Origin: Arthrobacter sp. 35W
GTDB lineage: Bacteria; Actinomycetota; Actinomycetes; Actinomycetales; Micrococcaceae
DNA length: 64,000 bases
Assembly (NCBI RefSeq): GCF_000482545.1
Contig: NZ_KI519454.1
Coordinates: 372,001 to 436,000 of the forward strand
Direction: 5' to 3'
The notes below the pieces were generated by a model. It saw nothing but the letters and a program-made list of their open reading frames with translations, ran no database searches and was not told the DNA's origin. The position numbers and the translations under genes were made by a program. Every line of letters begins with the position of its first letter. Position 1 is the first letter of the stretch. Shown piece by piece: positions 1-64,000 of the stretch.

Positions 1-1338
1 GCACCGGCCGGCCAGAACGGCCAAAAGACCGGTCTGACGGGCACCAAGTACACCTGGACGGGGCTGAAGAACGGCACGGCCTACACCTTCCGCGTGCAGG
101 CTGTGAACAATGCGCCCAATCCGTCCGCGTGGAGCTCCTATGCCCCCGTGCCGGTGAAGCCCGTGGGCAAGCCGGCCACCCCGGCGGCACCCACCGTCGC
201 CAAGGTGGGCACCACCGGTGACCAGAACCAGGTCCGCGTGGATTGGGCACAACCAAGCCTCAACGGTGGAACGCTGAAGAGCTACACCCTGACCACCTAC
301 CTGAACGGAACCGTCAGCGGCGCACCCCAGACGCTGACGGGCACCAGCACCAATGTGGCGCTGGACAACGCCAGCGGCGCGTACACCTTCACCGTGGCGG
401 TGGCCAACGAGGTGACCACCTCGGATACGAGCGCCCACTCGGCACCCATGCGCTCGGTCAGCAAGCCGGGCAGGGTCGCAAGTGCCACCATCGCAGGTGC
501 CACGAGCGGGGCAGGTGGAACCGTGACTGTCAGTTTCCAGCCGCTTTCCGAATATGAGCGGCACGGCTCCGCAGCTGGGGAAATCAGCTACTACGCCAAC
601 CTGTCCACCGGAGCAACGGGCGTACGGGTGCAGCCGGGCGGCACCGCGATCAACTCGCCCAACGGCACGGCCGTCAGTGTTGCTGTCTACGCCCAGTCCA
701 GTGCCTTCGCCGGCGCCGGAGATGCCGTGGCGGCCAGCCCGGCCTCGGTGACGCCCTACGGCTCCCCGGGCTCGGCCTCGGTCACCGCCAAGTCCAGCGG
801 CCAGGGTGACAAGACCGCCTACTACAGCTGGTCGGCACCCGGTGGGGCGACCGACTCGGCCTATGTGGAGATCAACGAGGGCGGCGGCTGGGTCAGGTCC
901 AACGCAAACAGCGGACAGGGCTCCATTGCCACCGGCGGCTACAGCACGACACGGACCGTGCAGATCCGCTCGATCAACTCGGTGGGGACCGCGGGACCGG
1001 TTGATTCCGCCAACATCACCAGCGGTTCGGCGCCGCCGCCTCCCGCCGACACTGTCAGGGTCAAGGCCGGAGACTGGCACTCCTGCACCACCAACGGCAG
1101 CGACGGCAACTTCTCAAGCAATCCGGCAACCTGCGACGGCGTCGTTTCGCCCGGTGGAAACGTCAACTTGGGTGGACACTGGCTGGACTACGCGGACGGC
1201 TGGGTTGAAATCAACAGTTGCGGCAATCCCTACGGTGGCGGTTCCAGAAACTGGTACCACATGACCACCGGGCCGCAGGCTGGCCGCTGGGTTCGCGCAG
1301 ACACCGTGGACAAGAACGGTGGCCAAGTGGGCTGCTGA
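1..1338 (+). CDS. FN3-repeat surface protein, C-terminal part (5' end outside window)
   Basis: The frame is open from base 1 to a TGA at 1336-1338, so this is the last 445 codons of a longer gene; internal ATGs such as 94 lie inside a fibronectin type III domain and are not the start. It has FN3-type strands (NGTAYTFRVQAVNNAP; WAQPSLNGGTLKSYTL) and a cysteine-containing tip that ends in a terminal Cys (GGQVGC). The FN3 part is clearly homologous to the C-terminal third of the large protein at 2645-8728, but the last ~100 residues are unrelated, so the two are paralogues with different tips. The role is presumably cell-surface contact. Membrane anchoring of this copy cannot be seen because its N-terminus is outside the window. 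Confidence 0.85.
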   Translation, partial: APAGQNGQKTGLTGTKYTWTGLKNGTAYTFRVQAVNNAPNPSAWSSYAPVPVKPVGKPATPAAPTVAKVGTTGDQNQVRVDWAQPSLNGGTLKSYTLTTYLNGTVSGAPQTLTGTSTNVALDNASGAYTFTVAVANEVTTSDTSAHSAPMRSVSKPGRVASATIAGATSGAGGTVTVSFQPLSEYERHGSAAGEISYYANLSTGATGVRVQPGGTAINSPNGTAVSVAVYAQSSAFAGAGDAVAASPASVTPYGSPGSASVTAKSSGQGDKTAYYSWSAPGGATDSAYVEINEGGGWVRSNANSGQGSIATGGYSTTRTVQIRSINSVGTAGPVDSANITSGSAPPPPADTVRVKAGDWHSCTTNGSDGNFSSNPATCDGVVSPGGNVNLGGHWLDYADGWVEINSCGNPYGGGSRNWYHMTTGPQAGRWVRADTVDKNGGQVGC

Positions 1339-1380
1339 CCCGCGGCCTCGCTCCCCACCCGCTCCCGGTGTGTCCATCCG

Positions 1381-1486
1381 CGACGCACTTTCCCTCCGGC
1401 GACGCGTCTACTACTGCGTCGTGGGCGGGGAGCTGCGTCGCGGGCCGGGGACGCGTGCGTCGCACCGGGTTTCGGCAGGCTCAACC
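1381..1486 (+). repeat. 106-bp direct repeat, copy A
   Basis: Matches 1600-1705 with a single mismatch (T versus G near position 9-10), an offset of 219 bp. It contains a 58-bp palindromic element and the start of a dispersed 24-mer ending in GGCTCAACC. With the 23-bp repeat 1328-1350/1533-1555 (offset 205) it indicates duplication of the 3' flank of an FN3-type gene. Confidence 0.95.
1382..1439 (-). repeat. 58-bp palindromic intergenic element, copy 1
   Basis: Aligned as its reverse complement with the copy at 24805-24862 it keeps both terminal arms (gacgca...; ...ctgcgtc) and the inner GACGCGTC core. It begins 43 nt after the stop at 1338. Confidence 0.8.
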
Positions 1487-1488
1487 GG
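1465..1488 (+). repeat. dispersed 24-mer (ccgggtttcggcaggctcaa...)
   Basis: A close copy is at 1684-1706 and a reverse-complement relative (ctggtcgagcttgtcgagac...) at 54470-54493. Motifs of this form are, to my recollection, common dispersed repeats in Micrococcales genomes. Confidence 0.6.
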
Positions 1489-1489
1489 C

Positions 1490-1543
1490 GGTGCCCGTGC
1501 CGACACCGTCCACCACGTGTCCGGCCCCAACCTGGGCTGCTGA
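1490..1543 (+). pseudogene. remnant of the 3' end of another FN3-family paralogue
   Basis: Read in the frame ending at TGA 1541-1543, this gives ARADTVHHVSGPNLGC followed by stop. The last residues of the gene ending at 1338 read VRADTVDKNGGQVGC followed by stop. RADTV, a Gly and the terminal GC-stop are shared, and the next 20 bases after both stops are identical. The rest of the gene is missing: homology ends where repeat copy A ends (about 1486-1490). I infer a deletion by recombination between repeated 3' flanks of tandem paralogues. The remnant is short, so this rests on context as much as on similarity. Confidence 0.55.
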
Positions 1544-1599
1544 CCCGCGGCCTCGGTGGTCCAGCGGAGCGGGACTTCGGACACCACAGTGCGCATTGG

Positions 1600-1705
1600 C
1601 GACGCACGTTCCCTCCGGCGACGCGTCTACTACTGCGTCGTGGGCGGGGAGCTGCGTCGCGGGCCGGGGACGCGTGCGTCGCACCGGGTTTCGGCAGGCT
1701 CAACC
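1600..1705 (+). repeat. 106-bp direct repeat, copy B
   Basis: Second copy of 1381-1486, one mismatch. It lies downstream of the FN3-paralogue remnant exactly as copy A lies downstream of the intact FN3 gene end. Confidence 0.95.
1601..1658 (-). repeat. 58-bp palindromic intergenic element, copy 2
   Basis: Same orientation as copy 1 and nearly identical to it, because it lies in the duplicated 106-bp block. It begins 57 nt after the remnant stop at 1543. Confidence 0.8.
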
Positions 1706-1706
1706 A
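1684..1706 (+). repeat. dispersed 24-mer, second copy
   Basis: Same sequence as 1465-1487, at the end of direct-repeat copy B. Confidence 0.6.
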
Positions 1707-1758
1707 GAGGTGGGAGGGCGTATTCTGGTGTCCACCGACGGCGGCACCGGAGGCAGAG

Positions 1759-2484
1759 ATGGACAGCAACTTTGAGTCGTATGACTTTCTTGCTTCGTTC
1801 GAGCGGATCGACGCCATTCTGGCCGCGTCCAATGCCAACTTCCAGGAGACGGCCTCCCTGCCCGCCCGGGACACCCTGACCTTCGACAACGGGTTCCACG
1901 CCCTGTGCACGGTGCTCTTCATCGACATCCGGAATTCCTCGGCCCTGCCGGACATCTACGAAACCCCCGCGCTCGCCAAGCTCTACCGGGCGTACATCTC
2001 CGAAACCGTGGCGGTCTTCAACAGCCACCCCATGGCCAAGGAGATCAACATCGTGGGGGACAGGGTGTGGGCCGTCTACAACACCCCGGAGCAGGCAGAC
2101 ATCGACGGCGTCTTCGGCGCGATTGCCCGCACGCAGTCCATGCTGAAGCTGCTGAACCACAAGCTGGGGCGGTTTGGCTACGCCGGGCCGATTGTCTGCG
2201 GGCAGGGCGTCTCCTACGGCCCGGCGATCATGATCAAGGGCGGCCACAACGGCAGCGCAATCTCCGACGTCGTGTACGTGGGGGATGTGGTGAACCGGGC
2301 GGCGCAGCTGGCCGCCGAGGCCAACAAGGGCGGCGCTCCGCCCATCCTGCTGGAGTCGGACTTCCAAGCGCAGCTGAGCCATGAGCTGCGCCGGCTGACA
2401 CACTACGACCATGCGCGCGGCTGCTACGGAGCCCGGGTGCGCAGCCCGGCGATGGAATCCTGGTTCGTGGCACGCGGCACCTGA
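1759..2484 (+). CDS. class III adenylate/guanylate-type nucleotide cyclase
   Basis: This 241-aa soluble protein is little more than one class III cyclase homology domain. The first metal-binding segment is VLFIDIRNSS (about residues 52-61), the second is EINIVGDRVWAVYN with the second metal Asp, and VYVGDVVNRAAQL matches the VxxGxxxNxAxxL helix that carries transition-state residues. No transmembrane, HAMP, PAS or receiver domain is present, so input must come through the short N-terminal segment or a partner. GGAGG at 1749-1753 supports ATG 1759. The compact, domain-only architecture is that of small cyclases including Pycsar-type pyrimidine cyclases, but no Pycsar-like effector is adjacent. 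The nucleotide product cannot be read from the sequence. It stands between two paralogous FN3 genes and follows a recombination scar. Confidence 0.8.
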   Translation: MDSNFESYDFLASFERIDAILAASNANFQETASLPARDTLTFDNGFHALCTVLFIDIRNSSALPDIYETPALAKLYRAYISETVAVFNSHPMAKEINIVGDRVWAVYNTPEQADIDGVFGAIARTQSMLKLLNHKLGRFGYAGPIVCGQGVSYGPAIMIKGGHNGSAISDVVYVGDVVNRAAQLAAEANKGGAPPILLESDFQAQLSHELRRLTHYDHARGCYGARVRSPAMESWFVARGT

Positions 2485-2554
2485 ACGACGCCCGGATGAC
2501 ATCCGGCGGACACATTGGCGGGGCAGGATGGGTCCCGATGGGTACTTCTATCCG

Positions 2555-2584
2555 TTGTGGATTAAATCCAAACCATGGGATTAT
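2555..2584 (+). promoter_or_regulatory. possible promoter before the large Ig/FN3 gene
   Basis: TTGTGG (2555-2560), an 18-nt spacer and GATTAT (2579-2584) make a weak -35/-10 pair in an unusually A+T-rich stretch about 60 nt before the start. A second -35-like TTGACA (2584-2589) has no good -10. Low confidence. Confidence 0.25.
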
Positions 2585-2644
2585 TGACACGTTGTCTGTA
2601 CTGGGCCCCGTCTGGCGCCCGGAAAATCTGGGGGAGGAACCTTC

Positions 2645-5600
2645 GTGGCATTCACCACGCTGAGCAGCCGCATGCGGAAAAGCAAATCTGCGGTGACTGC
2701 AACCAGCTTCGGTGCCATTGCCGCCGTCGTTGTTGGTGCGGCAATCATCTACCCCGGGTTCAACAGCGTTGACGTCGATCTGAACGACGGCGGCGTGTGG
2801 GTGACCAATAAGAGCCTGAACGCGCTGGGCCACCTCAACTACCCCTCCCGCGTGCTGGACGGCGGTTTCGCCGCCGGCACCGAAAACTTTGATGTCTTCC
2901 AGGACGCCAACACCGTGCTGCTGGACGACGGCGGTTCCTCCCTGGCGCCGGTGGACGTTGCCGCTGTCTCGGCCGGCAACCCGGTGCGCACCCCCGGCGC
3001 CGTCACGGTGTCCTTCGGCGCCAAGATCGTGGCCATGACGGATTCCGCCGCCGGCGCCGTCTGGGCCGTGCCGGCAGAGAACCTGGCCGCCTTCAACAAG
3101 GACAGCACCGAGCCGCTCGTGGCCGATGCCAAGGATGCCGCCTCCACGGTGGCCGACGACGGCACGGTGGTGGTGGCCACCCCCGGCACCAACGAGGTCC
3201 TGCGGATCACCGTCGATGCCAAGGGCCAGGCCATGGACACCAAGAAGACCGCCATGGGCCAGCTCTCCGGCACCAGGACGGCCCAGGTCGCCTCGGTGGG
3301 GGACAAGCCCGTGGTGCTGGATGCGGAGACCGGCCGGCTCTTCCTGCCCAATGGCAAGACCATCGACCTTCCCGACGGCAAGAACGCCAAGCTGCAGCAG
3401 TCCGGCCCGGCCAGCGATTTCGTCGCCGTCGAAACCGCCAAGGCCCTCATCAAGGCGCCGTTGGACGGCTCCGCACCGACGGTCGTCGAGCTTGGATCCG
3501 CGGGCAGCCCCGTCTCCCCGGTGCAGCGCTTTGGCTGCGTCTACGCCGCCTGGGCCGGCTCCGGCCAGTACATCCGCGATTGTGCCGATGATTCGGCCGA
3601 TCAAAAGGACGCCATCCCTGGAGTTTCCGCCACGTCGGAGCTCACCTTCCGGGTGAACCGCAATGTGGTGGTGCTCAACGACGTCAAGGGCGGCAACGTC
3701 TGGCTGGTGCAGCAGTCGATGCAGATGGTCTCCAATTGGGACGACGTCATCACGCCCCCGGACAAGTCCAAGGACAAGCAGAAGGAGTCCGCGGACGAGA
3801 ACTCCGTGCAGCGCCTGCCGGACCGCACCAAGCCCAACCAGCCTCCGGTCGCCGGCGATGACACCTTCGGCGTCCGCGCGGGCAAGACCACCATCCTGCC
3901 CGTGCTGGACAACGATTCGGACCCCGACGGCGATCTGCTCACCGTGCAGCAGGAGGGCGACGCCCCGGCCTTCGGCACCGTGCAGCCCGTCTACGGCAGC
4001 ACCGGCTACCAGGTCCAGGTGCCCGCCGATGCCAAGGGCAGCACCACCTTCCGGTACAAGGCCGACGACGGCCGCGGCGGGCTCAGTGCGGCCGCGGCCG
4101 TGACGCTCACCGTCCGCGAGCCGGGCCAGAACGAGGCCCCGAAGGCCAAGCGCGCCACGCCCACCACCATCCTGATGGAGGCCGGCAAGACCCTCAGCTC
4201 CAACGTCCTCACCGACTGGATGGATCCGGACGGGGACGACATCTTCCTCGAATCCGCCGTCCCCACCAGCGAGGGCGACCAGGTGCGGTTCCGCCGCGAC
4301 GGACTCCTGTCCTTCCAGGACGTGGGCAAGAGCACCGGCCGCAAGGAGGTCAAGATCGTCGTCACCGACGGCACGGCCTCCACCGAGGGCACTGTCATCG
4401 TCGACGTGCGCCCGGCCAAGAGCGGCCTGCTGCCGGTGGCCAACTTCGACCAGGTCAGCGCCGTCGCCGGCCAGGAGACGGAGATTGCCCCGCTGCTGAA
4501 CGACGTGGACCCGGCCGGCGGCGCACTGCGGCTGACCAAGGTCCAGCCCAGCGGCGGAGCCGTGATCACCCCCGACTACGAGGCCGGCACCTTCAAATTC
4601 ACCGCCGCCACCTCCGGCGTCGTGTACCTGGAGTACATCGTCAGCAACGGCCCGCAGAGCGCCACCGGCCTGGTCCGGATCAACGTTGCCCCCGCCGGCG
4701 GCGCTCCGGGTGCCCCGGTGGCCGTGCGCGACACCGCCTATCTGCCCACCGATGGCGAGGTGCTGGTGGACGCCCTGGCCAACGACGGTGATCCCACGGG
4801 AGGCGTGCTGGTGATCCAATCGGTGTCCGGTATCAAGACGTCCGCCATCTCCGTGGCCATCGTGGACCACCGCGTGCTGCGCGTGACAAATGTCCGCGGC
4901 CTCACCACGCCCACCACCTTCAACTACACGGTCTCCAACGGCAGCGCCTCCTCCGTGGGCGAGGTGTCCGTGGTGCCCGTCCCGGCGCCGGAGCAGCTCC
5001 AGCCGCCCAAGGCGAACCCGGATGAGACCACGGTGCGCGCCAATGACTACGCCACCATCAACGTCCTGGACAATGACACGCACCCCAATGGCGGCAAGCT
5101 GACGCTCAAGCCCGTGCTGGTGGAGTCCGTGGACCCGGCGGACGGCCTGCTCGCCGTCTCCGGCAATGTGCTGCGCTTCAAGGCCGGCCCCACGGCCAAG
5201 ACGGTCCACGCCGTCTACGTCGTCGTCGGCCCCGATGGCCAGGAGGATTCCTCCCAGGTCACCATCAACATCAAGGGCGGGGGAGCGGAGCTGAACCAGC
5301 CGCCGCTGCCGCGCAACGTCACGGCCCGCACCGTGGCCGGCTACGCCACCAAGGTCCAGATCCCGCTGGATGGGATCGACCCCGACGGCGACTCCGTGAC
5401 CCTGCTGGGCATCGACAGGGCCCCGGCCAAGGGCACCGTGTCCATCGGCTCCACCTATGTGGAGTACACGGCGTCGGCGAACGCCTCCGGCACCGATTCC
5501 TTCAGCTACATCGTGGCGGACCGCTTCGGTGCCCGTGGCTCCGGCACCGTGCTGGTGGGCATCGCCCCGGCGTCCAGCGCCAACCAGCCTCCCGTGGCAA

Positions 5601-8600
5601 TCGACGACCCGGTGGTGGTCCTGCCCGGCCGCCAGGTGGCCGTGGACGTGCTGTCCAACGATTCAGACCCCGACGGCGACCCCGTGCGTCTGGACGAGGG
5701 CAGCCTGGAGTTCGCCGAACCGATCAAGGCCGAGGTGGTGGACCACCGCGTGCTGGTCACGGCCCCCGGCATGGCCGGAGACTACGCCCTGCACTACACC
5801 GTGGGCGATGGCCGCGGCGGCACAGCCGTCGGCGCCATCAAGGTCCACGTGACCCCCGATGCGCCCAAGCGCGCCCCGATTGCCCGCGATGACGTGGTCT
5901 CCTTCGCCGAGACGCTGGGCAAGACGGCGGTGGATGTGCCGGTGCTGAAGAACGATGAAGACCCCGACGGCGTGGCCAGCCAGCTCGCCATCACCCTGCC
6001 CCAGGGCGGAAACGCCACCGTCAACGGCGGCTCCGTGAAGGTGGTGTTGGCCGATGAGGCCCAGGTGGTTCCCTACACCGTGACGGACAAGGATTCCCTG
6101 ACGTCCACGGCGTTCATCGTGGCGCCGGGCATCAAGAACCAGCGTCCGATGCTGCGCAGCACAGCCCCGCTGACCGTCCAGAGCGGGCAGCAGCTGAGCG
6201 TCAACCTCAAGGATGCCGTGGTGGTCCGCAAGGATAAGAGCCCGCAGATCACCCGCGACGACAAGGTCTCCGCGGTGGCAGCCGATGGCAGCAAGCTGGT
6301 CAAGGATGCCACCACCTTGGTCTTCACCTCGGCCGATGACTATGCCGGTCCGGCGTCGATCTCCTTTGAGGTGGCCGACGGCGACCTCTCCGATCCCGAG
6401 GCGCTCTCGGCCCTGTTGACCATCTCCATCAACGTCACCCCGGACCCCAACCGCAACCACCCGCCCACCTTCAGCAACTCAACCTTCGACGTGGCCAAGG
6501 GCGAGGACAACGAGGTGGACCTGTCCCAGTTGGCGGCGGATCCGGACAAAGTGGACCAGTCCGGACTGAAGTTCTCCGTGGGCAATGCCCCGGCCGGCTT
6601 CGCCGTCTCACTGTCCGGCGGCAAGCTCAAGGTCACCGCCGAGGCGTCAACGCCGGTGGGTGCCAAGGGCTCCATCGAGGCCACGGTGGCGGATCCGCGC
6701 GGCGGCAAGGCCACCGGCTCCATCGAATTCACGGCAGTCTCCTCCAAGCGTCCGCTGGCCGTGGCCGTGGACGACGTCGTTGCCGAGGCCCACTCCGGCA
6801 AGCTGGAGTCCATCGAAGTGCTGGCCAATGACGTCAACCCGTTCCCAGACACCCCGTTGAAGCTCACCGGCGCCAAGGTGGAAACCGGCGAGGCCGCCGT
6901 CTCCGCCTCGGGCTCCAGGGTTGATGTGACGCCCGCCGCGGGCTTTGTCGGGACGCTGGTGGTCAGCTACCAGGTGCAGGACAAGACAGCGGATCTGGAC
7001 CGCACCGTGACCGGACGCATCCGCCTGACCGTCAAGGACAAGCCGGCTCCGCCGACGACACCCACCGTGGCCGAGGTCCGCGACAAGACTGTGGTGCTGA
7101 ACTGGTCGCCGCCGCAGAACAACGGCTCGCCCATCACCGGCTACACGGTGAAGGATTCCAAGGGTGCATCCACGCCCTGCCCGGCCACCACCTGCACCAT
7201 CAGCGGTTTGGTGAACGACGTCGAATACACCTTCACCGTCACGGCCACCAACGGTGTGGGGGAGTCGGACGCCTCGGCGGCGTCGGCAACCGCCCGCCCG
7301 GACAACCGTCCGGAGGCGCCCGCCGCACCCACCCTGGTGTTCGGCGACAAACAGATCACCGTCAACTGGACAGCCCCGGTGAACACCGGCTCGGCCATCA
7401 CCGACTACACGCTGGAGATCTCCCCGGCACCGGCCAGCGGCGTCGTGCAGAAGAAGGTGGCCGGCGGCACGCTCAGCACGGTGTGGGACGGCCTGGACAA
7501 TGGCACGGCCTACCGTGTGCGCATCCAGGCGGCCAACAAGGCGCCCGAGCCCAGCGCCTTTGGTGCCTACTCGGCCCCCGAGGTCCCCGCCGCTGCCCCG
7601 GCCGCCCCGGCCAAACCGGCGACGGCGCGCGGCACCGCGGGTGGAACCACGACGACGGTGGTGGTCACCTGGGTGCCGCCGGCAACCAACGGCGCGGCGA
7701 TCGACCAGTACACCGTGGCGGCCTCCCGAGGCGGTTCCGTGGTGCTGACCAAGCAGGTGCCGGGCACGGAAACGAGCATCGGCATGCCGCTGGCCAACTC
7801 GGACACCGACTACACCTTCAGCGTCTCGGCCCGGAACAAGGCGGGGGAGTCGCCGGTCAGCGTAGCGTCGGATCCGCGCCGCGCCTTCGGAGCACCGGGC
7901 GCCGTGACCGGACTGACGGCAACGCCCCTGGACAATGCCATCCAGCTGGCCTTCGGCCCGGCCGAGGGCAACGGTGCGACGCCGACGTACCTGTACAGCC
8001 TGGGCGGAGGCTATGCCGTGGTCCCGGCCGACAAGCGCATTGCGGCGGCGAACAATGGCAGCTACACCGTCAGCGTCAAGGCTCAGAATGTGGTGGCCGG
8101 TGAGCAGCCCATTGACGGGCCCGTCTCCACGGCAGGACCGGTGGAGCCCTACGGGCAGCCAAACGCGCCTTCGGTCGGCGTGGTCAATGGAGCCAAGACC
8201 GTTACATTCAACATCGGCGGTGTTGCACCCAACGGTCGGCCAGTCCAACAGATCAATTGGACATTGTCGGATGGTCGAACCGGATCCGTTGGGCCAGGTG
8301 GAGGATCCATTGTCGCCGGCAATGACTACGACCAAAGCTGGTCGATTAGTGCCGTGGCCATCGTGAATTCTCCTCCGGTCCAGCAAACTTCTGCCCAGGG
8401 CAGCAACAGTGGACGAACAGCGGCGCGGCCGATGTTCAGGAACGACGACACGGCATCGGGTGGGACGTGTGAATACCCCGACCCCTGGGCTGCCATCGCG
8501 AGCCAGCCGTCCATCAGGGCAAACTGTGCAACGGCCGGCGGAACGTGGCGAAGTCCGGGCTATGCCATGCCTGTGGAGTGCATTGGCAGCCGGGCAAGCT

Positions 8601-8728
8601 ACCCCGTGTACAGCGATGTCACCAAACCGCCGGACGGTTCGTCCTCGGCCTGGACGAAGCAGGTGAACGGTGGCTGGTTCAAGGACGCCTCGATCACTCG
8701 CTATGGGTCGGCGCCGCCGCAGTGCTAG
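2645..8728 (+). CDS. giant membrane-anchored Ig-like/FN3 surface protein (2027 aa)
   Basis: GTG start at 2645 follows GGGGAGGAAC (2631-2640). Residues ~15-37 form one hydrophobic segment (AIAAVVVGAAIIYPGF) after a Lys/Arg-rich N-terminus, giving an N-in, outside-facing protein. Residues ~45-385 look like a beta-propeller-type region (GGVWVTNKS, GGNVWLVQQS). About eleven cadherin/Ig-like repeats of ~95 residues follow (393-1468), several starting QPPVAxDD and carrying NDSDPDGD calcium-type turns, then FN3 domains (1468 to ~1840) and a Cys-containing tip ending in a C-terminal Cys (PPQC). From about base 8157 the G+C drops to roughly 58 %, and this tip is unrelated to that of the paralogue ending at 1338. 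It sits directly upstream of the MoxR-EssC operon and is a plausible substrate or structural partner of that machine. Function is inferred. Confidence 0.85.
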   Translation: MAFTTLSSRMRKSKSAVTATSFGAIAAVVVGAAIIYPGFNSVDVDLNDGGVWVTNKSLNALGHLNYPSRVLDGGFAAGTENFDVFQDANTVLLDDGGSSLAPVDVAAVSAGNPVRTPGAVTVSFGAKIVAMTDSAAGAVWAVPAENLAAFNKDSTEPLVADAKDAASTVADDGTVVVATPGTNEVLRITVDAKGQAMDTKKTAMGQLSGTRTAQVASVGDKPVVLDAETGRLFLPNGKTIDLPDGKNAKLQQSGPASDFVAVETAKALIKAPLDGSAPTVVELGSAGSPVSPVQRFGCVYAAWAGSGQYIRDCADDSADQKDAIPGVSATSELTFRVNRNVVVLNDVKGGNVWLVQQSMQMVSNWDDVITPPDKSKDKQKESADENSVQRLPDRTKPNQPPVAGDDTFGVRAGKTTILPVLDNDSDPDGDLLTVQQEGDAPAFGTVQPVYGSTGYQVQVPADAKGSTTFRYKADDGRGGLSAAAAVTLTVREPGQNEAPKAKRATPTTILMEAGKTLSSNVLTDWMDPDGDDIFLESAVPTSEGDQVRFRRDGLLSFQDVGKSTGRKEVKIVVTDGTASTEGTVIVDVRPAKSGLLPVANFDQVSAVAGQETEIAPLLNDVDPAGGALRLTKVQPSGGAVITPDYEAGTFKFTAATSGVVYLEYIVSNGPQSATGLVRINVAPAGGAPGAPVAVRDTAYLPTDGEVLVDALANDGDPTGGVLVIQSVSGIKTSAISVAIVDHRVLRVTNVRGLTTPTTFNYTVSNGSASSVGEVSVVPVPAPEQLQPPKANPDETTVRANDYATINVLDNDTHPNGGKLTLKPVLVESVDPADGLLAVSGNVLRFKAGPTAKTVHAVYVVVGPDGQEDSSQVTINIKGGGAELNQPPLPRNVTARTVAGYATKVQIPLDGIDPDGDSVTLLGIDRAPAKGTVSIGSTYVEYTASANASGTDSFSYIVADRFGARGSGTVLVGIAPASSANQPPVAIDDPVVVLPGRQVAVDVLSNDSDPDGDPVRLDEGSLEFAEPIKAEVVDHRVLVTAPGMAGDYALHYTVGDGRGGTAVGAIKVHVTPDAPKRAPIARDDVVSFAETLGKTAVDVPVLKNDEDPDGVASQLAITLPQGGNATVNGGSVKVVLADEAQVVPYTVTDKDSLTSTAFIVAPGIKNQRPMLRSTAPLTVQSGQQLSVNLKDAVVVRKDKSPQITRDDKVSAVAADGSKLVKDATTLVFTSADDYAGPASISFEVADGDLSDPEALSALLTISINVTPDPNRNHPPTFSNSTFDVAKGEDNEVDLSQLAADPDKVDQSGLKFSVGNAPAGFAVSLSGGKLKVTAEASTPVGAKGSIEATVADPRGGKATGSIEFTAVSSKRPLAVAVDDVVAEAHSGKLESIEVLANDVNPFPDTPLKLTGAKVETGEAAVSASGSRVDVTPAAGFVGTLVVSYQVQDKTADLDRTVTGRIRLTVKDKPAPPTTPTVAEVRDKTVVLNWSPPQNNGSPITGYTVKDSKGASTPCPATTCTISGLVNDVEYTFTVTATNGVGESDASAASATARPDNRPEAPAAPTLVFGDKQITVNWTAPVNTGSAITDYTLEISPAPASGVVQKKVAGGTLSTVWDGLDNGTAYRVRIQAANKAPEPSAFGAYSAPEVPAAAPAAPAKPATARGTAGGTTTTVVVTWVPPATNGAAIDQYTVAASRGGSVVLTKQVPGTETSIGMPLANSDTDYTFSVSARNKAGESPVSVASDPRRAFGAPGAVTGLTATPLDNAIQLAFGPAEGNGATPTYLYSLGGGYAVVPADKRIAAANNGSYTVSVKAQNVVAGEQPIDGPVSTAGPVEPYGQPNAPSVGVVNGAKTVTFNIGGVAPNGRPVQQINWTLSDGRTGSVGPGGGSIVAGNDYDQSWSISAVAIVNSPPVQQTSAQGSNSGRTAARPMFRNDDTASGGTCEYPDPWAAIASQPSIRANCATAGGTWRSPGYAMPVECIGSRASYPVYSDVTKPPDGSSSAWTKQVNGGWFKDASITRYGSAPPQC

Positions 8729-8789
8729 TCCTTTCCAGAAATCCCGAAGCTGAAGATCAATTTGAAGTCACCCCTCGAAAGGCAAGTAC

Positions 8790-9761
8790 ATGTCGATGAC
8801 ACCGGAGCAGGCCGCATGGTTTGCTGGAACCTTTGAAAAACTGGTGGCCAACGTGGGCCAGGCCGTGCTGGGCAAGTCCCACGTGATCCGCCTGACCCTG
8901 ACGGCCATGCTGGCCGAGGGCCACGTGCTCTTTGAGGACGCCCCCGGCACCGGCAAGACCATGCTGGCCCGCGCACTCTCCGCGACCGTGCAGGGCACCA
9001 ACTCGCGCATCCAGTTCACCCCGGATCTGCTGCCCTCCGACGTCACGGGCGTGACCATCTACGACCAGAAGACGCAGAAGTTCGAGTTCCACAAGGGACC
9101 CATCTTCGCCACCATCGTCCTGGCCGATGAGATCAACCGTGCCTCGCCCAAGACCCAGTCGGCACTGCTGGAGGTCATGGAGGAATCCCGCGTCACGGTG
9201 GATGGCACCACCTACGAGGCCGGCCGCCCCTTCATGGTGCTGGCCACCCAGAACCCCATCGAGCAGGCCGGCACCTACCGGCTGCCCGAGGCCCAGCTGG
9301 ACCGCTTCCTGATCAAGACCTCCATCGGCTACCCGGACCACGCCTCCACGGTGCAGCTGCTCTCCGGCGCCACCCAGCGCGACCGCACCAGCACGCTGAC
9401 CCCCATCATCACCACCTCTGCCGTGGCCGAGATGGCTGATCTGGCGGCCACTACGCACACCGATCCGGCGGTGCTGGAGTACATCTCCCGGCTGTGCGAG
9501 GAGACCCGCAACGCGCCGGAGACCCGCCTGGGCGTCTCGGTCCGCGGCGCCATCGCCATGGTCCGTGCCGCCAAGGTGTGGGCAGCCTCCCAGGGCCGCA
9601 ACTACGTGCTGCCGGACGACATCAAGGAATTGGCCCCCGTGGTCTGGACCCACCGTCTGGTGATGGACCCGGAGGCCGAGTTCGCCGGCTCCACCCCCGA
9701 CGTCGTGCTGCGCCGCGTGCTCTCCGACGTCGCGGCTCCGCAGCAGCGCGCCACCGCCTAA
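8790..9761 (+). CDS. MoxR-family AAA+ ATPase
   Basis: 323 aa, the normal MoxR length. Walker A is APGTGKTML (about residues 51-59), Walker B LADEINRA (about 110-117), followed by the typical SPKTQSALLEVMEE stretch and the sensor segment MVLATQNPIEQAGTYRLPEAQLDRF. GAAAGG at 8776-8781 supports ATG 8790. MoxR proteins act as chaperone-like ATPases that help assemble or mature partner complexes, and they typically sit next to DUF58 and transglutaminase-fold membrane proteins, exactly as here. It is 61 nt downstream of the giant surface protein and is probably co-transcribed with it. Likely role: assembly of the membrane complex encoded downstream. Confidence 0.93.
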   Translation: MSMTPEQAAWFAGTFEKLVANVGQAVLGKSHVIRLTLTAMLAEGHVLFEDAPGTGKTMLARALSATVQGTNSRIQFTPDLLPSDVTGVTIYDQKTQKFEFHKGPIFATIVLADEINRASPKTQSALLEVMEESRVTVDGTTYEAGRPFMVLATQNPIEQAGTYRLPEAQLDRFLIKTSIGYPDHASTVQLLSGATQRDRTSTLTPIITTSAVAEMADLAATTHTDPAVLEYISRLCEETRNAPETRLGVSVRGAIAMVRAAKVWAASQGRNYVLPDDIKELAPVVWTHRLVMDPEAEFAGSTPDVVLRRVLSDVAAPQQRATA

Positions 9762-9830
9762 CCAGCCCTGAAGCGCAGCTGTCCAGCAAGATACAGCAGC
9801 CTCCAACCCTTTCTCCACGAAGGTAGTCCC

Positions 9831-11162
9831 ATGAGCATCACCACCATTGCCCGGCGTGCCGGCGCGGCCCTGCGGCGGCCGTTCCACCACGATGGCGCCC
9901 CCACGCGGCTCCATCCGGCGTCCCTGCTGGGCGACGGCGCACGGCTGGCCGAAGAGTACCTCGGCCCGCTCTGGGCCAAGGTCCGCTTCTGGCTGGGCCG
10001 CTACGTGGTGCCGGTGCTGCGCACTGTCAGCACGCTGGGCTGGGTGGTGCTGGCCACCGCCGTCGTGCTCTGGACCGTGGGCTCGATGTACGGCTGGCAG
10101 GAGGCCAAGGTTGCCGCGCTGGTGGCCGCCCTGCTGCTGGTGATCGGCACCGGGTTCATTCTGGGGCGTTCCAGCTACGGCATCACGCTGGATCTGGCCC
10201 GCACCCGCGTGGCCGTGGGGGACCACGCCGTGGGCAGCATCGAGGTGCAGAACACCGCGGCCCGGACCATGCTGCCGGCCGCGCTGGAGCTGCCGGTGGG
10301 CGCCGCCACGGCCCTGTTCCACCTGCCGCGGATGAAGCCCGGCGAGGTGCACGAGGACCTCTTCACCATCCCCACCACCCGGCGCGCCGTCATCACCGTG
10401 GGACCGGTGCGGTCGGTGCGGGCCGATCCGCTGCACCTGCTGCGCCGCCAGGTGCTGTGGACCGATCCGACGGACCTCTTTGTCCACCCGAAGACGACGG
10501 CGTTGGATGGCTCCGCCGCCGGCTTCCTGAAGGACCTCGAGGGGCTCCCGACGGTTGAACTGTCCAGCGCGGACGTCTCCTTCCACGCGCTGCGCGACTA
10601 TGTACCGGGCGATGACCGCCGGCACATCCACTGGAAGACGACGGCGCGCACGGGCAAGCTGATGGTCCGCCAGTTCGAGGAGACCCGCAGGGCCCACCTG
10701 GCCGTGGCCCTGAGCGTGAACCCCGACGAATACGAGCGCGAGGAGGACCTCGAACTCGCCATCTCCGCCGCGGCCTCCATCGGCCGCCAGGCCATCCGGG
10801 AGGCGCGCGAACTCAGCGTGCTGACCCAGCGCGGACCCGTCCGCAGCGAGACCGGCCGAAACCTGCTGGACGACATGACCCGCCTGCAGGCCACGGCCCG
10901 GCGAGGGTCCTCTGTGGATCTGGCCCGCAGCATGGGCGATGCCGTGCCGAACGCCTCGGTGGTGTTCTTCATTGTCGGCTCCCTGGTGACACCGGCCCAG
11001 CTGCGCACTGCAGCGGCCCAGGTGCCGCCGGGCGTGCGCGCCTTCGCCATCCGCGCCATCACCGGCGCGCAGTCCTCGCGCGCCAACATTGCCGATTTGA
11101 CCGTCCTGACCCTCGGCGAGATCACCGAGCTGGCGGCTGTACTCAGGAAGGCCGCCGTATGA
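9831..11162 (+). CDS. DUF58 domain membrane protein
   Basis: 443 aa. Two transmembrane segments lie near residues 60-110 (LGWVVLATAVVLWTVG; VAALVAALLLVIGTGFILG), followed by an immunoglobulin-like stretch and the DUF58 signature PGDDRRHIHWKTTARTGKL with its vWA-like continuation. DUF58 proteins are standard partners of MoxR ATPases. The gene starts 69 nt after moxR with GAAGG upstream, and its stop overlaps the next start (ATGA at 11159-11162), so translation is probably coupled. No enzymatic activity is known for the family. Confidence 0.9.
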   Translation: MSITTIARRAGAALRRPFHHDGAPTRLHPASLLGDGARLAEEYLGPLWAKVRFWLGRYVVPVLRTVSTLGWVVLATAVVLWTVGSMYGWQEAKVAALVAALLLVIGTGFILGRSSYGITLDLARTRVAVGDHAVGSIEVQNTAARTMLPAALELPVGAATALFHLPRMKPGEVHEDLFTIPTTRRAVITVGPVRSVRADPLHLLRRQVLWTDPTDLFVHPKTTALDGSAAGFLKDLEGLPTVELSSADVSFHALRDYVPGDDRRHIHWKTTARTGKLMVRQFEETRRAHLAVALSVNPDEYEREEDLELAISAAASIGRQAIREARELSVLTQRGPVRSETGRNLLDDMTRLQATARRGSSVDLARSMGDAVPNASVVFFIVGSLVTPAQLRTAAAQVPPGVRAFAIRAITGAQSSRANIADLTVLTLGEITELAAVLRKAAV

Positions 11163-13519
11163 GCGCCCGCACCTCCTCCCGCCGCGCCGCCGGCCCCGCT
11201 GCTGCCGCCCACCGGACTCCCTGGCACTTCTGGCTGGATGCCGGGGTGCTGGCCGCCCTGCTGGCCATCGGCGTCCTCGGCTTCGGCCCCAGCTTTGGCT
11301 CGGACCCGCGGTACCTGGTGGCGGGGCTGGGCGGCATTGTGCTGGGCCTGGCCGTGGCCGCCGCCGCGGCGCGCTGGCGCCTGGGCCTGCTGACCACCGT
11401 GGCGCTGGGCTTCCTGGCCTATCTGCTGCTGGGCAGCCCGCTGGCTGCGCCCAAGGAGTCCCTGCTGGGCATCCTTCCGAGCCTCGATTCGCTGCGTGGC
11501 CTGCTGCTGGGCGTCGTCTTCTCCTGGAAGCAGCTGCTGACCCTGGCACCGCCGGTGGGCGTGTCCGTGGACGTGCTGGTGGTTCCCTACCTTTCCGCCC
11601 TGGTCACCGGCGTTGTCGCCGGGACGCTGGCCTGGCGCGTGCGCTCGCCCTACTGGACGCTGCTGCCGGTGCTGGCGCTCTTTGCCACGGGCATCGCCTT
11701 CGGCACCACCGACGCCTACCTGCCCGTGCTGCGCGGCGTGCTGCTGGCCGTGGGCGCCATCGCCTGGCTGGCCTTCCGCCACGAAACGGTCCGCCGGGCC
11801 GGCACCGCCATGGTGTCCACGGGTGCCTCGGCCGCGGATTCCACCGCTTCCCGCACCGGGACCTGGCGCAGGCTGGGACTGGGCGCCGGCGTCGTCGTCG
11901 TGGCCGGAACCCTGGCCTTCACCGCGGCCCCGGCGCTGACCGCCAGCCCGGACCGCTCGGTGCTGCGCGATGTGGTGGTGCCCCCGCCCAATCTGCACGA
12001 CCTCCCCTCGCCGCTGACCACCTTCCGGGCGTATGTGAAGGACAAGAAGGACGACGTCCTCTTCACCGTGGACGGGCTGCCCAAGGGCGGCCGGGTGCGG
12101 ATCGCCGCGCTGGACGACTACGACGGCGTGGTGTTCAATGTGGACGCTAACTCCTCCGCCTCCTTTGCCCCGGTGGGCGACCCCAAGGCACTGGCCCAGG
12201 GCACCGGGGATGCCGCCATGCTGGGCTTTGAGGTCAAGGACTACCGCGGCGTTTGGATCCCCGGCGCCCGCGTGGCCCAGAGCCTGTCGTACACCGCCGC
12301 CGACGGCGCCTCCCACACCCTGTACCTGAACAAGGATTCGGACACCGCACTGAGCCTGGACGGCGTGCAGGGCGGCGACAAGTACAGCCTGGAGGTCGCC
12401 TTCCCGCAGGTTGACGGCACCAAGCTGGCGGCCGCCGACTTCGCCCAGATTGCCCTGCCCAAGCTGGACAATGTGCCCCAGGTGGTGGACACCAAGGCCA
12501 ACGACATCGTGGGGGCGGCCGACACCCCGCTGAAAAAGGTCCAAGCCCTGGAGAGCACCCTGCAGCGCGAGGGCAAGTTCTCCAACGGGCTGGAGGGCCA
12601 GACGCCGAGCACCTCGGGCCACGGCGCCGCCCGCATCACCAAGCTGCTCTCCGGCAAGGAGATGGTGGGCGATGACGAGCAGTACGCCGTCGCCATGGCC
12701 CTGATGGCCCGCCACCTGGGCATTCCGGCCCGCGTGGTGATGGGCTTCTACCTGGACGAAAAGGATGCCAACAACGGCGCCTCCTCGGTGCAGATCAAGG
12801 GCTCCAATGTCCACGCCTGGGTGGAGGTCGACTTCGCGGGACTGGGCTGGGTGCCGTTCAACCCGACGCCGGACAAGGACCACATCCCCAATCCGCCGGA
12901 TCCGCAGAACGCCTCCCAGCCCAAGCCGCAGGTGCTGCAGCCGCCGCCCCCGCCGCAGGAGCCGGCCGATCTGCCGCCGGACAGCGCCCCGGATGCCCTG
13001 GACACCGATGGCAAAAAGCAGAATGGCTGGTCCCTCTGGGGTCCGATCCTGGCCGTGCTGGGCATCGCCGCCATTCCGCTGGCCATCGTCGCCATCCCAC
13101 TGATCGTCATCGCACTGCTGAAGACGCGGCGCCGCAAGCGCCGTGCGGGCTTCGGCGCGCCAGCCGACCGCGTGGGCGGCGGCTGGGCCGAGGTGCTCAG
13201 CGCGGCAACCGACCTTGGCGCCGGCGTCGACGCGCGGGCCACCCGGCGCGAGACGGCGGGCACCCTGGTTGACGCGTTCCCGCAGAGCGAGGGCCGCACC
13301 GTGGCCCTGGCAGCGCGCGCGGATGCCTCGATCTTTGGCCCCGGCCAGCCCTCCGAGGAGGAGGTCGCCGCCTACTGGTCCGACGTCGATGCCTCGGTGG
13401 CGGACATGACCGGTTCGGTGGGTTTCTGGAAGCGCCAGCGGGCGAGGTTCTCGCCGCGCTCGCTGTTCAGCGATGCCCGGGCCGCCCTCGAAGCACGACG
13501 ACGGGACGGCCGGTCATGA
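11159..13519 (+). CDS. TgpA-like membrane protein with degenerate transglutaminase domain
   Basis: 786 aa. About eight transmembrane helices fill the first ~265 residues, then an extracytoplasmic transglutaminase-fold domain (about residues 460-600), a Pro-rich stretch, one more helix near 635-655 and a cytoplasmic tail. The fold is recognisable (EQYAVAMALMARHLGIPARVVMGFY; NVHAWVEVDFAGLGWVPFNPTP), but the position where active enzymes have the nucleophilic Cys (GxCEyfA) is Asp (GDDEQYA), and the catalytic Asp of VPFDPTP is Asn. Only the His of HAWVEV is kept. It is therefore probably a binding or structural protein, not an active transglutaminase or protease. Overlaps its neighbours on both sides by ATGA. 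Confidence 0.88.
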   Translation: MSARTSSRRAAGPAAAAHRTPWHFWLDAGVLAALLAIGVLGFGPSFGSDPRYLVAGLGGIVLGLAVAAAAARWRLGLLTTVALGFLAYLLLGSPLAAPKESLLGILPSLDSLRGLLLGVVFSWKQLLTLAPPVGVSVDVLVVPYLSALVTGVVAGTLAWRVRSPYWTLLPVLALFATGIAFGTTDAYLPVLRGVLLAVGAIAWLAFRHETVRRAGTAMVSTGASAADSTASRTGTWRRLGLGAGVVVVAGTLAFTAAPALTASPDRSVLRDVVVPPPNLHDLPSPLTTFRAYVKDKKDDVLFTVDGLPKGGRVRIAALDDYDGVVFNVDANSSASFAPVGDPKALAQGTGDAAMLGFEVKDYRGVWIPGARVAQSLSYTAADGASHTLYLNKDSDTALSLDGVQGGDKYSLEVAFPQVDGTKLAAADFAQIALPKLDNVPQVVDTKANDIVGAADTPLKKVQALESTLQREGKFSNGLEGQTPSTSGHGAARITKLLSGKEMVGDDEQYAVAMALMARHLGIPARVVMGFYLDEKDANNGASSVQIKGSNVHAWVEVDFAGLGWVPFNPTPDKDHIPNPPDPQNASQPKPQVLQPPPPPQEPADLPPDSAPDALDTDGKKQNGWSLWGPILAVLGIAAIPLAIVAIPLIVIALLKTRRRKRRAGFGAPADRVGGGWAEVLSAATDLGAGVDARATRRETAGTLVDAFPQSEGRTVALAARADASIFGPGQPSEEEVAAYWSDVDASVADMTGSVGFWKRQRARFSPRSLFSDARAALEARRRDGRS

Positions 13520-14925
13520 GCATGCCCGTACAGCCGGCCCCGTCCGATGGCTGCCGCCAGTGCGGCGCCGCCCTCGGCCAGGGCGCTGCCTACTGCACCA
13601 AATGCGGGGCCAAGGTGCCCGGGCGCGGCGCCGTCGCCGCCCAGCCGGCGGCCGCCCAGGGCGCCCCGTCCGGCGCCGTCCCCGGCGGGGCACCGGCACA
13701 GCCGGTGGCAATTCCCGGTATTATCCCGGTGACGGCGCACGGGCAGGGACCCGTGGTGCCTCCGCGACATCTTGGAAGTGGTGGAAACATGGCCGCAAGG
13801 CTTCAACTGGTGCCCGCTGGTGCCGGCCGGCGCCTGTCGGCGTGGATCATCGATTCCATTCCGCCCGCGGTCCTGCTCGGCGTGGCCAGCTCGGTCGGAT
13901 TCATGCTGTCCATGGGCACGGCGCAGCGGGTCAACTCGCAGACCATCACCATGGACTTCACCTGGCTGGGCATTCTGGTGGGCGCGGCCTCCGTGCTGAG
14001 CCTGGCCTATTCCATCTGGCTCTGGGGCTGGCAGGCCAAATCCGGCAACACCATCGGCAACGCGCTGCTGGGCATCCGCGTCACCAACATGGCCGGCCTG
14101 CCGGCCGGGTGGCTGCCCATCTTCCTGCGCACCCTGCTGGTCTCGGTGGCCTCCATCGTGCCCACCATCGGCCCCATTCTGGTGGTCGTTTCCAACGCCT
14201 GGGATGCGGACAACAAGAGCCAGGGCTGGCACGACAAGCTGGCCCACACCCTCGTGTTCAACATCAAGGCCGGGCGCAACCCGCTGGAGACCGGCGGCAT
14301 TGCCGGCCCGGAATCCTTCGCACCCGTCCAGCTGCCGCCCGTCGCGCCTATCGCCTCGCCGATGGCCGGGCGGGCCGGAGCCCCGGCACCCGGCCCGGTG
14401 CTCCCGGCCCAGCAGGCGCCCGCCCCCACCTGGGACCCCAACCGCTACCAGCCCCCTGCCGACCCGCAGGGCGCCGTGCCCACCTGGGCTCCGCCGCTGC
14501 CCGGTGCGGCCCACCCGGACCTGGACGTCGAGGAGACCCGGTTCCGGTCTGTGTCCGACGCTCCTGCGACTGCCGCGCCGGTGCCCGCGGCCCCGGCTGC
14601 CGTGACCATTACGCTGGACGACGGCCGCGCCGTCGAACTTCGCTCCCAGGCCCTCATTGGCCGCAACCCCGCCGGATACGATGGGGAGATGATTGAGACG
14701 CTGTTGGACGTGGCGGATGCCAGCCGTTCCGTATCCAAGACACATCTGCATCTTCGCGTTGATGGGGATGGTGTGTGGGTGACGGACCGCAATTCCACCA
14801 ATGGCAGTGCCATCACCAGCCCCGACGGCCAGCGCGTGCAGCTGCGCGCCACGCTGCCGGTCAAGGCTGCGCCCGGCTCCACCGTCCACTTTGGCGACCG
14901 CAGCTTCGTTGTGGGACGCCGGTGA
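13516..14925 (+). CDS. zinc-ribbon / RDD membrane / FHA domain protein
   Basis: 469 aa. An N-terminal zinc ribbon has Cys13, Cys16, Cys27 and Cys30. An RDD domain with several helices spans about residues 102-253 (GRRLSAWIIDSIPPAVLL; KSGNTIGNALLGIRV). A Pro/Ala-rich linker leads to an FHA domain at about 361-469 (LIGRNPAGYDGE; SKTHLHLRV; DRNSTNGS). FHA domains bind phosphothreonine, so this membrane protein is a likely docking site for a substrate of the kinase encoded at 17817. ATG 13516 overlaps the preceding stop (ATGA), and its own stop overlaps GTG 14922. Confidence 0.9.
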   Translation: MSMPVQPAPSDGCRQCGAALGQGAAYCTKCGAKVPGRGAVAAQPAAAQGAPSGAVPGGAPAQPVAIPGIIPVTAHGQGPVVPPRHLGSGGNMAARLQLVPAGAGRRLSAWIIDSIPPAVLLGVASSVGFMLSMGTAQRVNSQTITMDFTWLGILVGAASVLSLAYSIWLWGWQAKSGNTIGNALLGIRVTNMAGLPAGWLPIFLRTLLVSVASIVPTIGPILVVVSNAWDADNKSQGWHDKLAHTLVFNIKAGRNPLETGGIAGPESFAPVQLPPVAPIASPMAGRAGAPAPGPVLPAQQAPAPTWDPNRYQPPADPQGAVPTWAPPLPGAAHPDLDVEETRFRSVSDAPATAAPVPAAPAAVTITLDDGRAVELRSQALIGRNPAGYDGEMIETLLDVADASRSVSKTHLHLRVDGDGVWVTDRNSTNGSAITSPDGQRVQLRATLPVKAAPGSTVHFGDRSFVVGRR

Positions 14926-15788
14926 CGGCCTCCCACCCGACGGGCATCCGGCTGGGCTGCGGCTACAACACGGACCGTGGGCTGCGCCGCGAACTGAACG
15001 AGGATTCCTTCCTGGCGTCGGACCCGGTCTTTGCCGTGGCCGACGGCATGGGCGGCCACGAGGCCGGGGAGGTGGCCAGCCGCGAGTGCATCGCCACACT
15101 GGGCCAAAGCGCCGCCCTGGCATCGGGCTCCCGCTCGGCGACGGCGTCGGACCTGCAGGAGGTCCTGCGCCAGGCCGACGCCCGGATCCGCGCCCTGACC
15201 GATTCACGCGCCGGCACCACCGTCTCGGGCGTGGTGCTGGTGGAGGAACGCGGCGTTCCCTATTGGCTGGTGTTCAATGTGGGCGATTCGCGGACCTACC
15301 GGCTCAGCCAGGGGCGCTTCGAGCAGATCAGCGTTGACCACTCCGAGGTCCAGGAACTCGTCGACGGCGGCTTCATCACCGCTGCCGAGGCGCTGGTCCA
15401 CCCGCGCCGCCACGTTGTCACGCGGGCACTGGGGGCCGGTGACAACACCGAGGCGGACTTTTGGCTGATGCCCGTCGAGGAGGGGGACCGGCTGCTGGTC
15501 TGCTCCGACGGGCTCACCGGCGAGGTGGGGGATGAGGCCATCCACCGGATGCTCAGCACCATTGCCCACCCGCAGGACGCCGTCGATGCCCTCATCCACG
15601 CCGCGCTGCGCCACGGCGGCCGTGACAACGTCACGGTGATTATCGTGGACGCCTCCGATGTGGCGGGCAGCGATTCGGTGTCGGTGGACACCGCGCAGTT
15701 TGCCGCCGACGACATCACCCTGCCCCGCGCCACCGAGAGTTCCACCGACGGCGGTTCCGCACCAACCCTTGAGGACCAAGATGTCTAG
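14922..15788 (+). CDS. PP2C-family Ser/Thr protein phosphatase
   Basis: 288 aa from GTG 14922, which forms a GTGA overlap with the upstream stop; a longer in-frame reading from 14775 would run through the FHA domain of the previous gene and is not credible. All PPM motifs are present: NEDSFLASD, VADGMGGHEAG, a GTT motif, NVGDSRTYRL, CSDGLTGEV and GGRDNVTVIIV with the metal-binding aspartates. It is cytoplasmic, with no transmembrane segment. Being in one operon with a Ser/Thr kinase and three FHA proteins, it is the obvious opposing phosphatase of that circuit. Confidence 0.92.
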   Translation: MTASHPTGIRLGCGYNTDRGLRRELNEDSFLASDPVFAVADGMGGHEAGEVASRECIATLGQSAALASGSRSATASDLQEVLRQADARIRALTDSRAGTTVSGVVLVEERGVPYWLVFNVGDSRTYRLSQGRFEQISVDHSEVQELVDGGFITAAEALVHPRRHVVTRALGAGDNTEADFWLMPVEEGDRLLVCSDGLTGEVGDEAIHRMLSTIAHPQDAVDALIHAALRHGGRDNVTVIIVDASDVAGSDSVSVDTAQFAADDITLPRATESSTDGGSAPTLEDQDV

Positions 15789-17820
15789 CACCAGCTACCG
15801 GGCCGGCTCCTGGCTGGGAATCGTCCGCAACTCAACGGCCATAGTGCTTCCCGAAACGACGGATGAGGCCACCGTGTCGAGGCTGTGGGATTTCCTGGGC
15901 ACCGAGCCGAGCATCCATGGCGTGCTCAACCAGGTGACCAGCGGATTCGGCACCGAACTGACAGGCATGCCCTCCTTCGGCATCGTGGCCCTGGCCGAGC
16001 GCCTCCACGTGGTGCTGCGCGGACCCATGTCGCTGACGGCCGTCCAGGACGGCGTGGCAACCATGGTGTCGGGCCGCGATGTCACCACCTGGAGCGAGCG
16101 GTCGCTGGCACTGCCGGACTCCCTTGAGCTGGACCTTGAGCCCTCCGCTGGGCCGTCCGCCGCGGCCCAGACCTCGGCCGGCGGCTGGCTGCCGGTGGGC
16201 CACGCCGTCCTCTGGCTGGACGGGCTGCGCCGCAGCGAGGCCGCGGATGTCACAAATAGCCAAGGCCTTGACAGTAATGTGGATCACAGCAAGGCTGTCG
16301 AAGGCAGTGCGGCAGTCGAAGGTGGCTCCGTCCAGCCGGCCGCAAACCAGGATTCGGCGGGCGGCATCAGCCCGGAGCCCGTGGACGTCCGCGTCCAGGC
16401 AGCTGGTGCCGCCGCCGTTGACTTGGCCGCCGGATCCCATCCGGCCGCCGATGAAGTTGATGCCGACAGTGTTGGTGCCAGCGGCGTGGATGCCGATTCC
16501 GCTGGTTCCGATGACGACACCGACAATGCCGCCCTGGTGGACTGGCTGCTCGGGCCGGCCCTGGAATCCGCCGAGGACGCCGCCGGCGACGCCGCCGAGG
16601 ACACCGCCGACGACGCTGCCGACGACGCTGTGGAGGTCTCCGCGGAGCCCGCCGGCGCAGCCGAAGCCGAGGCCCAGGAGCCGGCCCAGGAGCCGGCCGA
16701 GGCCGCCGATCCCGGCATGACTGCCGCCTGGCCCGGCACCGTTGAGGACCTGGGCAGCGAGGCCCCGGACGCACCTCCGGCCGCCGGCGAGCCCGATGCC
16801 GAGTCCAACAACACCACCAGCTACGACCACCTCTGGGACCACACGGTGGCCCGCTCGGTGGAGGACGCCGCCGTGCACCTCACCGATGCGGACGAGCTGC
16901 CCGCCGTTGCCCCTGCCGTGCAGGCGGCCCAGCTGGCGGACGAGCCGGCCGCTGCCCTGCCGCCGGCTGCACTGTCTGCTGCCGCACCCCCGGCACTGGC
17001 ATCGGTGGCGCTGCCCCCGGCCCCGCCGCTGCCGCCGTCGTTCCAGCCGCCCGTCCCGCCGGTGCAGCCTGCGTTCCAGCCGGCCGCCGCGGCCCCGGTG
17101 GACGAGCTGCCCTCGGGGCTGATCGATTCCGTGCCGTGGCTGCACCAGGAATCCGCCCCGGCATCCGCAGCCTCCGTTCCCGCCGCGCCGGCGTTTGTGG
17201 AGCAGGGCCGGCCCCTTGCCCAGGTGCCGCCGTCGCCGTCGTACGCCCCTGCGGCCGAGGCGGACTACGACAGCGACCACGACGGCCAGACAGTGATGCG
17301 CAGCGAACTGTCCGGCCCCGCGCCGGCCGCACAGCCCGTCCTGGATTCCCGCCCGCCCACGGGACCGGTGGTGCTCGCCAGGATGTGTCCTGCAGGGCAT
17401 GCCAACCCGCCCTCGCGCGGCGTCTGCGCGGCCTGCGGCACGCCCCTGGACGGAGAGGCCCGGCAGGTGGGCCGCCCGCGCCTGGGCCGGATGCACATTT
17501 CCACCGGCGAAGTGGTTGAACTGGACCACTCGCTGATCGTGGGCCGCCAGCCCTCGGTTTCGCGCGTCAACGGCGGGGGCATGCCGCGGCTGGTGCAGGT
17601 GCGCAGCGCCAGCGGCGACATTTCACGCTCCCACGTGGAGATCCGCCTGGAGGGCTGGGAGGTCCTCCTCGTGGACCTGAAGGCCACCAACGGCACCACG
17701 CTGGTGCGCGAGGGCCAGCCGCCGCGCCGGCTGGGGCAGGGCGAGCAGGCCATCGTGCTGGACGGCGACATTGCCGAGCTGGGCGATGGCGTCTCCCTGC
17801 TGTTCGAGGGGATCCTGTGA
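15781..17820 (+). CDS. FHA domain protein with long acidic/proline-rich linker
   Basis: 679 aa from ATG 15781, overlapping the phosphatase gene by 8 nt. Residues 1-150 form a globular domain I do not recognise (SYRAGSWLGIVRNSTAIVLPE). Residues ~160-530 are low-complexity: acidic and Ala/Asp/Glu-rich, then Pro/Ala-rich. A zinc-ribbon-like CPAGHANP...CAACG (about 535-555) precedes a C-terminal FHA domain (about 566-679: IVGRQPSVSR, SRSHVEIRL, KATNGTTLV). It is probably a cytoplasmic scaffold recruited by phosphothreonine. Its stop overlaps the kinase start (GTGA at 17817-17820). Confidence 0.82.
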   Translation: MSSTSYRAGSWLGIVRNSTAIVLPETTDEATVSRLWDFLGTEPSIHGVLNQVTSGFGTELTGMPSFGIVALAERLHVVLRGPMSLTAVQDGVATMVSGRDVTTWSERSLALPDSLELDLEPSAGPSAAAQTSAGGWLPVGHAVLWLDGLRRSEAADVTNSQGLDSNVDHSKAVEGSAAVEGGSVQPAANQDSAGGISPEPVDVRVQAAGAAAVDLAAGSHPAADEVDADSVGASGVDADSAGSDDDTDNAALVDWLLGPALESAEDAAGDAAEDTADDAADDAVEVSAEPAGAAEAEAQEPAQEPAEAADPGMTAAWPGTVEDLGSEAPDAPPAAGEPDAESNNTTSYDHLWDHTVARSVEDAAVHLTDADELPAVAPAVQAAQLADEPAAALPPAALSAAAPPALASVALPPAPPLPPSFQPPVPPVQPAFQPAAAAPVDELPSGLIDSVPWLHQESAPASAASVPAAPAFVEQGRPLAQVPPSPSYAPAAEADYDSDHDGQTVMRSELSGPAPAAQPVLDSRPPTGPVVLARMCPAGHANPPSRGVCAACGTPLDGEARQVGRPRLGRMHISTGEVVELDHSLIVGRQPSVSRVNGGGMPRLVQVRSASGDISRSHVEIRLEGWEVLLVDLKATNGTTLVREGQPPRRLGQGEQAIVLDGDIAELGDGVSLLFEGIL

Positions 17821-19562
17821 GCACCAAGCGGCCCCCCGCTGCACCGCCGCACATTCCGGGCTACAGCTACGTGTCGCTGCTGGGCTCGGGTGGCTTCTCC
17901 GATGTGTTCCTCTACGAGCAGGAGCGCCCGCGCCGCAAGGTGGCGGTGAAGGTTCTGGTGGCGGATCTGAAGACCGACGGCGCGCGACGCCGGTTCGAAT
18001 CCGAGGCCAACCTGATGGCCCAGCTGTCCACGCACCCCTACATCGTCACCATCTACGAGGCGGAGGTCACCGACGCCGGGCACTCGTACCTGGCGATGGA
18101 GTACTGCTCGCGTCCCAGCCTCGACACCCGGTACCGCAAGGCCCGCTTCAGCGTGGACGAGGTCCTGGCCGTGGGCATCCAGGTGGCCTCCGCCGTCGAG
18201 ACGGCCCACCGCGCCGGCATCGCCCACCGCGACATCAAGCCCGCCAACATCCTGGTCACCGACTACAACCGGCCGGCCCTGACGGACTTTGGCATCTCCG
18301 GCACCACCGACGGCGCCGCCGATGAAGACGCCGGCATGTCCATCCCGTGGTCGCCGCCGGAGTCCTTCACCGGTGCCAGCACCGACGGTGTGCTGGTGGA
18401 TGTCTGGGCGCTGGGCGCCACGCTGTACACGCTGTTGGCCGGCCGCTCGCCCTTTGTGGTGCCCGGGGCCTCCAACTCGCAGCGTGAACTGATCAACCGC
18501 ATTTCCACCGCGCCGCTGCCGGGGCTGGGCCGGGCGGACGTCCCGCAGTCCCTGGAACTGGTGCTGGCGACGGCCATGGCCAAGTCCCCGGCCTCCCGCT
18601 ATGCCTCGGCCCAGGCCTTCGCCCGCGCCCTGATGCGGGTCCAGAGCGATCTGAACCTGTCCGTCACACCCTTTGAGATGCTTGACGATTCCGCCCCGGA
18701 GGAGCACCCGGCCGAGGAGAACCAGGAGGCCACCCGGGTCCGCAGCATCGTCTCGATCGATCCGGATGCGGCCACCAACGCGCCCACGTTCCCCACCAGG
18801 TTCCCCGGAACCGCGGGAGCCTTTGGCGCCGGCAACACGACCACCGGCCGCACCGGAACCACCGCAGCCGGAACCACAGGCCGCGGCGCCACAGGCCCCA
18901 CCACGCCGGTGGACTACAGCACAGGGGCCACCGCTCCCGGCGAGGGCACTGTGCCGCGGCCGGGTCTGGTCCGTTCGCCGCATGAGTGGGCCCAGCCGAT
19001 GCCGCGAGATGCGGCATCGGAGGATTCCGTGCTCGCCTCCACCGTGCACCGCTCGGCGGCGCCGGCAGCGGCAGGCCCGCGGGGCTTCCCCGGGGCAGGG
19101 CCGGGAACGGATGCCGGCGCGCAGGGCTCCGAAACCCACCCGCCGCGGCGCTCCAAGCTGTGGCTGGGGATCGGCGCCGGCGTGGTGCTCGCGGGGGCGG
19201 CCGCCGTCGGCATCGCCGTCGTGGCCACCGGCGGCACGCCCACCCAGGAGGCTGCCACCACCACTGCCGCTCCACCGCCGCCGGCCATCGTTGCCGGGGC
19301 CGAGGTTCCCGCTGTCGCCGATTTGAAGGCAACGGCGCAGGACGGCGGAGCCACCTGGACGTGGACCAACCCGGATCCGAAGGAGGGGGACAGCTACCTC
19401 TGGAGCGCCGTCTCCGTGGTGGATGGGCCGCAGTTCAAGCCGATCGGCACGGCGTCGGTGTTTGTCACCAACAACGCCCAGGGCGTGTCCTGCATCGACG
19501 TGGTGCTGGTGCGCAAGAACGGCGCCACCTCGCCGGACACCAAGAAGTGCTATCCGGACTAG
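17817..19562 (+). CDS. transmembrane Ser/Thr protein kinase (Hanks type)
   Basis: 581 aa. The kinase domain spans about residues 13-285: Gly loop GSGGFSDVF, catalytic Lys in VAVKVL, HRDIKPANIL (Asp near residue 138), DFGISG, and SPPE in place of the usual APE. A Thr/Gly/Pro-rich juxtamembrane region follows, then one transmembrane helix at about 447-470 (LWLGIGAGVVLAGAAAVGIAVV) and a ~110-residue extracellular domain without PASTA repeats, with two Cys near the end (SCIDVV; KKCYPD). It probably senses an envelope signal and phosphorylates the FHA-linked components of the same operon. GTG 17817 overlaps the upstream stop. Confidence 0.93.
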   Translation: MSTKRPPAAPPHIPGYSYVSLLGSGGFSDVFLYEQERPRRKVAVKVLVADLKTDGARRRFESEANLMAQLSTHPYIVTIYEAEVTDAGHSYLAMEYCSRPSLDTRYRKARFSVDEVLAVGIQVASAVETAHRAGIAHRDIKPANILVTDYNRPALTDFGISGTTDGAADEDAGMSIPWSPPESFTGASTDGVLVDVWALGATLYTLLAGRSPFVVPGASNSQRELINRISTAPLPGLGRADVPQSLELVLATAMAKSPASRYASAQAFARALMRVQSDLNLSVTPFEMLDDSAPEEHPAEENQEATRVRSIVSIDPDAATNAPTFPTRFPGTAGAFGAGNTTTGRTGTTAAGTTGRGATGPTTPVDYSTGATAPGEGTVPRPGLVRSPHEWAQPMPRDAASEDSVLASTVHRSAAPAAAGPRGFPGAGPGTDAGAQGSETHPPRRSKLWLGIGAGVVLAGAAAVGIAVVATGGTPTQEAATTTAAPPPPAIVAGAEVPAVADLKATAQDGGATWTWTNPDPKEGDSYLWSAVSVVDGPQFKPIGTASVFVTNNAQGVSCIDVVLVRKNGATSPDTKKCYPD

Positions 19563-19631
19563 GCAGCATGACCCCGGGAAGCACAACAGCTCCGGGAAGC
19601 ACAACACCACTGAACTAGCGAAGGGGCACCC

Positions 19632-20336
19632 GTGGGGGACCTGGCCATTGATTTCTGCGGCGAATGGTACGAACCAGACGCCGAGTCCGTCTTCAGCATC
19701 GGGCGTGAGGGCGATCTGGAAGTGGATGACAATCCCTACCTGCACAGGACCTTCCTGCAGATCGCGCGGTACGACAACATCTGGTGGCTGACCAACGCCG
19801 GCACGATGCTCTCGGCCACCATTGCCGATGCCGCCGGCGGCATGCAGGCCTGGCTGGCACCCGGCGCGCGCATCCCGCTGGTGTTTGGCCAGACGAATGT
19901 GGTGTTCACCGCCGGCCCCACCACCTATGAATTCTCCGTGCACCTGAAGACCCCGGCCTTCAAGACCCAGAGCAGCAGCGAGGACCAGGTGGGGGACACC
20001 ACCATCGGGCCGGTGGTCTTCACCGATTCACAGAAGGCGCTGATCGTGGCGCTGGCCGAGCCCATGCTGCGCCGCGATGGCACCGGTTTCAGCGCCATCC
20101 CCTCCTCCGCCGAGGCAGCCCGCCGGCTGGGCTGGGCCCTCACCCGGTTCAACCGCAAGCTGGACAATGTCTGTGACAAACTGGACCGCGTCGGCGTCGC
20201 CGGGCTGCGTGGCGGCGGCGGCAAGCTCGCCACCAACCGCCGGGCCCGCCTGGTGGAGCACGCCGTCACCTCGCACCTGGTCACCTCCGACGACCTTGGC
20301 CTGCTGGACGCCATGAAGGGACGCGACGACGCATGA
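19632..20336 (+). CDS. FHA-like domain protein with C-terminal winged-helix region
   Basis: 234 aa. The N-terminal ~100 residues resemble an FHA fold (FSIGREGDLEVDDNPYLHR; WLTNAGT), although the second conserved Ser/Asn region is loose. The C-terminal part (about 130-225) is helical and looks like a winged helix (SAEAARRLGWALTRFNRKLDNV). GTG 19632 is preceded by GAAGGGG, 69 nt after the kinase stop; that gap contains two copies of an ~18-nt direct repeat (cgggaagcacaaca). Its stop overlaps the ATPase start (ATGA 20333-20336). Likely an adaptor between kinase output and the EssC-type ATPase. Confidence 0.8.
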   Translation: MGDLAIDFCGEWYEPDAESVFSIGREGDLEVDDNPYLHRTFLQIARYDNIWWLTNAGTMLSATIADAAGGMQAWLAPGARIPLVFGQTNVVFTAGPTTYEFSVHLKTPAFKTQSSSEDQVGDTTIGPVVFTDSQKALIVALAEPMLRRDGTGFSAIPSSAEAARRLGWALTRFNRKLDNVCDKLDRVGVAGLRGGGGKLATNRRARLVEHAVTSHLVTSDDLGLLDAMKGRDDA

Positions 20337-23300
20337 AGATCCGTCTGACGCTGCGGCGCGATCCGCAGGAAGCGAAGGACCTGGCCATCACCGTTGACGG
20401 TCTGGCCACGGTGGGCGACATCGCCACCGAGCTCTACAGCTCCGACCCCTCCCGCAAGGGCGCCACCGCTCCGCCCAACCTCTCGCTGATGGTGGAGGAC
20501 GATGTGGTGGGCGGCAGCACCGGCCGGGTGCTCCCGGCGGACAGCAATCTGCTCGAATCCGGCCTGCGCCCCGGCTCCACCGTCTCCCTGACCCAGGTCA
20601 GCGGCCAGTTTGCCGTACCCGGCCATGAGCGCGGACCGGCGGCCGCCACCCTGCGCGTGATGTCCGGGCCCGACGCCGGCAAGGAGTTCGCGCTGCCGGC
20701 CGGCACCAGCTATGTGGGCCGGGACCGCGGCGCCGATGTGCGCCTGAGCGACCCGCTGACCTCCAAACGCCACGCCCGCATCACCGTGGGCGACACGGTG
20801 GAGATCGTGGACACCAACTCCGCCAACGGCCTGGTCATGGAGGGGCGGCAGATTTCCCGCGCCGTCCTGGGCGCCTCGGACCTGGTGGTCCTGGGCGACA
20901 CCACCATCTCGGTGCTCAGCCTGGGCCGCGCCGCCGCGGCCGGCCCCAGCACGCCGCTGGTGGAGTTCAACCGCTCCCCGCGCGTCGTCCCCTCGTTCAA
21001 GATCGAGGAGCAGCAGGTTCCCGCCGGCCCGCAGCGCCCGCACCGCCAGCGCTTCCCCCTGCTGATGATGGTGGCCCCTGTGATCATGGGTGCCGTGATG
21101 TTCGGCGCGACGCGCAGCCCGTACAGCCTGATCTTCATGGCGATGATGCCGATGATGATGATCGCCAGCTATGTCGACCAGAAGTTCCAGGCCAGCAAGG
21201 AGCTCAAGGCCGCCGTTGAGCAGTTCCGGGGCTCCGTGGCCGAGTTCCGCCGCCAGATGACAGCCCGCCAGCAGGTGGAGCGGGCCGTGCGGCTGGCCGA
21301 GGTCCCCTCCGTGGCCGAGACGGTGGATGGCATCTACACCCTGGGCCCGATGCTGTGGACGCACCGCCCCGAGCACGAGGCCTTCCTCAGCCTGCGCCTG
21401 GGCGTGGGCCGGGCGCCCTCCCGCACGCCGGTGAAGGCGCCGTCGACCAATGACACGGTGCCGGAGTACATGGAGGAGATCGGCGATCTGGTCACCGAAT
21501 TCTCAGAGATCGACGCCGTGCCCGTGGTGGCACAGCTGCGCCACAGCGGCGCGCTGGGTCTGGCCGGTCCGCGCGGCGTGGTGGACGACGTCGCCCGCGG
21601 CCTGGTGCTGCAGGCGGTGGGCCTGCATTCGCCCGCCGAGCTGGTGGTGGCCGCGCTGACCGCGATGGAATCGCGCGCCCGCTGGACCTGGCTGCAGTGG
21701 CTGCCCCATGTGGGCAGCGTGCACAGCCCCCTGGGCGGGGACCACCTGGCCGCCGGCTCCGGCGCAGGAGGCTCGCTGCTGGCCCGGCTGGAGGATCTGG
21801 TGGTCCAGCGCGGCGGCAGCCTCGACGCCAACAGCGCCGCGCTGCGCTCCCGGCAGGATCCGGACAAGATGGAGCCGCCGGCACCGAAGGTCCCGGCGCT
21901 GCTGGTCATCGTCGAGGACGACGCCAAGGTGGACCGCGGCCGGCTGGCCCGGCTCGCCGAACACGGCGCCGACGTCGGCATCCACGTCCTCTGGGTCGCC
22001 ACCACGGTGGCGGCGCTGCCCGCCGCCTGCCGCGACTTCCTGCACGTCGACGGCGGCAGCGGCACCACCACCGGGCAGGTGCGCCTGGGCCAGCTGACCT
22101 ACCCGGTCAGCTGCGAAAGCGTCGACGCCGCCCTCGCCGGCGACCTGGCCCGCATGCTGGCCCCCGTCGTCGACGTCTCCAAACCGGTGGCCGATGATTC
22201 CGATCTTCCCCGCGCCGTCTCCTATGTGGCCCTGGCCGGCCACGACATCGTGGAAACCACCTCCGCCATTGCGGACCGGTGGAAGGAGAACAACTCCGTG
22301 GCCTCCTCGGCCGTGCCCAACCGCAAGTTCCAGGGCACGCTGCGCGCTCTGGTGGGGTCCAAGGGCGTGGAGCCGATGTACCTGGACCTGAAGACCGAGG
22401 GCCCGCATGCCCTGGTGGGCGGCACCACCGGAGCGGGCAAGTCCGAGTTCCTGCAGTCCTGGGTGCTGGGCATGGCCGCGGCCTACAGCCCGGACCGGCT
22501 CTCCTTCCTCTTTGTCGACTACAAGGGCGGCGCGGCCTTTGCCGACTGCGTCCAGCTCCCGCACACCGTGGGCCTGGTGACGGACCTGTCCCCGCACCTG
22601 GTGCGCCGCGCGCTCACCTCGCTGCGGGCGGAGCTGCACTACCGCGAGCACCTGTTCAACCGCAAGAAGGCCAAGGACCTGCTCGCCATGGAGCGCGAGG
22701 CGGATCCGGAAACGCCGCCGTCGCTGGTCATTGTGGTCGATGAGTTCGCCGCGCTGGCCAAGGAGGTGCCGGAGTTCGTCGACGGGGTGGTGGACGTGGC
22801 CGCCCGCGGCCGTTCCCTGGGCCTGCACCTGATCCTGGCCACCCAGCGCCCCTCCGGCGTCATCCGCGACAATCTGCGCGCCAACACCAATATGCGCATT
22901 GCCCTGCGCATGGCCGATGTGGACGACTCCCAGGACATTCTGGGCGAGCCCACGGCCGCGTACTTCAGCCCGGCCATCCCCGGCCGCGGCGCCGCCAAGA
23001 CCGGGCCCGGGCGCATCCAGGGCTTCCAGACCGGCTACGCCGGCGGCTGGACCACGCGGACGCCGCAGCGCCCGCGGATCGACATCGTGGAAATGGACTT
23101 CGGATCCGGGGCGCAGTGGGAGCAGGAAGTGCTCCAGGCCCCCGTGGAGGAGGACGCCGGCCCCAACGACATCTCGCGCGTGGTCGCCAATGTGTCGCTC
23201 GCCGCCGTCGAACTGGGCATCAAGCCGCCGCGCAAGCCCTGGCTGGGTGAACTGCCCCAGACCTACGAGTTCTCCAAGCTGCCCAACCCGCGCACCGATG

Positions 23301-24769
23301 AGCGGCTGCTGCTGGGTGTGATGGACGATCCCGAACACCAGGCCCAGCCGACCGTCTCCTACGAGCCGGACCGGGACGGCAACATGGCCATTCTGGGCTC
23401 CAGCGGCTCGGGCAAGTCCGCGGCGCTGCGCACCATCGCCATTGCCGGTGCCGTGACGCCGCGCGGCGGCCCCGTGCAGGTCTACGGCATCGACGCGGCC
23501 TCCAACGGTCTGGCGATGCTGGAGCAGCTGCCGCATGTGGGTGCGATCATCAACGCCGAGGACCACGAGCGTGTGGGCCGGCTGCTGCGGCACGTGCGCT
23601 CCATCATCGACGCCCGGGCCGAGGCCTTCGCCGAGGTCAAGGCGGGCACCATCAGCGAGTACCGCCGGCTGGCGGGCAAGCCGGAGGAGCCGCGCATCAT
23701 CATCCTGCTGGACGGTCTGGGCACCTTCCGGGAGATCTACGAATTCCGCTCCGGCATGACCCAGTCCGAGGTGCTCCAGCAGATCGCCACCGACGGCCGC
23801 CCGATGGGTGTGCACGTGGTGGTGGCCGGCGACAGCGCCAAGTCGCTGCCGCCGTCGTTGGCCGCCTCCATCCAGCGCACGCTCGTGCTGCGCATGGCCA
23901 CCCCCGACGACTACGGCAACCTGGGCCTGCCCCGGGACGTCCTGACGGCCACCTCGCCCCCGGGGCGCGGCATGTTGGACGGGCGCGAGGTGCAGCTTGC
24001 CGTCTTCGGCGGCAACGCCAACCTGGCCCTGCAGGCGCGCCAGGTGGAGAAGCTGGCCGAGTCCATGCGCCGCCAGGGCGTTCCGGAGGCGCCGGGCGTG
24101 CTGGCGCTGCCGGAAAGCCTGGACCTGCAGGTGCTCCCCGCCGCAGCCGGCGGACATGTGGTGGTGGGTGTGGACGACTTCAACCTGGAGCCGGCCGGAC
24201 TGGCCGCCACAGGTGCGCTGATGGTCACCGGCCCGCCCGGATCGGGGCGGACGACGGCGCTGGTCACCCTCGCGCAGGCGCTGAAGCGCTCCTCGCCGCA
24301 GACCCGCCGGGTCTACTTCGGCTCGCGCAAATCCGCCGTCGCCTCGCTTCCGGTGTGGGACGAGGCCTACGCGACCCCGGGCGCCGTGGCACCTGAACTG
24401 TCCCGTCTCGCGGAGCTGGCCGAGGGCGGCGCGGACGATGTGGCGTTCTTCATCGAGGGCGTCACAGAGTTCTCCGATTCCGCCGCCGAGATGGATCTGG
24501 TGTCCCTGATCAAGGCCGCCGTGAAGGCCGGCCAATGGGTGGTGGGGGAGGCCGAGACCTCCACCTGGTCCTCGGCGTGGAACCTCGCAGGCCTGTTCAA
24601 GTCAGGCCGCCGCGGTCTGCTGCTGAACCCCGGCGACGTCGAGGGTGACACCCTGATGAGCACGCCGCTGGGGAGGATCTACAACAACAAGTTCGTCCCG
24701 GGACGTGGCTACATCGTCGGCCGCGGCAAGGCCTTCAAGGTCCAGGTCGCCACCGCCGACGTGCACTAA
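20333..24769 (+). CDS. EssC/EccC-type FtsK-SpoIIIE secretion ATPase
   Basis: 1478 aa, essentially the length of staphylococcal EssC. Order: a ubiquitin-like N-terminal segment (~1-90), an FHA domain (~104-175: YVGRDRGADVRLSD, SKRHARI, DTNSANGL), two transmembrane helices (~239-280), then three ATPase domains with P-loops GGTTGAGKSEF (~696), GSSGSGKSAA (~1022) and GPPGSGRTTA (~1298). Domain 1 has Walker B LVIVVDEFAAL and ATQRPSGVI. In domain 3 the Walker Lys is Arg, as in degenerate third domains of this family. Such ATPases drive type VII protein export. No WXG100 substrate gene or other core type VII component is in the window. It is the last gene of the operon. Confidence 0.9.
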   Translation: MKIRLTLRRDPQEAKDLAITVDGLATVGDIATELYSSDPSRKGATAPPNLSLMVEDDVVGGSTGRVLPADSNLLESGLRPGSTVSLTQVSGQFAVPGHERGPAAATLRVMSGPDAGKEFALPAGTSYVGRDRGADVRLSDPLTSKRHARITVGDTVEIVDTNSANGLVMEGRQISRAVLGASDLVVLGDTTISVLSLGRAAAAGPSTPLVEFNRSPRVVPSFKIEEQQVPAGPQRPHRQRFPLLMMVAPVIMGAVMFGATRSPYSLIFMAMMPMMMIASYVDQKFQASKELKAAVEQFRGSVAEFRRQMTARQQVERAVRLAEVPSVAETVDGIYTLGPMLWTHRPEHEAFLSLRLGVGRAPSRTPVKAPSTNDTVPEYMEEIGDLVTEFSEIDAVPVVAQLRHSGALGLAGPRGVVDDVARGLVLQAVGLHSPAELVVAALTAMESRARWTWLQWLPHVGSVHSPLGGDHLAAGSGAGGSLLARLEDLVVQRGGSLDANSAALRSRQDPDKMEPPAPKVPALLVIVEDDAKVDRGRLARLAEHGADVGIHVLWVATTVAALPAACRDFLHVDGGSGTTTGQVRLGQLTYPVSCESVDAALAGDLARMLAPVVDVSKPVADDSDLPRAVSYVALAGHDIVETTSAIADRWKENNSVASSAVPNRKFQGTLRALVGSKGVEPMYLDLKTEGPHALVGGTTGAGKSEFLQSWVLGMAAAYSPDRLSFLFVDYKGGAAFADCVQLPHTVGLVTDLSPHLVRRALTSLRAELHYREHLFNRKKAKDLLAMEREADPETPPSLVIVVDEFAALAKEVPEFVDGVVDVAARGRSLGLHLILATQRPSGVIRDNLRANTNMRIALRMADVDDSQDILGEPTAAYFSPAIPGRGAAKTGPGRIQGFQTGYAGGWTTRTPQRPRIDIVEMDFGSGAQWEQEVLQAPVEEDAGPNDISRVVANVSLAAVELGIKPPRKPWLGELPQTYEFSKLPNPRTDERLLLGVMDDPEHQAQPTVSYEPDRDGNMAILGSSGSGKSAALRTIAIAGAVTPRGGPVQVYGIDAASNGLAMLEQLPHVGAIINAEDHERVGRLLRHVRSIIDARAEAFAEVKAGTISEYRRLAGKPEEPRIIILLDGLGTFREIYEFRSGMTQSEVLQQIATDGRPMGVHVVVAGDSAKSLPPSLAASIQRTLVLRMATPDDYGNLGLPRDVLTATSPPGRGMLDGREVQLAVFGGNANLALQARQVEKLAESMRRQGVPEAPGVLALPESLDLQVLPAAAGGHVVVGVDDFNLEPAGLAATGALMVTGPPGSGRTTALVTLAQALKRSSPQTRRVYFGSRKSAVASLPVWDEAYATPGAVAPELSRLAELAEGGADDVAFFIEGVTEFSDSAAEMDLVSLIKAAVKAGQWVVGEAETSTWSSAWNLAGLFKSGRRGLLLNPGDVEGDTLMSTPLGRIYNNKFVPGRGYIVGRGKAFKVQVATADVH

Positions 24770-24804
24770 CCCGGCCACCGCCGTCGTCGTCAGTGGGCAG
24801 TGGC

Positions 24805-24862
24805 GACGCAGTTCCCCTTTCATGACGCAATCGTGGACGCGTCCTGGGCGGGGAACTGCGTC
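24805..24862 (+). repeat. 58-bp palindromic intergenic element, copy 3
   Basis: Outer arms gacgcagttcccc and ggggaactgcgtc are perfect 13-bp inverted repeats, with an inner palindrome GACGCGTC. It lies 36 nt after the EssC-type stop and just before the convergent caspase gene end, so it could act as an RNA hairpin at both 3' ends. Confidence 0.9.
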
Positions 24863-24876
24863 CCAGCCGAATGCCG

Positions 24877-26010
24877 CTACCCGATGGCGGCCCAGGTGAG
24901 GGGTCCGACGACGCCGTCGGCCACCAGGGCGTTGTCGCGCTGGAAGGCGCGGACTGCCGATTCGGTGCCGGGGCCGAAGATCCCATCAACCACCAGCCGG
25001 TAGCCGATGTCCGAGAGCCGCTGCTGCAGGTAGCTGACATGCTCCCCGGTGGAGCCGCGGCGGACGGTCGGGCGCGAGGTGGTCGTCGTCGGCGTCGTGG
25101 GGGTTGACGGCGTGCTGGGGGTGGTGCCTGGGTTCGAGGACGACGGCGTGATGCAGAATGGCCGCTGCCCGAGGAATACCGGGTCAACGGTGCCCGTCGT
25201 GTACAGGTTCGGAACCTGGTCCGGGGGCATGGAGTTCAGGATGGACTGGTGGAACGAGGTGTAGTTGCCCTGGAAGCTGCCGTTGGCCCAGGCCTGCAGC
25301 AGCGCGCCGGTGAACTGGCCGTTGACGGCGCCATCGTAGGAGAGCTGCGAGTCCTGGCAGCCGGCCAGCAGGATCACACTGGCGCTGACATTGGCATCCG
25401 ATTTGGCTCCGCTGAGCGCCTGGACAAATTGGTAGGTGCCGCGGCGCTTCTCGTTGTCGGCCACCTGGACGGACAGCGGCAGTGCCTTGGGCAGTCCCTC
25501 AACCACCGCCACCGAGTTGGCCACGTCCTTGGGCATGGATCTGGTCTGCTCCAGCAGGCCCTTGCGGCAGCCCTTGTTGATCAGCATCCGTGCCACGGTG
25601 CCGCTGTGGCAGCTGTCGGAGCAGACCAGGATGCGCACGCCGGGGGAGAACTGGGACCACATCTGGTAGAGCTCGTCGTCGACGATCTGGCGGTCGTAGG
25701 CCACCCACGTCTCGTCCTGGCTGTCCTCCTCGTCGCCGTTGTTGTCATCCACCTGGCCGCCGTGGCCGGAATAGGTGATCAGACAAATGTCCCCGTCCGA
25801 GGCCTGCTGGGCGAGCAGGCTGATCTCACCGATGATGGCCTGCGAGGTGGCCTGTTCCGTGATCAAACATGTGGTGGAGAAGCCCTCGGCCTCTGCCAGC
25901 TGCTGCATGGAATTGGCATCGTTGACACAGCCGCTCAAGGCTCCGTTCCAGCCGTTGTAGGCGTTGGGATCCACTCCGTTCAGCCCGATGTGCAGCGAGT
26001 ATCCAGCCAT
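24877..26010 (-). CDS. caspase-family (C14) protease with peptidoglycan-binding domain
   Basis: 377 aa from ATG 26010, preceded by GAAAGGACAGGG. The caspase p20-like fold has the catalytic dyad His83 (TYSGHGGQ) and Cys134 (DSCHSG), with an acidic loop DDNNGDEEDSQDE between them as in metacaspases that need calcium. A Ser/Thr/Pro linker (about 288-315) leads to a C-terminal peptidoglycan-binding domain of the PF01471 type (GEHVSYLQQRLSDIGY; VDGIFGPGTESAVRAFQ). There is no signal peptide or transmembrane helix, so a wall-binding domain is attached to an apparently cytoplasmic protease. It is last in a minus-strand operon with two large proteins, starting 52 nt after the preceding stop. Confidence 0.88.
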   Translation of the reverse strand: MAGYSLHIGLNGVDPNAYNGWNGALSGCVNDANSMQQLAEAEGFSTTCLITEQATSQAIIGEISLLAQQASDGDICLITYSGHGGQVDDNNGDEEDSQDETWVAYDRQIVDDELYQMWSQFSPGVRILVCSDSCHSGTVARMLINKGCRKGLLEQTRSMPKDVANSVAVVEGLPKALPLSVQVADNEKRRGTYQFVQALSGAKSDANVSASVILLAGCQDSQLSYDGAVNGQFTGALLQAWANGSFQGNYTSFHQSILNSMPPDQVPNLYTTGTVDPVFLGQRPFCITPSSSNPGTTPSTPSTPTTPTTTTSRPTVRRGSTGEHVSYLQQRLSDIGYRLVVDGIFGPGTESAVRAFQRDNALVADGVVGPLTWAAIG

Positions 26011-26062
26011 TGTCCCTGTCCTTTCGTGCGGTGCAGCATCTGCTGCGGGATTCGCCGGCGGC

Positions 26063-29000
26063 TCAACTGGGCAGCCGGATGGGTATGAGAACGCCCTGCG
26101 AACGCACCGGCCAGTCCACCGGGGCGGCAGTGGTGCGGGTGCCATTGGTGGCGACGGCCGTCACCGTGTACGCCAGCTTTGGATCCCCGGCGAACTCGGT
26201 CAACGGCAGCACATAGTGCCGCTCGGCTTCGCGGATGCCGGCATTGAGCAGCACCGGCGCCGCATCGGGGCGGCCGAGCATGGAGGTTTGGATTTCCCAA
26301 CCGGCCAGCGCCGCCGGTGCAGGGTCGTCCACCGCGACAAAGGTGACCACCAGATCGAGGTCCTCGATGTAGGCGCGGATCTCATCCAGCCGTTCGGCCG
26401 ACTGGTCCGCCTCGAAGACGACGTCGAACCCGCCGGGCGGGCCGTCCACGGCCAGGGTGCCCTGCGGTTCGATCATGGCGGCCAGCGGCACTGCCGCCAC
26501 GCCTGCCACCGCCAGGGCCGTGACGGCCAGGCGCTGGCCGGTGTGGTTCTCCAGATCGAATCTGCCGTCCGGGCGCGTGGACACCTCGATGGGTCCCGAC
26601 GCGAAGGGTCCTGCCACCGAAGCCAGGCCAATCTCCAGCGTGCTGGCGATGCGGACATTGCCGGGCAGCACCGCCGACATGGAGCCGCGCAGGCCATCGC
26701 GCTCCAGGAGGGATTTCAGCACCAGGAAGCCGGCGATGTCGGTGGAGACGACGACGTCGAAGCCCGTCGCGGTGGGGACGGCGTTGATGGTGGAGTCCGA
26801 CGGCGATGCCCAGCGCAGCTCCGGCTCCGCGCCGGTGTCCGGCAGGTATTCCAGCACCGGGGACGGGGCGGATGCCTTCAGCTCCGCGGCGATGGCGGCG
26901 CGGGCAAAGGGTGGCAGATCCGGCTCCAGCGAGGCGGCGAGCACGCAGCGGATGTTGGTGGGGTTGTCCGCGTCGATGGTGCTGTGCAGGAGCAGTTGGG
27001 GCCGGTAGGCCTTCTCGCTGGCCGGGCCGTAGCGCCCCACGCAGTACCGCTGCGGCACCACCAGGAACCGGCCCGGACTGCGCAGGGACCGGTAGACCCT
27101 GGCCCGGCCCGCGGCGGCCGCGACGGGGATCTCCTGGTAGGTCAGGTACTCCGTGGATCCCAGCTGCAGCGCCGGCCGGCAGCCGATGGACACCTTCCCG
27201 GCCGGGGTGGATTCACGGTACAGGGTGCCGAAGTCCGCGCAGGGTACGGAGATTGCCGTGGTGCGGACCGTGGCAAACTGGCTCCACGCGAAGCTGTTAA
27301 GCCGCCACTGGGCCAACACGCCGGCGTCGAACTGCCATTGCGGAAGCACCGTGGCGTTGGCCAGCATCGTCCCGTGCAGGCGCAGCGGCACGGCCCGGGT
27401 GTCGGCGGCAATGTTTGCCAGGGACCAGGTCTTGTTCAACCCCATGATCAGGGTTGGCGGCAGTCCACTGGACAGCCGCCAACCCTCAAATCCGGCCGCC
27501 ACCGTGACGGTGGCCGGCTCGGCCTGGAAGCCCGGGACCGAGAGGGCCCCGTAGGCCAGCCGTGCCCAGTTGTCCATCAACCGGAAGCGGGCGGTGAGCA
27601 GCCCGCCGTCGCCGGGCTGAACGTCGAAGGAGTCCGCGGTGATCTGTTCGCGCTGGGTGGCGCCGTGCTCGTCGCGGAAGGGGATGCCCAGCTGGACGGT
27701 GAAGCCGGAGAGCTCGACGGCGCGCAGCTCGGGCCGCCCGGCGGCCTCCCACTCCGCCACGGTGGGCGCAGATTTCTGGGACTTCAGCGTCACGGATATC
27801 GTGGCGGTGATGCCGATGGACCCGTCGAGGGTGTGGCCGCCGGCCGGTTCCACCTCAAAGCTGAAGGGGCTTCCCTCCGGAGCCGCGCCCGGAGCCGGCA
27901 GCACCAGCGCATATTCCGGCGCATACCAGTGCAGGTCGCTCCAGCGGTCCTTCCAGATGCCCGCCGAGCCGTTGTTGGCCACCGGGCCCTGGCGCTGCTG
28001 CCCGATGGTGGCCACCAGCTCCAGGTCCTGCAGATGGTGGATCAGCGGATGCGCCGTCACCAGAGGCTGGTCCACCAGAATGGTGGCGGCTGGCCGGTTG
28101 GAGCCCAGCGCCGATCCCACCGATTGGATTCTGTTGCCCATGGCGATGAATCCCAGACCGGCACCGCCCGCACCACCGGGGCCGCGCGGGGCCCGGGTGG
28201 TGCGGGCCGGCAGCACGGCGTCCAGGCGGCCGCCGCTGCTGCTGACCAGATGGAGAAAGCGGGCCCTGTCGTGGGCGATGGCCGGGTTGACCAGTCCGGC
28301 CAGCTCCACTGTGGCTTCCTGTACCCCGCCGTCCGTCTGGACCGTGCCCAGACGCATCGCCACATCCATGTCGCCCAGGGATTGCAGGGCCAGGTGGTAC
28401 GACGGCTCTTCACCGTCGCCGGCCGGCCCAGCGGCCTGCCCGGCCGTGGCCGGTTCCAGAACGTAGCGTGCCGCCTTGAGGACGGCGTCCAGCACCCGCT
28501 GCCCGGCTCCGGTGCCGGCGGTGGCGCCGTCGGCGGACACGGCCCCGGCGGCGATGAGGGAGGGCAGGTAGTTCACCAGGTCGGCCCGGGTGAACAGCCG
28601 GGTCCCGTCGGCCACCGCGTCCAGCTGTTTCCAGAGCCCGCCGAGCCGCACGTGGATGGTGGCGGCGGGAGTGGCGGTGGCCTTGGTTTCGACAACGGCC
28701 CGCAGCCCGAAGCGCGGGGAGCCGGCCACCAGGGCCTCCAGCAGCGCCGTCCCGGCCGCGCCGGCCAGCGTGGCCGAGAGGGCGCCGTGTCCGAACGGTC
28801 CGGTGACGCGCTGGCTGGCCACCACCGCCGGCCCGTCTGTAGTTGCTCCGCCGCCGGCCGGAATGCCCGGAGCGCCGTGGTCCAGCAGACTGAAGGTGAC
28901 GTCCTCGACGACGGCGGCGGCACCGGTGCCATAGGCGCCGCCATCCGCGGCGGCGGCACCGCCGTCGTCGGCGCCGTCCGCCCCTCCGTCAGATGCAATC

Positions 29001-29146
29001 TCGGCCTGCAGATCAATGGCCAGAACGGCCCTCTCCACCAGCGGCCCGAGCCGCTCATCCGGCGCCGGGGCGCGCACCAGCACAAACGTTGCCGACACCA
29101 GCGGCTCGCCGGCCGCATCCTTTCGCAGCTTCAGCGTGATGCCCAT
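26063..29146 (-). CDS. 1027-aa protein of unknown function in the caspase operon
   Basis: The start is ATG 29146 with GGGAGG upstream; a longer reading would run into the preceding gene. I do not recognise a family. It has no signal peptide or transmembrane helix. The sequence is beta-rich with Ala/Gly-rich inserts at about 55-75 and 190-250. It contains few Cys (VPCADF, SIGCRP, QRYCVG, IRCVL). Motif-like stretches include NRPAATILVDQPLVTAHPLI, WKDRWSDLHWYAPEYALVLP and NKTWSLANI. The terminal 90 residues (VVFEADQSAERLDEIRAYIEDLDLVV...) look like a Sm/beta-sandwich module. It starts 34 nt after the upstream gene and ends 52 nt before the protease start, so the three are probably one transcript. 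It may be a protease substrate, a sensor or a structural component; none of these is shown. Confidence 0.75.
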   Translation of the reverse strand: MGITLKLRKDAAGEPLVSATFVLVRAPAPDERLGPLVERAVLAIDLQAEIASDGGADGADDGGAAAADGGAYGTGAAAVVEDVTFSLLDHGAPGIPAGGGATTDGPAVVASQRVTGPFGHGALSATLAGAAGTALLEALVAGSPRFGLRAVVETKATATPAATIHVRLGGLWKQLDAVADGTRLFTRADLVNYLPSLIAAGAVSADGATAGTGAGQRVLDAVLKAARYVLEPATAGQAAGPAGDGEEPSYHLALQSLGDMDVAMRLGTVQTDGGVQEATVELAGLVNPAIAHDRARFLHLVSSSGGRLDAVLPARTTRAPRGPGGAGGAGLGFIAMGNRIQSVGSALGSNRPAATILVDQPLVTAHPLIHHLQDLELVATIGQQRQGPVANNGSAGIWKDRWSDLHWYAPEYALVLPAPGAAPEGSPFSFEVEPAGGHTLDGSIGITATISVTLKSQKSAPTVAEWEAAGRPELRAVELSGFTVQLGIPFRDEHGATQREQITADSFDVQPGDGGLLTARFRLMDNWARLAYGALSVPGFQAEPATVTVAAGFEGWRLSSGLPPTLIMGLNKTWSLANIAADTRAVPLRLHGTMLANATVLPQWQFDAGVLAQWRLNSFAWSQFATVRTTAISVPCADFGTLYRESTPAGKVSIGCRPALQLGSTEYLTYQEIPVAAAAGRARVYRSLRSPGRFLVVPQRYCVGRYGPASEKAYRPQLLLHSTIDADNPTNIRCVLAASLEPDLPPFARAAIAAELKASAPSPVLEYLPDTGAEPELRWASPSDSTINAVPTATGFDVVVSTDIAGFLVLKSLLERDGLRGSMSAVLPGNVRIASTLEIGLASVAGPFASGPIEVSTRPDGRFDLENHTGQRLAVTALAVAGVAAVPLAAMIEPQGTLAVDGPPGGFDVVFEADQSAERLDEIRAYIEDLDLVVTFVAVDDPAPAALAGWEIQTSMLGRPDAAPVLLNAGIREAERHYVLPLTEFAGDPKLAYTVTAVATNGTRTTAAPVDWPVRSQGVLIPIRLPS

Positions 29147-29180
29147 GCCGCGCCTCCCGGGTCCCGGACCACCAGGGTGG

Positions 29181-31460
29181 CTAGAGGTCGTAGTCGAGAT
29201 AGGACCCCACGGGCACGGCCTTGGAGCCGTCCCCAGCGGGCGGGCCGTCCTTGGATCCGCCCGCCGGCGCCGCAGCGACCGGTGCAGCACCCACAGCGGC
29301 ACCGGCACCCCCGGCACCCGCGGCGATCTCCCGTGCCGCCACCTCGCGCAGCAGCCGGATCCGCTCGTCCGGCACGGAGCGGGTGACCACCCCGGGTGAA
29401 TCCGGCCGGGGCACGTCCACCAGCAACGGCCCGTTGCCGCTGGACCGGGTCCAGGGACCTGTCCACGCGCGGCCGGGCTCAAAGAGCGTTCCCTTGACGG
29501 TGACGGACACCCGGTAGCGGTAGAACGGGCGGAAGCCCGGGTCTCCGGTGAAGATCATCCAGGTCCTGTCCTCGTCGTAGTCCGCCCGGGTCCAGCGGAA
29601 GCGCACCGGGTCGAAGCCCACGGGGTTGCCGCTGTCCGGATCCACGGGCTCGAACTCCGCCTCCACCAATTGGGTGTCGTCGGTGAGGACCACGCCCAGC
29701 TCGATCGGCCCCACCGCCAGACGGCCGGCACTGTCGGCCCGGACCTCCAGGGTGGTGTCGTTGATCAGGGTGCCATTGGGCTCCGGGTCGATGGCGATGA
29801 CGTTCTTCTGGATCTGTACGCGCTTGTACTTGTTGTCCAGTTCGCTGGGCGGCTCGTTCAGGAAGACCTGGCGCTTGACGAAGGTCAGATCCGGCTTCCA
29901 GCCCGCAGGGGCGTTCTGGACATCGGAGGCGATCTTCTGCGCCGTCTGGAACTTCCAGCTGCTGTCTGCACCGCCGGAGCCGCTGAAGGACGTTCCCTCC
30001 CAGTTGATCTCGCCGCGGGTGTTCGGGTAGCCCACTTGGATGCCGAGCTGGGCCACCGTGCCATCGCCCCAGGACGCCACGGGGTGGCAGATCCGCGCGA
30101 GGCGGCGGGGCCAGTCGTCGAGGTAGACGCTCAGGAAGTACTTGCGCTCGGCGTCCGGGTCCGCCTTCATCTCGTCGTACATGCCCGCGAGCGAGCTCGA
30201 GATGGTGTGGTCCTGCAGGTAGGCGAACTGCTGGGTTTCGGTGTAGCTGAGGTTGAGGTTCGTGGAGTCGCGGCGGTACTTCAGCGCCACGCCGGCGCCC
30301 CAGGGGCTCCAGAAGCTGCCGCCGGAGGATGAAGCCTGGGCTGCCTCCACCGTGGGCTGGGGCGGGTCGAAAATGACCTTCTTGGCCGCGTCCATGAACT
30401 TCTCGTAGACCAGATCGCTCTTCTCATCCAGGCGCTTGGCGATGGCGTCGGCCCCGGGCAGCGTGGTGTCCACCTTGAGGTCCACCTCGATGGTGCCGTT
30501 GATCCGCATGTTGTTGAATTCGGTCTTCAGGTCCACGGAGGCCCAGAGGTAGCGGCCGGAGGCGGCGGCGGAAAAGTGGCTGAAGACTCTGTCCCAATTG
30601 CCCTTGATGGACAGCGTGCAGACCGGGGACCAGACCTTGAGCTTGTAGTTCTGGACCACCACCATCGGGGACGCCGTGCCGTGGAAGGCCTCCCACAGGA
30701 TGGCCGCCGGATATTTGCCCACCAACCCGGAGAAGGCGTGGGTTCCGGTGGGGTCGATCGATCCCTGGCCTTCGCCGAACATCTGCCAGTAGAACGGGTC
30801 CAGATTGTTCCCCGAGCCATTGGTCAGCACGGGCGGAGCGCCGTCGGGGGTGGTCACCGGCCCTGGGGGAGCGGGCTCGCCGTCGCGCGGCTCACCGGGC
30901 ATCGGCCGGGCGCCGCTGCGGCTGCCGGGCATGCCGTAGTACTGGACTTCGCTGACGGTCTTGCCGCCGCGGGTTGCCGTGCCCAGCACCGGGAAGCCAC
31001 GGGTGGCCGGGGCGATGTTGGAGACGGAGGTGGTGCTGGAGGTGATGATGGCCGGGCGGAACATCGGTGGCTTGCGGCTGTTGCGGATGCCCCAGAAGAC
31101 GTCGTCGCTGTCCTTGAACCGTGCCGTGATTTCGCCTTCGGCCTGCGTCCGCACGGTGTCCGGCAGCGCACCTGTGACGGAGAACGTCACCACGCCGCCG
31201 GCAACATCCCCGCCGCCGCCGATGACGCCTTCGCCACCCGTCCCGGCAAAGCGGATCAGATTGAAGAGGTAGTCCCCGGCGTCGGGTCCGTTCTTGCGGG
31301 CCATCCGCACGATGTTGGGGATGTAGTAGAAAACGGGGGCCTCGCCCTGGGCGATCAGCTCCCTGTTGTTGACGTCGGGGAGGTACAAAACCGAGTACCC
31401 GCCCTTGACCACTGGCTGGGTGCCGCCCGCGTAGCTCGGCCCCATTGCTTGCACCGCCAT
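29181..31460 (-). CDS. 759-aa protein of unknown function, first gene of the caspase operon
   Basis: ATG 31460 is preceded by GGAAGG. I do not recognise the family. There is no signal peptide or membrane segment. The first ~70 residues (GGYSVLYLPDVNNRELIAQGEAPVFYYIPNI and following, a conserved-looking block rich in Tyr/Pro) precede a Gly-rich loop. The middle is beta-rich with many Trp/Tyr (NLDPFYWQMFGEG; RYLWASVDLKTEF; YLDDWPRRLARICHPVASWGDG). Residues ~580-690 resemble one or two beta-sandwich domains. The tail is Ala/Gly-rich (about 700-750) and ends SYLDYDL. The size, solubility and beta-sandwich content are those of a structural or binding protein. It is the promoter-proximal gene, divergent from ligA. 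Confidence 0.75.
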   Translation of the reverse strand: MAVQAMGPSYAGGTQPVVKGGYSVLYLPDVNNRELIAQGEAPVFYYIPNIVRMARKNGPDAGDYLFNLIRFAGTGGEGVIGGGGDVAGGVVTFSVTGALPDTVRTQAEGEITARFKDSDDVFWGIRNSRKPPMFRPAIITSSTTSVSNIAPATRGFPVLGTATRGGKTVSEVQYYGMPGSRSGARPMPGEPRDGEPAPPGPVTTPDGAPPVLTNGSGNNLDPFYWQMFGEGQGSIDPTGTHAFSGLVGKYPAAILWEAFHGTASPMVVVQNYKLKVWSPVCTLSIKGNWDRVFSHFSAAASGRYLWASVDLKTEFNNMRINGTIEVDLKVDTTLPGADAIAKRLDEKSDLVYEKFMDAAKKVIFDPPQPTVEAAQASSSGGSFWSPWGAGVALKYRRDSTNLNLSYTETQQFAYLQDHTISSSLAGMYDEMKADPDAERKYFLSVYLDDWPRRLARICHPVASWGDGTVAQLGIQVGYPNTRGEINWEGTSFSGSGGADSSWKFQTAQKIASDVQNAPAGWKPDLTFVKRQVFLNEPPSELDNKYKRVQIQKNVIAIDPEPNGTLINDTTLEVRADSAGRLAVGPIELGVVLTDDTQLVEAEFEPVDPDSGNPVGFDPVRFRWTRADYDEDRTWMIFTGDPGFRPFYRYRVSVTVKGTLFEPGRAWTGPWTRSSGNGPLLVDVPRPDSPGVVTRSVPDERIRLLREVAAREIAAGAGGAGAAVGAAPVAAAPAGGSKDGPPAGDGSKAVPVGSYLDYDL

Positions 31461-31583
31461 TGTCCCGGCCTTCCTGTCTCGTTGGAGTTCCCGTTGGAGT
31501 GCGACGACGGCCGCTCTGGCTGGGCAGTCCGGCGCCGCCTAGGTTTGCCCCACCGTAGCCCCGGTGGTGTTATCCGCCCGTGA

Positions 31584-34854
<3,271 letters not shown>

Positions 34855-34858
<4 letters not shown>

Positions 34859-35328
34859 CCAGCCCGTCCGCCGCCTGGCAGCCGCTGCTGGCCGCCCTGG
34901 CCAACGAACGCCTCCGGGCCGTCTACGCTGCTGCCGTGCTGGGGGCAGACGTGGGCGCGACGGCCAAGGAAGTGGCCCGGCTGGCCGCAGCCGGACTGTT
35001 GGATCCGGTGGACTTCTCCGTGGCCGGTGGCGTCTTTGCCGACGCTCTGGCCGCCGGCAGCACGCCGCGCCCCGAGGGCGTGGACAAGCATTTCGACGCC
35101 GGCATGCTCACCCACCTTCCGGCCGCCGCGGCGGCCCGCGAGGCCGTGCTGGCGCACTTGGCCCAGCGGCTGCTGCCCACTTCAGAGGTGCTGTCCGAGA
35201 AGGAAGTCAACCGTCTCCTGGCCACCGTCACCACCGACATCCCCACCCTGCGCCGCGCCCTGGTGGACGCCGATCTGCTGCGGCGCAGCGCCGACGGGAG
35301 CCGGTACGAGGTGCACCCGCGCGCTTGA
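34855..35328 (+). CDS. DUF2087 domain protein
   Basis: 157 aa from GTG 34855 (GTGA overlap). The N-terminal ~90 residues are helical and could be a degenerate winged helix (LLAALANERLRAVYAAAVLG). The C-terminal part SEKEVNRLLATVTTDIPTLRRALVDADLL...DGSRYEV is a typical DUF2087 module, usually found in small ArsR-like regulators. Function unknown; a regulator is possible. Confidence 0.8.
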
Positions 35329-35412
35329 CAGCGCCGCTGGGGTCCATTGACAAGGATGACCGGCGCGTTCATGCTGGCGTTCAAGAGGTATGGTCTGGGG
35401 GGCCGCTCGCAT

Positions 35413-35432
35413 CGGCAAGGGATTCCTTGCCG
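35413..35432. promoter_or_regulatory. 8-bp inverted repeat upstream of the BTAD regulator
   Basis: CGGCAAGG-GATT-CCTTGCCG is a perfect 8-4-8 palindrome about 46 nt before the BTAD-regulator start, followed by an A+T-richer stretch. It may be an operator or a weak hairpin ending the ligA transcript; no T-run follows. Confidence 0.35.
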
Positions 35433-35478
35433 CCAAGTGGATATTGCACATTTTGGACGGCATACTCTGGGGGCACAG

Positions 35479-36237
35479 ATGGATGCGCAACCCTTCCCTG
35501 TCTGGGATCTGAAACTGCTCGGGTGTTGGCAGCTCAGCCGCGATGGCCAAACCATCGACATCGGCGTCAGACAGCAGCGGCTCATCGTGGCATCCATCCT
35601 CCTCGGAGCCCGGCCCCGCCACGTGCTGGCGGGCCTGTTGTGGCCCCTGAGCCCGGAGGCCCAGGCAGCAGCCAGCCTGCGCGCCACCCTGTTCACCATT
35701 TCCCACCGGCTGCCGTCCCTGCTGTGCTGCACGCACGATTCCATCGTGGTGGATTCCGAAGTCCGGGTGGACTACCACCGGATTGCCGCGCTGATCGAGG
35801 CGATCGATGCCTCGGGCGGCGACGTGCCCGCCGCCTGCGCCGAGGAATTGCTCCGGGCGGAGCTGCTGCCGGGCTGGTACGACGACTGGATCATTTTCGA
35901 GCAGGAGCGGCTGCAGCAGCGCAGACTGCAGGCCCTGGAAACACTGGCCGCGCGGCTGCTTGAGCACGGCGACGCCGGCCGCGCACTGGACACGGCCTGC
36001 GCCGCAGCATCGATCGACCCCCTGCGGGAAAGCTGCCAGATGATCATCATCCAGTGCCACCTGCGGCTCGGGAACCGGGCCATGGCGCTGCGCAGCTATG
36101 GCGAATACCGCGAGCGGCTGCGCCGTGAACTGGGCATCTCGCCGTCGGCCCGGCTGGGGGCTCTGGTCGCGTTTGGGTCGGAGCCCGGCGGCGCCAATCG
36201 GCACCTGCGCCTTGGCGCCCTGCGTCCACAGACCTGA
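35479..36237 (+). CDS. BTAD-domain (SARP/AfsR-like) transcriptional regulator
   Basis: 252 aa from ATG 35479, with GGGGG upstream; an in-frame ATG at 35347 would add a non-conserved leader. The N-terminal ~95 residues form an OmpR-like winged helix (LKLLGCWQLSRDGQTIDIGVRQQR; LLWPLSP), and residues ~110-235 form the helical BTAD repeat (LLPGWYDDWIIFEQERLQQRR; LRESCQMIIIQCHLRLGN; LGISPSARL). SARP-type proteins activate single operons. The nearby CoA-transferase is a possible target, but nothing proves it. Confidence 0.85.
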   Translation: MDAQPFPVWDLKLLGCWQLSRDGQTIDIGVRQQRLIVASILLGARPRHVLAGLLWPLSPEAQAAASLRATLFTISHRLPSLLCCTHDSIVVDSEVRVDYHRIAALIEAIDASGGDVPAACAEELLRAELLPGWYDDWIIFEQERLQQRRLQALETLAARLLEHGDAGRALDTACAAASIDPLRESCQMIIIQCHLRLGNRAMALRSYGEYRERLRRELGISPSARLGALVAFGSEPGGANRHLRLGALRPQT

Positions 36238-36277
36238 AGTGGTTCTCCCCGGCCGTGGCACGGCGTAGCCTCCTTTC

Positions 36278-37693
36278 ATGAGCCTGTTGACCTCCTCCGG
36301 ATCCTTCCTCGTGCCCGGCGGCGTGGCGGCCACCGGCACGGGCACCTTGGCATCGGCCTTCGACACCACCGGCCTGGCCGTGGCTTCCATTGCGGCTGCC
36401 GGCCTGGCCGTGGCCGCCCTGGTGGAGCAGCAGGGCGGCGGGCGGCCCGCCGTCACGGTCGACAGATCCCTGGCCTCGCTCTGGTTCGCGATGAGCTTCG
36501 AGCCAACCGGCTGGGAGCTGCCCCCGGTGTGGGATGCGGTTGCGGGGGACTACCGCTGCGCCGATGGCTGGATCCGGCTGCACACCAACGCCCCGCACCA
36601 CCGCGCCGCCGCGATGCGCGTGCTGGGCCTGCCCGAGGGACCGGACAGCGGACTGGACCGCGGAACCGTGGGCGACGCCGTCGCCGCCTGGGCGGGGGAG
36701 GACCTGGAGGCCGAGGTGGTGGCCGCGGGCGGCTGTGCGGCGCTGATGCGTACGCACGCCGCCTGGCTGCGCCATCCGCAGGGCGCAGCGGTCGCCGCCG
36801 AGCCGCTGATCGCCTGGGGAACGCCGCGCACCGCCGGGCCCCGGAAGAGAAGCAACGCCGTTTCCTCCAGTACACACGCCCGGCCTGGCTATTCCCGTCC
36901 TGGTTCTTCCCGTGCCGATTCCTCCCGGCCCCTGGCCGGCGTGCGCGTGCTGGATCTGACCCGGGTGATCGCCGGTCCGGTGGCCAGCCGGTTCCTGGCC
37001 AGCCTGGGGGCCGAGGTGCTGCGGATCGATCCACCGTGGTGGCAGGAACCGGCCGTCGAAGCTGAGATGACAGTGGGCAAGCGCTGCGCCCGGCTGGATC
37101 TGCGCACCGCCGATGGGCTGGCCGCCCTGCACCGGCTGCTGGACGGGGCGGACATCCTTCTCCATGGCTACCGCGGCGGCGCCATGGAACGCCTCGGACT
37201 GGGGGAGGCCGCGCTCGCGGCCCGCCACCCGGGGCTGGTCGACGTGGGATTGAACGCCTACGGCTGGACGGGGCCGTGGCGGACGCGCCGCGGCTTCGAT
37301 TCACTGGTCCAGATGAGCTGCGGCATCGCCGACGCCGGCATGGCCTACTTCAACGCCGCGGCCCCGCGCCCGCTGCCGGTCCAGGCACTGGACCACGCCA
37401 CGGGCTACCTGGCCGCCGCCGCAGCCATCACCTCCTGGACGAGGAGGCTGCAGGGGAGTGCCCGCAGCGCCCGGTTGTCGCTGGCCAGGACCGCCGTCGA
37501 GCTTGCCGCGACGGCCGGCAGCGGCCCCGCCACCCCGCCCGATCCCGGTGCCCATCAGCGCGTGCCGGAGGACACGGCATGGGGTCCCGGCAGCCGGCTG
37601 CCGCAGGCCCTGGCCATCGACGGGGTCGAGCTGCGCTGGGACGTCCCGGCCGCGGCGTACGGCTCGGCTCCGCCGCGCTGGCAGGAACCGTAG
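36278..37693 (+). CDS. CaiB/BaiF family III CoA-transferase with rearranged halves
   Basis: 471 aa. Residues ~225-400 are the N-terminal half of a family III CoA-transferase (GVRVLDLTRVIAGPVASRFLASLG; NAYGWTGPWRTRRGFDSLVQ with the probable catalytic Asp). Residues ~25-185 read like the C-terminal half (AALVEQQGGGRPAVTVDRSLA; DGWIRLHTNAPHHRAAAMRVLGLP; LRHPQGAAV). The usual order is therefore swapped, joined by a Ser/Arg linker at about 190-215. The family transfers CoA between carboxylic acids or racemises acyl-CoA; substrate unknown. No good Shine-Dalgarno precedes ATG 36278. Confidence 0.82.
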   Translation: MSLLTSSGSFLVPGGVAATGTGTLASAFDTTGLAVASIAAAGLAVAALVEQQGGGRPAVTVDRSLASLWFAMSFEPTGWELPPVWDAVAGDYRCADGWIRLHTNAPHHRAAAMRVLGLPEGPDSGLDRGTVGDAVAAWAGEDLEAEVVAAGGCAALMRTHAAWLRHPQGAAVAAEPLIAWGTPRTAGPRKRSNAVSSSTHARPGYSRPGSSRADSSRPLAGVRVLDLTRVIAGPVASRFLASLGAEVLRIDPPWWQEPAVEAEMTVGKRCARLDLRTADGLAALHRLLDGADILLHGYRGGAMERLGLGEAALAARHPGLVDVGLNAYGWTGPWRTRRGFDSLVQMSCGIADAGMAYFNAAAPRPLPVQALDHATGYLAAAAAITSWTRRLQGSARSARLSLARTAVELAATAGSGPATPPDPGAHQRVPEDTAWGPGSRLPQALAIDGVELRWDVPAAAYGSAPPRWQEP

Positions 37694-37719
37694 CCTGCAC
37701 CTGGCGGCCCCGGGAGCCC

Positions 37720-37777
37720 GCCGTCGTTCCCCGTTGAAGACGCAATGGTGGACGCGTCCCGGGCGGGGAACCGCATC
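37720..37777 (+). repeat. 58-bp palindromic intergenic element, copy 4
   Basis: Same length and core as 24805-24862; the right arm (ggggaaccgcatc) is kept and the left arm is more degenerate. It begins 27 nt after the CoA-transferase stop. Confidence 0.8.
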
Positions 37778-37919
37778 CCGGATGCGGGTTGTGAGGAATC
37801 AGACTGGCACCATGGGCTCGTTTGGACATTCGCGGCTTGCTGCATAGGGGACAATGGATAGGCGGCAATTGCCGCTGTTTTCCCCTCCCTGTTCCCCAGC
37901 CGACGGATTTCCACGCCCC

Positions 37920-38423
37920 ATGAGCAACGCCATTCTCGTTCGTCCCGCCGTCGAGGCGGACTACAGCCACATCGCCCGGATCACGGTGGATGCGTACATG
38001 GAGGCCGGGTACTTCCCCAGCGCCGACCACCCGTACATGCTGCAGATCCAGCAGGTGGCCGACCGCGCCCGCACCGCCCCGATCCTGGTGGCAGAGCGCG
38101 GCGGCGAGGTGATCGGCTCGGTGACCCTGGCCGTGGCCGGCGACGAGTGGGCAGACATCGCCCGCGAGGACGAGCTCGAGTTCCGCATGCTGGTGGTGGA
38201 CCCCGCCGTCCAGCGCAGCGGCGCCGGCAAGGCGATGGTGGAGGCCATCATCGACCGCGCCCGTTCCCTGGAAGGCGTCAACGCCGTCGCCCTGACCACC
38301 GGTGGACACTGGACCAGCGCCCGCCGCCTCTACGACAAGATGGGTTTCGGCCGTATGTCGGAACGTGACTGGCCCGTTGAGGGCACTGACATCATGCTCG
38401 TGGTCTACCGCCTAGAGTTGTAG
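37920..38423 (+). CDS. GNAT-family N-acetyltransferase
   Basis: 167 aa from ATG 37920, where the conserved domain begins (SNAILVRPAVEADYSHIARI). An in-frame ATG at 37854, with GGGGA just upstream, would add 22 residues and is a real alternative. The acetyl-CoA-binding motif A is LEFRMLVVDPAVQRSGAGKAM and motif B includes RRLYDKMGFG. Substrate unknown. Confidence 0.87.
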   Translation: MSNAILVRPAVEADYSHIARITVDAYMEAGYFPSADHPYMLQIQQVADRARTAPILVAERGGEVIGSVTLAVAGDEWADIAREDELEFRMLVVDPAVQRSGAGKAMVEAIIDRARSLEGVNAVALTTGGHWTSARRLYDKMGFGRMSERDWPVEGTDIMLVVYRLEL

Positions 38424-38469
38424 CGGCGTCCCGTCCGGGGTGCCCCACACCCTACAGAAGGACGGCTTC

Positions 38470-38847
38470 ATGCGCACCCTTTTCGGCTCCGGCTCCAGCT
38501 GGGAAAAGACCCTTGGCTACTCCCGCGCGGTGCAGGTCAATGACACGCTCTACATTTCCGCCACCTCGGCGGCGGGCCCGGACGGCGTCGTCGTCGGCGA
38601 TGATTTCTACACCCAGAGCGCGTACATCCTGAAGAAGCTTGAGGCCGTGCTGGCCGAGGCCGGCTTCTCCTTTGCCGACGTCGTGCAGTCCAAGGTCTAT
38701 CTGACGGACATCAGCGCCTGGGAAGAGGCCGGCCGCGCGCACGGTGAGGTCTTCTCCGAGATCCGCCCCACCATGGCCCTGGTCCACGTGCTGCCGTTCC
38801 TGGACCCCGCCATGAAGGTCGAGATCGAACTCGTCGCCCAGCGCTAG
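38470..38847 (+). CDS. Rid-family (YjgF/YER057c) protein
   Basis: 125 aa from ATG 38470 with AGAAGGA upstream. It has the RidA fold signatures (SRAVQVNDTLYISATSA; VVQSKVYLTDISAWEEAG; KVEIELVAQ). The Arg that RidA uses to deaminate enamines/imines (PARSxVEV) is replaced here by Met (RPTMALVHV), so it is probably not an active RidA deaminase but a member of another Rid subfamily. It may be co-transcribed with the acetyltransferase, 46 nt upstream. Confidence 0.88.
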   Translation: MRTLFGSGSSWEKTLGYSRAVQVNDTLYISATSAAGPDGVVVGDDFYTQSAYILKKLEAVLAEAGFSFADVVQSKVYLTDISAWEEAGRAHGEVFSEIRPTMALVHVLPFLDPAMKVEIELVAQR

Positions 38848-38865
38848 GCTGCACCCCCGGCCGGC

Positions 38866-38923
38866 GACGCAGTTCCCCTTTGAAGATGCAGTAGTAAACG
38901 CGTCCTGGGAGGGGAACCGCGTC
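38866..38923 (+). repeat. 58-bp palindromic intergenic element, copy 5
   Basis: Arms gacgcagttcccc and ggggaaccgcgtc flank a core related to the other copies. It begins 19 nt after the Rid-family stop. Confidence 0.88.
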
Positions 38924-39082
38924 GTGGTTGCAATGGCTGGCGAAGCTGGGCCGAAACCCAGCCCGCCTCCGCCGACCCTCTATCGATGCCGCACCGGTGG
39001 TGCTACGTTCAAAGTGATCGGGATGTCCTCGCACGGTCCCTGCGCCCGGCTCCCGGCGCAACTTCAGAAAGAAGTGGCAGCG

Positions 39083-39343
39083 ATGGCAACGGTAATGATC
39101 TTCCACGAGGTCGACGACGTGGCGCACTGGCTCGCATCCCCCAAGCGCGGGGAAATCCTGGCACCGCTGGGCATCACGGTGCAGACGTTTGTCGACCCGG
39201 CCCAGTCCAACCGCGTCGGCCTTCTCGCCGAGGTCCCCGACATGGACGTGTTTCAGCAGATGCTGCAGTCAGAGGCCGGCGCCGAGGCGATGAAGTATGA
39301 CGGCGTCCGCCCGGACACCATCGTGATGCTCGTCCAGAGCTAG
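39083..39343 (+). CDS. small conserved protein, unknown function
   Basis: 86 aa from ATG 39083 preceded by GAAAGAAG. The sequence (MATVMIFHEVDDVAHW; QSNRVGLLAEVPDMDVFQQML) looks like a small alpha/beta ferredoxin-like monomer of the kind seen in dimeric alpha-beta barrel proteins. No catalytic residues are recognisable. A strong terminator follows at 39360, so it is a monocistronic unit or the last gene of one. Confidence 0.75.
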   Translation: MATVMIFHEVDDVAHWLASPKRGEILAPLGITVQTFVDPAQSNRVGLLAEVPDMDVFQQMLQSEAGAEAMKYDGVRPDTIVMLVQS

Positions 39344-39359
39344 TTCCAGCAGCAGTGCC

Positions 39360-39399
39360 AAGGGGTGCCGGATCCTACGAAAAGGATCCGACACCCCTT
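39360..39399 (+). terminator. rho-independent terminator
   Basis: A 17-bp stem (aaggggtgccggatcct / aggatccgacacccctt) with one internal mismatch and a 6-nt loop, followed by a T-run (cccctttt), 16 nt after the stop at 39343. Confidence 0.85.
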
Positions 39400-39531
39400 T
39401 TCTGTCCCAGGCACGGCAACACAGCGTGTCTACGGTGGTCGGAGGCGCCCATGATCCATGGCACCCTCTGGCCTGTTGGCAATTCGTCTGACATGGCGTG
39501 CATCGAAGAAAAACTGATGGGGGTTTTCTGT

Positions 39532-39885
39532 ATGAGTTACGACCTTGCCGTCTGGGAGGGCAAAGTTCCTTCGACCGATGATGAGTTGGCCGAAGCGTTC
39601 GAGCGGAACATGGTCTTTCTCGATTGTGAGCCTGCGCCAGAGCCGACGCCGCGGATTCGCGCCTATGTTGATGCGCTGTTGGCCCGCTGGCCGGACCTGA
39701 GTTTTGATGGTGAGAACGATTCGCCGTGGTCGGATTGGCCGTTGATCGGCAACGCTGCGGGCCCGGTCATCTACTTTGGCATGGTCTACGATCGGGCCGA
39801 AGAGGTGTCGGCATTTGCCGCCCAGCTGGCCAAGGATCTTGGCTTGGTGTGTCTGGACCCGCAGCTGGAAGCGCTTCGTCCCTAA
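39532..39885 (+). CDS. small protein of unknown function, lower-GC islet
   Basis: 117 aa from ATG 39532, with GATGGGGG upstream; an upstream in-frame ATG at 39355 would run through the terminator. The acidic sequence MSYDLAVWEG...DDSPWSDWPLIGNAAGPVIYFGMVY resembles small actinobacterial proteins that I recall only as hypotheticals. Size, acidity and an isolated position in a lower-GC (~58 %) patch recall immunity proteins, but no toxin partner is next to it. No transmembrane segment. Confidence 0.65.
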   Translation: MSYDLAVWEGKVPSTDDELAEAFERNMVFLDCEPAPEPTPRIRAYVDALLARWPDLSFDGENDSPWSDWPLIGNAAGPVIYFGMVYDRAEEVSAFAAQLAKDLGLVCLDPQLEALRP

Positions 39886-39901
39886 CCAGCCGTCCAAACC
39901 A

Positions 39902-39938
39902 GTGGTTGTCTGGTGGCCCTGGGCCACCAGACAACCAC
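39902..39938. terminator. bidirectional hairpin terminator
   Basis: Perfect 18-bp inverted repeat (gtggttgtctggtggccc and its complement) around a single unpaired base, between convergent genes ending at 39885 and 39981. Confidence 0.8.
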
Positions 39939-39980
39939 CATGACGGCGTGGCCGAAAGCAACACCGGTCGGCGTTTCGAC

Positions 39981-40640
39981 CTATCGTGCTGTCCGACTAG
40001 GTGCAGTTGCCCTCTTGGCCGCATGCGCGTCCAGCCATGCATGAAAGTTCGCAGCGAACGACCTGATGCCATCAGCCGCAGGGTTATTGCCACCGGGCAG
40101 TGCTTCGACCGTATCGGCCATTGCCTTGGCGGCCTCATCGAAGCGACCCATCAGCGCCAAGAGGATGGGCTTGTCCCTGATGTGGTTGTCAGGGATGCCG
40201 ATCTTCTCGTTGATGGCTTCGAGGATGGTCTCGTTCGTGGCATGGCTGTGCATGAAGGGCAGACCATATTCGCGGATCGCCCCCACCATGTCCTCGGCAT
40301 TGTGGTCGGCTCCGTCGAAGTCACCCAACGGCCAATTCATGAATTTCTTGGCTGGCATCAGGTACCCAATGGAGCGTGACACCGGAGCGCCCATATAGGG
40401 AACATAGGTGCGTCCGGTCAGTTCCGCCCGGATTCGGGCAACCTCCAGATGATGGACGGCAATGACCGGGTTGACGTCCCATGTTCCACGGGCAGAGTAT
40501 CTGGATGCAGTGTTGAGTCCGACGCTGCCGTGGATGTCGGGAGCTAGCTCCATGGTGAACCGCAGGTTTGCCCGCGTGGTGAACCCAAGGGCCTGCATCT
40601 TGTGCTTGACCAGGGGCCCAAGAATTGACAGCTCACTCAT
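39981..40640 (-). CDS. hypothetical protein, start uncertain
   Basis: 219 aa if it starts at ATG 40640 (MSELSILGPLVKHKMQALGF). In-frame starts at 40655 and 40796 are also possible, and none has a good Shine-Dalgarno. The sequence looks coding (ELAPDIHGSVGLNTASRYSARGTWDVNPVIAVHHLEV...; PLGDFDGADHNAEDMVGAIREYGLPF) and resembles small proteins of the DUF4304 sort, without certainty. G+C is about 53-60 %, below its neighbours, consistent with recent acquisition. No membrane segment. Confidence 0.6.
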   Translation of the reverse strand: MSELSILGPLVKHKMQALGFTTRANLRFTMELAPDIHGSVGLNTASRYSARGTWDVNPVIAVHHLEVARIRAELTGRTYVPYMGAPVSRSIGYLMPAKKFMNWPLGDFDGADHNAEDMVGAIREYGLPFMHSHATNETILEAINEKIGIPDNHIRDKPILLALMGRFDEAAKAMADTVEALPGGNNPAADGIRSFAANFHAWLDAHAAKRATAPSRTAR

Positions 40641-40873
40641 GGCCCAAATGGCCATGGCTGGTGGATTGTGATGACGCGCATATTGTTCACGTTTTCTCCA
40701 AGTGGTAGACGAGCCAGTTGAGAGTTCTTCCCAAATGCTACGACTTGTCTTCGCCACCCGTCCTTTGCCCAACGAACGGTGCGACGACCGTGTCACCGTC
40801 CGCCGTCGTCGTCCATTGGCGCGGGCGACTAAGCTTGGGGGCGAAACAATTTAACTTTCTGCAGGGGAGATCC

Positions 40874-41170
40874 ATGGCTGCGATCAACCGTGACGACGTG
40901 GCGCATCTGGCGCAACTGGCTCACATTGAGATGAGTGAGACCGAATTGGACCGCATGGCTGGCGAACTGGCCGTCATTGTGGACTCGGTGAAATCCGTGA
41001 GCGAGGCCGCCGGGGACGATGTTCCCGCCACCTCCCACCCGATTCCGTTGACCAACGTGCTCCGTGAAGATGTGGTGGGCCACGTGCTGACCGCCGAAGA
41101 GGCGCTCTCGGGCGCCCCGGATGCCGAAGACGGCCGCTTCAAGGTTCCGGCCATTCTGGAAGAGGACTAA
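40874..41170 (+). CDS. gatC: Asp-tRNA(Asn)/Glu-tRNA(Gln) amidotransferase subunit C
   Basis: 98 aa from ATG 40874 with GGGGAGA at 40865-40871. Typical GatC: MAAINRDDVAHLAQLAHIEMSE..., with the PxxHPIPLTNVLREDV belt that wraps the A-B interface. It stabilises GatA and GatB in the transamidosome-type complex that makes Gln-tRNA(Gln) and/or Asn-tRNA(Asn). First gene of gatCAB; no convincing promoter is visible in the 80 nt upstream. Confidence 0.95.
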   Translation: MAAINRDDVAHLAQLAHIEMSETELDRMAGELAVIVDSVKSVSEAAGDDVPATSHPIPLTNVLREDVVGHVLTAEEALSGAPDAEDGRFKVPAILEED

Positions 41171-41173
41171 GCC

Positions 41174-42718
41174 ATGAGCGCATACGAATTGATCCGTTCC
41201 AGCGCGGCCGATCTGGCTGCCAAGCTGGCCGCCAAGGAGGTCTCCTCCGTGGAGGTCGTCCAGGCGCACCTGGACCGCATTGCCGACGTCGACGGCGGTG
41301 AGCGCGGCATCAACGCGTTCCTGCACGTCAACACCGACGAAGCACTGGCCGTTGCGGCCGACGTCGACGCCCGCCGCGCCGCCGGGGAGCAGCTCCACGA
41401 GCTGGCCGGTGTGCCGATCGCCGTCAAGGACCTCATCGTCACCAAGGGCCAGCCCACCACAGCCGGCTCGAAGATCCTCGAGGGCTGGATGAGCCCCTAC
41501 GACGCCACCGTCGTGAAGAAGCTCCGCGCCGCGCGCATGCCGATGCTGGGCAAGACCAACCTGGACGAGTTCGCCATGGGCTCCTCCACGGAGCACTCCG
41601 CCTACGGCCCCACCCGCAACCCGTGGGATTTGGACCGCATCCCCGGCGGCTCCGGTGGTGGCTCTGCCGCCGCCGTCGCAGCCTTCGAGGCTCCGCTGGC
41701 CCTGGGCACCGACACCGGTGGCTCCATCCGCCAGCCCGGCGCCGTCACCGGCACCGTCGGCGTGAAGCCCACCTACGGTGCAGTTTCGCGCTACGGCGCC
41801 ATCGCCATGGCCTCCTCGCTGGACCAGATCGGCCCCGTCTCCCGCACGGTGCTGGACTCGGCCCTGCTGCAGGAAGTCATCGGCGGACACGATCCCTTCG
41901 ACTCCACCTCGCTGACCGATCCCTCCACGGGCCTGGTCGCCGCTGCCCGCCTGGGCAACGTCAAGGGCATGAAGATCGGCATCATCAAGGAGCTGCACGG
42001 CGAGGGCTACCAGACCGGCGTCGAGAACCGCTTCAACGAGTCCCTGGAGCTGCTGCGCAGCGCCGGCGCCGAAATAGTCGAGGTCTCCTGCCCCAACTTC
42101 GGCTACGCGCTGGGTGCCTACTACCTGATCATGCCCTCGGAGGCCTCCTCCAACCTGGCCAAGTTCGACGGCGTCCGCTTCGGCGCCCGCACGCTGCCCA
42201 AGGACGGCCCGCTCACCATCGAGCGCGTCATGGGTGCCACCCGCGCCGCCGGCTTCGGCGACGAGGTCAAGCGCCGCATCATCCTGGGCACCTACGCCCT
42301 GAGCGCCGGCTACTACGACGCCTACTACGGCTCGGCCCAGAAGGTGCGCACGCTGATCCAGCGCGACTTCGCCGCAGCCTTCGCGCAGGTGGACGTGCTG
42401 ATCTCGCCGACGTCGCCCGTCACGGCGTTCAAGCTCGGCGAGAAGCTGAACGATCCGCTGTCGATGTACCTCAACGACGTCGCCACCATCCCGGCCAACA
42501 TGGCCGGCGTGCCCGGCCTGACCCTGCCCGGCGGCCTGGCCGATGAGGACGGACTGCCCGTGGGCATCCAGCTGCTGGCCCCGGCCCGCGAGGACGCCCG
42601 CCTGTACCGCGTGGGTGCTGTGCTGGAATCCCTGCTGGAATCCCAGTGGGGCGGCCCCATCCTGGACAAGGCCCCCACCCTGGCCTCCACCGCTGCGACC
42701 TCCGGAGAGGTGAAGTAA
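41174..42718 (+). CDS. gatA: Asp-tRNA(Asn)/Glu-tRNA(Gln) amidotransferase subunit A
   Basis: 514 aa, amidase-signature enzyme that releases ammonia from glutamine. The Ser-cisSer-Lys triad is visible: Lys in [11 protein letters not shown], cis-Ser in [15 protein letters not shown], nucleophile Ser in [11 protein letters not shown]. It starts 3 nt after gatC and its stop abuts the gatB start. Confidence 0.97.
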
Positions 42719-44227
42719 ATGAGCACTGACGCAACCCTGAGCTTCGAAGAGGCCATGGAGAAGTTCGATCCCGTGCTGGGCTTCGAGGTCCACGTGGAGC
42801 TGAACACCGCCACGAAGATGTTCTCCTCCGCGCCCAACGTGTTTGGCGACGAACCGAACACGAACGTCAACGAGGTGGATCTGGGCCTGCCCGGCGTCCT
42901 GCCCGTGGTGAACAAGAAGGCCGTGGAGTCCTCGATCCTGATCGGCCTCGCGCTGAACTGCAAGATCGCCGAGTCCTGCACCTTCGCCCGGAAGCAGTAC
43001 TTCTACCCGGACACCCCGAAGAACTTCCAGACCTCCCAGTACGAAGATCCCATTGCGTACGACGGTTGGCTGGACATCGAACTGGAGGACGGCACCGTCT
43101 TCCACGTCGAGATCGAGCGCGCCCACATGGAGGAGGACGCCGGCAAGCTGACCCACAAGGGTGGCGCCACCGGCCGCATCCAGGGTGCGGACTTCTCGCT
43201 GGTGGACTACAACCGTGCCGGCGTGCCGCTGGTGGAGATTGTCACCAAGCCGATCCAGGGAGCCGGTTCGCGCGCCCCGGAGCTCGCCAAGGCCTACGTG
43301 GCAGCGGTGCGCGAAATCGTGAAGAACCTGGGCGTCTCCGATGCCAAGATGGAGCGCGGCAATGTCCGCTGCGACGCCAACGTCTCCCTGCGCCCGTACG
43401 GCCGCGAGAAGTTCGGCACCCGCACCGAGACCAAGAACGTGAACTCGCTGCGCGCCGTCGAACACGCCGTCCGTTACGAGATCCAGCGCCACGCTGCCGT
43501 GCTCGACGGCGGAGGAACCATCACGCAGGAGACGCGCCACTGGCACGAGGACACCAAGTCCACCACCTCCGGCCGTCCCAAGTCCGACGCCGACGACTAC
43601 CGCTACTTCCCCGAGCCGGACCTGGTGCCCATCGTGGCCACCCGGGAATGGGTCGAGGAACTGCGTGCCACGCTGCCCGAGCCGCCGGCCGAGCGCCGCA
43701 AGCGCCTGCAGGGCGACTGGGGCTACTCCGATCTGGAATTCCGCGACGTCGTCAATGCCGGCGTCATGGATGAGATCGAGGAGACGGTGGCCGCCGGCGC
43801 CTCCGCCGCTGCAGCCCGCAAGTGGTGGATGGGCGAGATCGCCCGCCGCGCCAAGCTGGCCGACGTGGACCCGGTGGCACTGGGCGTCACTCCCGCCGTC
43901 GTGGTGGAGCTCGATGCCCTGATCACCTCCGGGAAGATCAATGACAAGCTGGCCCGCGAGGTCCTTGACGGCGTGCTCGCCGGCGAAGGCACTCCGGGCG
44001 AGGTCGTGGAGAAGCGCGGCCTGGCCGTGGTCTCCGACGACGGTGCCCTGCAGGCTGCCATCGACACCGCCCTCGCGGCCCAGCCCGACCTTGCCGACAA
44101 GATCCGCGGCGGCAAGATCCAGGCCGTGGGTGCCATCGTTGGCGGTGTCATGAAGCTGACCAAGGGCCAGGCCGACGCCGGCCGCGTGCGCGAGCTCATC
44201 CTCGCCACCCTCGGCGTCGAAGGCTAG
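42719..44227 (+). CDS. gatB: Asp-tRNA(Asn)/Glu-tRNA(Gln) amidotransferase subunit B
   Basis: 502 aa. It has the GatB kinase-type core ([74 protein letters not shown]) and a C-terminal YqeY-like tail domain. It phosphorylates the misacylated aminoacyl-tRNA and amidates it with ammonia from GatA. ATG 42719 directly follows the gatA TAA. A long hairpin at 44254-44314 ends the operon. Confidence 0.97.
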
Positions 44228-44253
44228 CAACACCCGCAACAACCCGCGCAACG

Positions 44254-44314
44254 CGCGAACAAACAGGTGAGGACAGTCCGGCCCCGCCGCACTGTCCTCA
44301 CCTGTTTGTTCGCG
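44254..44314. terminator. hairpin terminator after gatCAB
   Basis: Perfect 24-bp inverted repeat (cgcgaacaaacaggtgagga... and its complement) with a 13-nt GC-rich loop, 27 nt after the gatB stop. Confidence 0.8.
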
Positions 44315-44402
44315 GGGGTTTGGTCCCGGTGATTGAGCTCGCCGAAATCCGGTGGGCCGGCCGTGTCCCCGCCCACCCGTGCCCGTCTGGCAGGATGAAA
44401 GA

Positions 44403-45227
44403 ATGACGTACGGCTGGGACATCAGGGCACGAGTGCAGTTTGAGGGCGATGCCCATGTCCAGGAGGATGCCTGCGGCTTCGCCGGCGACACCGCGTGGGT
44501 CATCGACGGCGCCACCACGCTGCTGGAGCCGCTGGGGCTTCCTGCCGCCTCGGACCCGCAGTGGCTGGCCCAGACGCTCTCCGTGCTCCTGGCGCAGTCC
44601 CTGCCGGTGCCCGAGGGCTTCTCCGGCGTCCGGGGGCGGCTGGCATCGGCCCTGGCGGCCGTGGATGCCCTGGGCGCGGACCTGGCGGGGGAGGAGCGCG
44701 TGCGCTTCCCCAGCGCCGCCGTGTCGGTCCTCCAGCTGAACGACGACGGCGTGGCCGTCGCCAGTCTCGCCGACTGCCGCGTGGTGGTCCGGCTTCAGGA
44801 CGGCAGCACGGAGCTGGTGATGGCGCAGGACGCCGATGCGGCGGTGGATGCCGCAGTGGTCGAGGCACAGGGGACGGCCGCGCCGCTTGTGGATCCTGCG
44901 GACCGGTTGGAACTCCTCAAGCAGGACCGGGCACGGCGCAACAGCCCCGGAAACCTCTGGGTGGCCCGCCGCGAGGTTGAGGCCGCCGCCCACGCGCAGG
45001 TCGTCCAGCTGGGCCGGCCCGTGCTGGTGGTGCTGGCCACCGACGGTGCCTGGCGCGCCGTCGACCTCGGCCTTGTTGCAGGACCGGCGGAGTTCGCGGA
45101 GCGCGTCTCCACCCCGCTGGGCGCCCTGGAACTGATGGTGGAGCTGCGCCGCGAGCAGGAGCGGATCGGGGAAGTGGCCGATGATGCCACGGTCCTGGCC
45201 CTTGCCCCGGCGTCGACCGTGTCCTAG
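44403..45227 (+). CDS. PP2C-like protein phosphatase domain protein
   Basis: 274 aa from ATG 44403 with AGGATGAAAG upstream. It is a divergent PPM/PP2C fold: QEDACGFAGDTAWVIDGATTLLE (metal Asp in the DGA position), VASLADCRVVVRL (usual GDSR replaced by ADCR), VLATDGAWRAV and EVADDATVLAL with the final metal Asp. No membrane segment. The altered GDS motif leaves activity uncertain. Not obviously in an operon. Confidence 0.78.
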   Translation: MTYGWDIRARVQFEGDAHVQEDACGFAGDTAWVIDGATTLLEPLGLPAASDPQWLAQTLSVLLAQSLPVPEGFSGVRGRLASALAAVDALGADLAGEERVRFPSAAVSVLQLNDDGVAVASLADCRVVVRLQDGSTELVMAQDADAAVDAAVVEAQGTAAPLVDPADRLELLKQDRARRNSPGNLWVARREVEAAAHAQVVQLGRPVLVVLATDGAWRAVDLGLVAGPAEFAERVSTPLGALELMVELRREQERIGEVADDATVLALAPASTVS

Positions 45228-45401
45228 GGTGGTCTGCGTGAAGACTCCCACGTGTGGCTGATCCGGCACTGCCGAGCGTCCATTCCAGCCAATGCCAGGT
45301 GCCCATGGCGCCGCCTGCCCCTTGCCGTGAAATTTTTCCGGCAACCAGTGGCTTGTAACCAATGATTCTCTTCGCGCACATCATTTTTTATGGGGGTTCC
45401 C
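45228..45401. promoter_or_regulatory. candidate control region of the DHA2 exporter
   Basis: The A+T-rich half contains an inverted repeat TTGCCG...CGGCAA (45322-45344), a direct repeat aaccagtg/aaccaatg (45343, 45357) and a -35-like TTGTAA (45353-45358) without a good -10. These could be binding sites of a regulator encoded elsewhere. Weak evidence. Confidence 0.3.
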
Positions 45402-46919
45402 GTGGCCAAAAACCACCTCGACCAAAGTCCATCCGCCGGCATCGCCGACCAAGGCCGCACGCCGCGCGTCATCTACCTGCTGCTCGCAGCCACCTTCGTG
45501 GTGATCCTGAACGAGACCATCATGAGCGTGGCATTGCCGCACCTGATGGCCGATCTCCACGTTGATGCGCCCACCGTCCAGTGGGTCTCTACGGCGTTCA
45601 TGCTCACCATGGCCGTGGTCATTCCGATCACCGGCTATCTGCTGCAGCGCTTCCAAACCCGGCCCATCTTCACGGCCGCCATGGTGCTCTTCAGCCTGGG
45701 CACGCTCATTGCGGCGATTGCACCGGGCTTCTCCGTCCTGCTGATCGGCCGCGTGGTCCAGGCCACCGGCACCGCCATCATGCTGCCGCTGCTGATGACC
45801 ACAGTGCTGCAGTTGGTCCCCGTGCAGCACCGAGGCAAGGTGATGGGCAACATCTCCATCATCATTTCCGTCGCACCGGCCATCGGCCCCACCATTTCCG
45901 GCGTCATCCTGAACTTCCTGTCCTGGCGCTGGATGTTCATCTTTGTGCTGCCCATTGCCGTGGCCATGCTGCTGATTGGCATGCGCCAGGTGGCCAATGT
46001 GGGCACCGCCGGAACGGCACCGCTGGATGTGCCCTCGGTGGTACTGGCCGCCTTCGGCTTCGGCGGTCTGGTCTACGGCCTGAGCCTGATCGGCGGCAAG
46101 AGCGGGGCGCAGCTCAACATGGCCATTGCGCTGGCCGTGGGTGTGGTCGGTCTGGTGATGTTCGTGCTGCGCCAGCTGTCCCTGCAGAAGAAGGACCACG
46201 CGCTGCTGGATCTGCGCACCTTCAACCACCCGACGTTCTCCCTGACCATCGCGATGATGGCCGTGTCCATGATGGCGCTGTTTGGCACCATCATCGTCCT
46301 GCCGCTCTACCTGCAGAATGTGCTCCACATGGACGCCCTGTCGACTGGCCTGCTGGTGCTGCCGGGTGGGCTGCTCATGGGTCTGGCCGCACCGTTTGTC
46401 GGCCGGCTCTACGACAAGGTGGGTCCGCGGCCGCTGCTGGTCCCCGGATCCATCGTGGTCAGCGCGGCCCTGTGGAGCCTGACCCTGGTGACGGATTCGA
46501 CGCCGGCCTACCTGGTCCTGGCCGCCCACGTGGTGCTCAGCCTGGGCCTGGCGATGGTCTTCACACCGCTCTTCACCGTGGGCCTGGGCGTGCTGCCGCC
46601 GTCGCTGTACTCGCACGGCTCCGCCATCGTGGGAACGGTGCAGCAGGTGGCCGGTGCCGCCGGAGCGGCGCTCTTCGTGACCATCATGGCCTCGCAGTCC
46701 CAGGCGCTGGCCGGCTCGGGGTCCGTCGACGCCGCAGCAGCCGGGGGAGTGCGGCTGGCGTTCCTGATCGGAGCCGTGATCTCACTGTTCGCCGTCGCCG
46801 CCGCCTTCTTCATCAAGAAGCCCGCCGACGCCGGCCACGGCCCCCACGGCGAGGCCGCCGCGCCGTCGTCGGACCTGCCCGCGGAAGCAGCAGCGGCCGA
46901 GTCCAACCCGGCCCGCTAA
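45402..46919 (+). CDS. MFS exporter, DHA2 (14-TMS) drug:H+ antiporter type
   Basis: 505 aa from GTG 45402, preceded by GGGGG at 45392-45396; ATG 45390 (4 residues longer) is the alternative. About 14 membrane segments start at VIYLLLAATFVVILNETIMSVALP, which is the DHA2 N-terminal signature (LDxTIVNVALP variant). Motif C-like segment GNISIIISVAPAIGPTISG marks antiporters. The C-terminus is an Ala/Ser-rich cytoplasmic tail. It is LmrB/QacA-like; the substrate is unknown. Confidence 0.9.
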   Translation: MAKNHLDQSPSAGIADQGRTPRVIYLLLAATFVVILNETIMSVALPHLMADLHVDAPTVQWVSTAFMLTMAVVIPITGYLLQRFQTRPIFTAAMVLFSLGTLIAAIAPGFSVLLIGRVVQATGTAIMLPLLMTTVLQLVPVQHRGKVMGNISIIISVAPAIGPTISGVILNFLSWRWMFIFVLPIAVAMLLIGMRQVANVGTAGTAPLDVPSVVLAAFGFGGLVYGLSLIGGKSGAQLNMAIALAVGVVGLVMFVLRQLSLQKKDHALLDLRTFNHPTFSLTIAMMAVSMMALFGTIIVLPLYLQNVLHMDALSTGLLVLPGGLLMGLAAPFVGRLYDKVGPRPLLVPGSIVVSAALWSLTLVTDSTPAYLVLAAHVVLSLGLAMVFTPLFTVGLGVLPPSLYSHGSAIVGTVQQVAGAAGAALFVTIMASQSQALAGSGSVDAAAAGGVRLAFLIGAVISLFAVAAAFFIKKPADAGHGPHGEAAAPSSDLPAEAAAAESNPAR

Positions 46920-46934
46920 CGCCGTCGCCCCACC

Positions 46935-47003
46935 ACCCAACTGGGTGACAGTTGTGACACAAAAATCGCCGGTTTTTGTGTCACAACTGTCACCCAGTTG
47001 GGT
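46935..47003. terminator. 31-bp perfect bidirectional hairpin
   Basis: Perfect 31-bp inverted repeat with a 7-nt loop (tcgccgg). The inner end of the stem is AAAAA/TTTTT and the outer end acccaactgggt is itself palindromic. It lies between the exporter stop (46919) and the convergent stop at 47004, which it abuts. By position it ends both transcripts. Confidence 0.85.
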
Positions 47004-48047
47004 TTAAGCGAGGGCGATGGTGCGGAAGCCGAGGTTGCCGCTGGCGGAGTCGGGGGTGTTGGAGCTGCGGGCGGCGAGCCGGTACCTGTTGCAGTAGGAA
47101 TCGTGGCAGAGGTAGGAGCCGCCGCGCATCACACGCCCGCGGCCGATGGTGGGCCCGGCGGGGTTTTCCACGGTGCCGACGGCGGCGCAGCTCTTGTAGT
47201 ACTTGGGCAGGAACCAGTCCGAGCACCATTCCCAGACATTGCCGCTGGTCTGGTGCAGCCCGTAGCCGTTGGGCTCGAAGGAGCGCACCGGGGCCGTGGT
47301 CAGGAAGCCGTCCTCCACCGTGTTTTGGGTGGGGAAGGTGCCCTGCCAAATGTTGCAGTGGTGGCGCACCGAACCGTCCGGCTCTGTGCCGTGCAGTTCG
47401 CCGCCCCAGGGGTAGCGGGCCTGCTCCAGGCCTCCGCGTGCGGCGTACTCCCACTGGGCCTCCGTGGGCAGCGCACGTCCGGCCCAGGCGCAATAGGCCA
47501 GTGCGTCGTTGTGCGAGACCTGGGTGACGGGGTGGTCCGGGATGTCCGTCCACGTCGACCCGGGGCCGGCCGGGTGCGCCCAGGACGCGCCGCGGACGTT
47601 GAGCCACCACGGCGTGCCGGCGGCCGAGCCAATGATGTCCTTCTGTGGTGCCTGGACGGCCAGATGGAAGACGGCGGAGGTGCCGTACACCTCCGACTCG
47701 GTGCGGTAGCCGGTGGCGTCCACAAAGGCGGCGAAGGCCGACGTCGTGGTGGCGGCGGTGTCGATCCGGAAGCCATCCAGGGCTACCTCGTGGACGGGCG
47801 TTTCGCCGTCAGCCGGGTAGCCCTCGTCAAAGGGGTCGCCCATCGCAAAGGTTCCCGCGGGGATGGCCGCGTCCCGATGCGCAGCACCAGTGTCGGCAGC
47901 ATCCGAGTCGCCCCGGCGGGGCGGTACGGACAGGGTGAAGTGCGACGGCGATTCCCCGGTTCCTGTGGCACCGGCAGGGGCCGTGCCCGGAACCTGTCCG
48001 TGGGCCTGGGCGGAATCCCGCTCGGGTGCGCTGCAGCAGCTCTCCAC
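47004..48047 (-). CDS. formylglycine-generating enzyme (sulfatase-activating)
   Basis: 347 aa from GTG 48047, preceded by CGGAGG 6 nt upstream; longer readings have no ribosome site. After a Cys-Cys N-terminus (ESCCSAP) and linker comes the FGE-sulfatase domain: GTFAMGDPFDEGYPADGETP, PVTQVSHNDALAYCAWAG, LPTEAQWEYAARGG, NVWEWCSDWF. The copper-binding active-site Cys pair is in GGSYLCHDSYCNRYR, as in the actinobacterial enzymes. It oxidises the Cys of CxPxR in type I sulfatases to formylglycine. No sulfatase gene is in the window; it is divergent from a sugar ABC operon. Confidence 0.92.
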   Translation of the reverse strand: MESCCSAPERDSAQAHGQVPGTAPAGATGTGESPSHFTLSVPPRRGDSDAADTGAAHRDAAIPAGTFAMGDPFDEGYPADGETPVHEVALDGFRIDTAATTTSAFAAFVDATGYRTESEVYGTSAVFHLAVQAPQKDIIGSAAGTPWWLNVRGASWAHPAGPGSTWTDIPDHPVTQVSHNDALAYCAWAGRALPTEAQWEYAARGGLEQARYPWGGELHGTEPDGSVRHHCNIWQGTFPTQNTVEDGFLTTAPVRSFEPNGYGLHQTSGNVWEWCSDWFLPKYYKSCAAVGTVENPAGPTIGRGRVMRGGSYLCHDSYCNRYRLAARSSNTPDSASGNLGFRTIALA

Positions 48048-48109
48048 AGAAACCTCCGTGTTCGTGGTAGGGGCGATCGATGGTGTTTCTGGCCAATCAA
48101 CGTGGCGCA

Positions 48110-48126
48110 GCACACTACAAGTGTGC
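48110..48126. promoter_or_regulatory. 7-3-7 palindrome upstream of the formylglycine-generating enzyme
   Basis: GCACACTACAAGTGTGC is a perfect 7-3-7 inverted repeat 63 nt before the GTG start of the minus-strand gene, in the divergent intergenic region. It is a candidate operator; the regulator is unknown. A second, looser inverted repeat TGATCG...CGATCA lies at 48164-48188. Confidence 0.45.
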
Positions 48127-48193
48127 CATTGCAAGCTGGAACGGCGAATCCACTGAAGAAACATGATCGTTACAAGCAATTTCGATCAACATC

Positions 48194-48222
48194 TTGCATT
48201 ACGCCCGATGACCCCTTATGTT
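48194..48222 (+). promoter_or_regulatory. promoter of the sugar ABC operon
   Basis: TTGCAT (48194-48199), a 17-nt spacer and TATGTT (48217-48222) form a good sigma70-type promoter ~80 nt before the first permease gene. Confidence 0.65.
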
Positions 48223-48238
48223 TGTTAAACGGTTAACA
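48223..48238 (+). promoter_or_regulatory. LacI-type operator
   Basis: TGTTAAACGGTTAACA is an even-centred imperfect palindrome with a central CG, the form bound by LacI-family repressors. It abuts the -10 box and would cover the transcription start. The LacI regulator at 52112 in the same gene cluster is the obvious ligand. Confidence 0.7.
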
Positions 48239-48300
48239 CGGAGTGGCCTGCATCACATGCACCAGGTCCGTGGCCGGTCCACCAGAACGAGGAGTTATCA

Positions 48301-49329
48301 ATGAGCCAGACAACACGTCAGGCGCCGGCAGCGGCTGCGCCACCTGTTGCACCGGCCGCGGCTGCGAAGAAGCGCAAGCGTGCGGGAAAGCCGGCCACAC
48401 CCACGCCGGTCAACCAGACGTTCAAGGCCCGGTTCAAGCGTGACAAGCAGATGCTGTTGATGATGATTCCGGGCGTGGTGTTCCTGCTCCTGTTCTTCTA
48501 CATCCCGATCTTCGGCAACGTCATTGCGTTCCAGGACTACCAGCCGTTCCTGGGCATCTCGGGCAGCGACTGGGTGGGGCTGGCGAACTTCGTTGATCTG
48601 TACTTCAACCCGGACTTCTGGATCGCGCTGCGCAACACGCTGGTGCTGGCCGTTTGGCAGCTGGTGCTGTTCTTCCCGGTGCCGCTCGGTCTGGCACTTA
48701 TTGTGGACTCCCTGATCAGCACCAAGATCCGCCGCTGGTTCCAGTCCCTGGTCTACCTGCCGCACTTCCTCTCCTGGGTTCTGGTCATCGCCCTGTTCCA
48801 GCAGGTCCTTGGCGGCGCCGGCCTGGTGAACAACACGCTGCGCGATCTGGGCATGGACACGATTCCCTTCATGACCAACCCGGACACGTTCCCGCTGCTG
48901 GCCACCATCCAGCTGGTCTGGAAGGACGCCGGTTGGGCCATGATCATCTTCCTGGCCTCCCTGGCCGCAATCGATGGCTCCCTCTACGAGGCTGCCGCCG
49001 CCGATGGTGCCGGCCGCTGGCGCCGGATGTGGCACATCACCCTGCCGGGTCTGCGCTCCATCATCGTGCTGCTGTTGATCCTGCGCATCGGCGACATCCT
49101 CAGCGTGGGCTTTGAACAATTCCTGCTCCAGCACGACGCCGTTGGCGCCGGGGCGGCGGAGGTTCTGGACACCTTCACCTACTTTGCCGGTGTGGTGGGC
49201 GGCGGCTGGAGCGCAGGGGCTGCGGCCGGCCTGGCCAAGGGCGTGGTGGGCGCACTGCTCATCTTCGCCGCCAACAAGGTGGCCCACCGACTGGGCGAAC
49301 CCGGAATTTTTCAGAAGAAGGTCGGCTGA
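48301..49329 (+). CDS. sugar ABC transporter permease (LplB-like)
   Basis: 342 aa from ATG 48301 with GAGGAG upstream. After a basic cytoplasmic N-terminus come about six membrane helices (LLMMIPGVVFLLLFFYIPI first) and the EAA loop EAAAADGAGRWRRMWHITLPG that docks the ATPase. This is the CUT1 subfamily associated with complex polysaccharides and glycosides. No ATPase gene is in the operon, so a shared one such as MsmK is expected. Expression is probably controlled by the operator at 48223. Confidence 0.92.
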   Translation: MSQTTRQAPAAAAPPVAPAAAAKKRKRAGKPATPTPVNQTFKARFKRDKQMLLMMIPGVVFLLLFFYIPIFGNVIAFQDYQPFLGISGSDWVGLANFVDLYFNPDFWIALRNTLVLAVWQLVLFFPVPLGLALIVDSLISTKIRRWFQSLVYLPHFLSWVLVIALFQQVLGGAGLVNNTLRDLGMDTIPFMTNPDTFPLLATIQLVWKDAGWAMIIFLASLAAIDGSLYEAAAADGAGRWRRMWHITLPGLRSIIVLLLILRIGDILSVGFEQFLLQHDAVGAGAAEVLDTFTYFAGVVGGGWSAGAAAGLAKGVVGALLIFAANKVAHRLGEPGIFQKKVG

Positions 49330-49367
49330 TCCGCCCCGGCGGATACCAGCCATCCAAGGAGACAATC

Positions 49368-50306
49368 ATGGCAACAACCACCCTCACCAAAGCGGCACGC
49401 AACCGCCAGCGCCACGGTCTGACCTTCAACCCCGGCCGCCCGGCCTGGAAAGAGCCGGCCTCCCCGCTCTACCAGTCCCTCAAGGCAGTCATTCTGGGTC
49501 TGATCACCTTGTCCATCATCATCCCCATTCTGCTGGTGGTTTCCACCTCGCTGGCGGACGACAAGCAGCTCGTTGCCGCAGGCGGCTACGTCCTGTGGCC
49601 CACCCACCCCACCCTGGACTCCTACAAGGCGATCTTCAGCGGTGAGTTCATGTTCCGGGCCCTGGGCGTGAGTGCCTTCATCACCGCCGTCGGCACCTTC
49701 CTGGCCCTCTTCGTGACCATCACGATGGCCTACGCCACCAGCCGTCCGGTGCTGTTTGGCCGCCCCGTGCTGCTGATGGTGCTGTTCACCCTGCTCTTCG
49801 CCCCGGGCCTGATCCCGATGTTCCTGATGGTCAAGCAGCTGGGTCTGCTGAACACCATCTGGTCGCTGATCCTGCCGACCACCTTCGCCGCCTTCAACTT
49901 TGTGGTGATGCGCTCGTTCTTCATGAACATCCCCACCGAGCTGATCGAGGCCGCCAGGATCGATGGCGCCAGCGACTTCATGATCCTGCGCAAGATCGTC
50001 CTGCCGCTCTCCAAGGCAGTGATCGCCGTCGTCGGCCTGTTCTACGCCGTCGGGTTCTGGAACGCGTTCTTCAACGCGATGCTCTACATCAACGACCAAA
50101 CGCTCTACCCGGTCCAGCTGATCCTGCGGAACTTTGTTGTCCAGGGCAGCTCCATGGCCGATGCGATCGGCGTGACCTCCACGCCGCCGCCGCAGTCGAT
50201 GCAGATGGCCGTTGTGGTCATCGCCCTGCTGCCCATTCTGATCGTCTACCCGTTCCTCCAGAAGCACTTCAACAAGGGCGTCATCACCGGCGCCATCAAG
50301 GGATAA
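49368..50306 (+). CDS. sugar ABC transporter permease (LplC/YtcP-like)
   Basis: 312 aa from ATG 49368, with AAGGAG upstream. Six helices and EAA loop EAARIDGASDFMILRKIVLPL. Second membrane subunit of the same importer, 38 nt downstream of the first. Confidence 0.92.
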   Translation: MATTTLTKAARNRQRHGLTFNPGRPAWKEPASPLYQSLKAVILGLITLSIIIPILLVVSTSLADDKQLVAAGGYVLWPTHPTLDSYKAIFSGEFMFRALGVSAFITAVGTFLALFVTITMAYATSRPVLFGRPVLLMVLFTLLFAPGLIPMFLMVKQLGLLNTIWSLILPTTFAAFNFVVMRSFFMNIPTELIEAARIDGASDFMILRKIVLPLSKAVIAVVGLFYAVGFWNAFFNAMLYINDQTLYPVQLILRNFVVQGSSMADAIGVTSTPPPQSMQMAVVVIALLPILIVYPFLQKHFNKGVITGAIKG

Positions 50307-50331
50307 CCCACTACCAAGAAAGGGAATCGCG

Positions 50332-52002
50332 ATGACTCGCACCTCCCAAGCCGCCGGCTTCTCCCGGCGCAACTTCCTCGGCCTTGCAGGACTGTCCGTT
50401 GGCGCCGTTGCCTTCGGTTCCGCGTTGACCGGCTGCGGCAGTGGAGCAAAGTCCTCCGGTGGCGCCGCAGCCTCCTCGGAGCTGACGCTGCCCACGTTCA
50501 AGGAATTCACCGGCATCACGGCGGACTACGCGGGCAACGCCCAGGGTCTGGAAGCCGGCTACATCAACATGCCCAAGCCGGTTGTATCCGTCACCGGCAA
50601 GCCGCTGACCGGCCCGGTTACGGTGCTGTCCGAAACCTTTGAGACGATGGCTCCGGCCATGACCGACAACCCCTACTGGCAGCGCCTGAACACCGCCCTC
50701 GGCGGCACGTTCGACATGCAGATCGTCGAAGACATCGGAGACGGCTACCCGGCCAAGTTCGCCACCATCCTGGCCTCCGACACCCTGCCGGACCTGATGT
50801 GGATTCCGCCGAACCAGGGCATCCCCAACGTTGGCCCGATGCTCGAGGCCAAGTTCCAGGACCTGACCCCGTACCTCTCCGGCGATGCCGTCCTGGAGTA
50901 CCCGAACCTGGCAGCACTGAAGCCGGACTCCTGGCGCACCGCCGTCGTCAACGGCAAGATCTGGGGCGCCCCCATCCCCAGCACCCCCTTCGGCCAGGTC
51001 ATGGTCGGCAGCAAGAACACCTGGGCATCCGTGGGCGGCCTGAACGCCAAGAATGCCGACGAGTTCATGGAGAAGGCCAAGGAACTGACCCGGCCGAACG
51101 AGAAGAAGTACGCGCTGGAGCCGGCGTACATCAACATGCTCCACATGATCACCGAGTGGCTGGGTGCCCCGAACGGCTGGGCCGTCAACGAGGACCGCAC
51201 CCTGACCCACCTCTACGAGCGTGACGAGTACGTGGCCGGCATCGAGTACGCCGCCAAGCTCTTCGCTGCCGGCGTCTTCTATCCCGATGTTGCAGTCACC
51301 GACGTCAAATCCAAGGTTGTCAACGGCACCATCGCCGCAGCCGTCACGGCCGGCCCCCGCGACCTCAAGGGCTACCGCCGCCTGGATCCGACGCACGAGA
51401 CGGAGATCCTGGTTCCGTTCAGCTTCGATGGCAAGGTCAAGCCGACCTACGACATGGGTTACGGCACTGTCGGCTACACCGCCTTCAAGAAGACCGACGA
51501 GAAGCGCATCAAGGAGCAGCTGGCCCTGATCAACTACCTCTCCGCACCGTTCGGCACCGCCGAATACTTGCAGAAGAATTTCGGCGAAGAGGGCAAGGAC
51601 TTCACCTTCGACGACAAGGGCAACCCGATCCTGACCGAAGACGGCCTGAAGAACCTGCCCGGCGTCACCAGCGCGCTGAACATCATGGCGTCGCCGGAGA
51701 GCGTCCTCTTCAACCCGGGCTTCCCCGAGGACACGAAGTACATCAACGAGACCGAGAAGAAGCTGCTCGAGTTCGCCTGGCGCAACCCGACCAACGGCAC
51801 CTACTCGGACACCAACGCCAAGGTGGGCCCGAAGATCCAGAAGCCCGTCCGCGACAAGACCATCGACATCATCACCGGCCGCGCCAACATCTCCGAATTC
51901 GCCGATGTGCTCAAGCGCTGGAAGTCCGAAGGTGGCGACAAGATGCGCGAGGAGTACCAGGCTGCCCTGTCCAAGGACGCCAAGGTCTTCACCAACAAGT
52001 AG
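50332..52002 (+). CDS. extracellular sugar-binding lipoprotein (LplA/YtcQ-like)
   Basis: 556 aa from ATG 50332 with GAAAGGGAA upstream. The N-terminus has a twin-arginine motif (SRRNFLGLAG) and a lipobox (LTGC, lipidated Cys near residue 36), so it is probably exported folded by Tat and lipid-anchored outside the membrane. It is larger than ordinary binding proteins, as usual for the LplA/YtcQ group that takes oligosaccharides. The ligand is not evident. Confidence 0.92.
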   Translation: MTRTSQAAGFSRRNFLGLAGLSVGAVAFGSALTGCGSGAKSSGGAAASSELTLPTFKEFTGITADYAGNAQGLEAGYINMPKPVVSVTGKPLTGPVTVLSETFETMAPAMTDNPYWQRLNTALGGTFDMQIVEDIGDGYPAKFATILASDTLPDLMWIPPNQGIPNVGPMLEAKFQDLTPYLSGDAVLEYPNLAALKPDSWRTAVVNGKIWGAPIPSTPFGQVMVGSKNTWASVGGLNAKNADEFMEKAKELTRPNEKKYALEPAYINMLHMITEWLGAPNGWAVNEDRTLTHLYERDEYVAGIEYAAKLFAAGVFYPDVAVTDVKSKVVNGTIAAAVTAGPRDLKGYRRLDPTHETEILVPFSFDGKVKPTYDMGYGTVGYTAFKKTDEKRIKEQLALINYLSAPFGTAEYLQKNFGEEGKDFTFDDKGNPILTEDGLKNLPGVTSALNIMASPESVLFNPGFPEDTKYINETEKKLLEFAWRNPTNGTYSDTNAKVGPKIQKPVRDKTIDIITGRANISEFADVLKRWKSEGGDKMREEYQAALSKDAKVFTNK

Positions 52003-52111
52003 CAAACCGCAATGTTCGGCGCGGCGGCGGGATCCCCGCCACCGCGCCGGGCAGGGTGGAAACCACGGCCCACGCGCCGCCACGGAAAGCCAGGAAAGGA
52101 AGGAAAGACAG

Positions 52112-53116
52112 ATGCGACCCACCATCAAATTGGTGGCCTCGGAAGCCGGGGTCTCCACGGCCACAGTGTCCTACGTCCTCTCCGGCCGCACGGGCAGCGC
52201 CACCGGCCCCGGTGTTTCCAGTGGAACCATCGAAAAGGTCCATGCGGCGGCGCAGAAGCTCGGCTACCGGCCCAACCAGGCGGCACGCACCATCAGGACC
52301 GGCAAAACCAACCTGATGATGCTCTCGCTGACCATGCTCTCGGACCCCTGGTCCCTCTCGGTCAGCCGTGCTGTCAGCGCCGCGGCCCAGAGCAAGGGCA
52401 TCACGCCCATGATCCTGGCCGACGCCGATTGGCGCACCGCACTGGCCAACCAGAACGCCGACGTCGTCTTCATTGACGACGCCGGGCGCGACGGCGATGC
52501 GGAGCGGCTGGCGGAGATGGCACAGCGCCAGAAGCTGGTGGTGTTCAGCGAAACGCTGGAACCCAACGGCTTCGACGTCATCCGTTCGGTGACCGGGCCA
52601 ACCTGCGAGGAGGCCGTGGACCACTTGGCCCGCAGCCACAGCAGGATCGGCTGCCTGACCTATCCCAGCACCCGTGTGGCCTCGCGCTCCGTACGCTACG
52701 GGGCCTATGTCCGAGGGCTGGAGCGGGCAGGCATCGAGTTCCGTGATGAGTATGTTGCCGAGTTTGCCGCCGATCCCATCAGTGCCTTTGAGGCGGCCAT
52801 GACGTTGCTGCAGCGTCCGGACCGCCCCACGGCGATCTATGCCATCACCGACTATGCCGCCATCGCCGCCGTACACGCAGCGCAGCGCCTGCAGCTGCGC
52901 GTGCCGGAGGATGTGGCGGTCATGGGTGTTGGCAACACCACGGAGGGTGAGCTGATGACACCCTCCCTGAGCACCGTCGGACCCATCGACTTCTTCGAGG
53001 GCCTGGCAGATTTTCTGCTCTCCCGTGCCGAGGGCACGGCGGGGGCGCCACAGGTTTTGGAATTCCCGTGGCAGCTGCTCGTGCGCGATTCCGCGCCCGG
53101 CGCTGTGCGGGGCTAA
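52112..53116 (+). CDS. LacI-family transcriptional regulator
   Basis: 334 aa from ATG 52112 with GGAAAGGAAGGAAAG upstream. The N-terminal helix-turn-helix is IKLVASEAGVSTATVSYVLSG and the hinge helix PNQAARTIRTGKT, followed by a periplasmic-binding-protein-like ligand domain (EPNGFDVIRSV; SRIGCLTYPS). It probably represses this operon through the site at 48223, with a sugar or intermediate as inducer. Confidence 0.92.
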   Translation: MRPTIKLVASEAGVSTATVSYVLSGRTGSATGPGVSSGTIEKVHAAAQKLGYRPNQAARTIRTGKTNLMMLSLTMLSDPWSLSVSRAVSAAAQSKGITPMILADADWRTALANQNADVVFIDDAGRDGDAERLAEMAQRQKLVVFSETLEPNGFDVIRSVTGPTCEEAVDHLARSHSRIGCLTYPSTRVASRSVRYGAYVRGLERAGIEFRDEYVAEFAADPISAFEAAMTLLQRPDRPTAIYAITDYAAIAAVHAAQRLQLRVPEDVAVMGVGNTTEGELMTPSLSTVGPIDFFEGLADFLLSRAEGTAGAPQVLEFPWQLLVRDSAPGAVRG

Positions 53117-53118
53117 TT

Positions 53119-54366
53119 ATGAAATTGTTAGGACATTTGGCAACTATGGATGCTGTAGAAACTCCCGGCGAGACGGCTTCGGCCACCGACATGCGAGTGG
53201 GGATTGTTGGATTTGGCCTGCGGGCGTCGCTGTGGAAGCACGTCCACAAGCCGGGCGAGGGTTCCGCCGTCGTCATGGTCTGCGATCTGAGCGAGCGCGG
53301 CCGGGCCGACGCCGCCGCCAAGATCCCCACCGCCACCATCACCGATTCCCTGGACGAACTGCTGGCCGCGGGCCTGGACGCCGTCTTGGTGCTGACCCCG
53401 GACAACCGCCACGCCGAGGTTGCCGTGCAGACGTTGCGCGCCGGCATCCCGACGTTCTGCGAGAAGCCGCTGGACGTGACCCTGGAGGCGGCCGATGCCA
53501 TCCTGGGCACCGCCTATGAGACGGGGACCCGCCTGTACGTGGGCCACAACATGCGCCACATGCCCGTGGTCGTGCAGATGCGCGAGCTGATCCAGGCCGG
53601 CACCATCGGGGAGGTCAAGGCCGTCTGGTGCCGCCACTTCGTGGGCAACGGCGGCGACTACTACTTCAAGGACTGGCACGCCCAGCGCGCCAACACCACC
53701 TCGCTGCTGCTGCAAAAGGGCGCCCACGACATCGACGTGATCCACTGGCTGGCCGGCGGCTACACCCGCCGTGTCTCCGCCGTCGGTGATCTGGCCGTGT
53801 ACGGCGATGTGAAGAGCCGCCGCGACAACACCGACCGCCGCATGGGCGACTGGTTCTCGCTGGAGAACTGGCCGCCGTCCGAGCAGACGGACCTGGCCGA
53901 GGTCATCGACGTCGAGGACATCTCGATGATGCAGATGGTGCTGGACAACGGCGCTCTTGCCTCCTACCAGCAGTGCCACTTCACGCCGGACTACTGGCGC
54001 AACTACACCGTCATCGGCACCAAGGGCCGCATCGAGAACTTCGGCGACGGCCCCGGCGATGTCATCAAGGTCTGGACCTCGCGCAGCACGCACGGCTTCG
54101 TCGAGCCGGACCAGGAGGTCGTGATCCGCGACGGCGACGGCGGCCACGGCGGCGCAGACCCGCTGCTGATCGCCGAGTTCCTGCGCTTTGCCCGCGAGGG
54201 TGGACACACGGAAACCTCGCCCATCGCCGCCCGCGCCTCCGTGGCAGCCGGCGTGCTGGCCGCCCAGTCGCTGCGCGGGGACGGCAGCGCGATTGAGGTT
54301 CCGGAACTGCCCGCCGAGTGGGTTGAGTACTTCGACGCCGGCCAGCCGGCCCGCGTTTCGCAGTAA
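53119..54366 (+). CDS. Gfo/Idh/MocA-family oxidoreductase
   Basis: 415 aa from ATG 53119; ATG 53146 (AGGAC upstream) and ATG 53191 at the domain start are alternatives. The NAD(P)-binding fold is MRVGIVGFGLRAS, with the family signature FCEKPLD (catalytic Lys) and the C-terminal sheet domain containing KGAHDIDVIHWLAGG. It probably oxidises or epimerises the imported sugar. It starts 2 nt after the LacI stop and closes the operon. A hairpin follows at 54384. Confidence 0.88.
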   Translation: MKLLGHLATMDAVETPGETASATDMRVGIVGFGLRASLWKHVHKPGEGSAVVMVCDLSERGRADAAAKIPTATITDSLDELLAAGLDAVLVLTPDNRHAEVAVQTLRAGIPTFCEKPLDVTLEAADAILGTAYETGTRLYVGHNMRHMPVVVQMRELIQAGTIGEVKAVWCRHFVGNGGDYYFKDWHAQRANTTSLLLQKGAHDIDVIHWLAGGYTRRVSAVGDLAVYGDVKSRRDNTDRRMGDWFSLENWPPSEQTDLAEVIDVEDISMMQMVLDNGALASYQQCHFTPDYWRNYTVIGTKGRIENFGDGPGDVIKVWTSRSTHGFVEPDQEVVIRDGDGGHGGADPLLIAEFLRFAREGGHTETSPIAARASVAAGVLAAQSLRGDGSAIEVPELPAEWVEYFDAGQPARVSQ

Positions 54367-54383
54367 CTTCGATTAGCAACCTC

Positions 54384-54444
54384 ATCGACCCAGCAGTTGT
54401 GGCGGGATGGATCCAATCCAACCCACCACCACTGCTGGGTCGAT
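54384..54444. terminator. hairpin terminator
   Basis: A 14-bp perfect outer stem (atcgacccagcagt and complement) continues inward with partial pairing; it lies between convergent genes ending at 54366 and 54515. Confidence 0.65.
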
Positions 54445-54469
54445 TTGTCGACCGCCGACGACGGGCCCG

Positions 54470-54493
54470 CTGGTCGAGCTTGTCGAGACCCGG
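54470..54493 (-). repeat. dispersed 24-mer, reverse orientation
   Basis: The reverse complement (ccgggtctcgacaagctcga...) matches the elements at 1465 and 1684 at most positions. Confidence 0.5.
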
Positions 54494-54514
54494 TGCCCTG
54501 AAGCGTGGCCCGGG

Positions 54515-55453
54515 TCAGTGCCCGCCGGTGAGCTCGGCCATGACGGCCTGGAGGGCGTGGGCGACGCGGACGACGGCGGTGCGCTTGAGGCTTTCGGGCC
54601 GGGCGAGGATGTCGATGCGGCGCTTGGTGCTGATGCCCGTCAGCGGCCGCAGCACCACCGCCGGTCCGCCGGCGGGGGCCAGCGATGCGCTGGAGGTGTA
54701 GCGCGGCAGCAGCCCGATCACCTCACCCGTGGACACCAGGGCCGCCACGGTGGAGTAGTCGTTGATCCGGTGCACCACATTGGCCGGGTGGCTGGCAACG
54801 GCCGCGATGGCCGCCAGCACGTCGTCGGGAGAGTACCCGGCACGGCTGGTCACCCACGGATGGGCGGCGACGTCGGCCGGGGACAGCGAGTCCAGCGCGG
54901 CCAGCGGGTGGTCGGCGGAGAGCGCCACGTCCAGCGGCTCATGCGCCAGCGGCAGCACCTGCACCTGCGGCTGGGGCCAGGGCGGGCTGTGGTCCATCCG
55001 GTGCGCCAGCACCAGGTCGTAGCGGGCGGCCAGCGCGGGGAAGTCGTGCTGGGCCACGTCCTCATCGGAGAGCAGCACCTGGGGCGAGCCGCCGCCGTCG
55101 TGCTCCATGCCCCGCAGCGCGCGCACCAGCGGTGCGAAGAGCGCCTGGCCGGCGCTGTGGAACCCACTGATGGTGACCCGGCCGGCGGGGTCCTCCTGGT
55201 AGGCGCCGATGGCGGCCTTGGCCTGCGCCATCGCGTTGATGACCCCTGCCCCGGCCTCGGCCAGCACGGCGCCGGCCTCGGTGAGCACCAGGTTGCGGCC
55301 CTCCTTGCGCGTCAGGGGCGTGTCCACCCCGCGCTGCAGCAGCGCCAGCTGCTGGGAGACGGCCGACGGCGTGACGGAGAGGGTCTCGGCCACGGCCTTG
55401 ACGCTGCCCAATTCGCCCAGTTCGCGGAGCATCTGCAGCTGGTGGAGTTCCAT
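54515..55453 (-). CDS. LysR-family transcriptional regulator
   Basis: 312 aa. N-terminal winged helix ([40 protein letters not shown]) and a C-terminal effector domain. It diverges from tdh-kbl across 125 nt that hold a perfect palindrome at 55476-55491, so it most likely controls the threonine-degradation operon. Confidence 0.9.
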
Positions 55454-55475
55454 GCGGCCAGATTAGCAGCAATAG

Positions 55476-55491
55476 TTTAGCAAATGCTAAA
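55476..55491. promoter_or_regulatory. probable LysR binding site
   Basis: TTTAGCAAATGCTAAA is a perfect 7-2-7 palindrome with the T-N11-A spacing of LysR boxes, between the divergent regulator and tdh. Confidence 0.7.
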
Positions 55492-55578
55492 TCGTTGATG
55501 GAGAAATTCCCGGTTGTGCTAATGGGTTTCTCTGGCTGTAATGGGAGAAAGCGATCCCCACCACACCAAGGAAACACC

Positions 55579-56637
55579 ATGAAGGCGTTGTACAAGTCCG
55601 GCCCGCACGAAGGCTTCGAGCTGGTTGAGCGGCCCGAGCCGCAGCCCGGCCACACGGACGTGAAGATCCGCGTCCACACCACGGGCATCTGCGGCACCGA
55701 CCTGCACATCCAGGCCTGGGACGCGTGGGCCGCCTCCACCATCAACGCCCCGCTGATCGCCGGCCACGAGTTCTACGGTGAAGTGGTGGAGATCGGCAAG
55801 GACGTCCGCGACGTCAAGGTCGGGGACCGCGTCTCCGGCGAGGGCCACGTGGTCTGCGGCATCTGCCGCAACTGCCGCGCCGGCCGCCGCCAGATGTGCA
55901 TCAACACCGTCTCCGTGGGTGTCCAGCGCGACGGCGCCTTCGCCGAGTACGTGGTGATCCCGGAGACCAACGTCTGGGTCCACCACGATGAGAGCGTGAC
56001 GGCGGATCTGGGCGCCATCTTCGATCCCTTCGGCAACGCCGTGCACACCGCCCTGAGCTTCCCGCTGGTGGGCGAGGACGTCCTGATCACCGGTGCCGGC
56101 CCCATCGGCCTGATGGCCATCGCCGTCGCCCGCCACGCCGGCGCCCGCAAGATTGTCATCACCGACGTCTCCGAGCCGCGCCTGGAGCTGGCCAAGGCAA
56201 TGGGCGTGGACCTGGCTGTCAACGTCGCCACCACCCGCCTGAAGGATGCCCAGCGCGAATTGGGCATGCGCGAGGGCTTCGACATCGGCATGGAAATGTC
56301 CGGCCACCCGACGGCACTGCCGGAGATGATCGACAATATGAACCATGGCGGACGCATCGCCATGCTGGGCCTGCCGAGCCAGTCGATCGACATCGACTGG
56401 GGCAAGGTGGTCACCCACATGCTGACCCTCAAGGGCATCTACGGCCGCGAAATGTTCGAGACCTGGTACGCCATGAGCGCCATGCTCTCCTCCAACCCGG
56501 TGCTGCACAGCGCCATCTCCTCCGTGGTCACCGACCGCCTGCCCGCCACCGAATGGGAGGCCGGTTTCGCCGCCGCCCGCTCCGGTGTGGGTGGCAAGGT
56601 TGTGCTGGACTGGACCGTCTTCTCCGACAACGCTTAA
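55579..56637 (+). CDS. tdh: L-threonine 3-dehydrogenase
   Basis: 352 aa from ATG 55579 with AAGGAAAC upstream. Zinc-dependent medium-chain dehydrogenase: catalytic zinc segment [15 protein letters not shown] and GHEFYGEV, structural zinc Cys cluster [15 protein letters not shown], Rossmann motif [15 protein letters not shown]. It oxidises L-threonine to 2-amino-3-ketobutyrate with NAD+. kbl follows 9 nt downstream, which fixes the assignment. Confidence 0.95.
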
Positions 56638-56646
56638 GGAACCGCT

Positions 56647-57861
56647 ATGTACTCCTCCATGAAAGACCAGCTGGCCACCGAGCTGGACGAGCTGCGCACC
56701 GCCGGCCTCTTCAAGTCCGAGCGCCAGATCACCACCGCCCAGTCCAGCCACATCCAGGCCGGACCGCTGGATGCCGCCACGGCACCGGTGCTGAACTTCT
56801 GCGCCAACAACTACCTCGGCCTGGCCGACCACGCGGAGATCATCGACGCCGCCAAGACCGCCATGGACGAGCGCGGCTTCGGCATGGCCTCCGTGCGCTT
56901 CATCTGCGGCACCCAGGATCTGCACCTGGCCCTGGAATCGCGCGTCTCGGCGTTCCTGGGCACCGAGGACACCATCCTGTTCTCCTCCTGCTTCGATGCC
57001 AACGGCGGCGTCTTCGAGTCCCTCTTCGGCCCGGCAGATGCGATCATTTCCGACTCGCTGAACCACGCCTCCATCATCGACGGCATCCGCCTGTCCAAGG
57101 CTGCACGCTTCCGCTACGCCAACCAGGACATGGCCGATCTGGAGACCCAGCTGCAGGCAGCAGCGGCCCTGAACGACGGCGCCGGCGCCCGCCGCACGGT
57201 GATCGTCACCGACGGCGTGTTCTCCATGGACGGCTTCCTGGCTCCGCTGGCCGCCATCTGCGATCTGGCCGACAAGTACGATGCCCTGGTCATGGTGGAT
57301 GACTCCCACGCCGTCGGCTTCATGGGCCCCACCGGTGCCGGCACCCCCGAGCACGCAGGCGTCTCGGACCGTGTGGACATCTACACCGGCACCTTCGGCA
57401 AGGCCCTGGGCGGCGCCTCGGGCGGCTACGTCTCCGGCCGCGGCGAGATTGTCGCCATGCTGCGCCAGAAGGCCCGCCCCTACCTGTTCTCCAACTCCCT
57501 GGCCCCGGCCATCGTGGCGGCGACCATGAAGGCACTGGACCTGGTGGCCGGCTCGGCCGAGCTGCGCGCACGCCTGTTCGAGAACGCCGCGCTGTTCCGG
57601 CGCCGCATGACGGAGGAGGGCTTTGACCTGCTCGACGGCGAACACGCCATCGTCCCGGTGATGTTCGGCGACGCCGTCGTCGCCTCCCGGATCGCCGACG
57701 AGATGCTCAAGCACGGCGTGTTTGTCACGGCGTTCAGCTTCCCCGTGGTGCCGCGCGGCGCCGCCCGCATCCGGGTGCAGCTCTCCGCCGCCCACAGCGC
57801 CGACGACGTCGAGGCCTGCGTGCAGGCGTTCATCGCCGGCCGCGCCGCCCTGACCGCCTAG
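56647..57861 (+). CDS. kbl: glycine C-acetyltransferase (2-amino-3-ketobutyrate CoA ligase)
   Basis: 404 aa. PLP-dependent alpha-oxoamine synthase: [39 protein letters not shown] and the PLP Lys in [14 protein letters not shown]. It cleaves 2-amino-3-ketobutyrate with CoA to glycine and acetyl-CoA, completing the tdh pathway. Confidence 0.96.
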
Positions 57862-57873
57862 CAGCCCCCATCT

Positions 57874-57926
57874 GTGCGACAGAAAACGTCCCCAAACCAC
57901 CGGTTTGGGGACGTTTTCTGTCGCAC
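57874..57926. terminator. 25-bp bidirectional hairpin
   Basis: Perfect 25-bp inverted repeat with a 3-nt loop, extendable outward with one mismatch. The stem contains AGAAAACG/CGTTTTCT. It sits between the kbl stop (57861) and the convergent stop at 57941. Confidence 0.85.
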
Positions 57927-57940
57927 GGATGCAAGAGGGG

Positions 57941-59098
57941 TCAGCGGAGGGGGCTGAGGGCCTCGGCGAGGGTCTGGTCTGCGGGGGAGAGGCGCCCGGC
58001 GGCGGTGCCTGGGCGTGGCTCCCCGGTGCCAGGCCCGACTGCGGTGCCGCCGTGGCGGCCCGGGTGTCCGGCGCCTGCCGCGATGAGTTCCGCGGCCAAC
58101 TCCGCCAGCGCGGCGGAGGTCTGGATGCCGTAGCCGCCCTGGCCGGCCAGCCAGAAGAAGCCCGGCGCCTCGGCATCGAAGCCCACCACCGGCAGCCCGT
58201 CCTTGGGCGAGGTCCGCAGCCCGGTCCAGGCCTTGACGACGGCGCCCAGCCCCAGGGTGGTGACCGAGTCCAGCCGGCGGGCCAGCGCCTCGATGTCCCC
58301 GGAGTGGACCTGCGCATCTTCGGGCGGACTGGGCACCGATTCGCAGGGTGAAACGAGCAGGTGGGCACCGTCCGGGCGGTAGTAGAAGGAATCGTCGGCC
58401 GCTGCCACCATGACGCCGGCGGGATTGACAGGGGTGGCCGTCGCCAACAGGGCGGCGGTGCGCCGGTGCGGCGTCAGGCCCAGCGTTGAAACGCCAAAGA
58501 CCACTGCCACCGGATCCACCCAGGCGCCCGCGGCATTGACGACGACGGCGGCGTGGACGGCGGAGGAACCGGCGCCCACGGTCCAGCCGGATGCCGTCCG
58601 CGAGGCGGTGTGCACCGGTGCCCCGGTCAGGATCCGGACCCCGGCGGCAACGGCCCCGGCGCGGTAGAACTCCAGCAGCGCCGGGACATCCACCTCCAGG
58701 GCTGAATCGTCCAGGCAGGCCGCCTCGAAGGCCGCCGGGCGCAGATCCGGGCTGAGCCGCAGGGCATCGGCGTGCTCCAGTGGCTTCAGGATGGGGTTTG
58801 CGGAGGTCAGGCCCGATACCTGCCCGGCGGTGCCGATGATGACCTCCGGCCGCGGGCTGAGGATGGAGGCGCCAAGTCCGGCGGAAATCTGCTGCACGGT
58901 GGCAATGGTGCGGCGGGTCAGTTCCTGGACCGGGCCCGGACCGTAGCTGGGCTGCAACTGCCGGGCCGAGCGGGAGGAGGTGTGGTACGCCAGCGTCTCC
59001 TCGGCCTCCACCAGCACCACCGAGGCCGTGCCGGCCAGCCGCCAGGCCAGCGACAGCCCGGCCACGCCGCCGCCAATGATCAATACATCGCAGTCCAT
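57941..59098 (-). CDS. FAD-dependent oxidoreductase (DAO/glycine-oxidase superfamily)
   Basis: 385 aa from ATG 59098, where the FAD motif DVLIIGGGVAGLSLAWRLAG begins; no clear Shine-Dalgarno. DAO-type features include SRSARQLQPSYG, VNAAGAWVDPV and GFFWLAGQGGYGIQTS. It oxidises an amine or amino acid. Position next to threonine-to-glycine genes would suit glycine or a related amine, but it is on the other strand. Confidence 0.87.
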   Translation of the reverse strand: MDCDVLIIGGGVAGLSLAWRLAGTASVVLVEAEETLAYHTSSRSARQLQPSYGPGPVQELTRRTIATVQQISAGLGASILSPRPEVIIGTAGQVSGLTSANPILKPLEHADALRLSPDLRPAAFEAACLDDSALEVDVPALLEFYRAGAVAAGVRILTGAPVHTASRTASGWTVGAGSSAVHAAVVVNAAGAWVDPVAVVFGVSTLGLTPHRRTAALLATATPVNPAGVMVAAADDSFYYRPDGAHLLVSPCESVPSPPEDAQVHSGDIEALARRLDSVTTLGLGAVVKAWTGLRTSPKDGLPVVGFDAEAPGFFWLAGQGGYGIQTSAALAELAAELIAAGAGHPGRHGGTAVGPGTGEPRPGTAAGRLSPADQTLAEALSPLR

Positions 59099-59193
59099 AG
59101 GGCCATCGTGGCAGAGAACCATCCATCGGGCCAACGGAGCCGCTAGGGTGGTGCCAAACGCAGCAATGGGGCCGAGACAAGAGGACGCGTGCA

Positions 59194-60495
59194 ATGACAC
59201 AGGTATTGGCAAACGCGAAAGTGACCGCCGCACGGTTGGTGGAGCTGTACAAGGATCTGCACGCCCATCCGGAGCTGTCCTTCGAGGAGCACCGGACGGC
59301 GGGCATCGTGGCCGGCCGTCTGAAAGCCCTTGGCTTGGAGGTGTCCACCGGCGTCGGCCGCACGGGCGTGGTGGGCATTGCCCGCAACGGCGAGGGCCCC
59401 ACTGTGCTGCTGCGGGCGGACATGGACGCCCTGCCCGTGCTGGAGGACACCGGACTCGACTATGCCAGCACCGCCCGCGGCACGGATCCGGAGGGCCACG
59501 ACGTCCCCGTGATGCACGCCTGCGGCCATGATGTCCACGTGGTCTGCCTGCTGGGGGCCACCGAGGTGCTGCTGGGCTGCCGGGAGCACTGGTCGGGCAC
59601 CCTGGTGGTGGTGTTCCAGCCCGCCGAGGAGGCAGGTTCCGGGGCGAAGGCCATGATCGACGACGGCCTCTTCGATCTGGTGCCGGCCCCCACCGTGGTG
59701 CTGGGGCAGCATGTGGCCCCGGCCCCCGCCGGTGTGGTGGGCGTGCATGCCGGCGACGCCTTTGCCGGCGCCGATTCCTTCAATGTGCGCCTGTTCGGCC
59801 GGGGCGGGCACGGTTCGCGGCCGGAGACCACCATTGATCCGGTGGTCATGGCCGCTGCCGCCGTCATGCGCCTGCAGACGGTGGTTTCCCGCGACACAGC
59901 GGGGACCGACATGGCGGTGCTGACCGTGGGGCAGCTGCATGCCGGCACCAAAAACAACATCATTCCCGACGAGGCCACCCTGGGCCTGACTCTGCGCACG
60001 ACCAACACGGCCGTGCGCGAGCGCAGCGTGGCCGCCCTGCGGCGCATCATCTCCGCCGAGGCAGCGGCCTCCGGGGCGGATCGGGAGCCCGAGATCACCC
60101 TGGCCGAGTCCTTCCCGGTGCTCCACAATGATCCCGCGGCCACGGCCCGTACGGTGGGGGCCTTCCAGGCAGCCTTTGGCGAGGAGCGCGTGATGGACCC
60201 CGGCGCTGTCACCGGGAGCGAGGATGTGGGGGAGTTCTCGACGGCGGCAGGGGTGCCGCTGGTGTACTGGCTCCTGGGCGGCGCGGATCCGGTGGCATTC
60301 GCCGCGGCCCAGAGCGCCGGGACCACTGACAGCGACATCCCGTCCAACCATTCCCCGCACTATGCCCCCGTCATCAGCCCGACGCTGGAGATGGGCGTGG
60401 GGGCGTTGTCCGTGGCTGCGTTGGAATGGTTCGACAGCGGCACCTTCGTGCACCCCGCCGGGGAGGCGGAGGCAGAAGAGCAGGCGGCCGGCTAG
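59194..60495 (+). CDS. M20D-family amidohydrolase (N-acyl amino acid hydrolase type)
   Basis: 433 aa from ATG 59194 with AGAGGA upstream. Metal ligands are in HACGHDVHVV and FQPAEEAGSG, with ELYKDLHAHPELSFEEHRTA at the N-terminus and NHSPHYAP near the end. It removes an acyl or aromatic acyl group from amino acids or related amides; substrate unknown. It shares its last 4 nt with the convergent LysE gene. Confidence 0.92.
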   Translation: MTQVLANAKVTAARLVELYKDLHAHPELSFEEHRTAGIVAGRLKALGLEVSTGVGRTGVVGIARNGEGPTVLLRADMDALPVLEDTGLDYASTARGTDPEGHDVPVMHACGHDVHVVCLLGATEVLLGCREHWSGTLVVVFQPAEEAGSGAKAMIDDGLFDLVPAPTVVLGQHVAPAPAGVVGVHAGDAFAGADSFNVRLFGRGGHGSRPETTIDPVVMAAAAVMRLQTVVSRDTAGTDMAVLTVGQLHAGTKNNIIPDEATLGLTLRTTNTAVRERSVAALRRIISAEAAASGADREPEITLAESFPVLHNDPAATARTVGAFQAAFGEERVMDPGAVTGSEDVGEFSTAAGVPLVYWLLGGADPVAFAAAQSAGTTDSDIPSNHSPHYAPVISPTLEMGVGALSVAALEWFDSGTFVHPAGEAEAEEQAAG

Positions 60496-61130
60496 CTGGT
60501 GGCGCTGGAGGCGATGACTCCCACGCCAAGGGCCGCGAGGATGCCGGACGTGGCGCGTTCAAAGATGGTGGCAACCTTTGGCCGGCGCAGCCAGCCCATG
60601 GCCTTGGCCGCAATGGCCGCCACCAGCACAAGGTAGAGGAAGCCAATCGTGGCCAGGATGGTGCCCAGCATCAAGGCGGTGCCCATGGTGTCGCCGCCGT
60701 GGGGGAGGAACTGCGGCACCACGGCCAGGTAGAACAGGCCCACCTTGGGGTTGAGGATGGTGGACAGGGCGCCGGAGCCGAAGGCCGCCCAGCGGCTGTA
60801 CTGCTGGGGTTTGCGCTCGACGCCGTCCGCCGCCAAGGCGCCGGCCTTGCGGGCGCGCAGGAAGGAGGAGACGCCGAGGTAGAGAAGGTAGGCGCCGCCG
60901 GCGATCTTGAGCCAGCGGAACACCTCCGCCGACTGCTCCAGCACGGCCGCCAACCCCACGCCCACCAGGGCCGCCCAGGCAATGGCCGACACGGCGGATC
61001 CAGCCGCGGCGGCAATCGCGGCGCTGGGCCGGTTCAGGGCGATGCGCAGCACCAGGAAGGTGTCCGGCCCGGGGGTCACGGCAAGGATCAGGCAGAGTCC
61101 GGCAAAGGCCAGCAGGGTTACAACGCTCAC
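60492..61130 (-). CDS. LysE/RhtB-family amino acid exporter
   Basis: 212 aa from GTG 61130, with no clear Shine-Dalgarno. Typical N-terminus VTLLAFAGLCLILAVTPGPDTFLVLR, about six helices, and GSGALSTILNPKVGLFYLAVVPQF. It exports an amino acid such as threonine, homoserine or lysine; the substrate is not fixed by sequence. Confidence 0.9.
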   Translation of the reverse strand: MSVVTLLAFAGLCLILAVTPGPDTFLVLRIALNRPSAAIAAAAGSAVSAIAWAALVGVGLAAVLEQSAEVFRWLKIAGGAYLLYLGVSSFLRARKAGALAADGVERKPQQYSRWAAFGSGALSTILNPKVGLFYLAVVPQFLPHGGDTMGTALMLGTILATIGFLYLVLVAAIAAKAMGWLRRPKVATIFERATSGILAALGVGVIASSATS

Positions 61131-61240
61131 AAGAGTCAATGATGGGGCATCGTCGCCAAACCGGCCAACTGTCCGGGGGCACAGACGCCCGTTTCGCGGC
61201 CGCACGGGTGCGCTGCGGGAGGCGCACCTAGGCTGGGGGG

Positions 61241-62452
61241 ATGAGCGAATTGATCACCAACATTGGCGAATTGATGACCCAGGACGCCGGGCACGGCACC
61301 CGCCGCGGTGCCGCCGTCGTGCTGGAGGGGGAGCGGATAGCGTGGATCGGCGACGCCGCCGGCGCCCCTGCCGCGGACACCATGGTCGACGCCGGTGGGC
61401 GGGCCGTGCTGCCCGGCTGGGTCGATTCGCACACGCATTTGATCTTTGCCGGCGACAGGACCGCCGAATTCGAGGCCAGGATGGCCGGGGCCAGCTACAG
61501 CGCCGGCGGCATCGGCACCACCACCGGGGCCACCCGTGCCGCCTCCGACGCCGAGCTCACGGAGCTGGCCGCCGCCCGCGTGGCCGAGGCCGTGGCCGGC
61601 GGCACCACCTTCCTGGAAACCAAGACGGGCTACGGACTGACGGTGGCCGAGGAGGCCCGCAGCGCCCGCATTGCGGCCGCCGTCGTGGACCAGGTGACGT
61701 ACCTTGGCGCCCACCTGGTGCCCGCCGGGGCCGACGCCGAGGAGTACACGGACCTCGTCTGCGGCCCGATGCTTGAGGCCGTGCGGCCCTACGCCACCTG
61801 GGCCGATGTGTTCTGCGAGCGGGGCGCCTTCACCGAGGAGCAGTCGCGGCGGGTGCTGGCCGCCTGCGCCGCGGCCGGGCTGGGCCTGCGGGTGCACGGC
61901 AACCAGCTGGGCACCGGCCCCGGCGTCCGTCTGGCCGTGGAATTCGGCGCCGCCAGTGTGGACCATGTGAACTTCCTCGACGACGGCGACATCGCCGCGC
62001 TCGCCGGCAGCTGGGCCGGCTGGGACGCCGCCGCGGGCACCGGTGCCCGCGGAACGGTGGCCACGGTGCTGCCGGCCTGCGACCTCTCCACCCGGGCCCC
62101 GCTGGCGCCGGCCAGGGCGCTGCTGGACGCCGGAGTGCAGGTCGCCATTGCCTCCAATTGCAACCCGGGCACCTCCTACACCTCCTCGATGAACTTCTGC
62201 GTCTCCACCGCCGTGCTGCAGATGGGGCTCAGCGTTGAAGAGGCCGTGCATGCTGCCACCTACGGCGGCGCCCTGGCCCTGGGGCGCGAACGCGGCACGG
62301 ATGCCGACGGGCAGCGCGCCGTCGGTTCGCTGGTCGTGGGCCACCGTGCGGACCTGCACCTGCTCAACGCGCCCTCGGCCACCCACCTGGCCTACCGGCC
62401 GGGCATGCCGATGACGCACGGCGTCTGGCGCAAGGGCGTCCGCCAGCTCTAG
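61241..62452 (+). CDS. hutI: imidazolonepropionase
   Basis: 403 aa from ATG 61241 directly after GGGGGG. Amidohydrolase fold with metal-binding DSHTHLIFAGDRTAEFE, EARMAGASYSAGGIGTT, ETKTGYGL and SNCNPGTSYTSSMNF, all diagnostic of HutI. It hydrolyses imidazolone-5-propionate to N-formimino-glutamate in histidine degradation. No other hut gene is in the window. Confidence 0.95.
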   Translation: MSELITNIGELMTQDAGHGTRRGAAVVLEGERIAWIGDAAGAPAADTMVDAGGRAVLPGWVDSHTHLIFAGDRTAEFEARMAGASYSAGGIGTTTGATRAASDAELTELAAARVAEAVAGGTTFLETKTGYGLTVAEEARSARIAAAVVDQVTYLGAHLVPAGADAEEYTDLVCGPMLEAVRPYATWADVFCERGAFTEEQSRRVLAACAAAGLGLRVHGNQLGTGPGVRLAVEFGAASVDHVNFLDDGDIAALAGSWAGWDAAAGTGARGTVATVLPACDLSTRAPLAPARALLDAGVQVAIASNCNPGTSYTSSMNFCVSTAVLQMGLSVEEAVHAATYGGALALGRERGTDADGQRAVGSLVVGHRADLHLLNAPSATHLAYRPGMPMTHGVWRKGVRQL

Positions 62453-62516
62453 CCGTCCGCGGCTCCGGCACAGGCGACCTAGACGAACCAGAAGAACCAG
62501 GCGAACCAGACGGCAA

Positions 62517-62565
62517 AGGGGCGGTGCCCTTCCTCCAGGATTACTGGAGGAAGGGCACCGCCCCT
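62517..62565. terminator. 22-bp bidirectional hairpin
   Basis: Perfect 22-bp inverted repeat (aggggcggtgcccttcctcc...) with a 5-nt loop gatta between hutI and the convergent wall-protein gene. Confidence 0.85.
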
Positions 62566-62625
62566 GGTGTTTGTCCTGCCGGCCCCGCTGCCCGCCCTCG
62601 GGGGAGGGCAGCGGGGCCGTCCGGG

Positions 62626-64000
62626 CTAGATGGCCCGGTTGCCGCGGCGGCGGATGACCAGCACCACGGCGCCGGCAATCAGCACCAGCAGGGCCAGTCC
62701 GACGATCGGCAGCACCGTGGATCCGGTGTAGGCCAGCGGATCGGAGGCATCCGGCGTCGTGCCGGAGCCCGCGCCGTTGCCGCCGGCACCCGGGGTGCCA
62801 TCGCCCGGGGTGCCCGTGCCGGGACCACCGGTGCCGGGGCCGCCGGTTCCGGGGTTCTGGCCATCGGTGGCCAGCACGGCCACGTTGATGTTGCCCTGCG
62901 CGGCCAGGCCGTTGCCTGCCGTGCCGAACACGAGAATGCGGTGGTCTCCGGCCGGGGTGCCCGCGGGGATCACGGCGGCCAGGGTGGCGACGCCGTTCTC
63001 ATCGGCCACCACGGTGCCCAGCACCACGGGATCGGAGTGCAGTTCCACGCGCAGTTCGCTGCCCGGGAGCAGGCCCGGCACCGTGACGGTGATGGTGCCA
63101 CCGGCGGTGAGCGATCCGGCGTCCACATCCAGGGCCGGAGAGACCACCTCGGGGAGGGGGTCGACGGCGTCGGCGGCCTTGACGGTGACGGACAGGGTGC
63201 CCGTTGCGGCCAGGGAGTTGGAGCCGTTGCCCGCGGCCTTCAGCTCGGCGATGCCCGTCGCTGCGCCGCCCGGGAGGGTCACTCTGAAGGTGGCCCGGCC
63301 CTGTGCGTCGGCGGTGGACTTGCCCAGCTCCTTGCCCGCCAGGGACAGCGTGGCCTCGGCGTTGGCGGCCAGGTTGGACACCGTGATGGTGGCCTCCTTG
63401 CCGATGGTCAACTCCGCACCGCCGGCGACGGCGATGCCCAGATCCACCGGAATGGGCTTGGCCGTGACGGAGAGGTTGAGCGTTCCGGTGGCGTCCTTGC
63501 CGTTGTGGTCGGTGCCGAAGACGGCCAGTTCGGCGGTGCCCAGCTCGGCGTCGGCCGGGATGGCCAGAGTGAACTCTGCGGTGCCGTTGGCGGCCACCGT
63601 GGCGGTGTCCACCTCCTCGCCGTCGAGTTCCAGCGAAGCCTCGGTGCCGGACTTGAGGTCGGCCACCGTGACGGTGTGCGTGGAACCCTGCTCCACGGCG
63701 TTGCCGCCGTCGACGACGGGGGCCAGCACCAGGGCCGGGGTTTCATCGTCGCAGCGGAACGCGGCGCCGGCCCAGTCGGCCCACTCGTCGCCCGTCTTGC
63801 CATCCACCATCACCAGGTCAACCTTCAGTTCGACGTTCTGCACGCCGGCCAGATTGGCGGTGATCTTGGTGGTGGGGGAGTCCACCGTCAGCTGGGCGGA
63901 GGTGGCAAGAACCTTGCCATCGCCCACCACGGAGAACACCACGTTGCCACGGTGCGCCTTGGGCAGCTTCGCATCGTCAATGCCGATGTCCGAGGAGAAG
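62626..64000 (-). CDS. sortase-anchored Ig-like wall protein, C-terminal part (5' end outside window)
   Basis: The frame is open on the minus strand through base 64000, so this is the last ~458 codons of a longer gene; the internal GTG at 63942 is not the start. Four or so repeats of ~85 residues (TVTVADLKSGTEASLELDG; TITVSNLAANAEATLSLAGKELG; TITVTVPGLLPGSELRVELHS) look like Ig-like stalk domains. A Gly/Pro/Thr-rich stretch leads to a sorting signal: LAYTG, a hydrophobic helix (VLPIVGLALLVLIAGAVVLV) and a basic tail RRRGNRAI. LAxTG is the class E sortase motif of actinobacteria. No sortase gene is in the window. Confidence 0.9.
   Translation of the reverse strand, partial: FSSDIGIDDAKLPKAHRGNVVFSVVGDGKVLATSAQLTVDSPTTKITANLAGVQNVELKVDLVMVDGKTGDEWADWAGAAFRCDDETPALVLAPVVDGGNAVEQGSTHTVTVADLKSGTEASLELDGEEVDTATVAANGTAEFTLAIPADAELGTAELAVFGTDHNGKDATGTLNLSVTAKPIPVDLGIAVAGGAELTIGKEATITVSNLAANAEATLSLAGKELGKSTADAQGRATFRVTLPGGAATGIAELKAAGNGSNSLAATGTLSVTVKAADAVDPLPEVVSPALDVDAGSLTAGGTITVTVPGLLPGSELRVELHSDPVVLGTVVADENGVATLAAVIPAGTPAGDHRILVFGTAGNGLAAQGNINVAVLATDGQNPGTGGPGTGGPGTGTPGDGTPGAGGNGAGSGTTPDASDPLAYTGSTVLPIVGLALLVLIAGAVVLVIRRRGNRAI

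Follow-up and report, generated by a model that had tools for sequence, protein, structure and literature searches.

A compact operon of two large proteins and a caspase with a peptidoglycan-binding tail: a candidate undescribed system in Arthrobacter

Among described systems, the canu (CanABC) caspase-nuclease antiphage loci offer a close comparison for the locus analyzed here. In the available portion of their description, they sit in defence islands, near transposases, and the prototype likewise has three genes in one operon, among them that of a caspase-fold protease; canu also encodes a pro-nuclease, and its caspase bears a MALT1-like Ig fold (PMC12799240). More widely, a survey of metacaspases and orthocaspases finds bacterial caspases in varied operons, 70 of 217 being of unknown function (Asplund-Samuelsson et al. 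2012, PMC3501461). The accessible parts of that survey already report the joining of a caspase to a peptidoglycan-binding domain in 1.6% (11) of the surveyed proteins, mention a G. sulfurreducens metacaspase operon with an amidase domain, find no metacaspase in Deinococcus-Thermus, and describe no partners like the two large proteins treated below (PMC3501461).

Here we analyze a window, by which we mean the whole stretch of 64,000 nucleotides from Arthrobacter sp. 35W, carrying a compact unit of P1, P2 and a caspase (P3) that looks like a candidate undescribed system in a soil-type bacterium. In contrast to canu, P1 and P2 have no detected nuclease family, and P3 has a peptidoglycan-binding tail. 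Pfam, NCBIfam, PADLOC and PHROGs place P1 and P2 in neither a canu partner-nuclease nor any other enzyme family, although a nuclease below detection is possible. PADLOC does not recognize the three-gene unit, its sole match being a generic caspase model on P3, and for the EACC1-associated caspase family (NF047832, NCBIfam) P3 scores 27.3 bits against a cut-off of 140. The nearest solved structure to P3 by sequence is 3bij, Geobacter GSU0716 (E 1.1e-77, residues 3-288), but the match stops at residue 288, ahead of the peptidoglycan-binding tail. Two rhizobial GDSL/SGNH-caspase loci (L010 and L011) have caspases of the same subfamily, 42-45% identical over the domain; in both, about 350 residues precede the caspase (with a GDSL-type domain there in L010), the L010 caspase has no peptidoglycan-binding domain, and no P1 or P2 is present in the retrieved stretch of either. 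We recognized no published description of this operon among open PMC papers.

The three genes and their proteins

The features of the locus are as follows.

24770..31601, no strand: eccC-ligA insertion spot, variable among relatives; 6832 nt in this genome
24805..24862, no strand: inverted repeat lying between the stops of P3 and eccC, which converge; arms of 24 nt, 83% complementary
24877..26010, minus strand: P3 caspase, 377 aa, ATG at 26010; metacaspase-type peptidase C14 with a peptidoglycan-binding tail
24883..25050, minus strand: PG_binding_1 domain of P3, residues 321-376
25198..25965, minus strand: Peptidase_C14 domain of P3, residues 16-271
25609..25611, minus strand: codon of the catalytic Cys134 in P3, counted from the ATG at 26010
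25762..25764, minus strand: codon of the catalytic His83 in P3, counted from the ATG at 26010
26063..29146, minus strand: P2, 1027 aa, ATG at 29146; putative orphan family
29181..31460, minus strand: P1, 759 aa, ATG start; putative divergent member of an unnamed superfamily

The gene coordinates bear out the original prediction of a three-gene operon with these protein sizes and with spacings of 34 nt (P1-P2) and 52 nt (P2-caspase). Purifying selection seems to act on each of the three genes. Against Arthrobacter sp. PsM3, dN/dS is 0.08 for P1, 0.19 for P2 and 0.16 for P3 (dS 0.97-1.35, near saturation), and it is 0.05-0.32 for the three in two less diverged pairs; because it is low in these frames, the reading frames are beyond chance. 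P1 ranges over 0.05-0.10 and P2 over 0.11-0.32, and P2 is the fastest-evolving of the three proteins. The inverted repeat is a possible two-way terminator of P3 and eccC; it was missed by the intrinsic-terminator scan, and the promoter/terminator scan gave no useful result.

The intact His83/Cys134 dyad that had been proposed is there. Peptidase_C14 matches P3 with 81.8 bits (cut-off 21.4, positions 10-225 of 233), and H83 (YSGHGG), C134 (DSCHSG) and D132 are invariant in all seven aligned caspases, the window's included. We take the YSGHG and DSCHSG motifs to be the metacaspase-type dyad signature; DSCHSG presumably confers Arg/Lys specificity, and P3 would cleave after Arg or Lys. What the original prediction missed is the tail: a Thr/Pro-rich linker, followed by a PG_binding_1 domain (67.2 bits, cut-off 23). 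This domain is over its cut-off in all seven operon-linked caspases, the window's and the other 6/6, with one copy in L006 and L007 and two in L008, L025, L026 and L027. A wall-binding tail on the caspase changes its likely place of action. No export route was found for a leaderless wall-binding P3. The operon-linked caspases may form a single clade, a grouping that the AU test does not reject (p-AU 0.20).

The large proteins had been described as belonging to no recognizable family, and neither has a match in Pfam, NCBIfam, PADLOC or PHROGs, nor in PDB by single-sequence search. A profile comparison reveals no kinship between the two (probability 0.4%), a weak result from few sequences. P1, whose C-terminal tail is Gly/Ala-rich, appears to belong, as a divergent representative, to an unnamed superfamily. 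This superfamily is rare, and its genes stand in arrays in Pseudomonadota and Actinomycetota; an HMM of seven P1s together with pairwise BLAST reached members in L029, L030, L032 and L033. One candidate member (L033:21443-23677) was set aside as evidence, being aligned by place and size with no pairwise match at E 1e-3, so that its profile match is circular, and a G506 match (E 2.8e-4, with two stops) was discarded as noise. The AlphaFold mean pLDDT is 30 for P1 (from 3 sequences) and 41 for its C-terminal part, both too low for a usable model.

P2, on the other hand, appears to be an orphan family, met in these searches solely adjoining P1. An HMM of seven P2s matches only P2 genes in P1-P2 loci (21 loci, chosen via P1 or the caspase), and when single sequences were searched against 197 genomes and 72,556 plasmids, matches came only from the window's genome and Deinococcus. 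An exact-pattern search of genome contigs found nothing for P2; such a scan misses divergent relatives, since two loci reached by P1 patterns do contain P2. Kinship of P2 with kinases was considered and rejected, the PDB profile matches being weak (E 0.4-0.6) and taken as chance.

Signal peptides and membrane helices had been said to be lacking in P1 and P2. As to leaders this stands, a simple hydropathy scan showing none in the first 40 sliding-window positions of P1, P2 or P3. As to helices, P2 has one hydrophobic stretch at 874-892 (mean 2.24 over 19 residues). The hydropathy peaks of the other six P2s are 1.18-1.78, with that of the Antribacter P2 (1.78) in about the same region and the rest elsewhere, and on this crude scan we read the stretch as buried rather than membrane-spanning.

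Conservation, movement and a protease swap

Ordered co-occurrence of the three genes in scattered genomes was the result named beforehand as support, and it is what we find. The P1-P2-caspase order is kept in seven loci from two phyla, one of them on a Deinococcus plasmid, with gaps of 7-177 nt and with P2 identity between lineages down to 28%. In trees of P1, P2 and the caspase (7 rows only) no conflict has strong support, and the pairwise identities of the three proteins correlate at 0.90-0.98; P1, P2 and the protease have been inherited as one unit.

The opposite outcome, a protease occurring mostly without the large proteins, would have counted against the original prediction, and here the answer depends on where one looks. 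Within the order (297 sampled genomes), the four genomes with a close caspase, three of which belong to one genus, are four of the five with a close P1, and all four strong caspase matches fall in P1-P2 loci. Outside the order, the caspase subfamily was mostly met without P1 and P2, which comes near that adverse outcome. Among six examined of 58 matching plasmid records, some of which match P3 only in the wall-binding tail, only Deinococcus has P1-P2 in the retrieved flanks, and P1 and P2 are absent from the retrieved stretch of four examined of ten IMG/VR caspase loci. A phage or viral origin of P1-P2 finds no support: nothing in 50,697 phage records matches them, nor does anything in IMG/VR by conserved patterns. 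No consistent defence-island setting of the unit was seen. A BTAD regulator lies near three loci (the window, L007 and L006), but its placement and orientation differ, so we do not count it as a member; its identity between the window and L007 is only 40%.

Occurrence is patchy (1 of 197 genomes in the family, 3 of 8 in the genus of G787). The eccC-ligA junction measures about 28-1904 nt in 8/10 relatives; in the remaining two it is filled by other cargo, about 7 kb and 17 kb. Because 6.8 kb lie here where 8/10 relatives have a small insert, we regard the operon as acquired cargo. Horizontal movement is the best explanation of the patchy occurrence, the plasmid copy in Deinococcus and the cargo spot.

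As an example of what else can stand in third place, an eighth locus (G733) keeps P1-P2 and carries, not a caspase, but a subtilase fused to an M15 peptidase (S8 + M15_3). Two stretches of this fusion match an unnamed domain of the Deinococcus caspase (E 2e-14 and 3e-9), which lies between its caspase and wall-binding parts. Because of this swap and the common domain, caspase and subtilase look interchangeable and P1-P2 look like a common platform; the swap is known from one locus, whose P2 reads in two frames.

Possible roles of the unit

What could such a unit do? Our leading reading, to which we give a probability of roughly 40%, is that of a conflict or lysis system whose effector, a leaderless protease targeted to the wall, can be swapped and is held or controlled by P1 and P2. 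P1 would serve as a conserved scaffold, and P2, changing fast, would be specific to a partner or trigger; together they would form a large complex, at a guess beta-rich, by which the protease is bound, restrained or delivered. The protease would be the effector, and its tail may put it at the wall of its own cell (lysis, cell suicide) or, after release, at that of a rival. A bolder version, which we find somewhat unlikely, makes P1 and P2 a new platform within a superfamily, so far undescribed, whose members are large paralogous proteins, a platform loading exchangeable leaderless wall-aimed hydrolases for modular killing, lysis or delivery. Its hydrolases would be the wall-tailed caspase, the subtilase-M15 fusion and, in wider arrays, possibly PLD-like and papain-like enzymes.

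Alternatively, the unit may remodel the surface or wall with no role in conflict, P1 and P2 being structural or adhesive proteins that the protease trims or anchors at the wall. The peptidoglycan-binding tail and the M15 wall-peptidase as its alternative agree with this, as do features of relatives and of their surroundings: collagen-like repeats can be seen by eye in one P1-superfamily member (L030), others have a DUF346-repeat protein upstream (L031), and in Rhizobium a relative of the caspase adjoins chitosanase and L,D-transpeptidase genes. But P1, P2, the caspase and the subtilase have neither leader nor conserved membrane helix by hydropathy, and a patchy, mobile distribution is unlike that of a structural gene. 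We consider this role unlikely.

We judge it quite unlikely, too, that the unit is a protease-gated system, as the original prediction proposed; the caspase would then be activated by one large protein and cut the other, the true effector. There is precedent for this logic in the three-gene canu operon (PMC12799240) and, in the available part of its description, in MaOC1, which cleaves an antitoxin (PMC7935541). A few invariant Arg residues do lie in variable linkers (P1 R185; P2 R315 and R321, in 'PxR...R'). However, a weak sequence test shows no consistent excess of Arg/Lys in the variable quarter of either large protein; P1 and P2 match no enzyme family, nucleases included; and the caspase's wall-binding tail is left unexplained. 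The Arg-rich stretch of P2 does not discriminate, because G733 has one in about the same place as the caspase-linked P2s (by eye), beside a subtilase.

Finally, the operon could serve the neighbouring type VII (ESX-like) secretion locus as substrate or accessory. It directly follows eccC, where 8/10 relatives carry a WXG100 gene, and P1 ends in YLDYDL, a match to YxxxD, which we take to be a type VII secretion motif. The WXG100 protein, however, has no match in the window or in the retrieved stretch of the six other full loci, flanks differ among the four loci compared, and YxxxD is not kept in the P1 of other linked loci. This very improbable reading is largely refuted by the unlinked loci. 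That the genes are chance neighbours carried jointly on mobile DNA with no functional tie, as the cargo spot might suggest, is hardly credible and is refuted by conservation across lineages: the order is the same in seven loci of two phyla despite P2 divergence, all three genes are under purifying selection in the pairs tested, and the protease is exchanged in the third slot.

The operon is small and portable, and its protease slot varies between natural loci, so that cloning and testing of the whole unit is feasible. It opens an unnamed superfamily (P1) and an orphan family (P2), both missed by the curated libraries searched. And if P1 and P2 do form a platform for exchangeable hydrolases, it would be a system without known counterpart.

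Gene layout and insertion site

The three genes run on the minus strand, and the gaps between them are 34 nt (P1-P2) and 52 nt (P2-caspase). The features discussed here, with those in other genomes given by fetched locus (L), are:

29181-31460, minus strand: P1
26063-29146, minus strand: P2
24877-26010, minus strand: caspase (P3)
ends at 24769, plus strand: eccC, bounding the operon on one side
starts at 31602, plus strand: ligA, bounding it on the other side
35347-36237: BTAD-type regulator
L007:17324-18118: BTAD-type regulator
L006:11629-13527: BTAD-type regulator

The GC content of the operon (69.1%) is similar to that of its flanks (71.0% and 67.5%). The eccC-ligA junction was fetched in 10 of 14 relatives in the genus, leaving out G970 and G967, with eccC and ligA on separate contigs, and G964 and G143, where an eccC match is absent. 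The junction spans about 28-1904 nt in 8 of these 10, and in the other two it holds other cargo of about 7 and 17 kb. Because the relatives' junctions are mostly small or filled with other cargo, the simplest account of the operon is that it was acquired and inserted at a site that takes up cargo. Across the genus, this junction (24770-31601 in the window, and L084-L093) is a variable cargo spot. A WXG100 gene sits inside it in 8/10 relatives and none does in the window; the window's genome has five WXG100 matches on its contig C2, two of them above cut-off.

Next to the operon, 15658-24769 carries FHA, kinase, and FHA-FtsK/SpoIIIE (EccC-like) genes, by our reading an ESX-like locus, with transglutaminase and RDD-FHA genes upstream. 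BTAD-type regulators occur at differing positions within about 5 kb of three P1-P2 loci. Among the best matches listed, one BTAD regulator is all that the flanks of the window, L006, L007, and L008 have in common.

Distribution and joint inheritance

P1 and P2 match no recognised family, as the original prediction had it: searches of Pfam, NCBIfam, PADLOC, and PHROGs returned nothing at E-values up to 1, nor did single-sequence searches of the PDB up to 10. A P2 profile against the PDB gave weak kinase matches alone (E-value 0.4 and worse). Two domains of the caspase exceed their Pfam cut-offs, Peptidase_C14 (residues 16-271) and PG_binding_1 (321-376); among solved proteins, Geobacter GSU0716 (3bij, E-value 1.1e-77) is closest to it in sequence. 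H83 and C134 do not vary in 7/7 aligned sequences, the window's included. A hydropathy scan finds no N-terminal leader in P1, P2, or the caspase; the window's P2 has one hydrophobic stretch, peaking at 2.24 (1.18-1.78 in relatives' P2s).

Using tblastn against 72,556 plasmids, P1 and P2 each match a single record, the same one, from Deinococcus taeanensis, in the order P1, P2, caspase. When GTDB contigs were scanned with a P1 pattern, two more carriers came up, Arthrobacter sp. PsM3 and Antribacter gilvus, both with all three genes in that order. In 297 genomes of the order, the P1 profile matches six: the window's genome, G787, G800, and G875, which have the full unit, together with G733 and, weakly, G896. 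The caspase-domain profile matches 14 of the 297; the top four (395-497 bits, three from one genus) all lie within P1-P2 loci, and none of the other ten exceeds 134 bits. The unit is rare. Of 197 genomes in the family, it occurs in that of the window alone; P1 matches 4/24 of the family of G787 (3/8 of its genus, plus the weak G896) and three of a 396-genome phylum sample (the window, the distant relative G250, and one dropped as noise). The co-occurrence in order across scattered genomes that would support the original prediction is borne out at seven loci in four lineages (Arthrobacter-like, Antribacter, the G787 genus, and Deinococcus).

Across the seven loci the gaps between genes are 7-177 nt, pairwise identities among P1, P2, and P3 correlate at 0.90-0.98, and the three trees (7 rows) have no strongly supported conflict. 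Between lineages, P1 is 48-72% identical vs. 28-45% for P2. For three pairs, dN/dS is 0.05-0.10 (P1), 0.11-0.32 (P2), and 0.07-0.17 (P3).

The protease slot

In G733, the gene after P1 (37% identical to the Deinococcus P1) and P2 encodes a 988-aa protein that combines Peptidase_S8 and Peptidase_M15_3 domains and, by hydropathy, lacks an N-terminal leader. P2 there is split over two frames that overlap, through either misassembly or gene breakage, and its pieces were searched separately. Two stretches of the 988-aa protein match the Deinococcus caspase protein (34% and 31%, E-values 2e-14 and 3e-9), in the region between its caspase and PG-binding domains. We take this one locus as the strongest hint about function: P1-P2 would be the constant part, the third slot taking a protease with a wall-binding or wall-cutting domain.

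We opened six of the 58 plasmid records matching the caspase, the Deinococcus one among them. Plasmids of Rhodococcus, Rhizobium, Sinorhizobium, Annamia, and Palleronia (less than 1 kb fetched upstream) carry a caspase of the same subfamily with no P1 or P2 in the fetched flanks. The same holds for the fetched stretches of four (L099-L102) of ten IMG/VR caspase loci; the caspases of these four are GSU0716-like and 37-47% identical, and L100 stops just past the caspase. Operon-linked caspases group together and may form a single clade, which the AU test does not reject (p-AU 0.20). P2 and a protease follow a close P1 in 8/8 loci, whereas the caspase is also found without P1/P2; the protease is therefore not tied to them.

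Rhizobial plasmids encode caspases with a long N-terminal extension (L010:6927-8837, L011:6924-8840). The L010 (Rhizobium) protein carries a GDSL-type hydrolase domain and is encoded close to genes for chitosanase and L,D-transpeptidase; the L011 caspase gene adjoins a papain-family protease gene.

The P1 superfamily and possible roles

A profile of seven P1s reaches proteins of G250 (L030; E-values 1e-11 and 2e-8), G896 (L029; 3e-9), Pararhizobium (L032; 4e-5), and Paracoccus (L033; 5e-5), E-values referring to the small set of fetched loci; pairwise BLAST agrees. BLAST also places four members on Pararhizobium plasmid p2 and five on Paracoccus plasmid pNSM5a, as arrays of large paralogs:

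L032:1715-14487: four P1-superfamily proteins, Pararhizobium plasmid
L033:7398-21434: five P1-superfamily proteins, Paracoccus plasmid

Located among these genes are those of a PLD-like enzyme and, by motif reading only and with no Pfam match, a putative papain-like protein. The Paracoccus array adjoins EAD1, trypsin-like, and STAND-like ATPase genes; in G250, a 1359-aa protein with DUF346 repeats (L031:1221-5297) lies upstream of the superfamily genes. Fifteen aligned members gave no convincing family in Pfam or NCBIfam (best E-value 0.0012, one member), and the superfamily profile matched nothing in the PDB. At the sensitivity used the superfamily is rare: 4/72,556 plasmids (one member as query), 1/121 genomes of G250's order, and 2/396 of the phylum, both already in the profile. 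Profile comparison finds no P1-P2 kinship, and the P2 profile matches P2s alone among the loci searched.

What might the operon do? PG_binding_1 is over cut-off in 7/7 operon-linked caspases, in one or two copies. One survey reports PG-binding domains in 11 metacaspases, operons for 237/508 metacaspases, and no function for 70/217 operons (PMC3501461). A wall role outside conflict is a doubtful alternative. Gating by the caspase, as in the caspase-nuclease defence loci named canu (PMC12799240), is slightly less probable still. A bacterial caspase is reported to cleave an antitoxin (PMC7935541). Invariant Arg residues lie in poorly conserved stretches: P1 R185, in the least conserved quarter where the alignment is gapped, with three further positions there that are invariant Arg or near the tail, and P2 R315 and R321, both within a variable linker that is not part of that quarter. 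G733 P2 also has an Arg-rich stretch by eye. Arg plus Lys show no consistent enrichment in the poorly conserved stretches of P1/P2.

We recognised no description of the operon in the open PMC literature, and it looks undescribed. The operon is real and mobile, and its protease looks exchangeable. Our leading reading, with a probability of roughly 40%, is that P1 and P2 would form a platform for a wall-directed effector.
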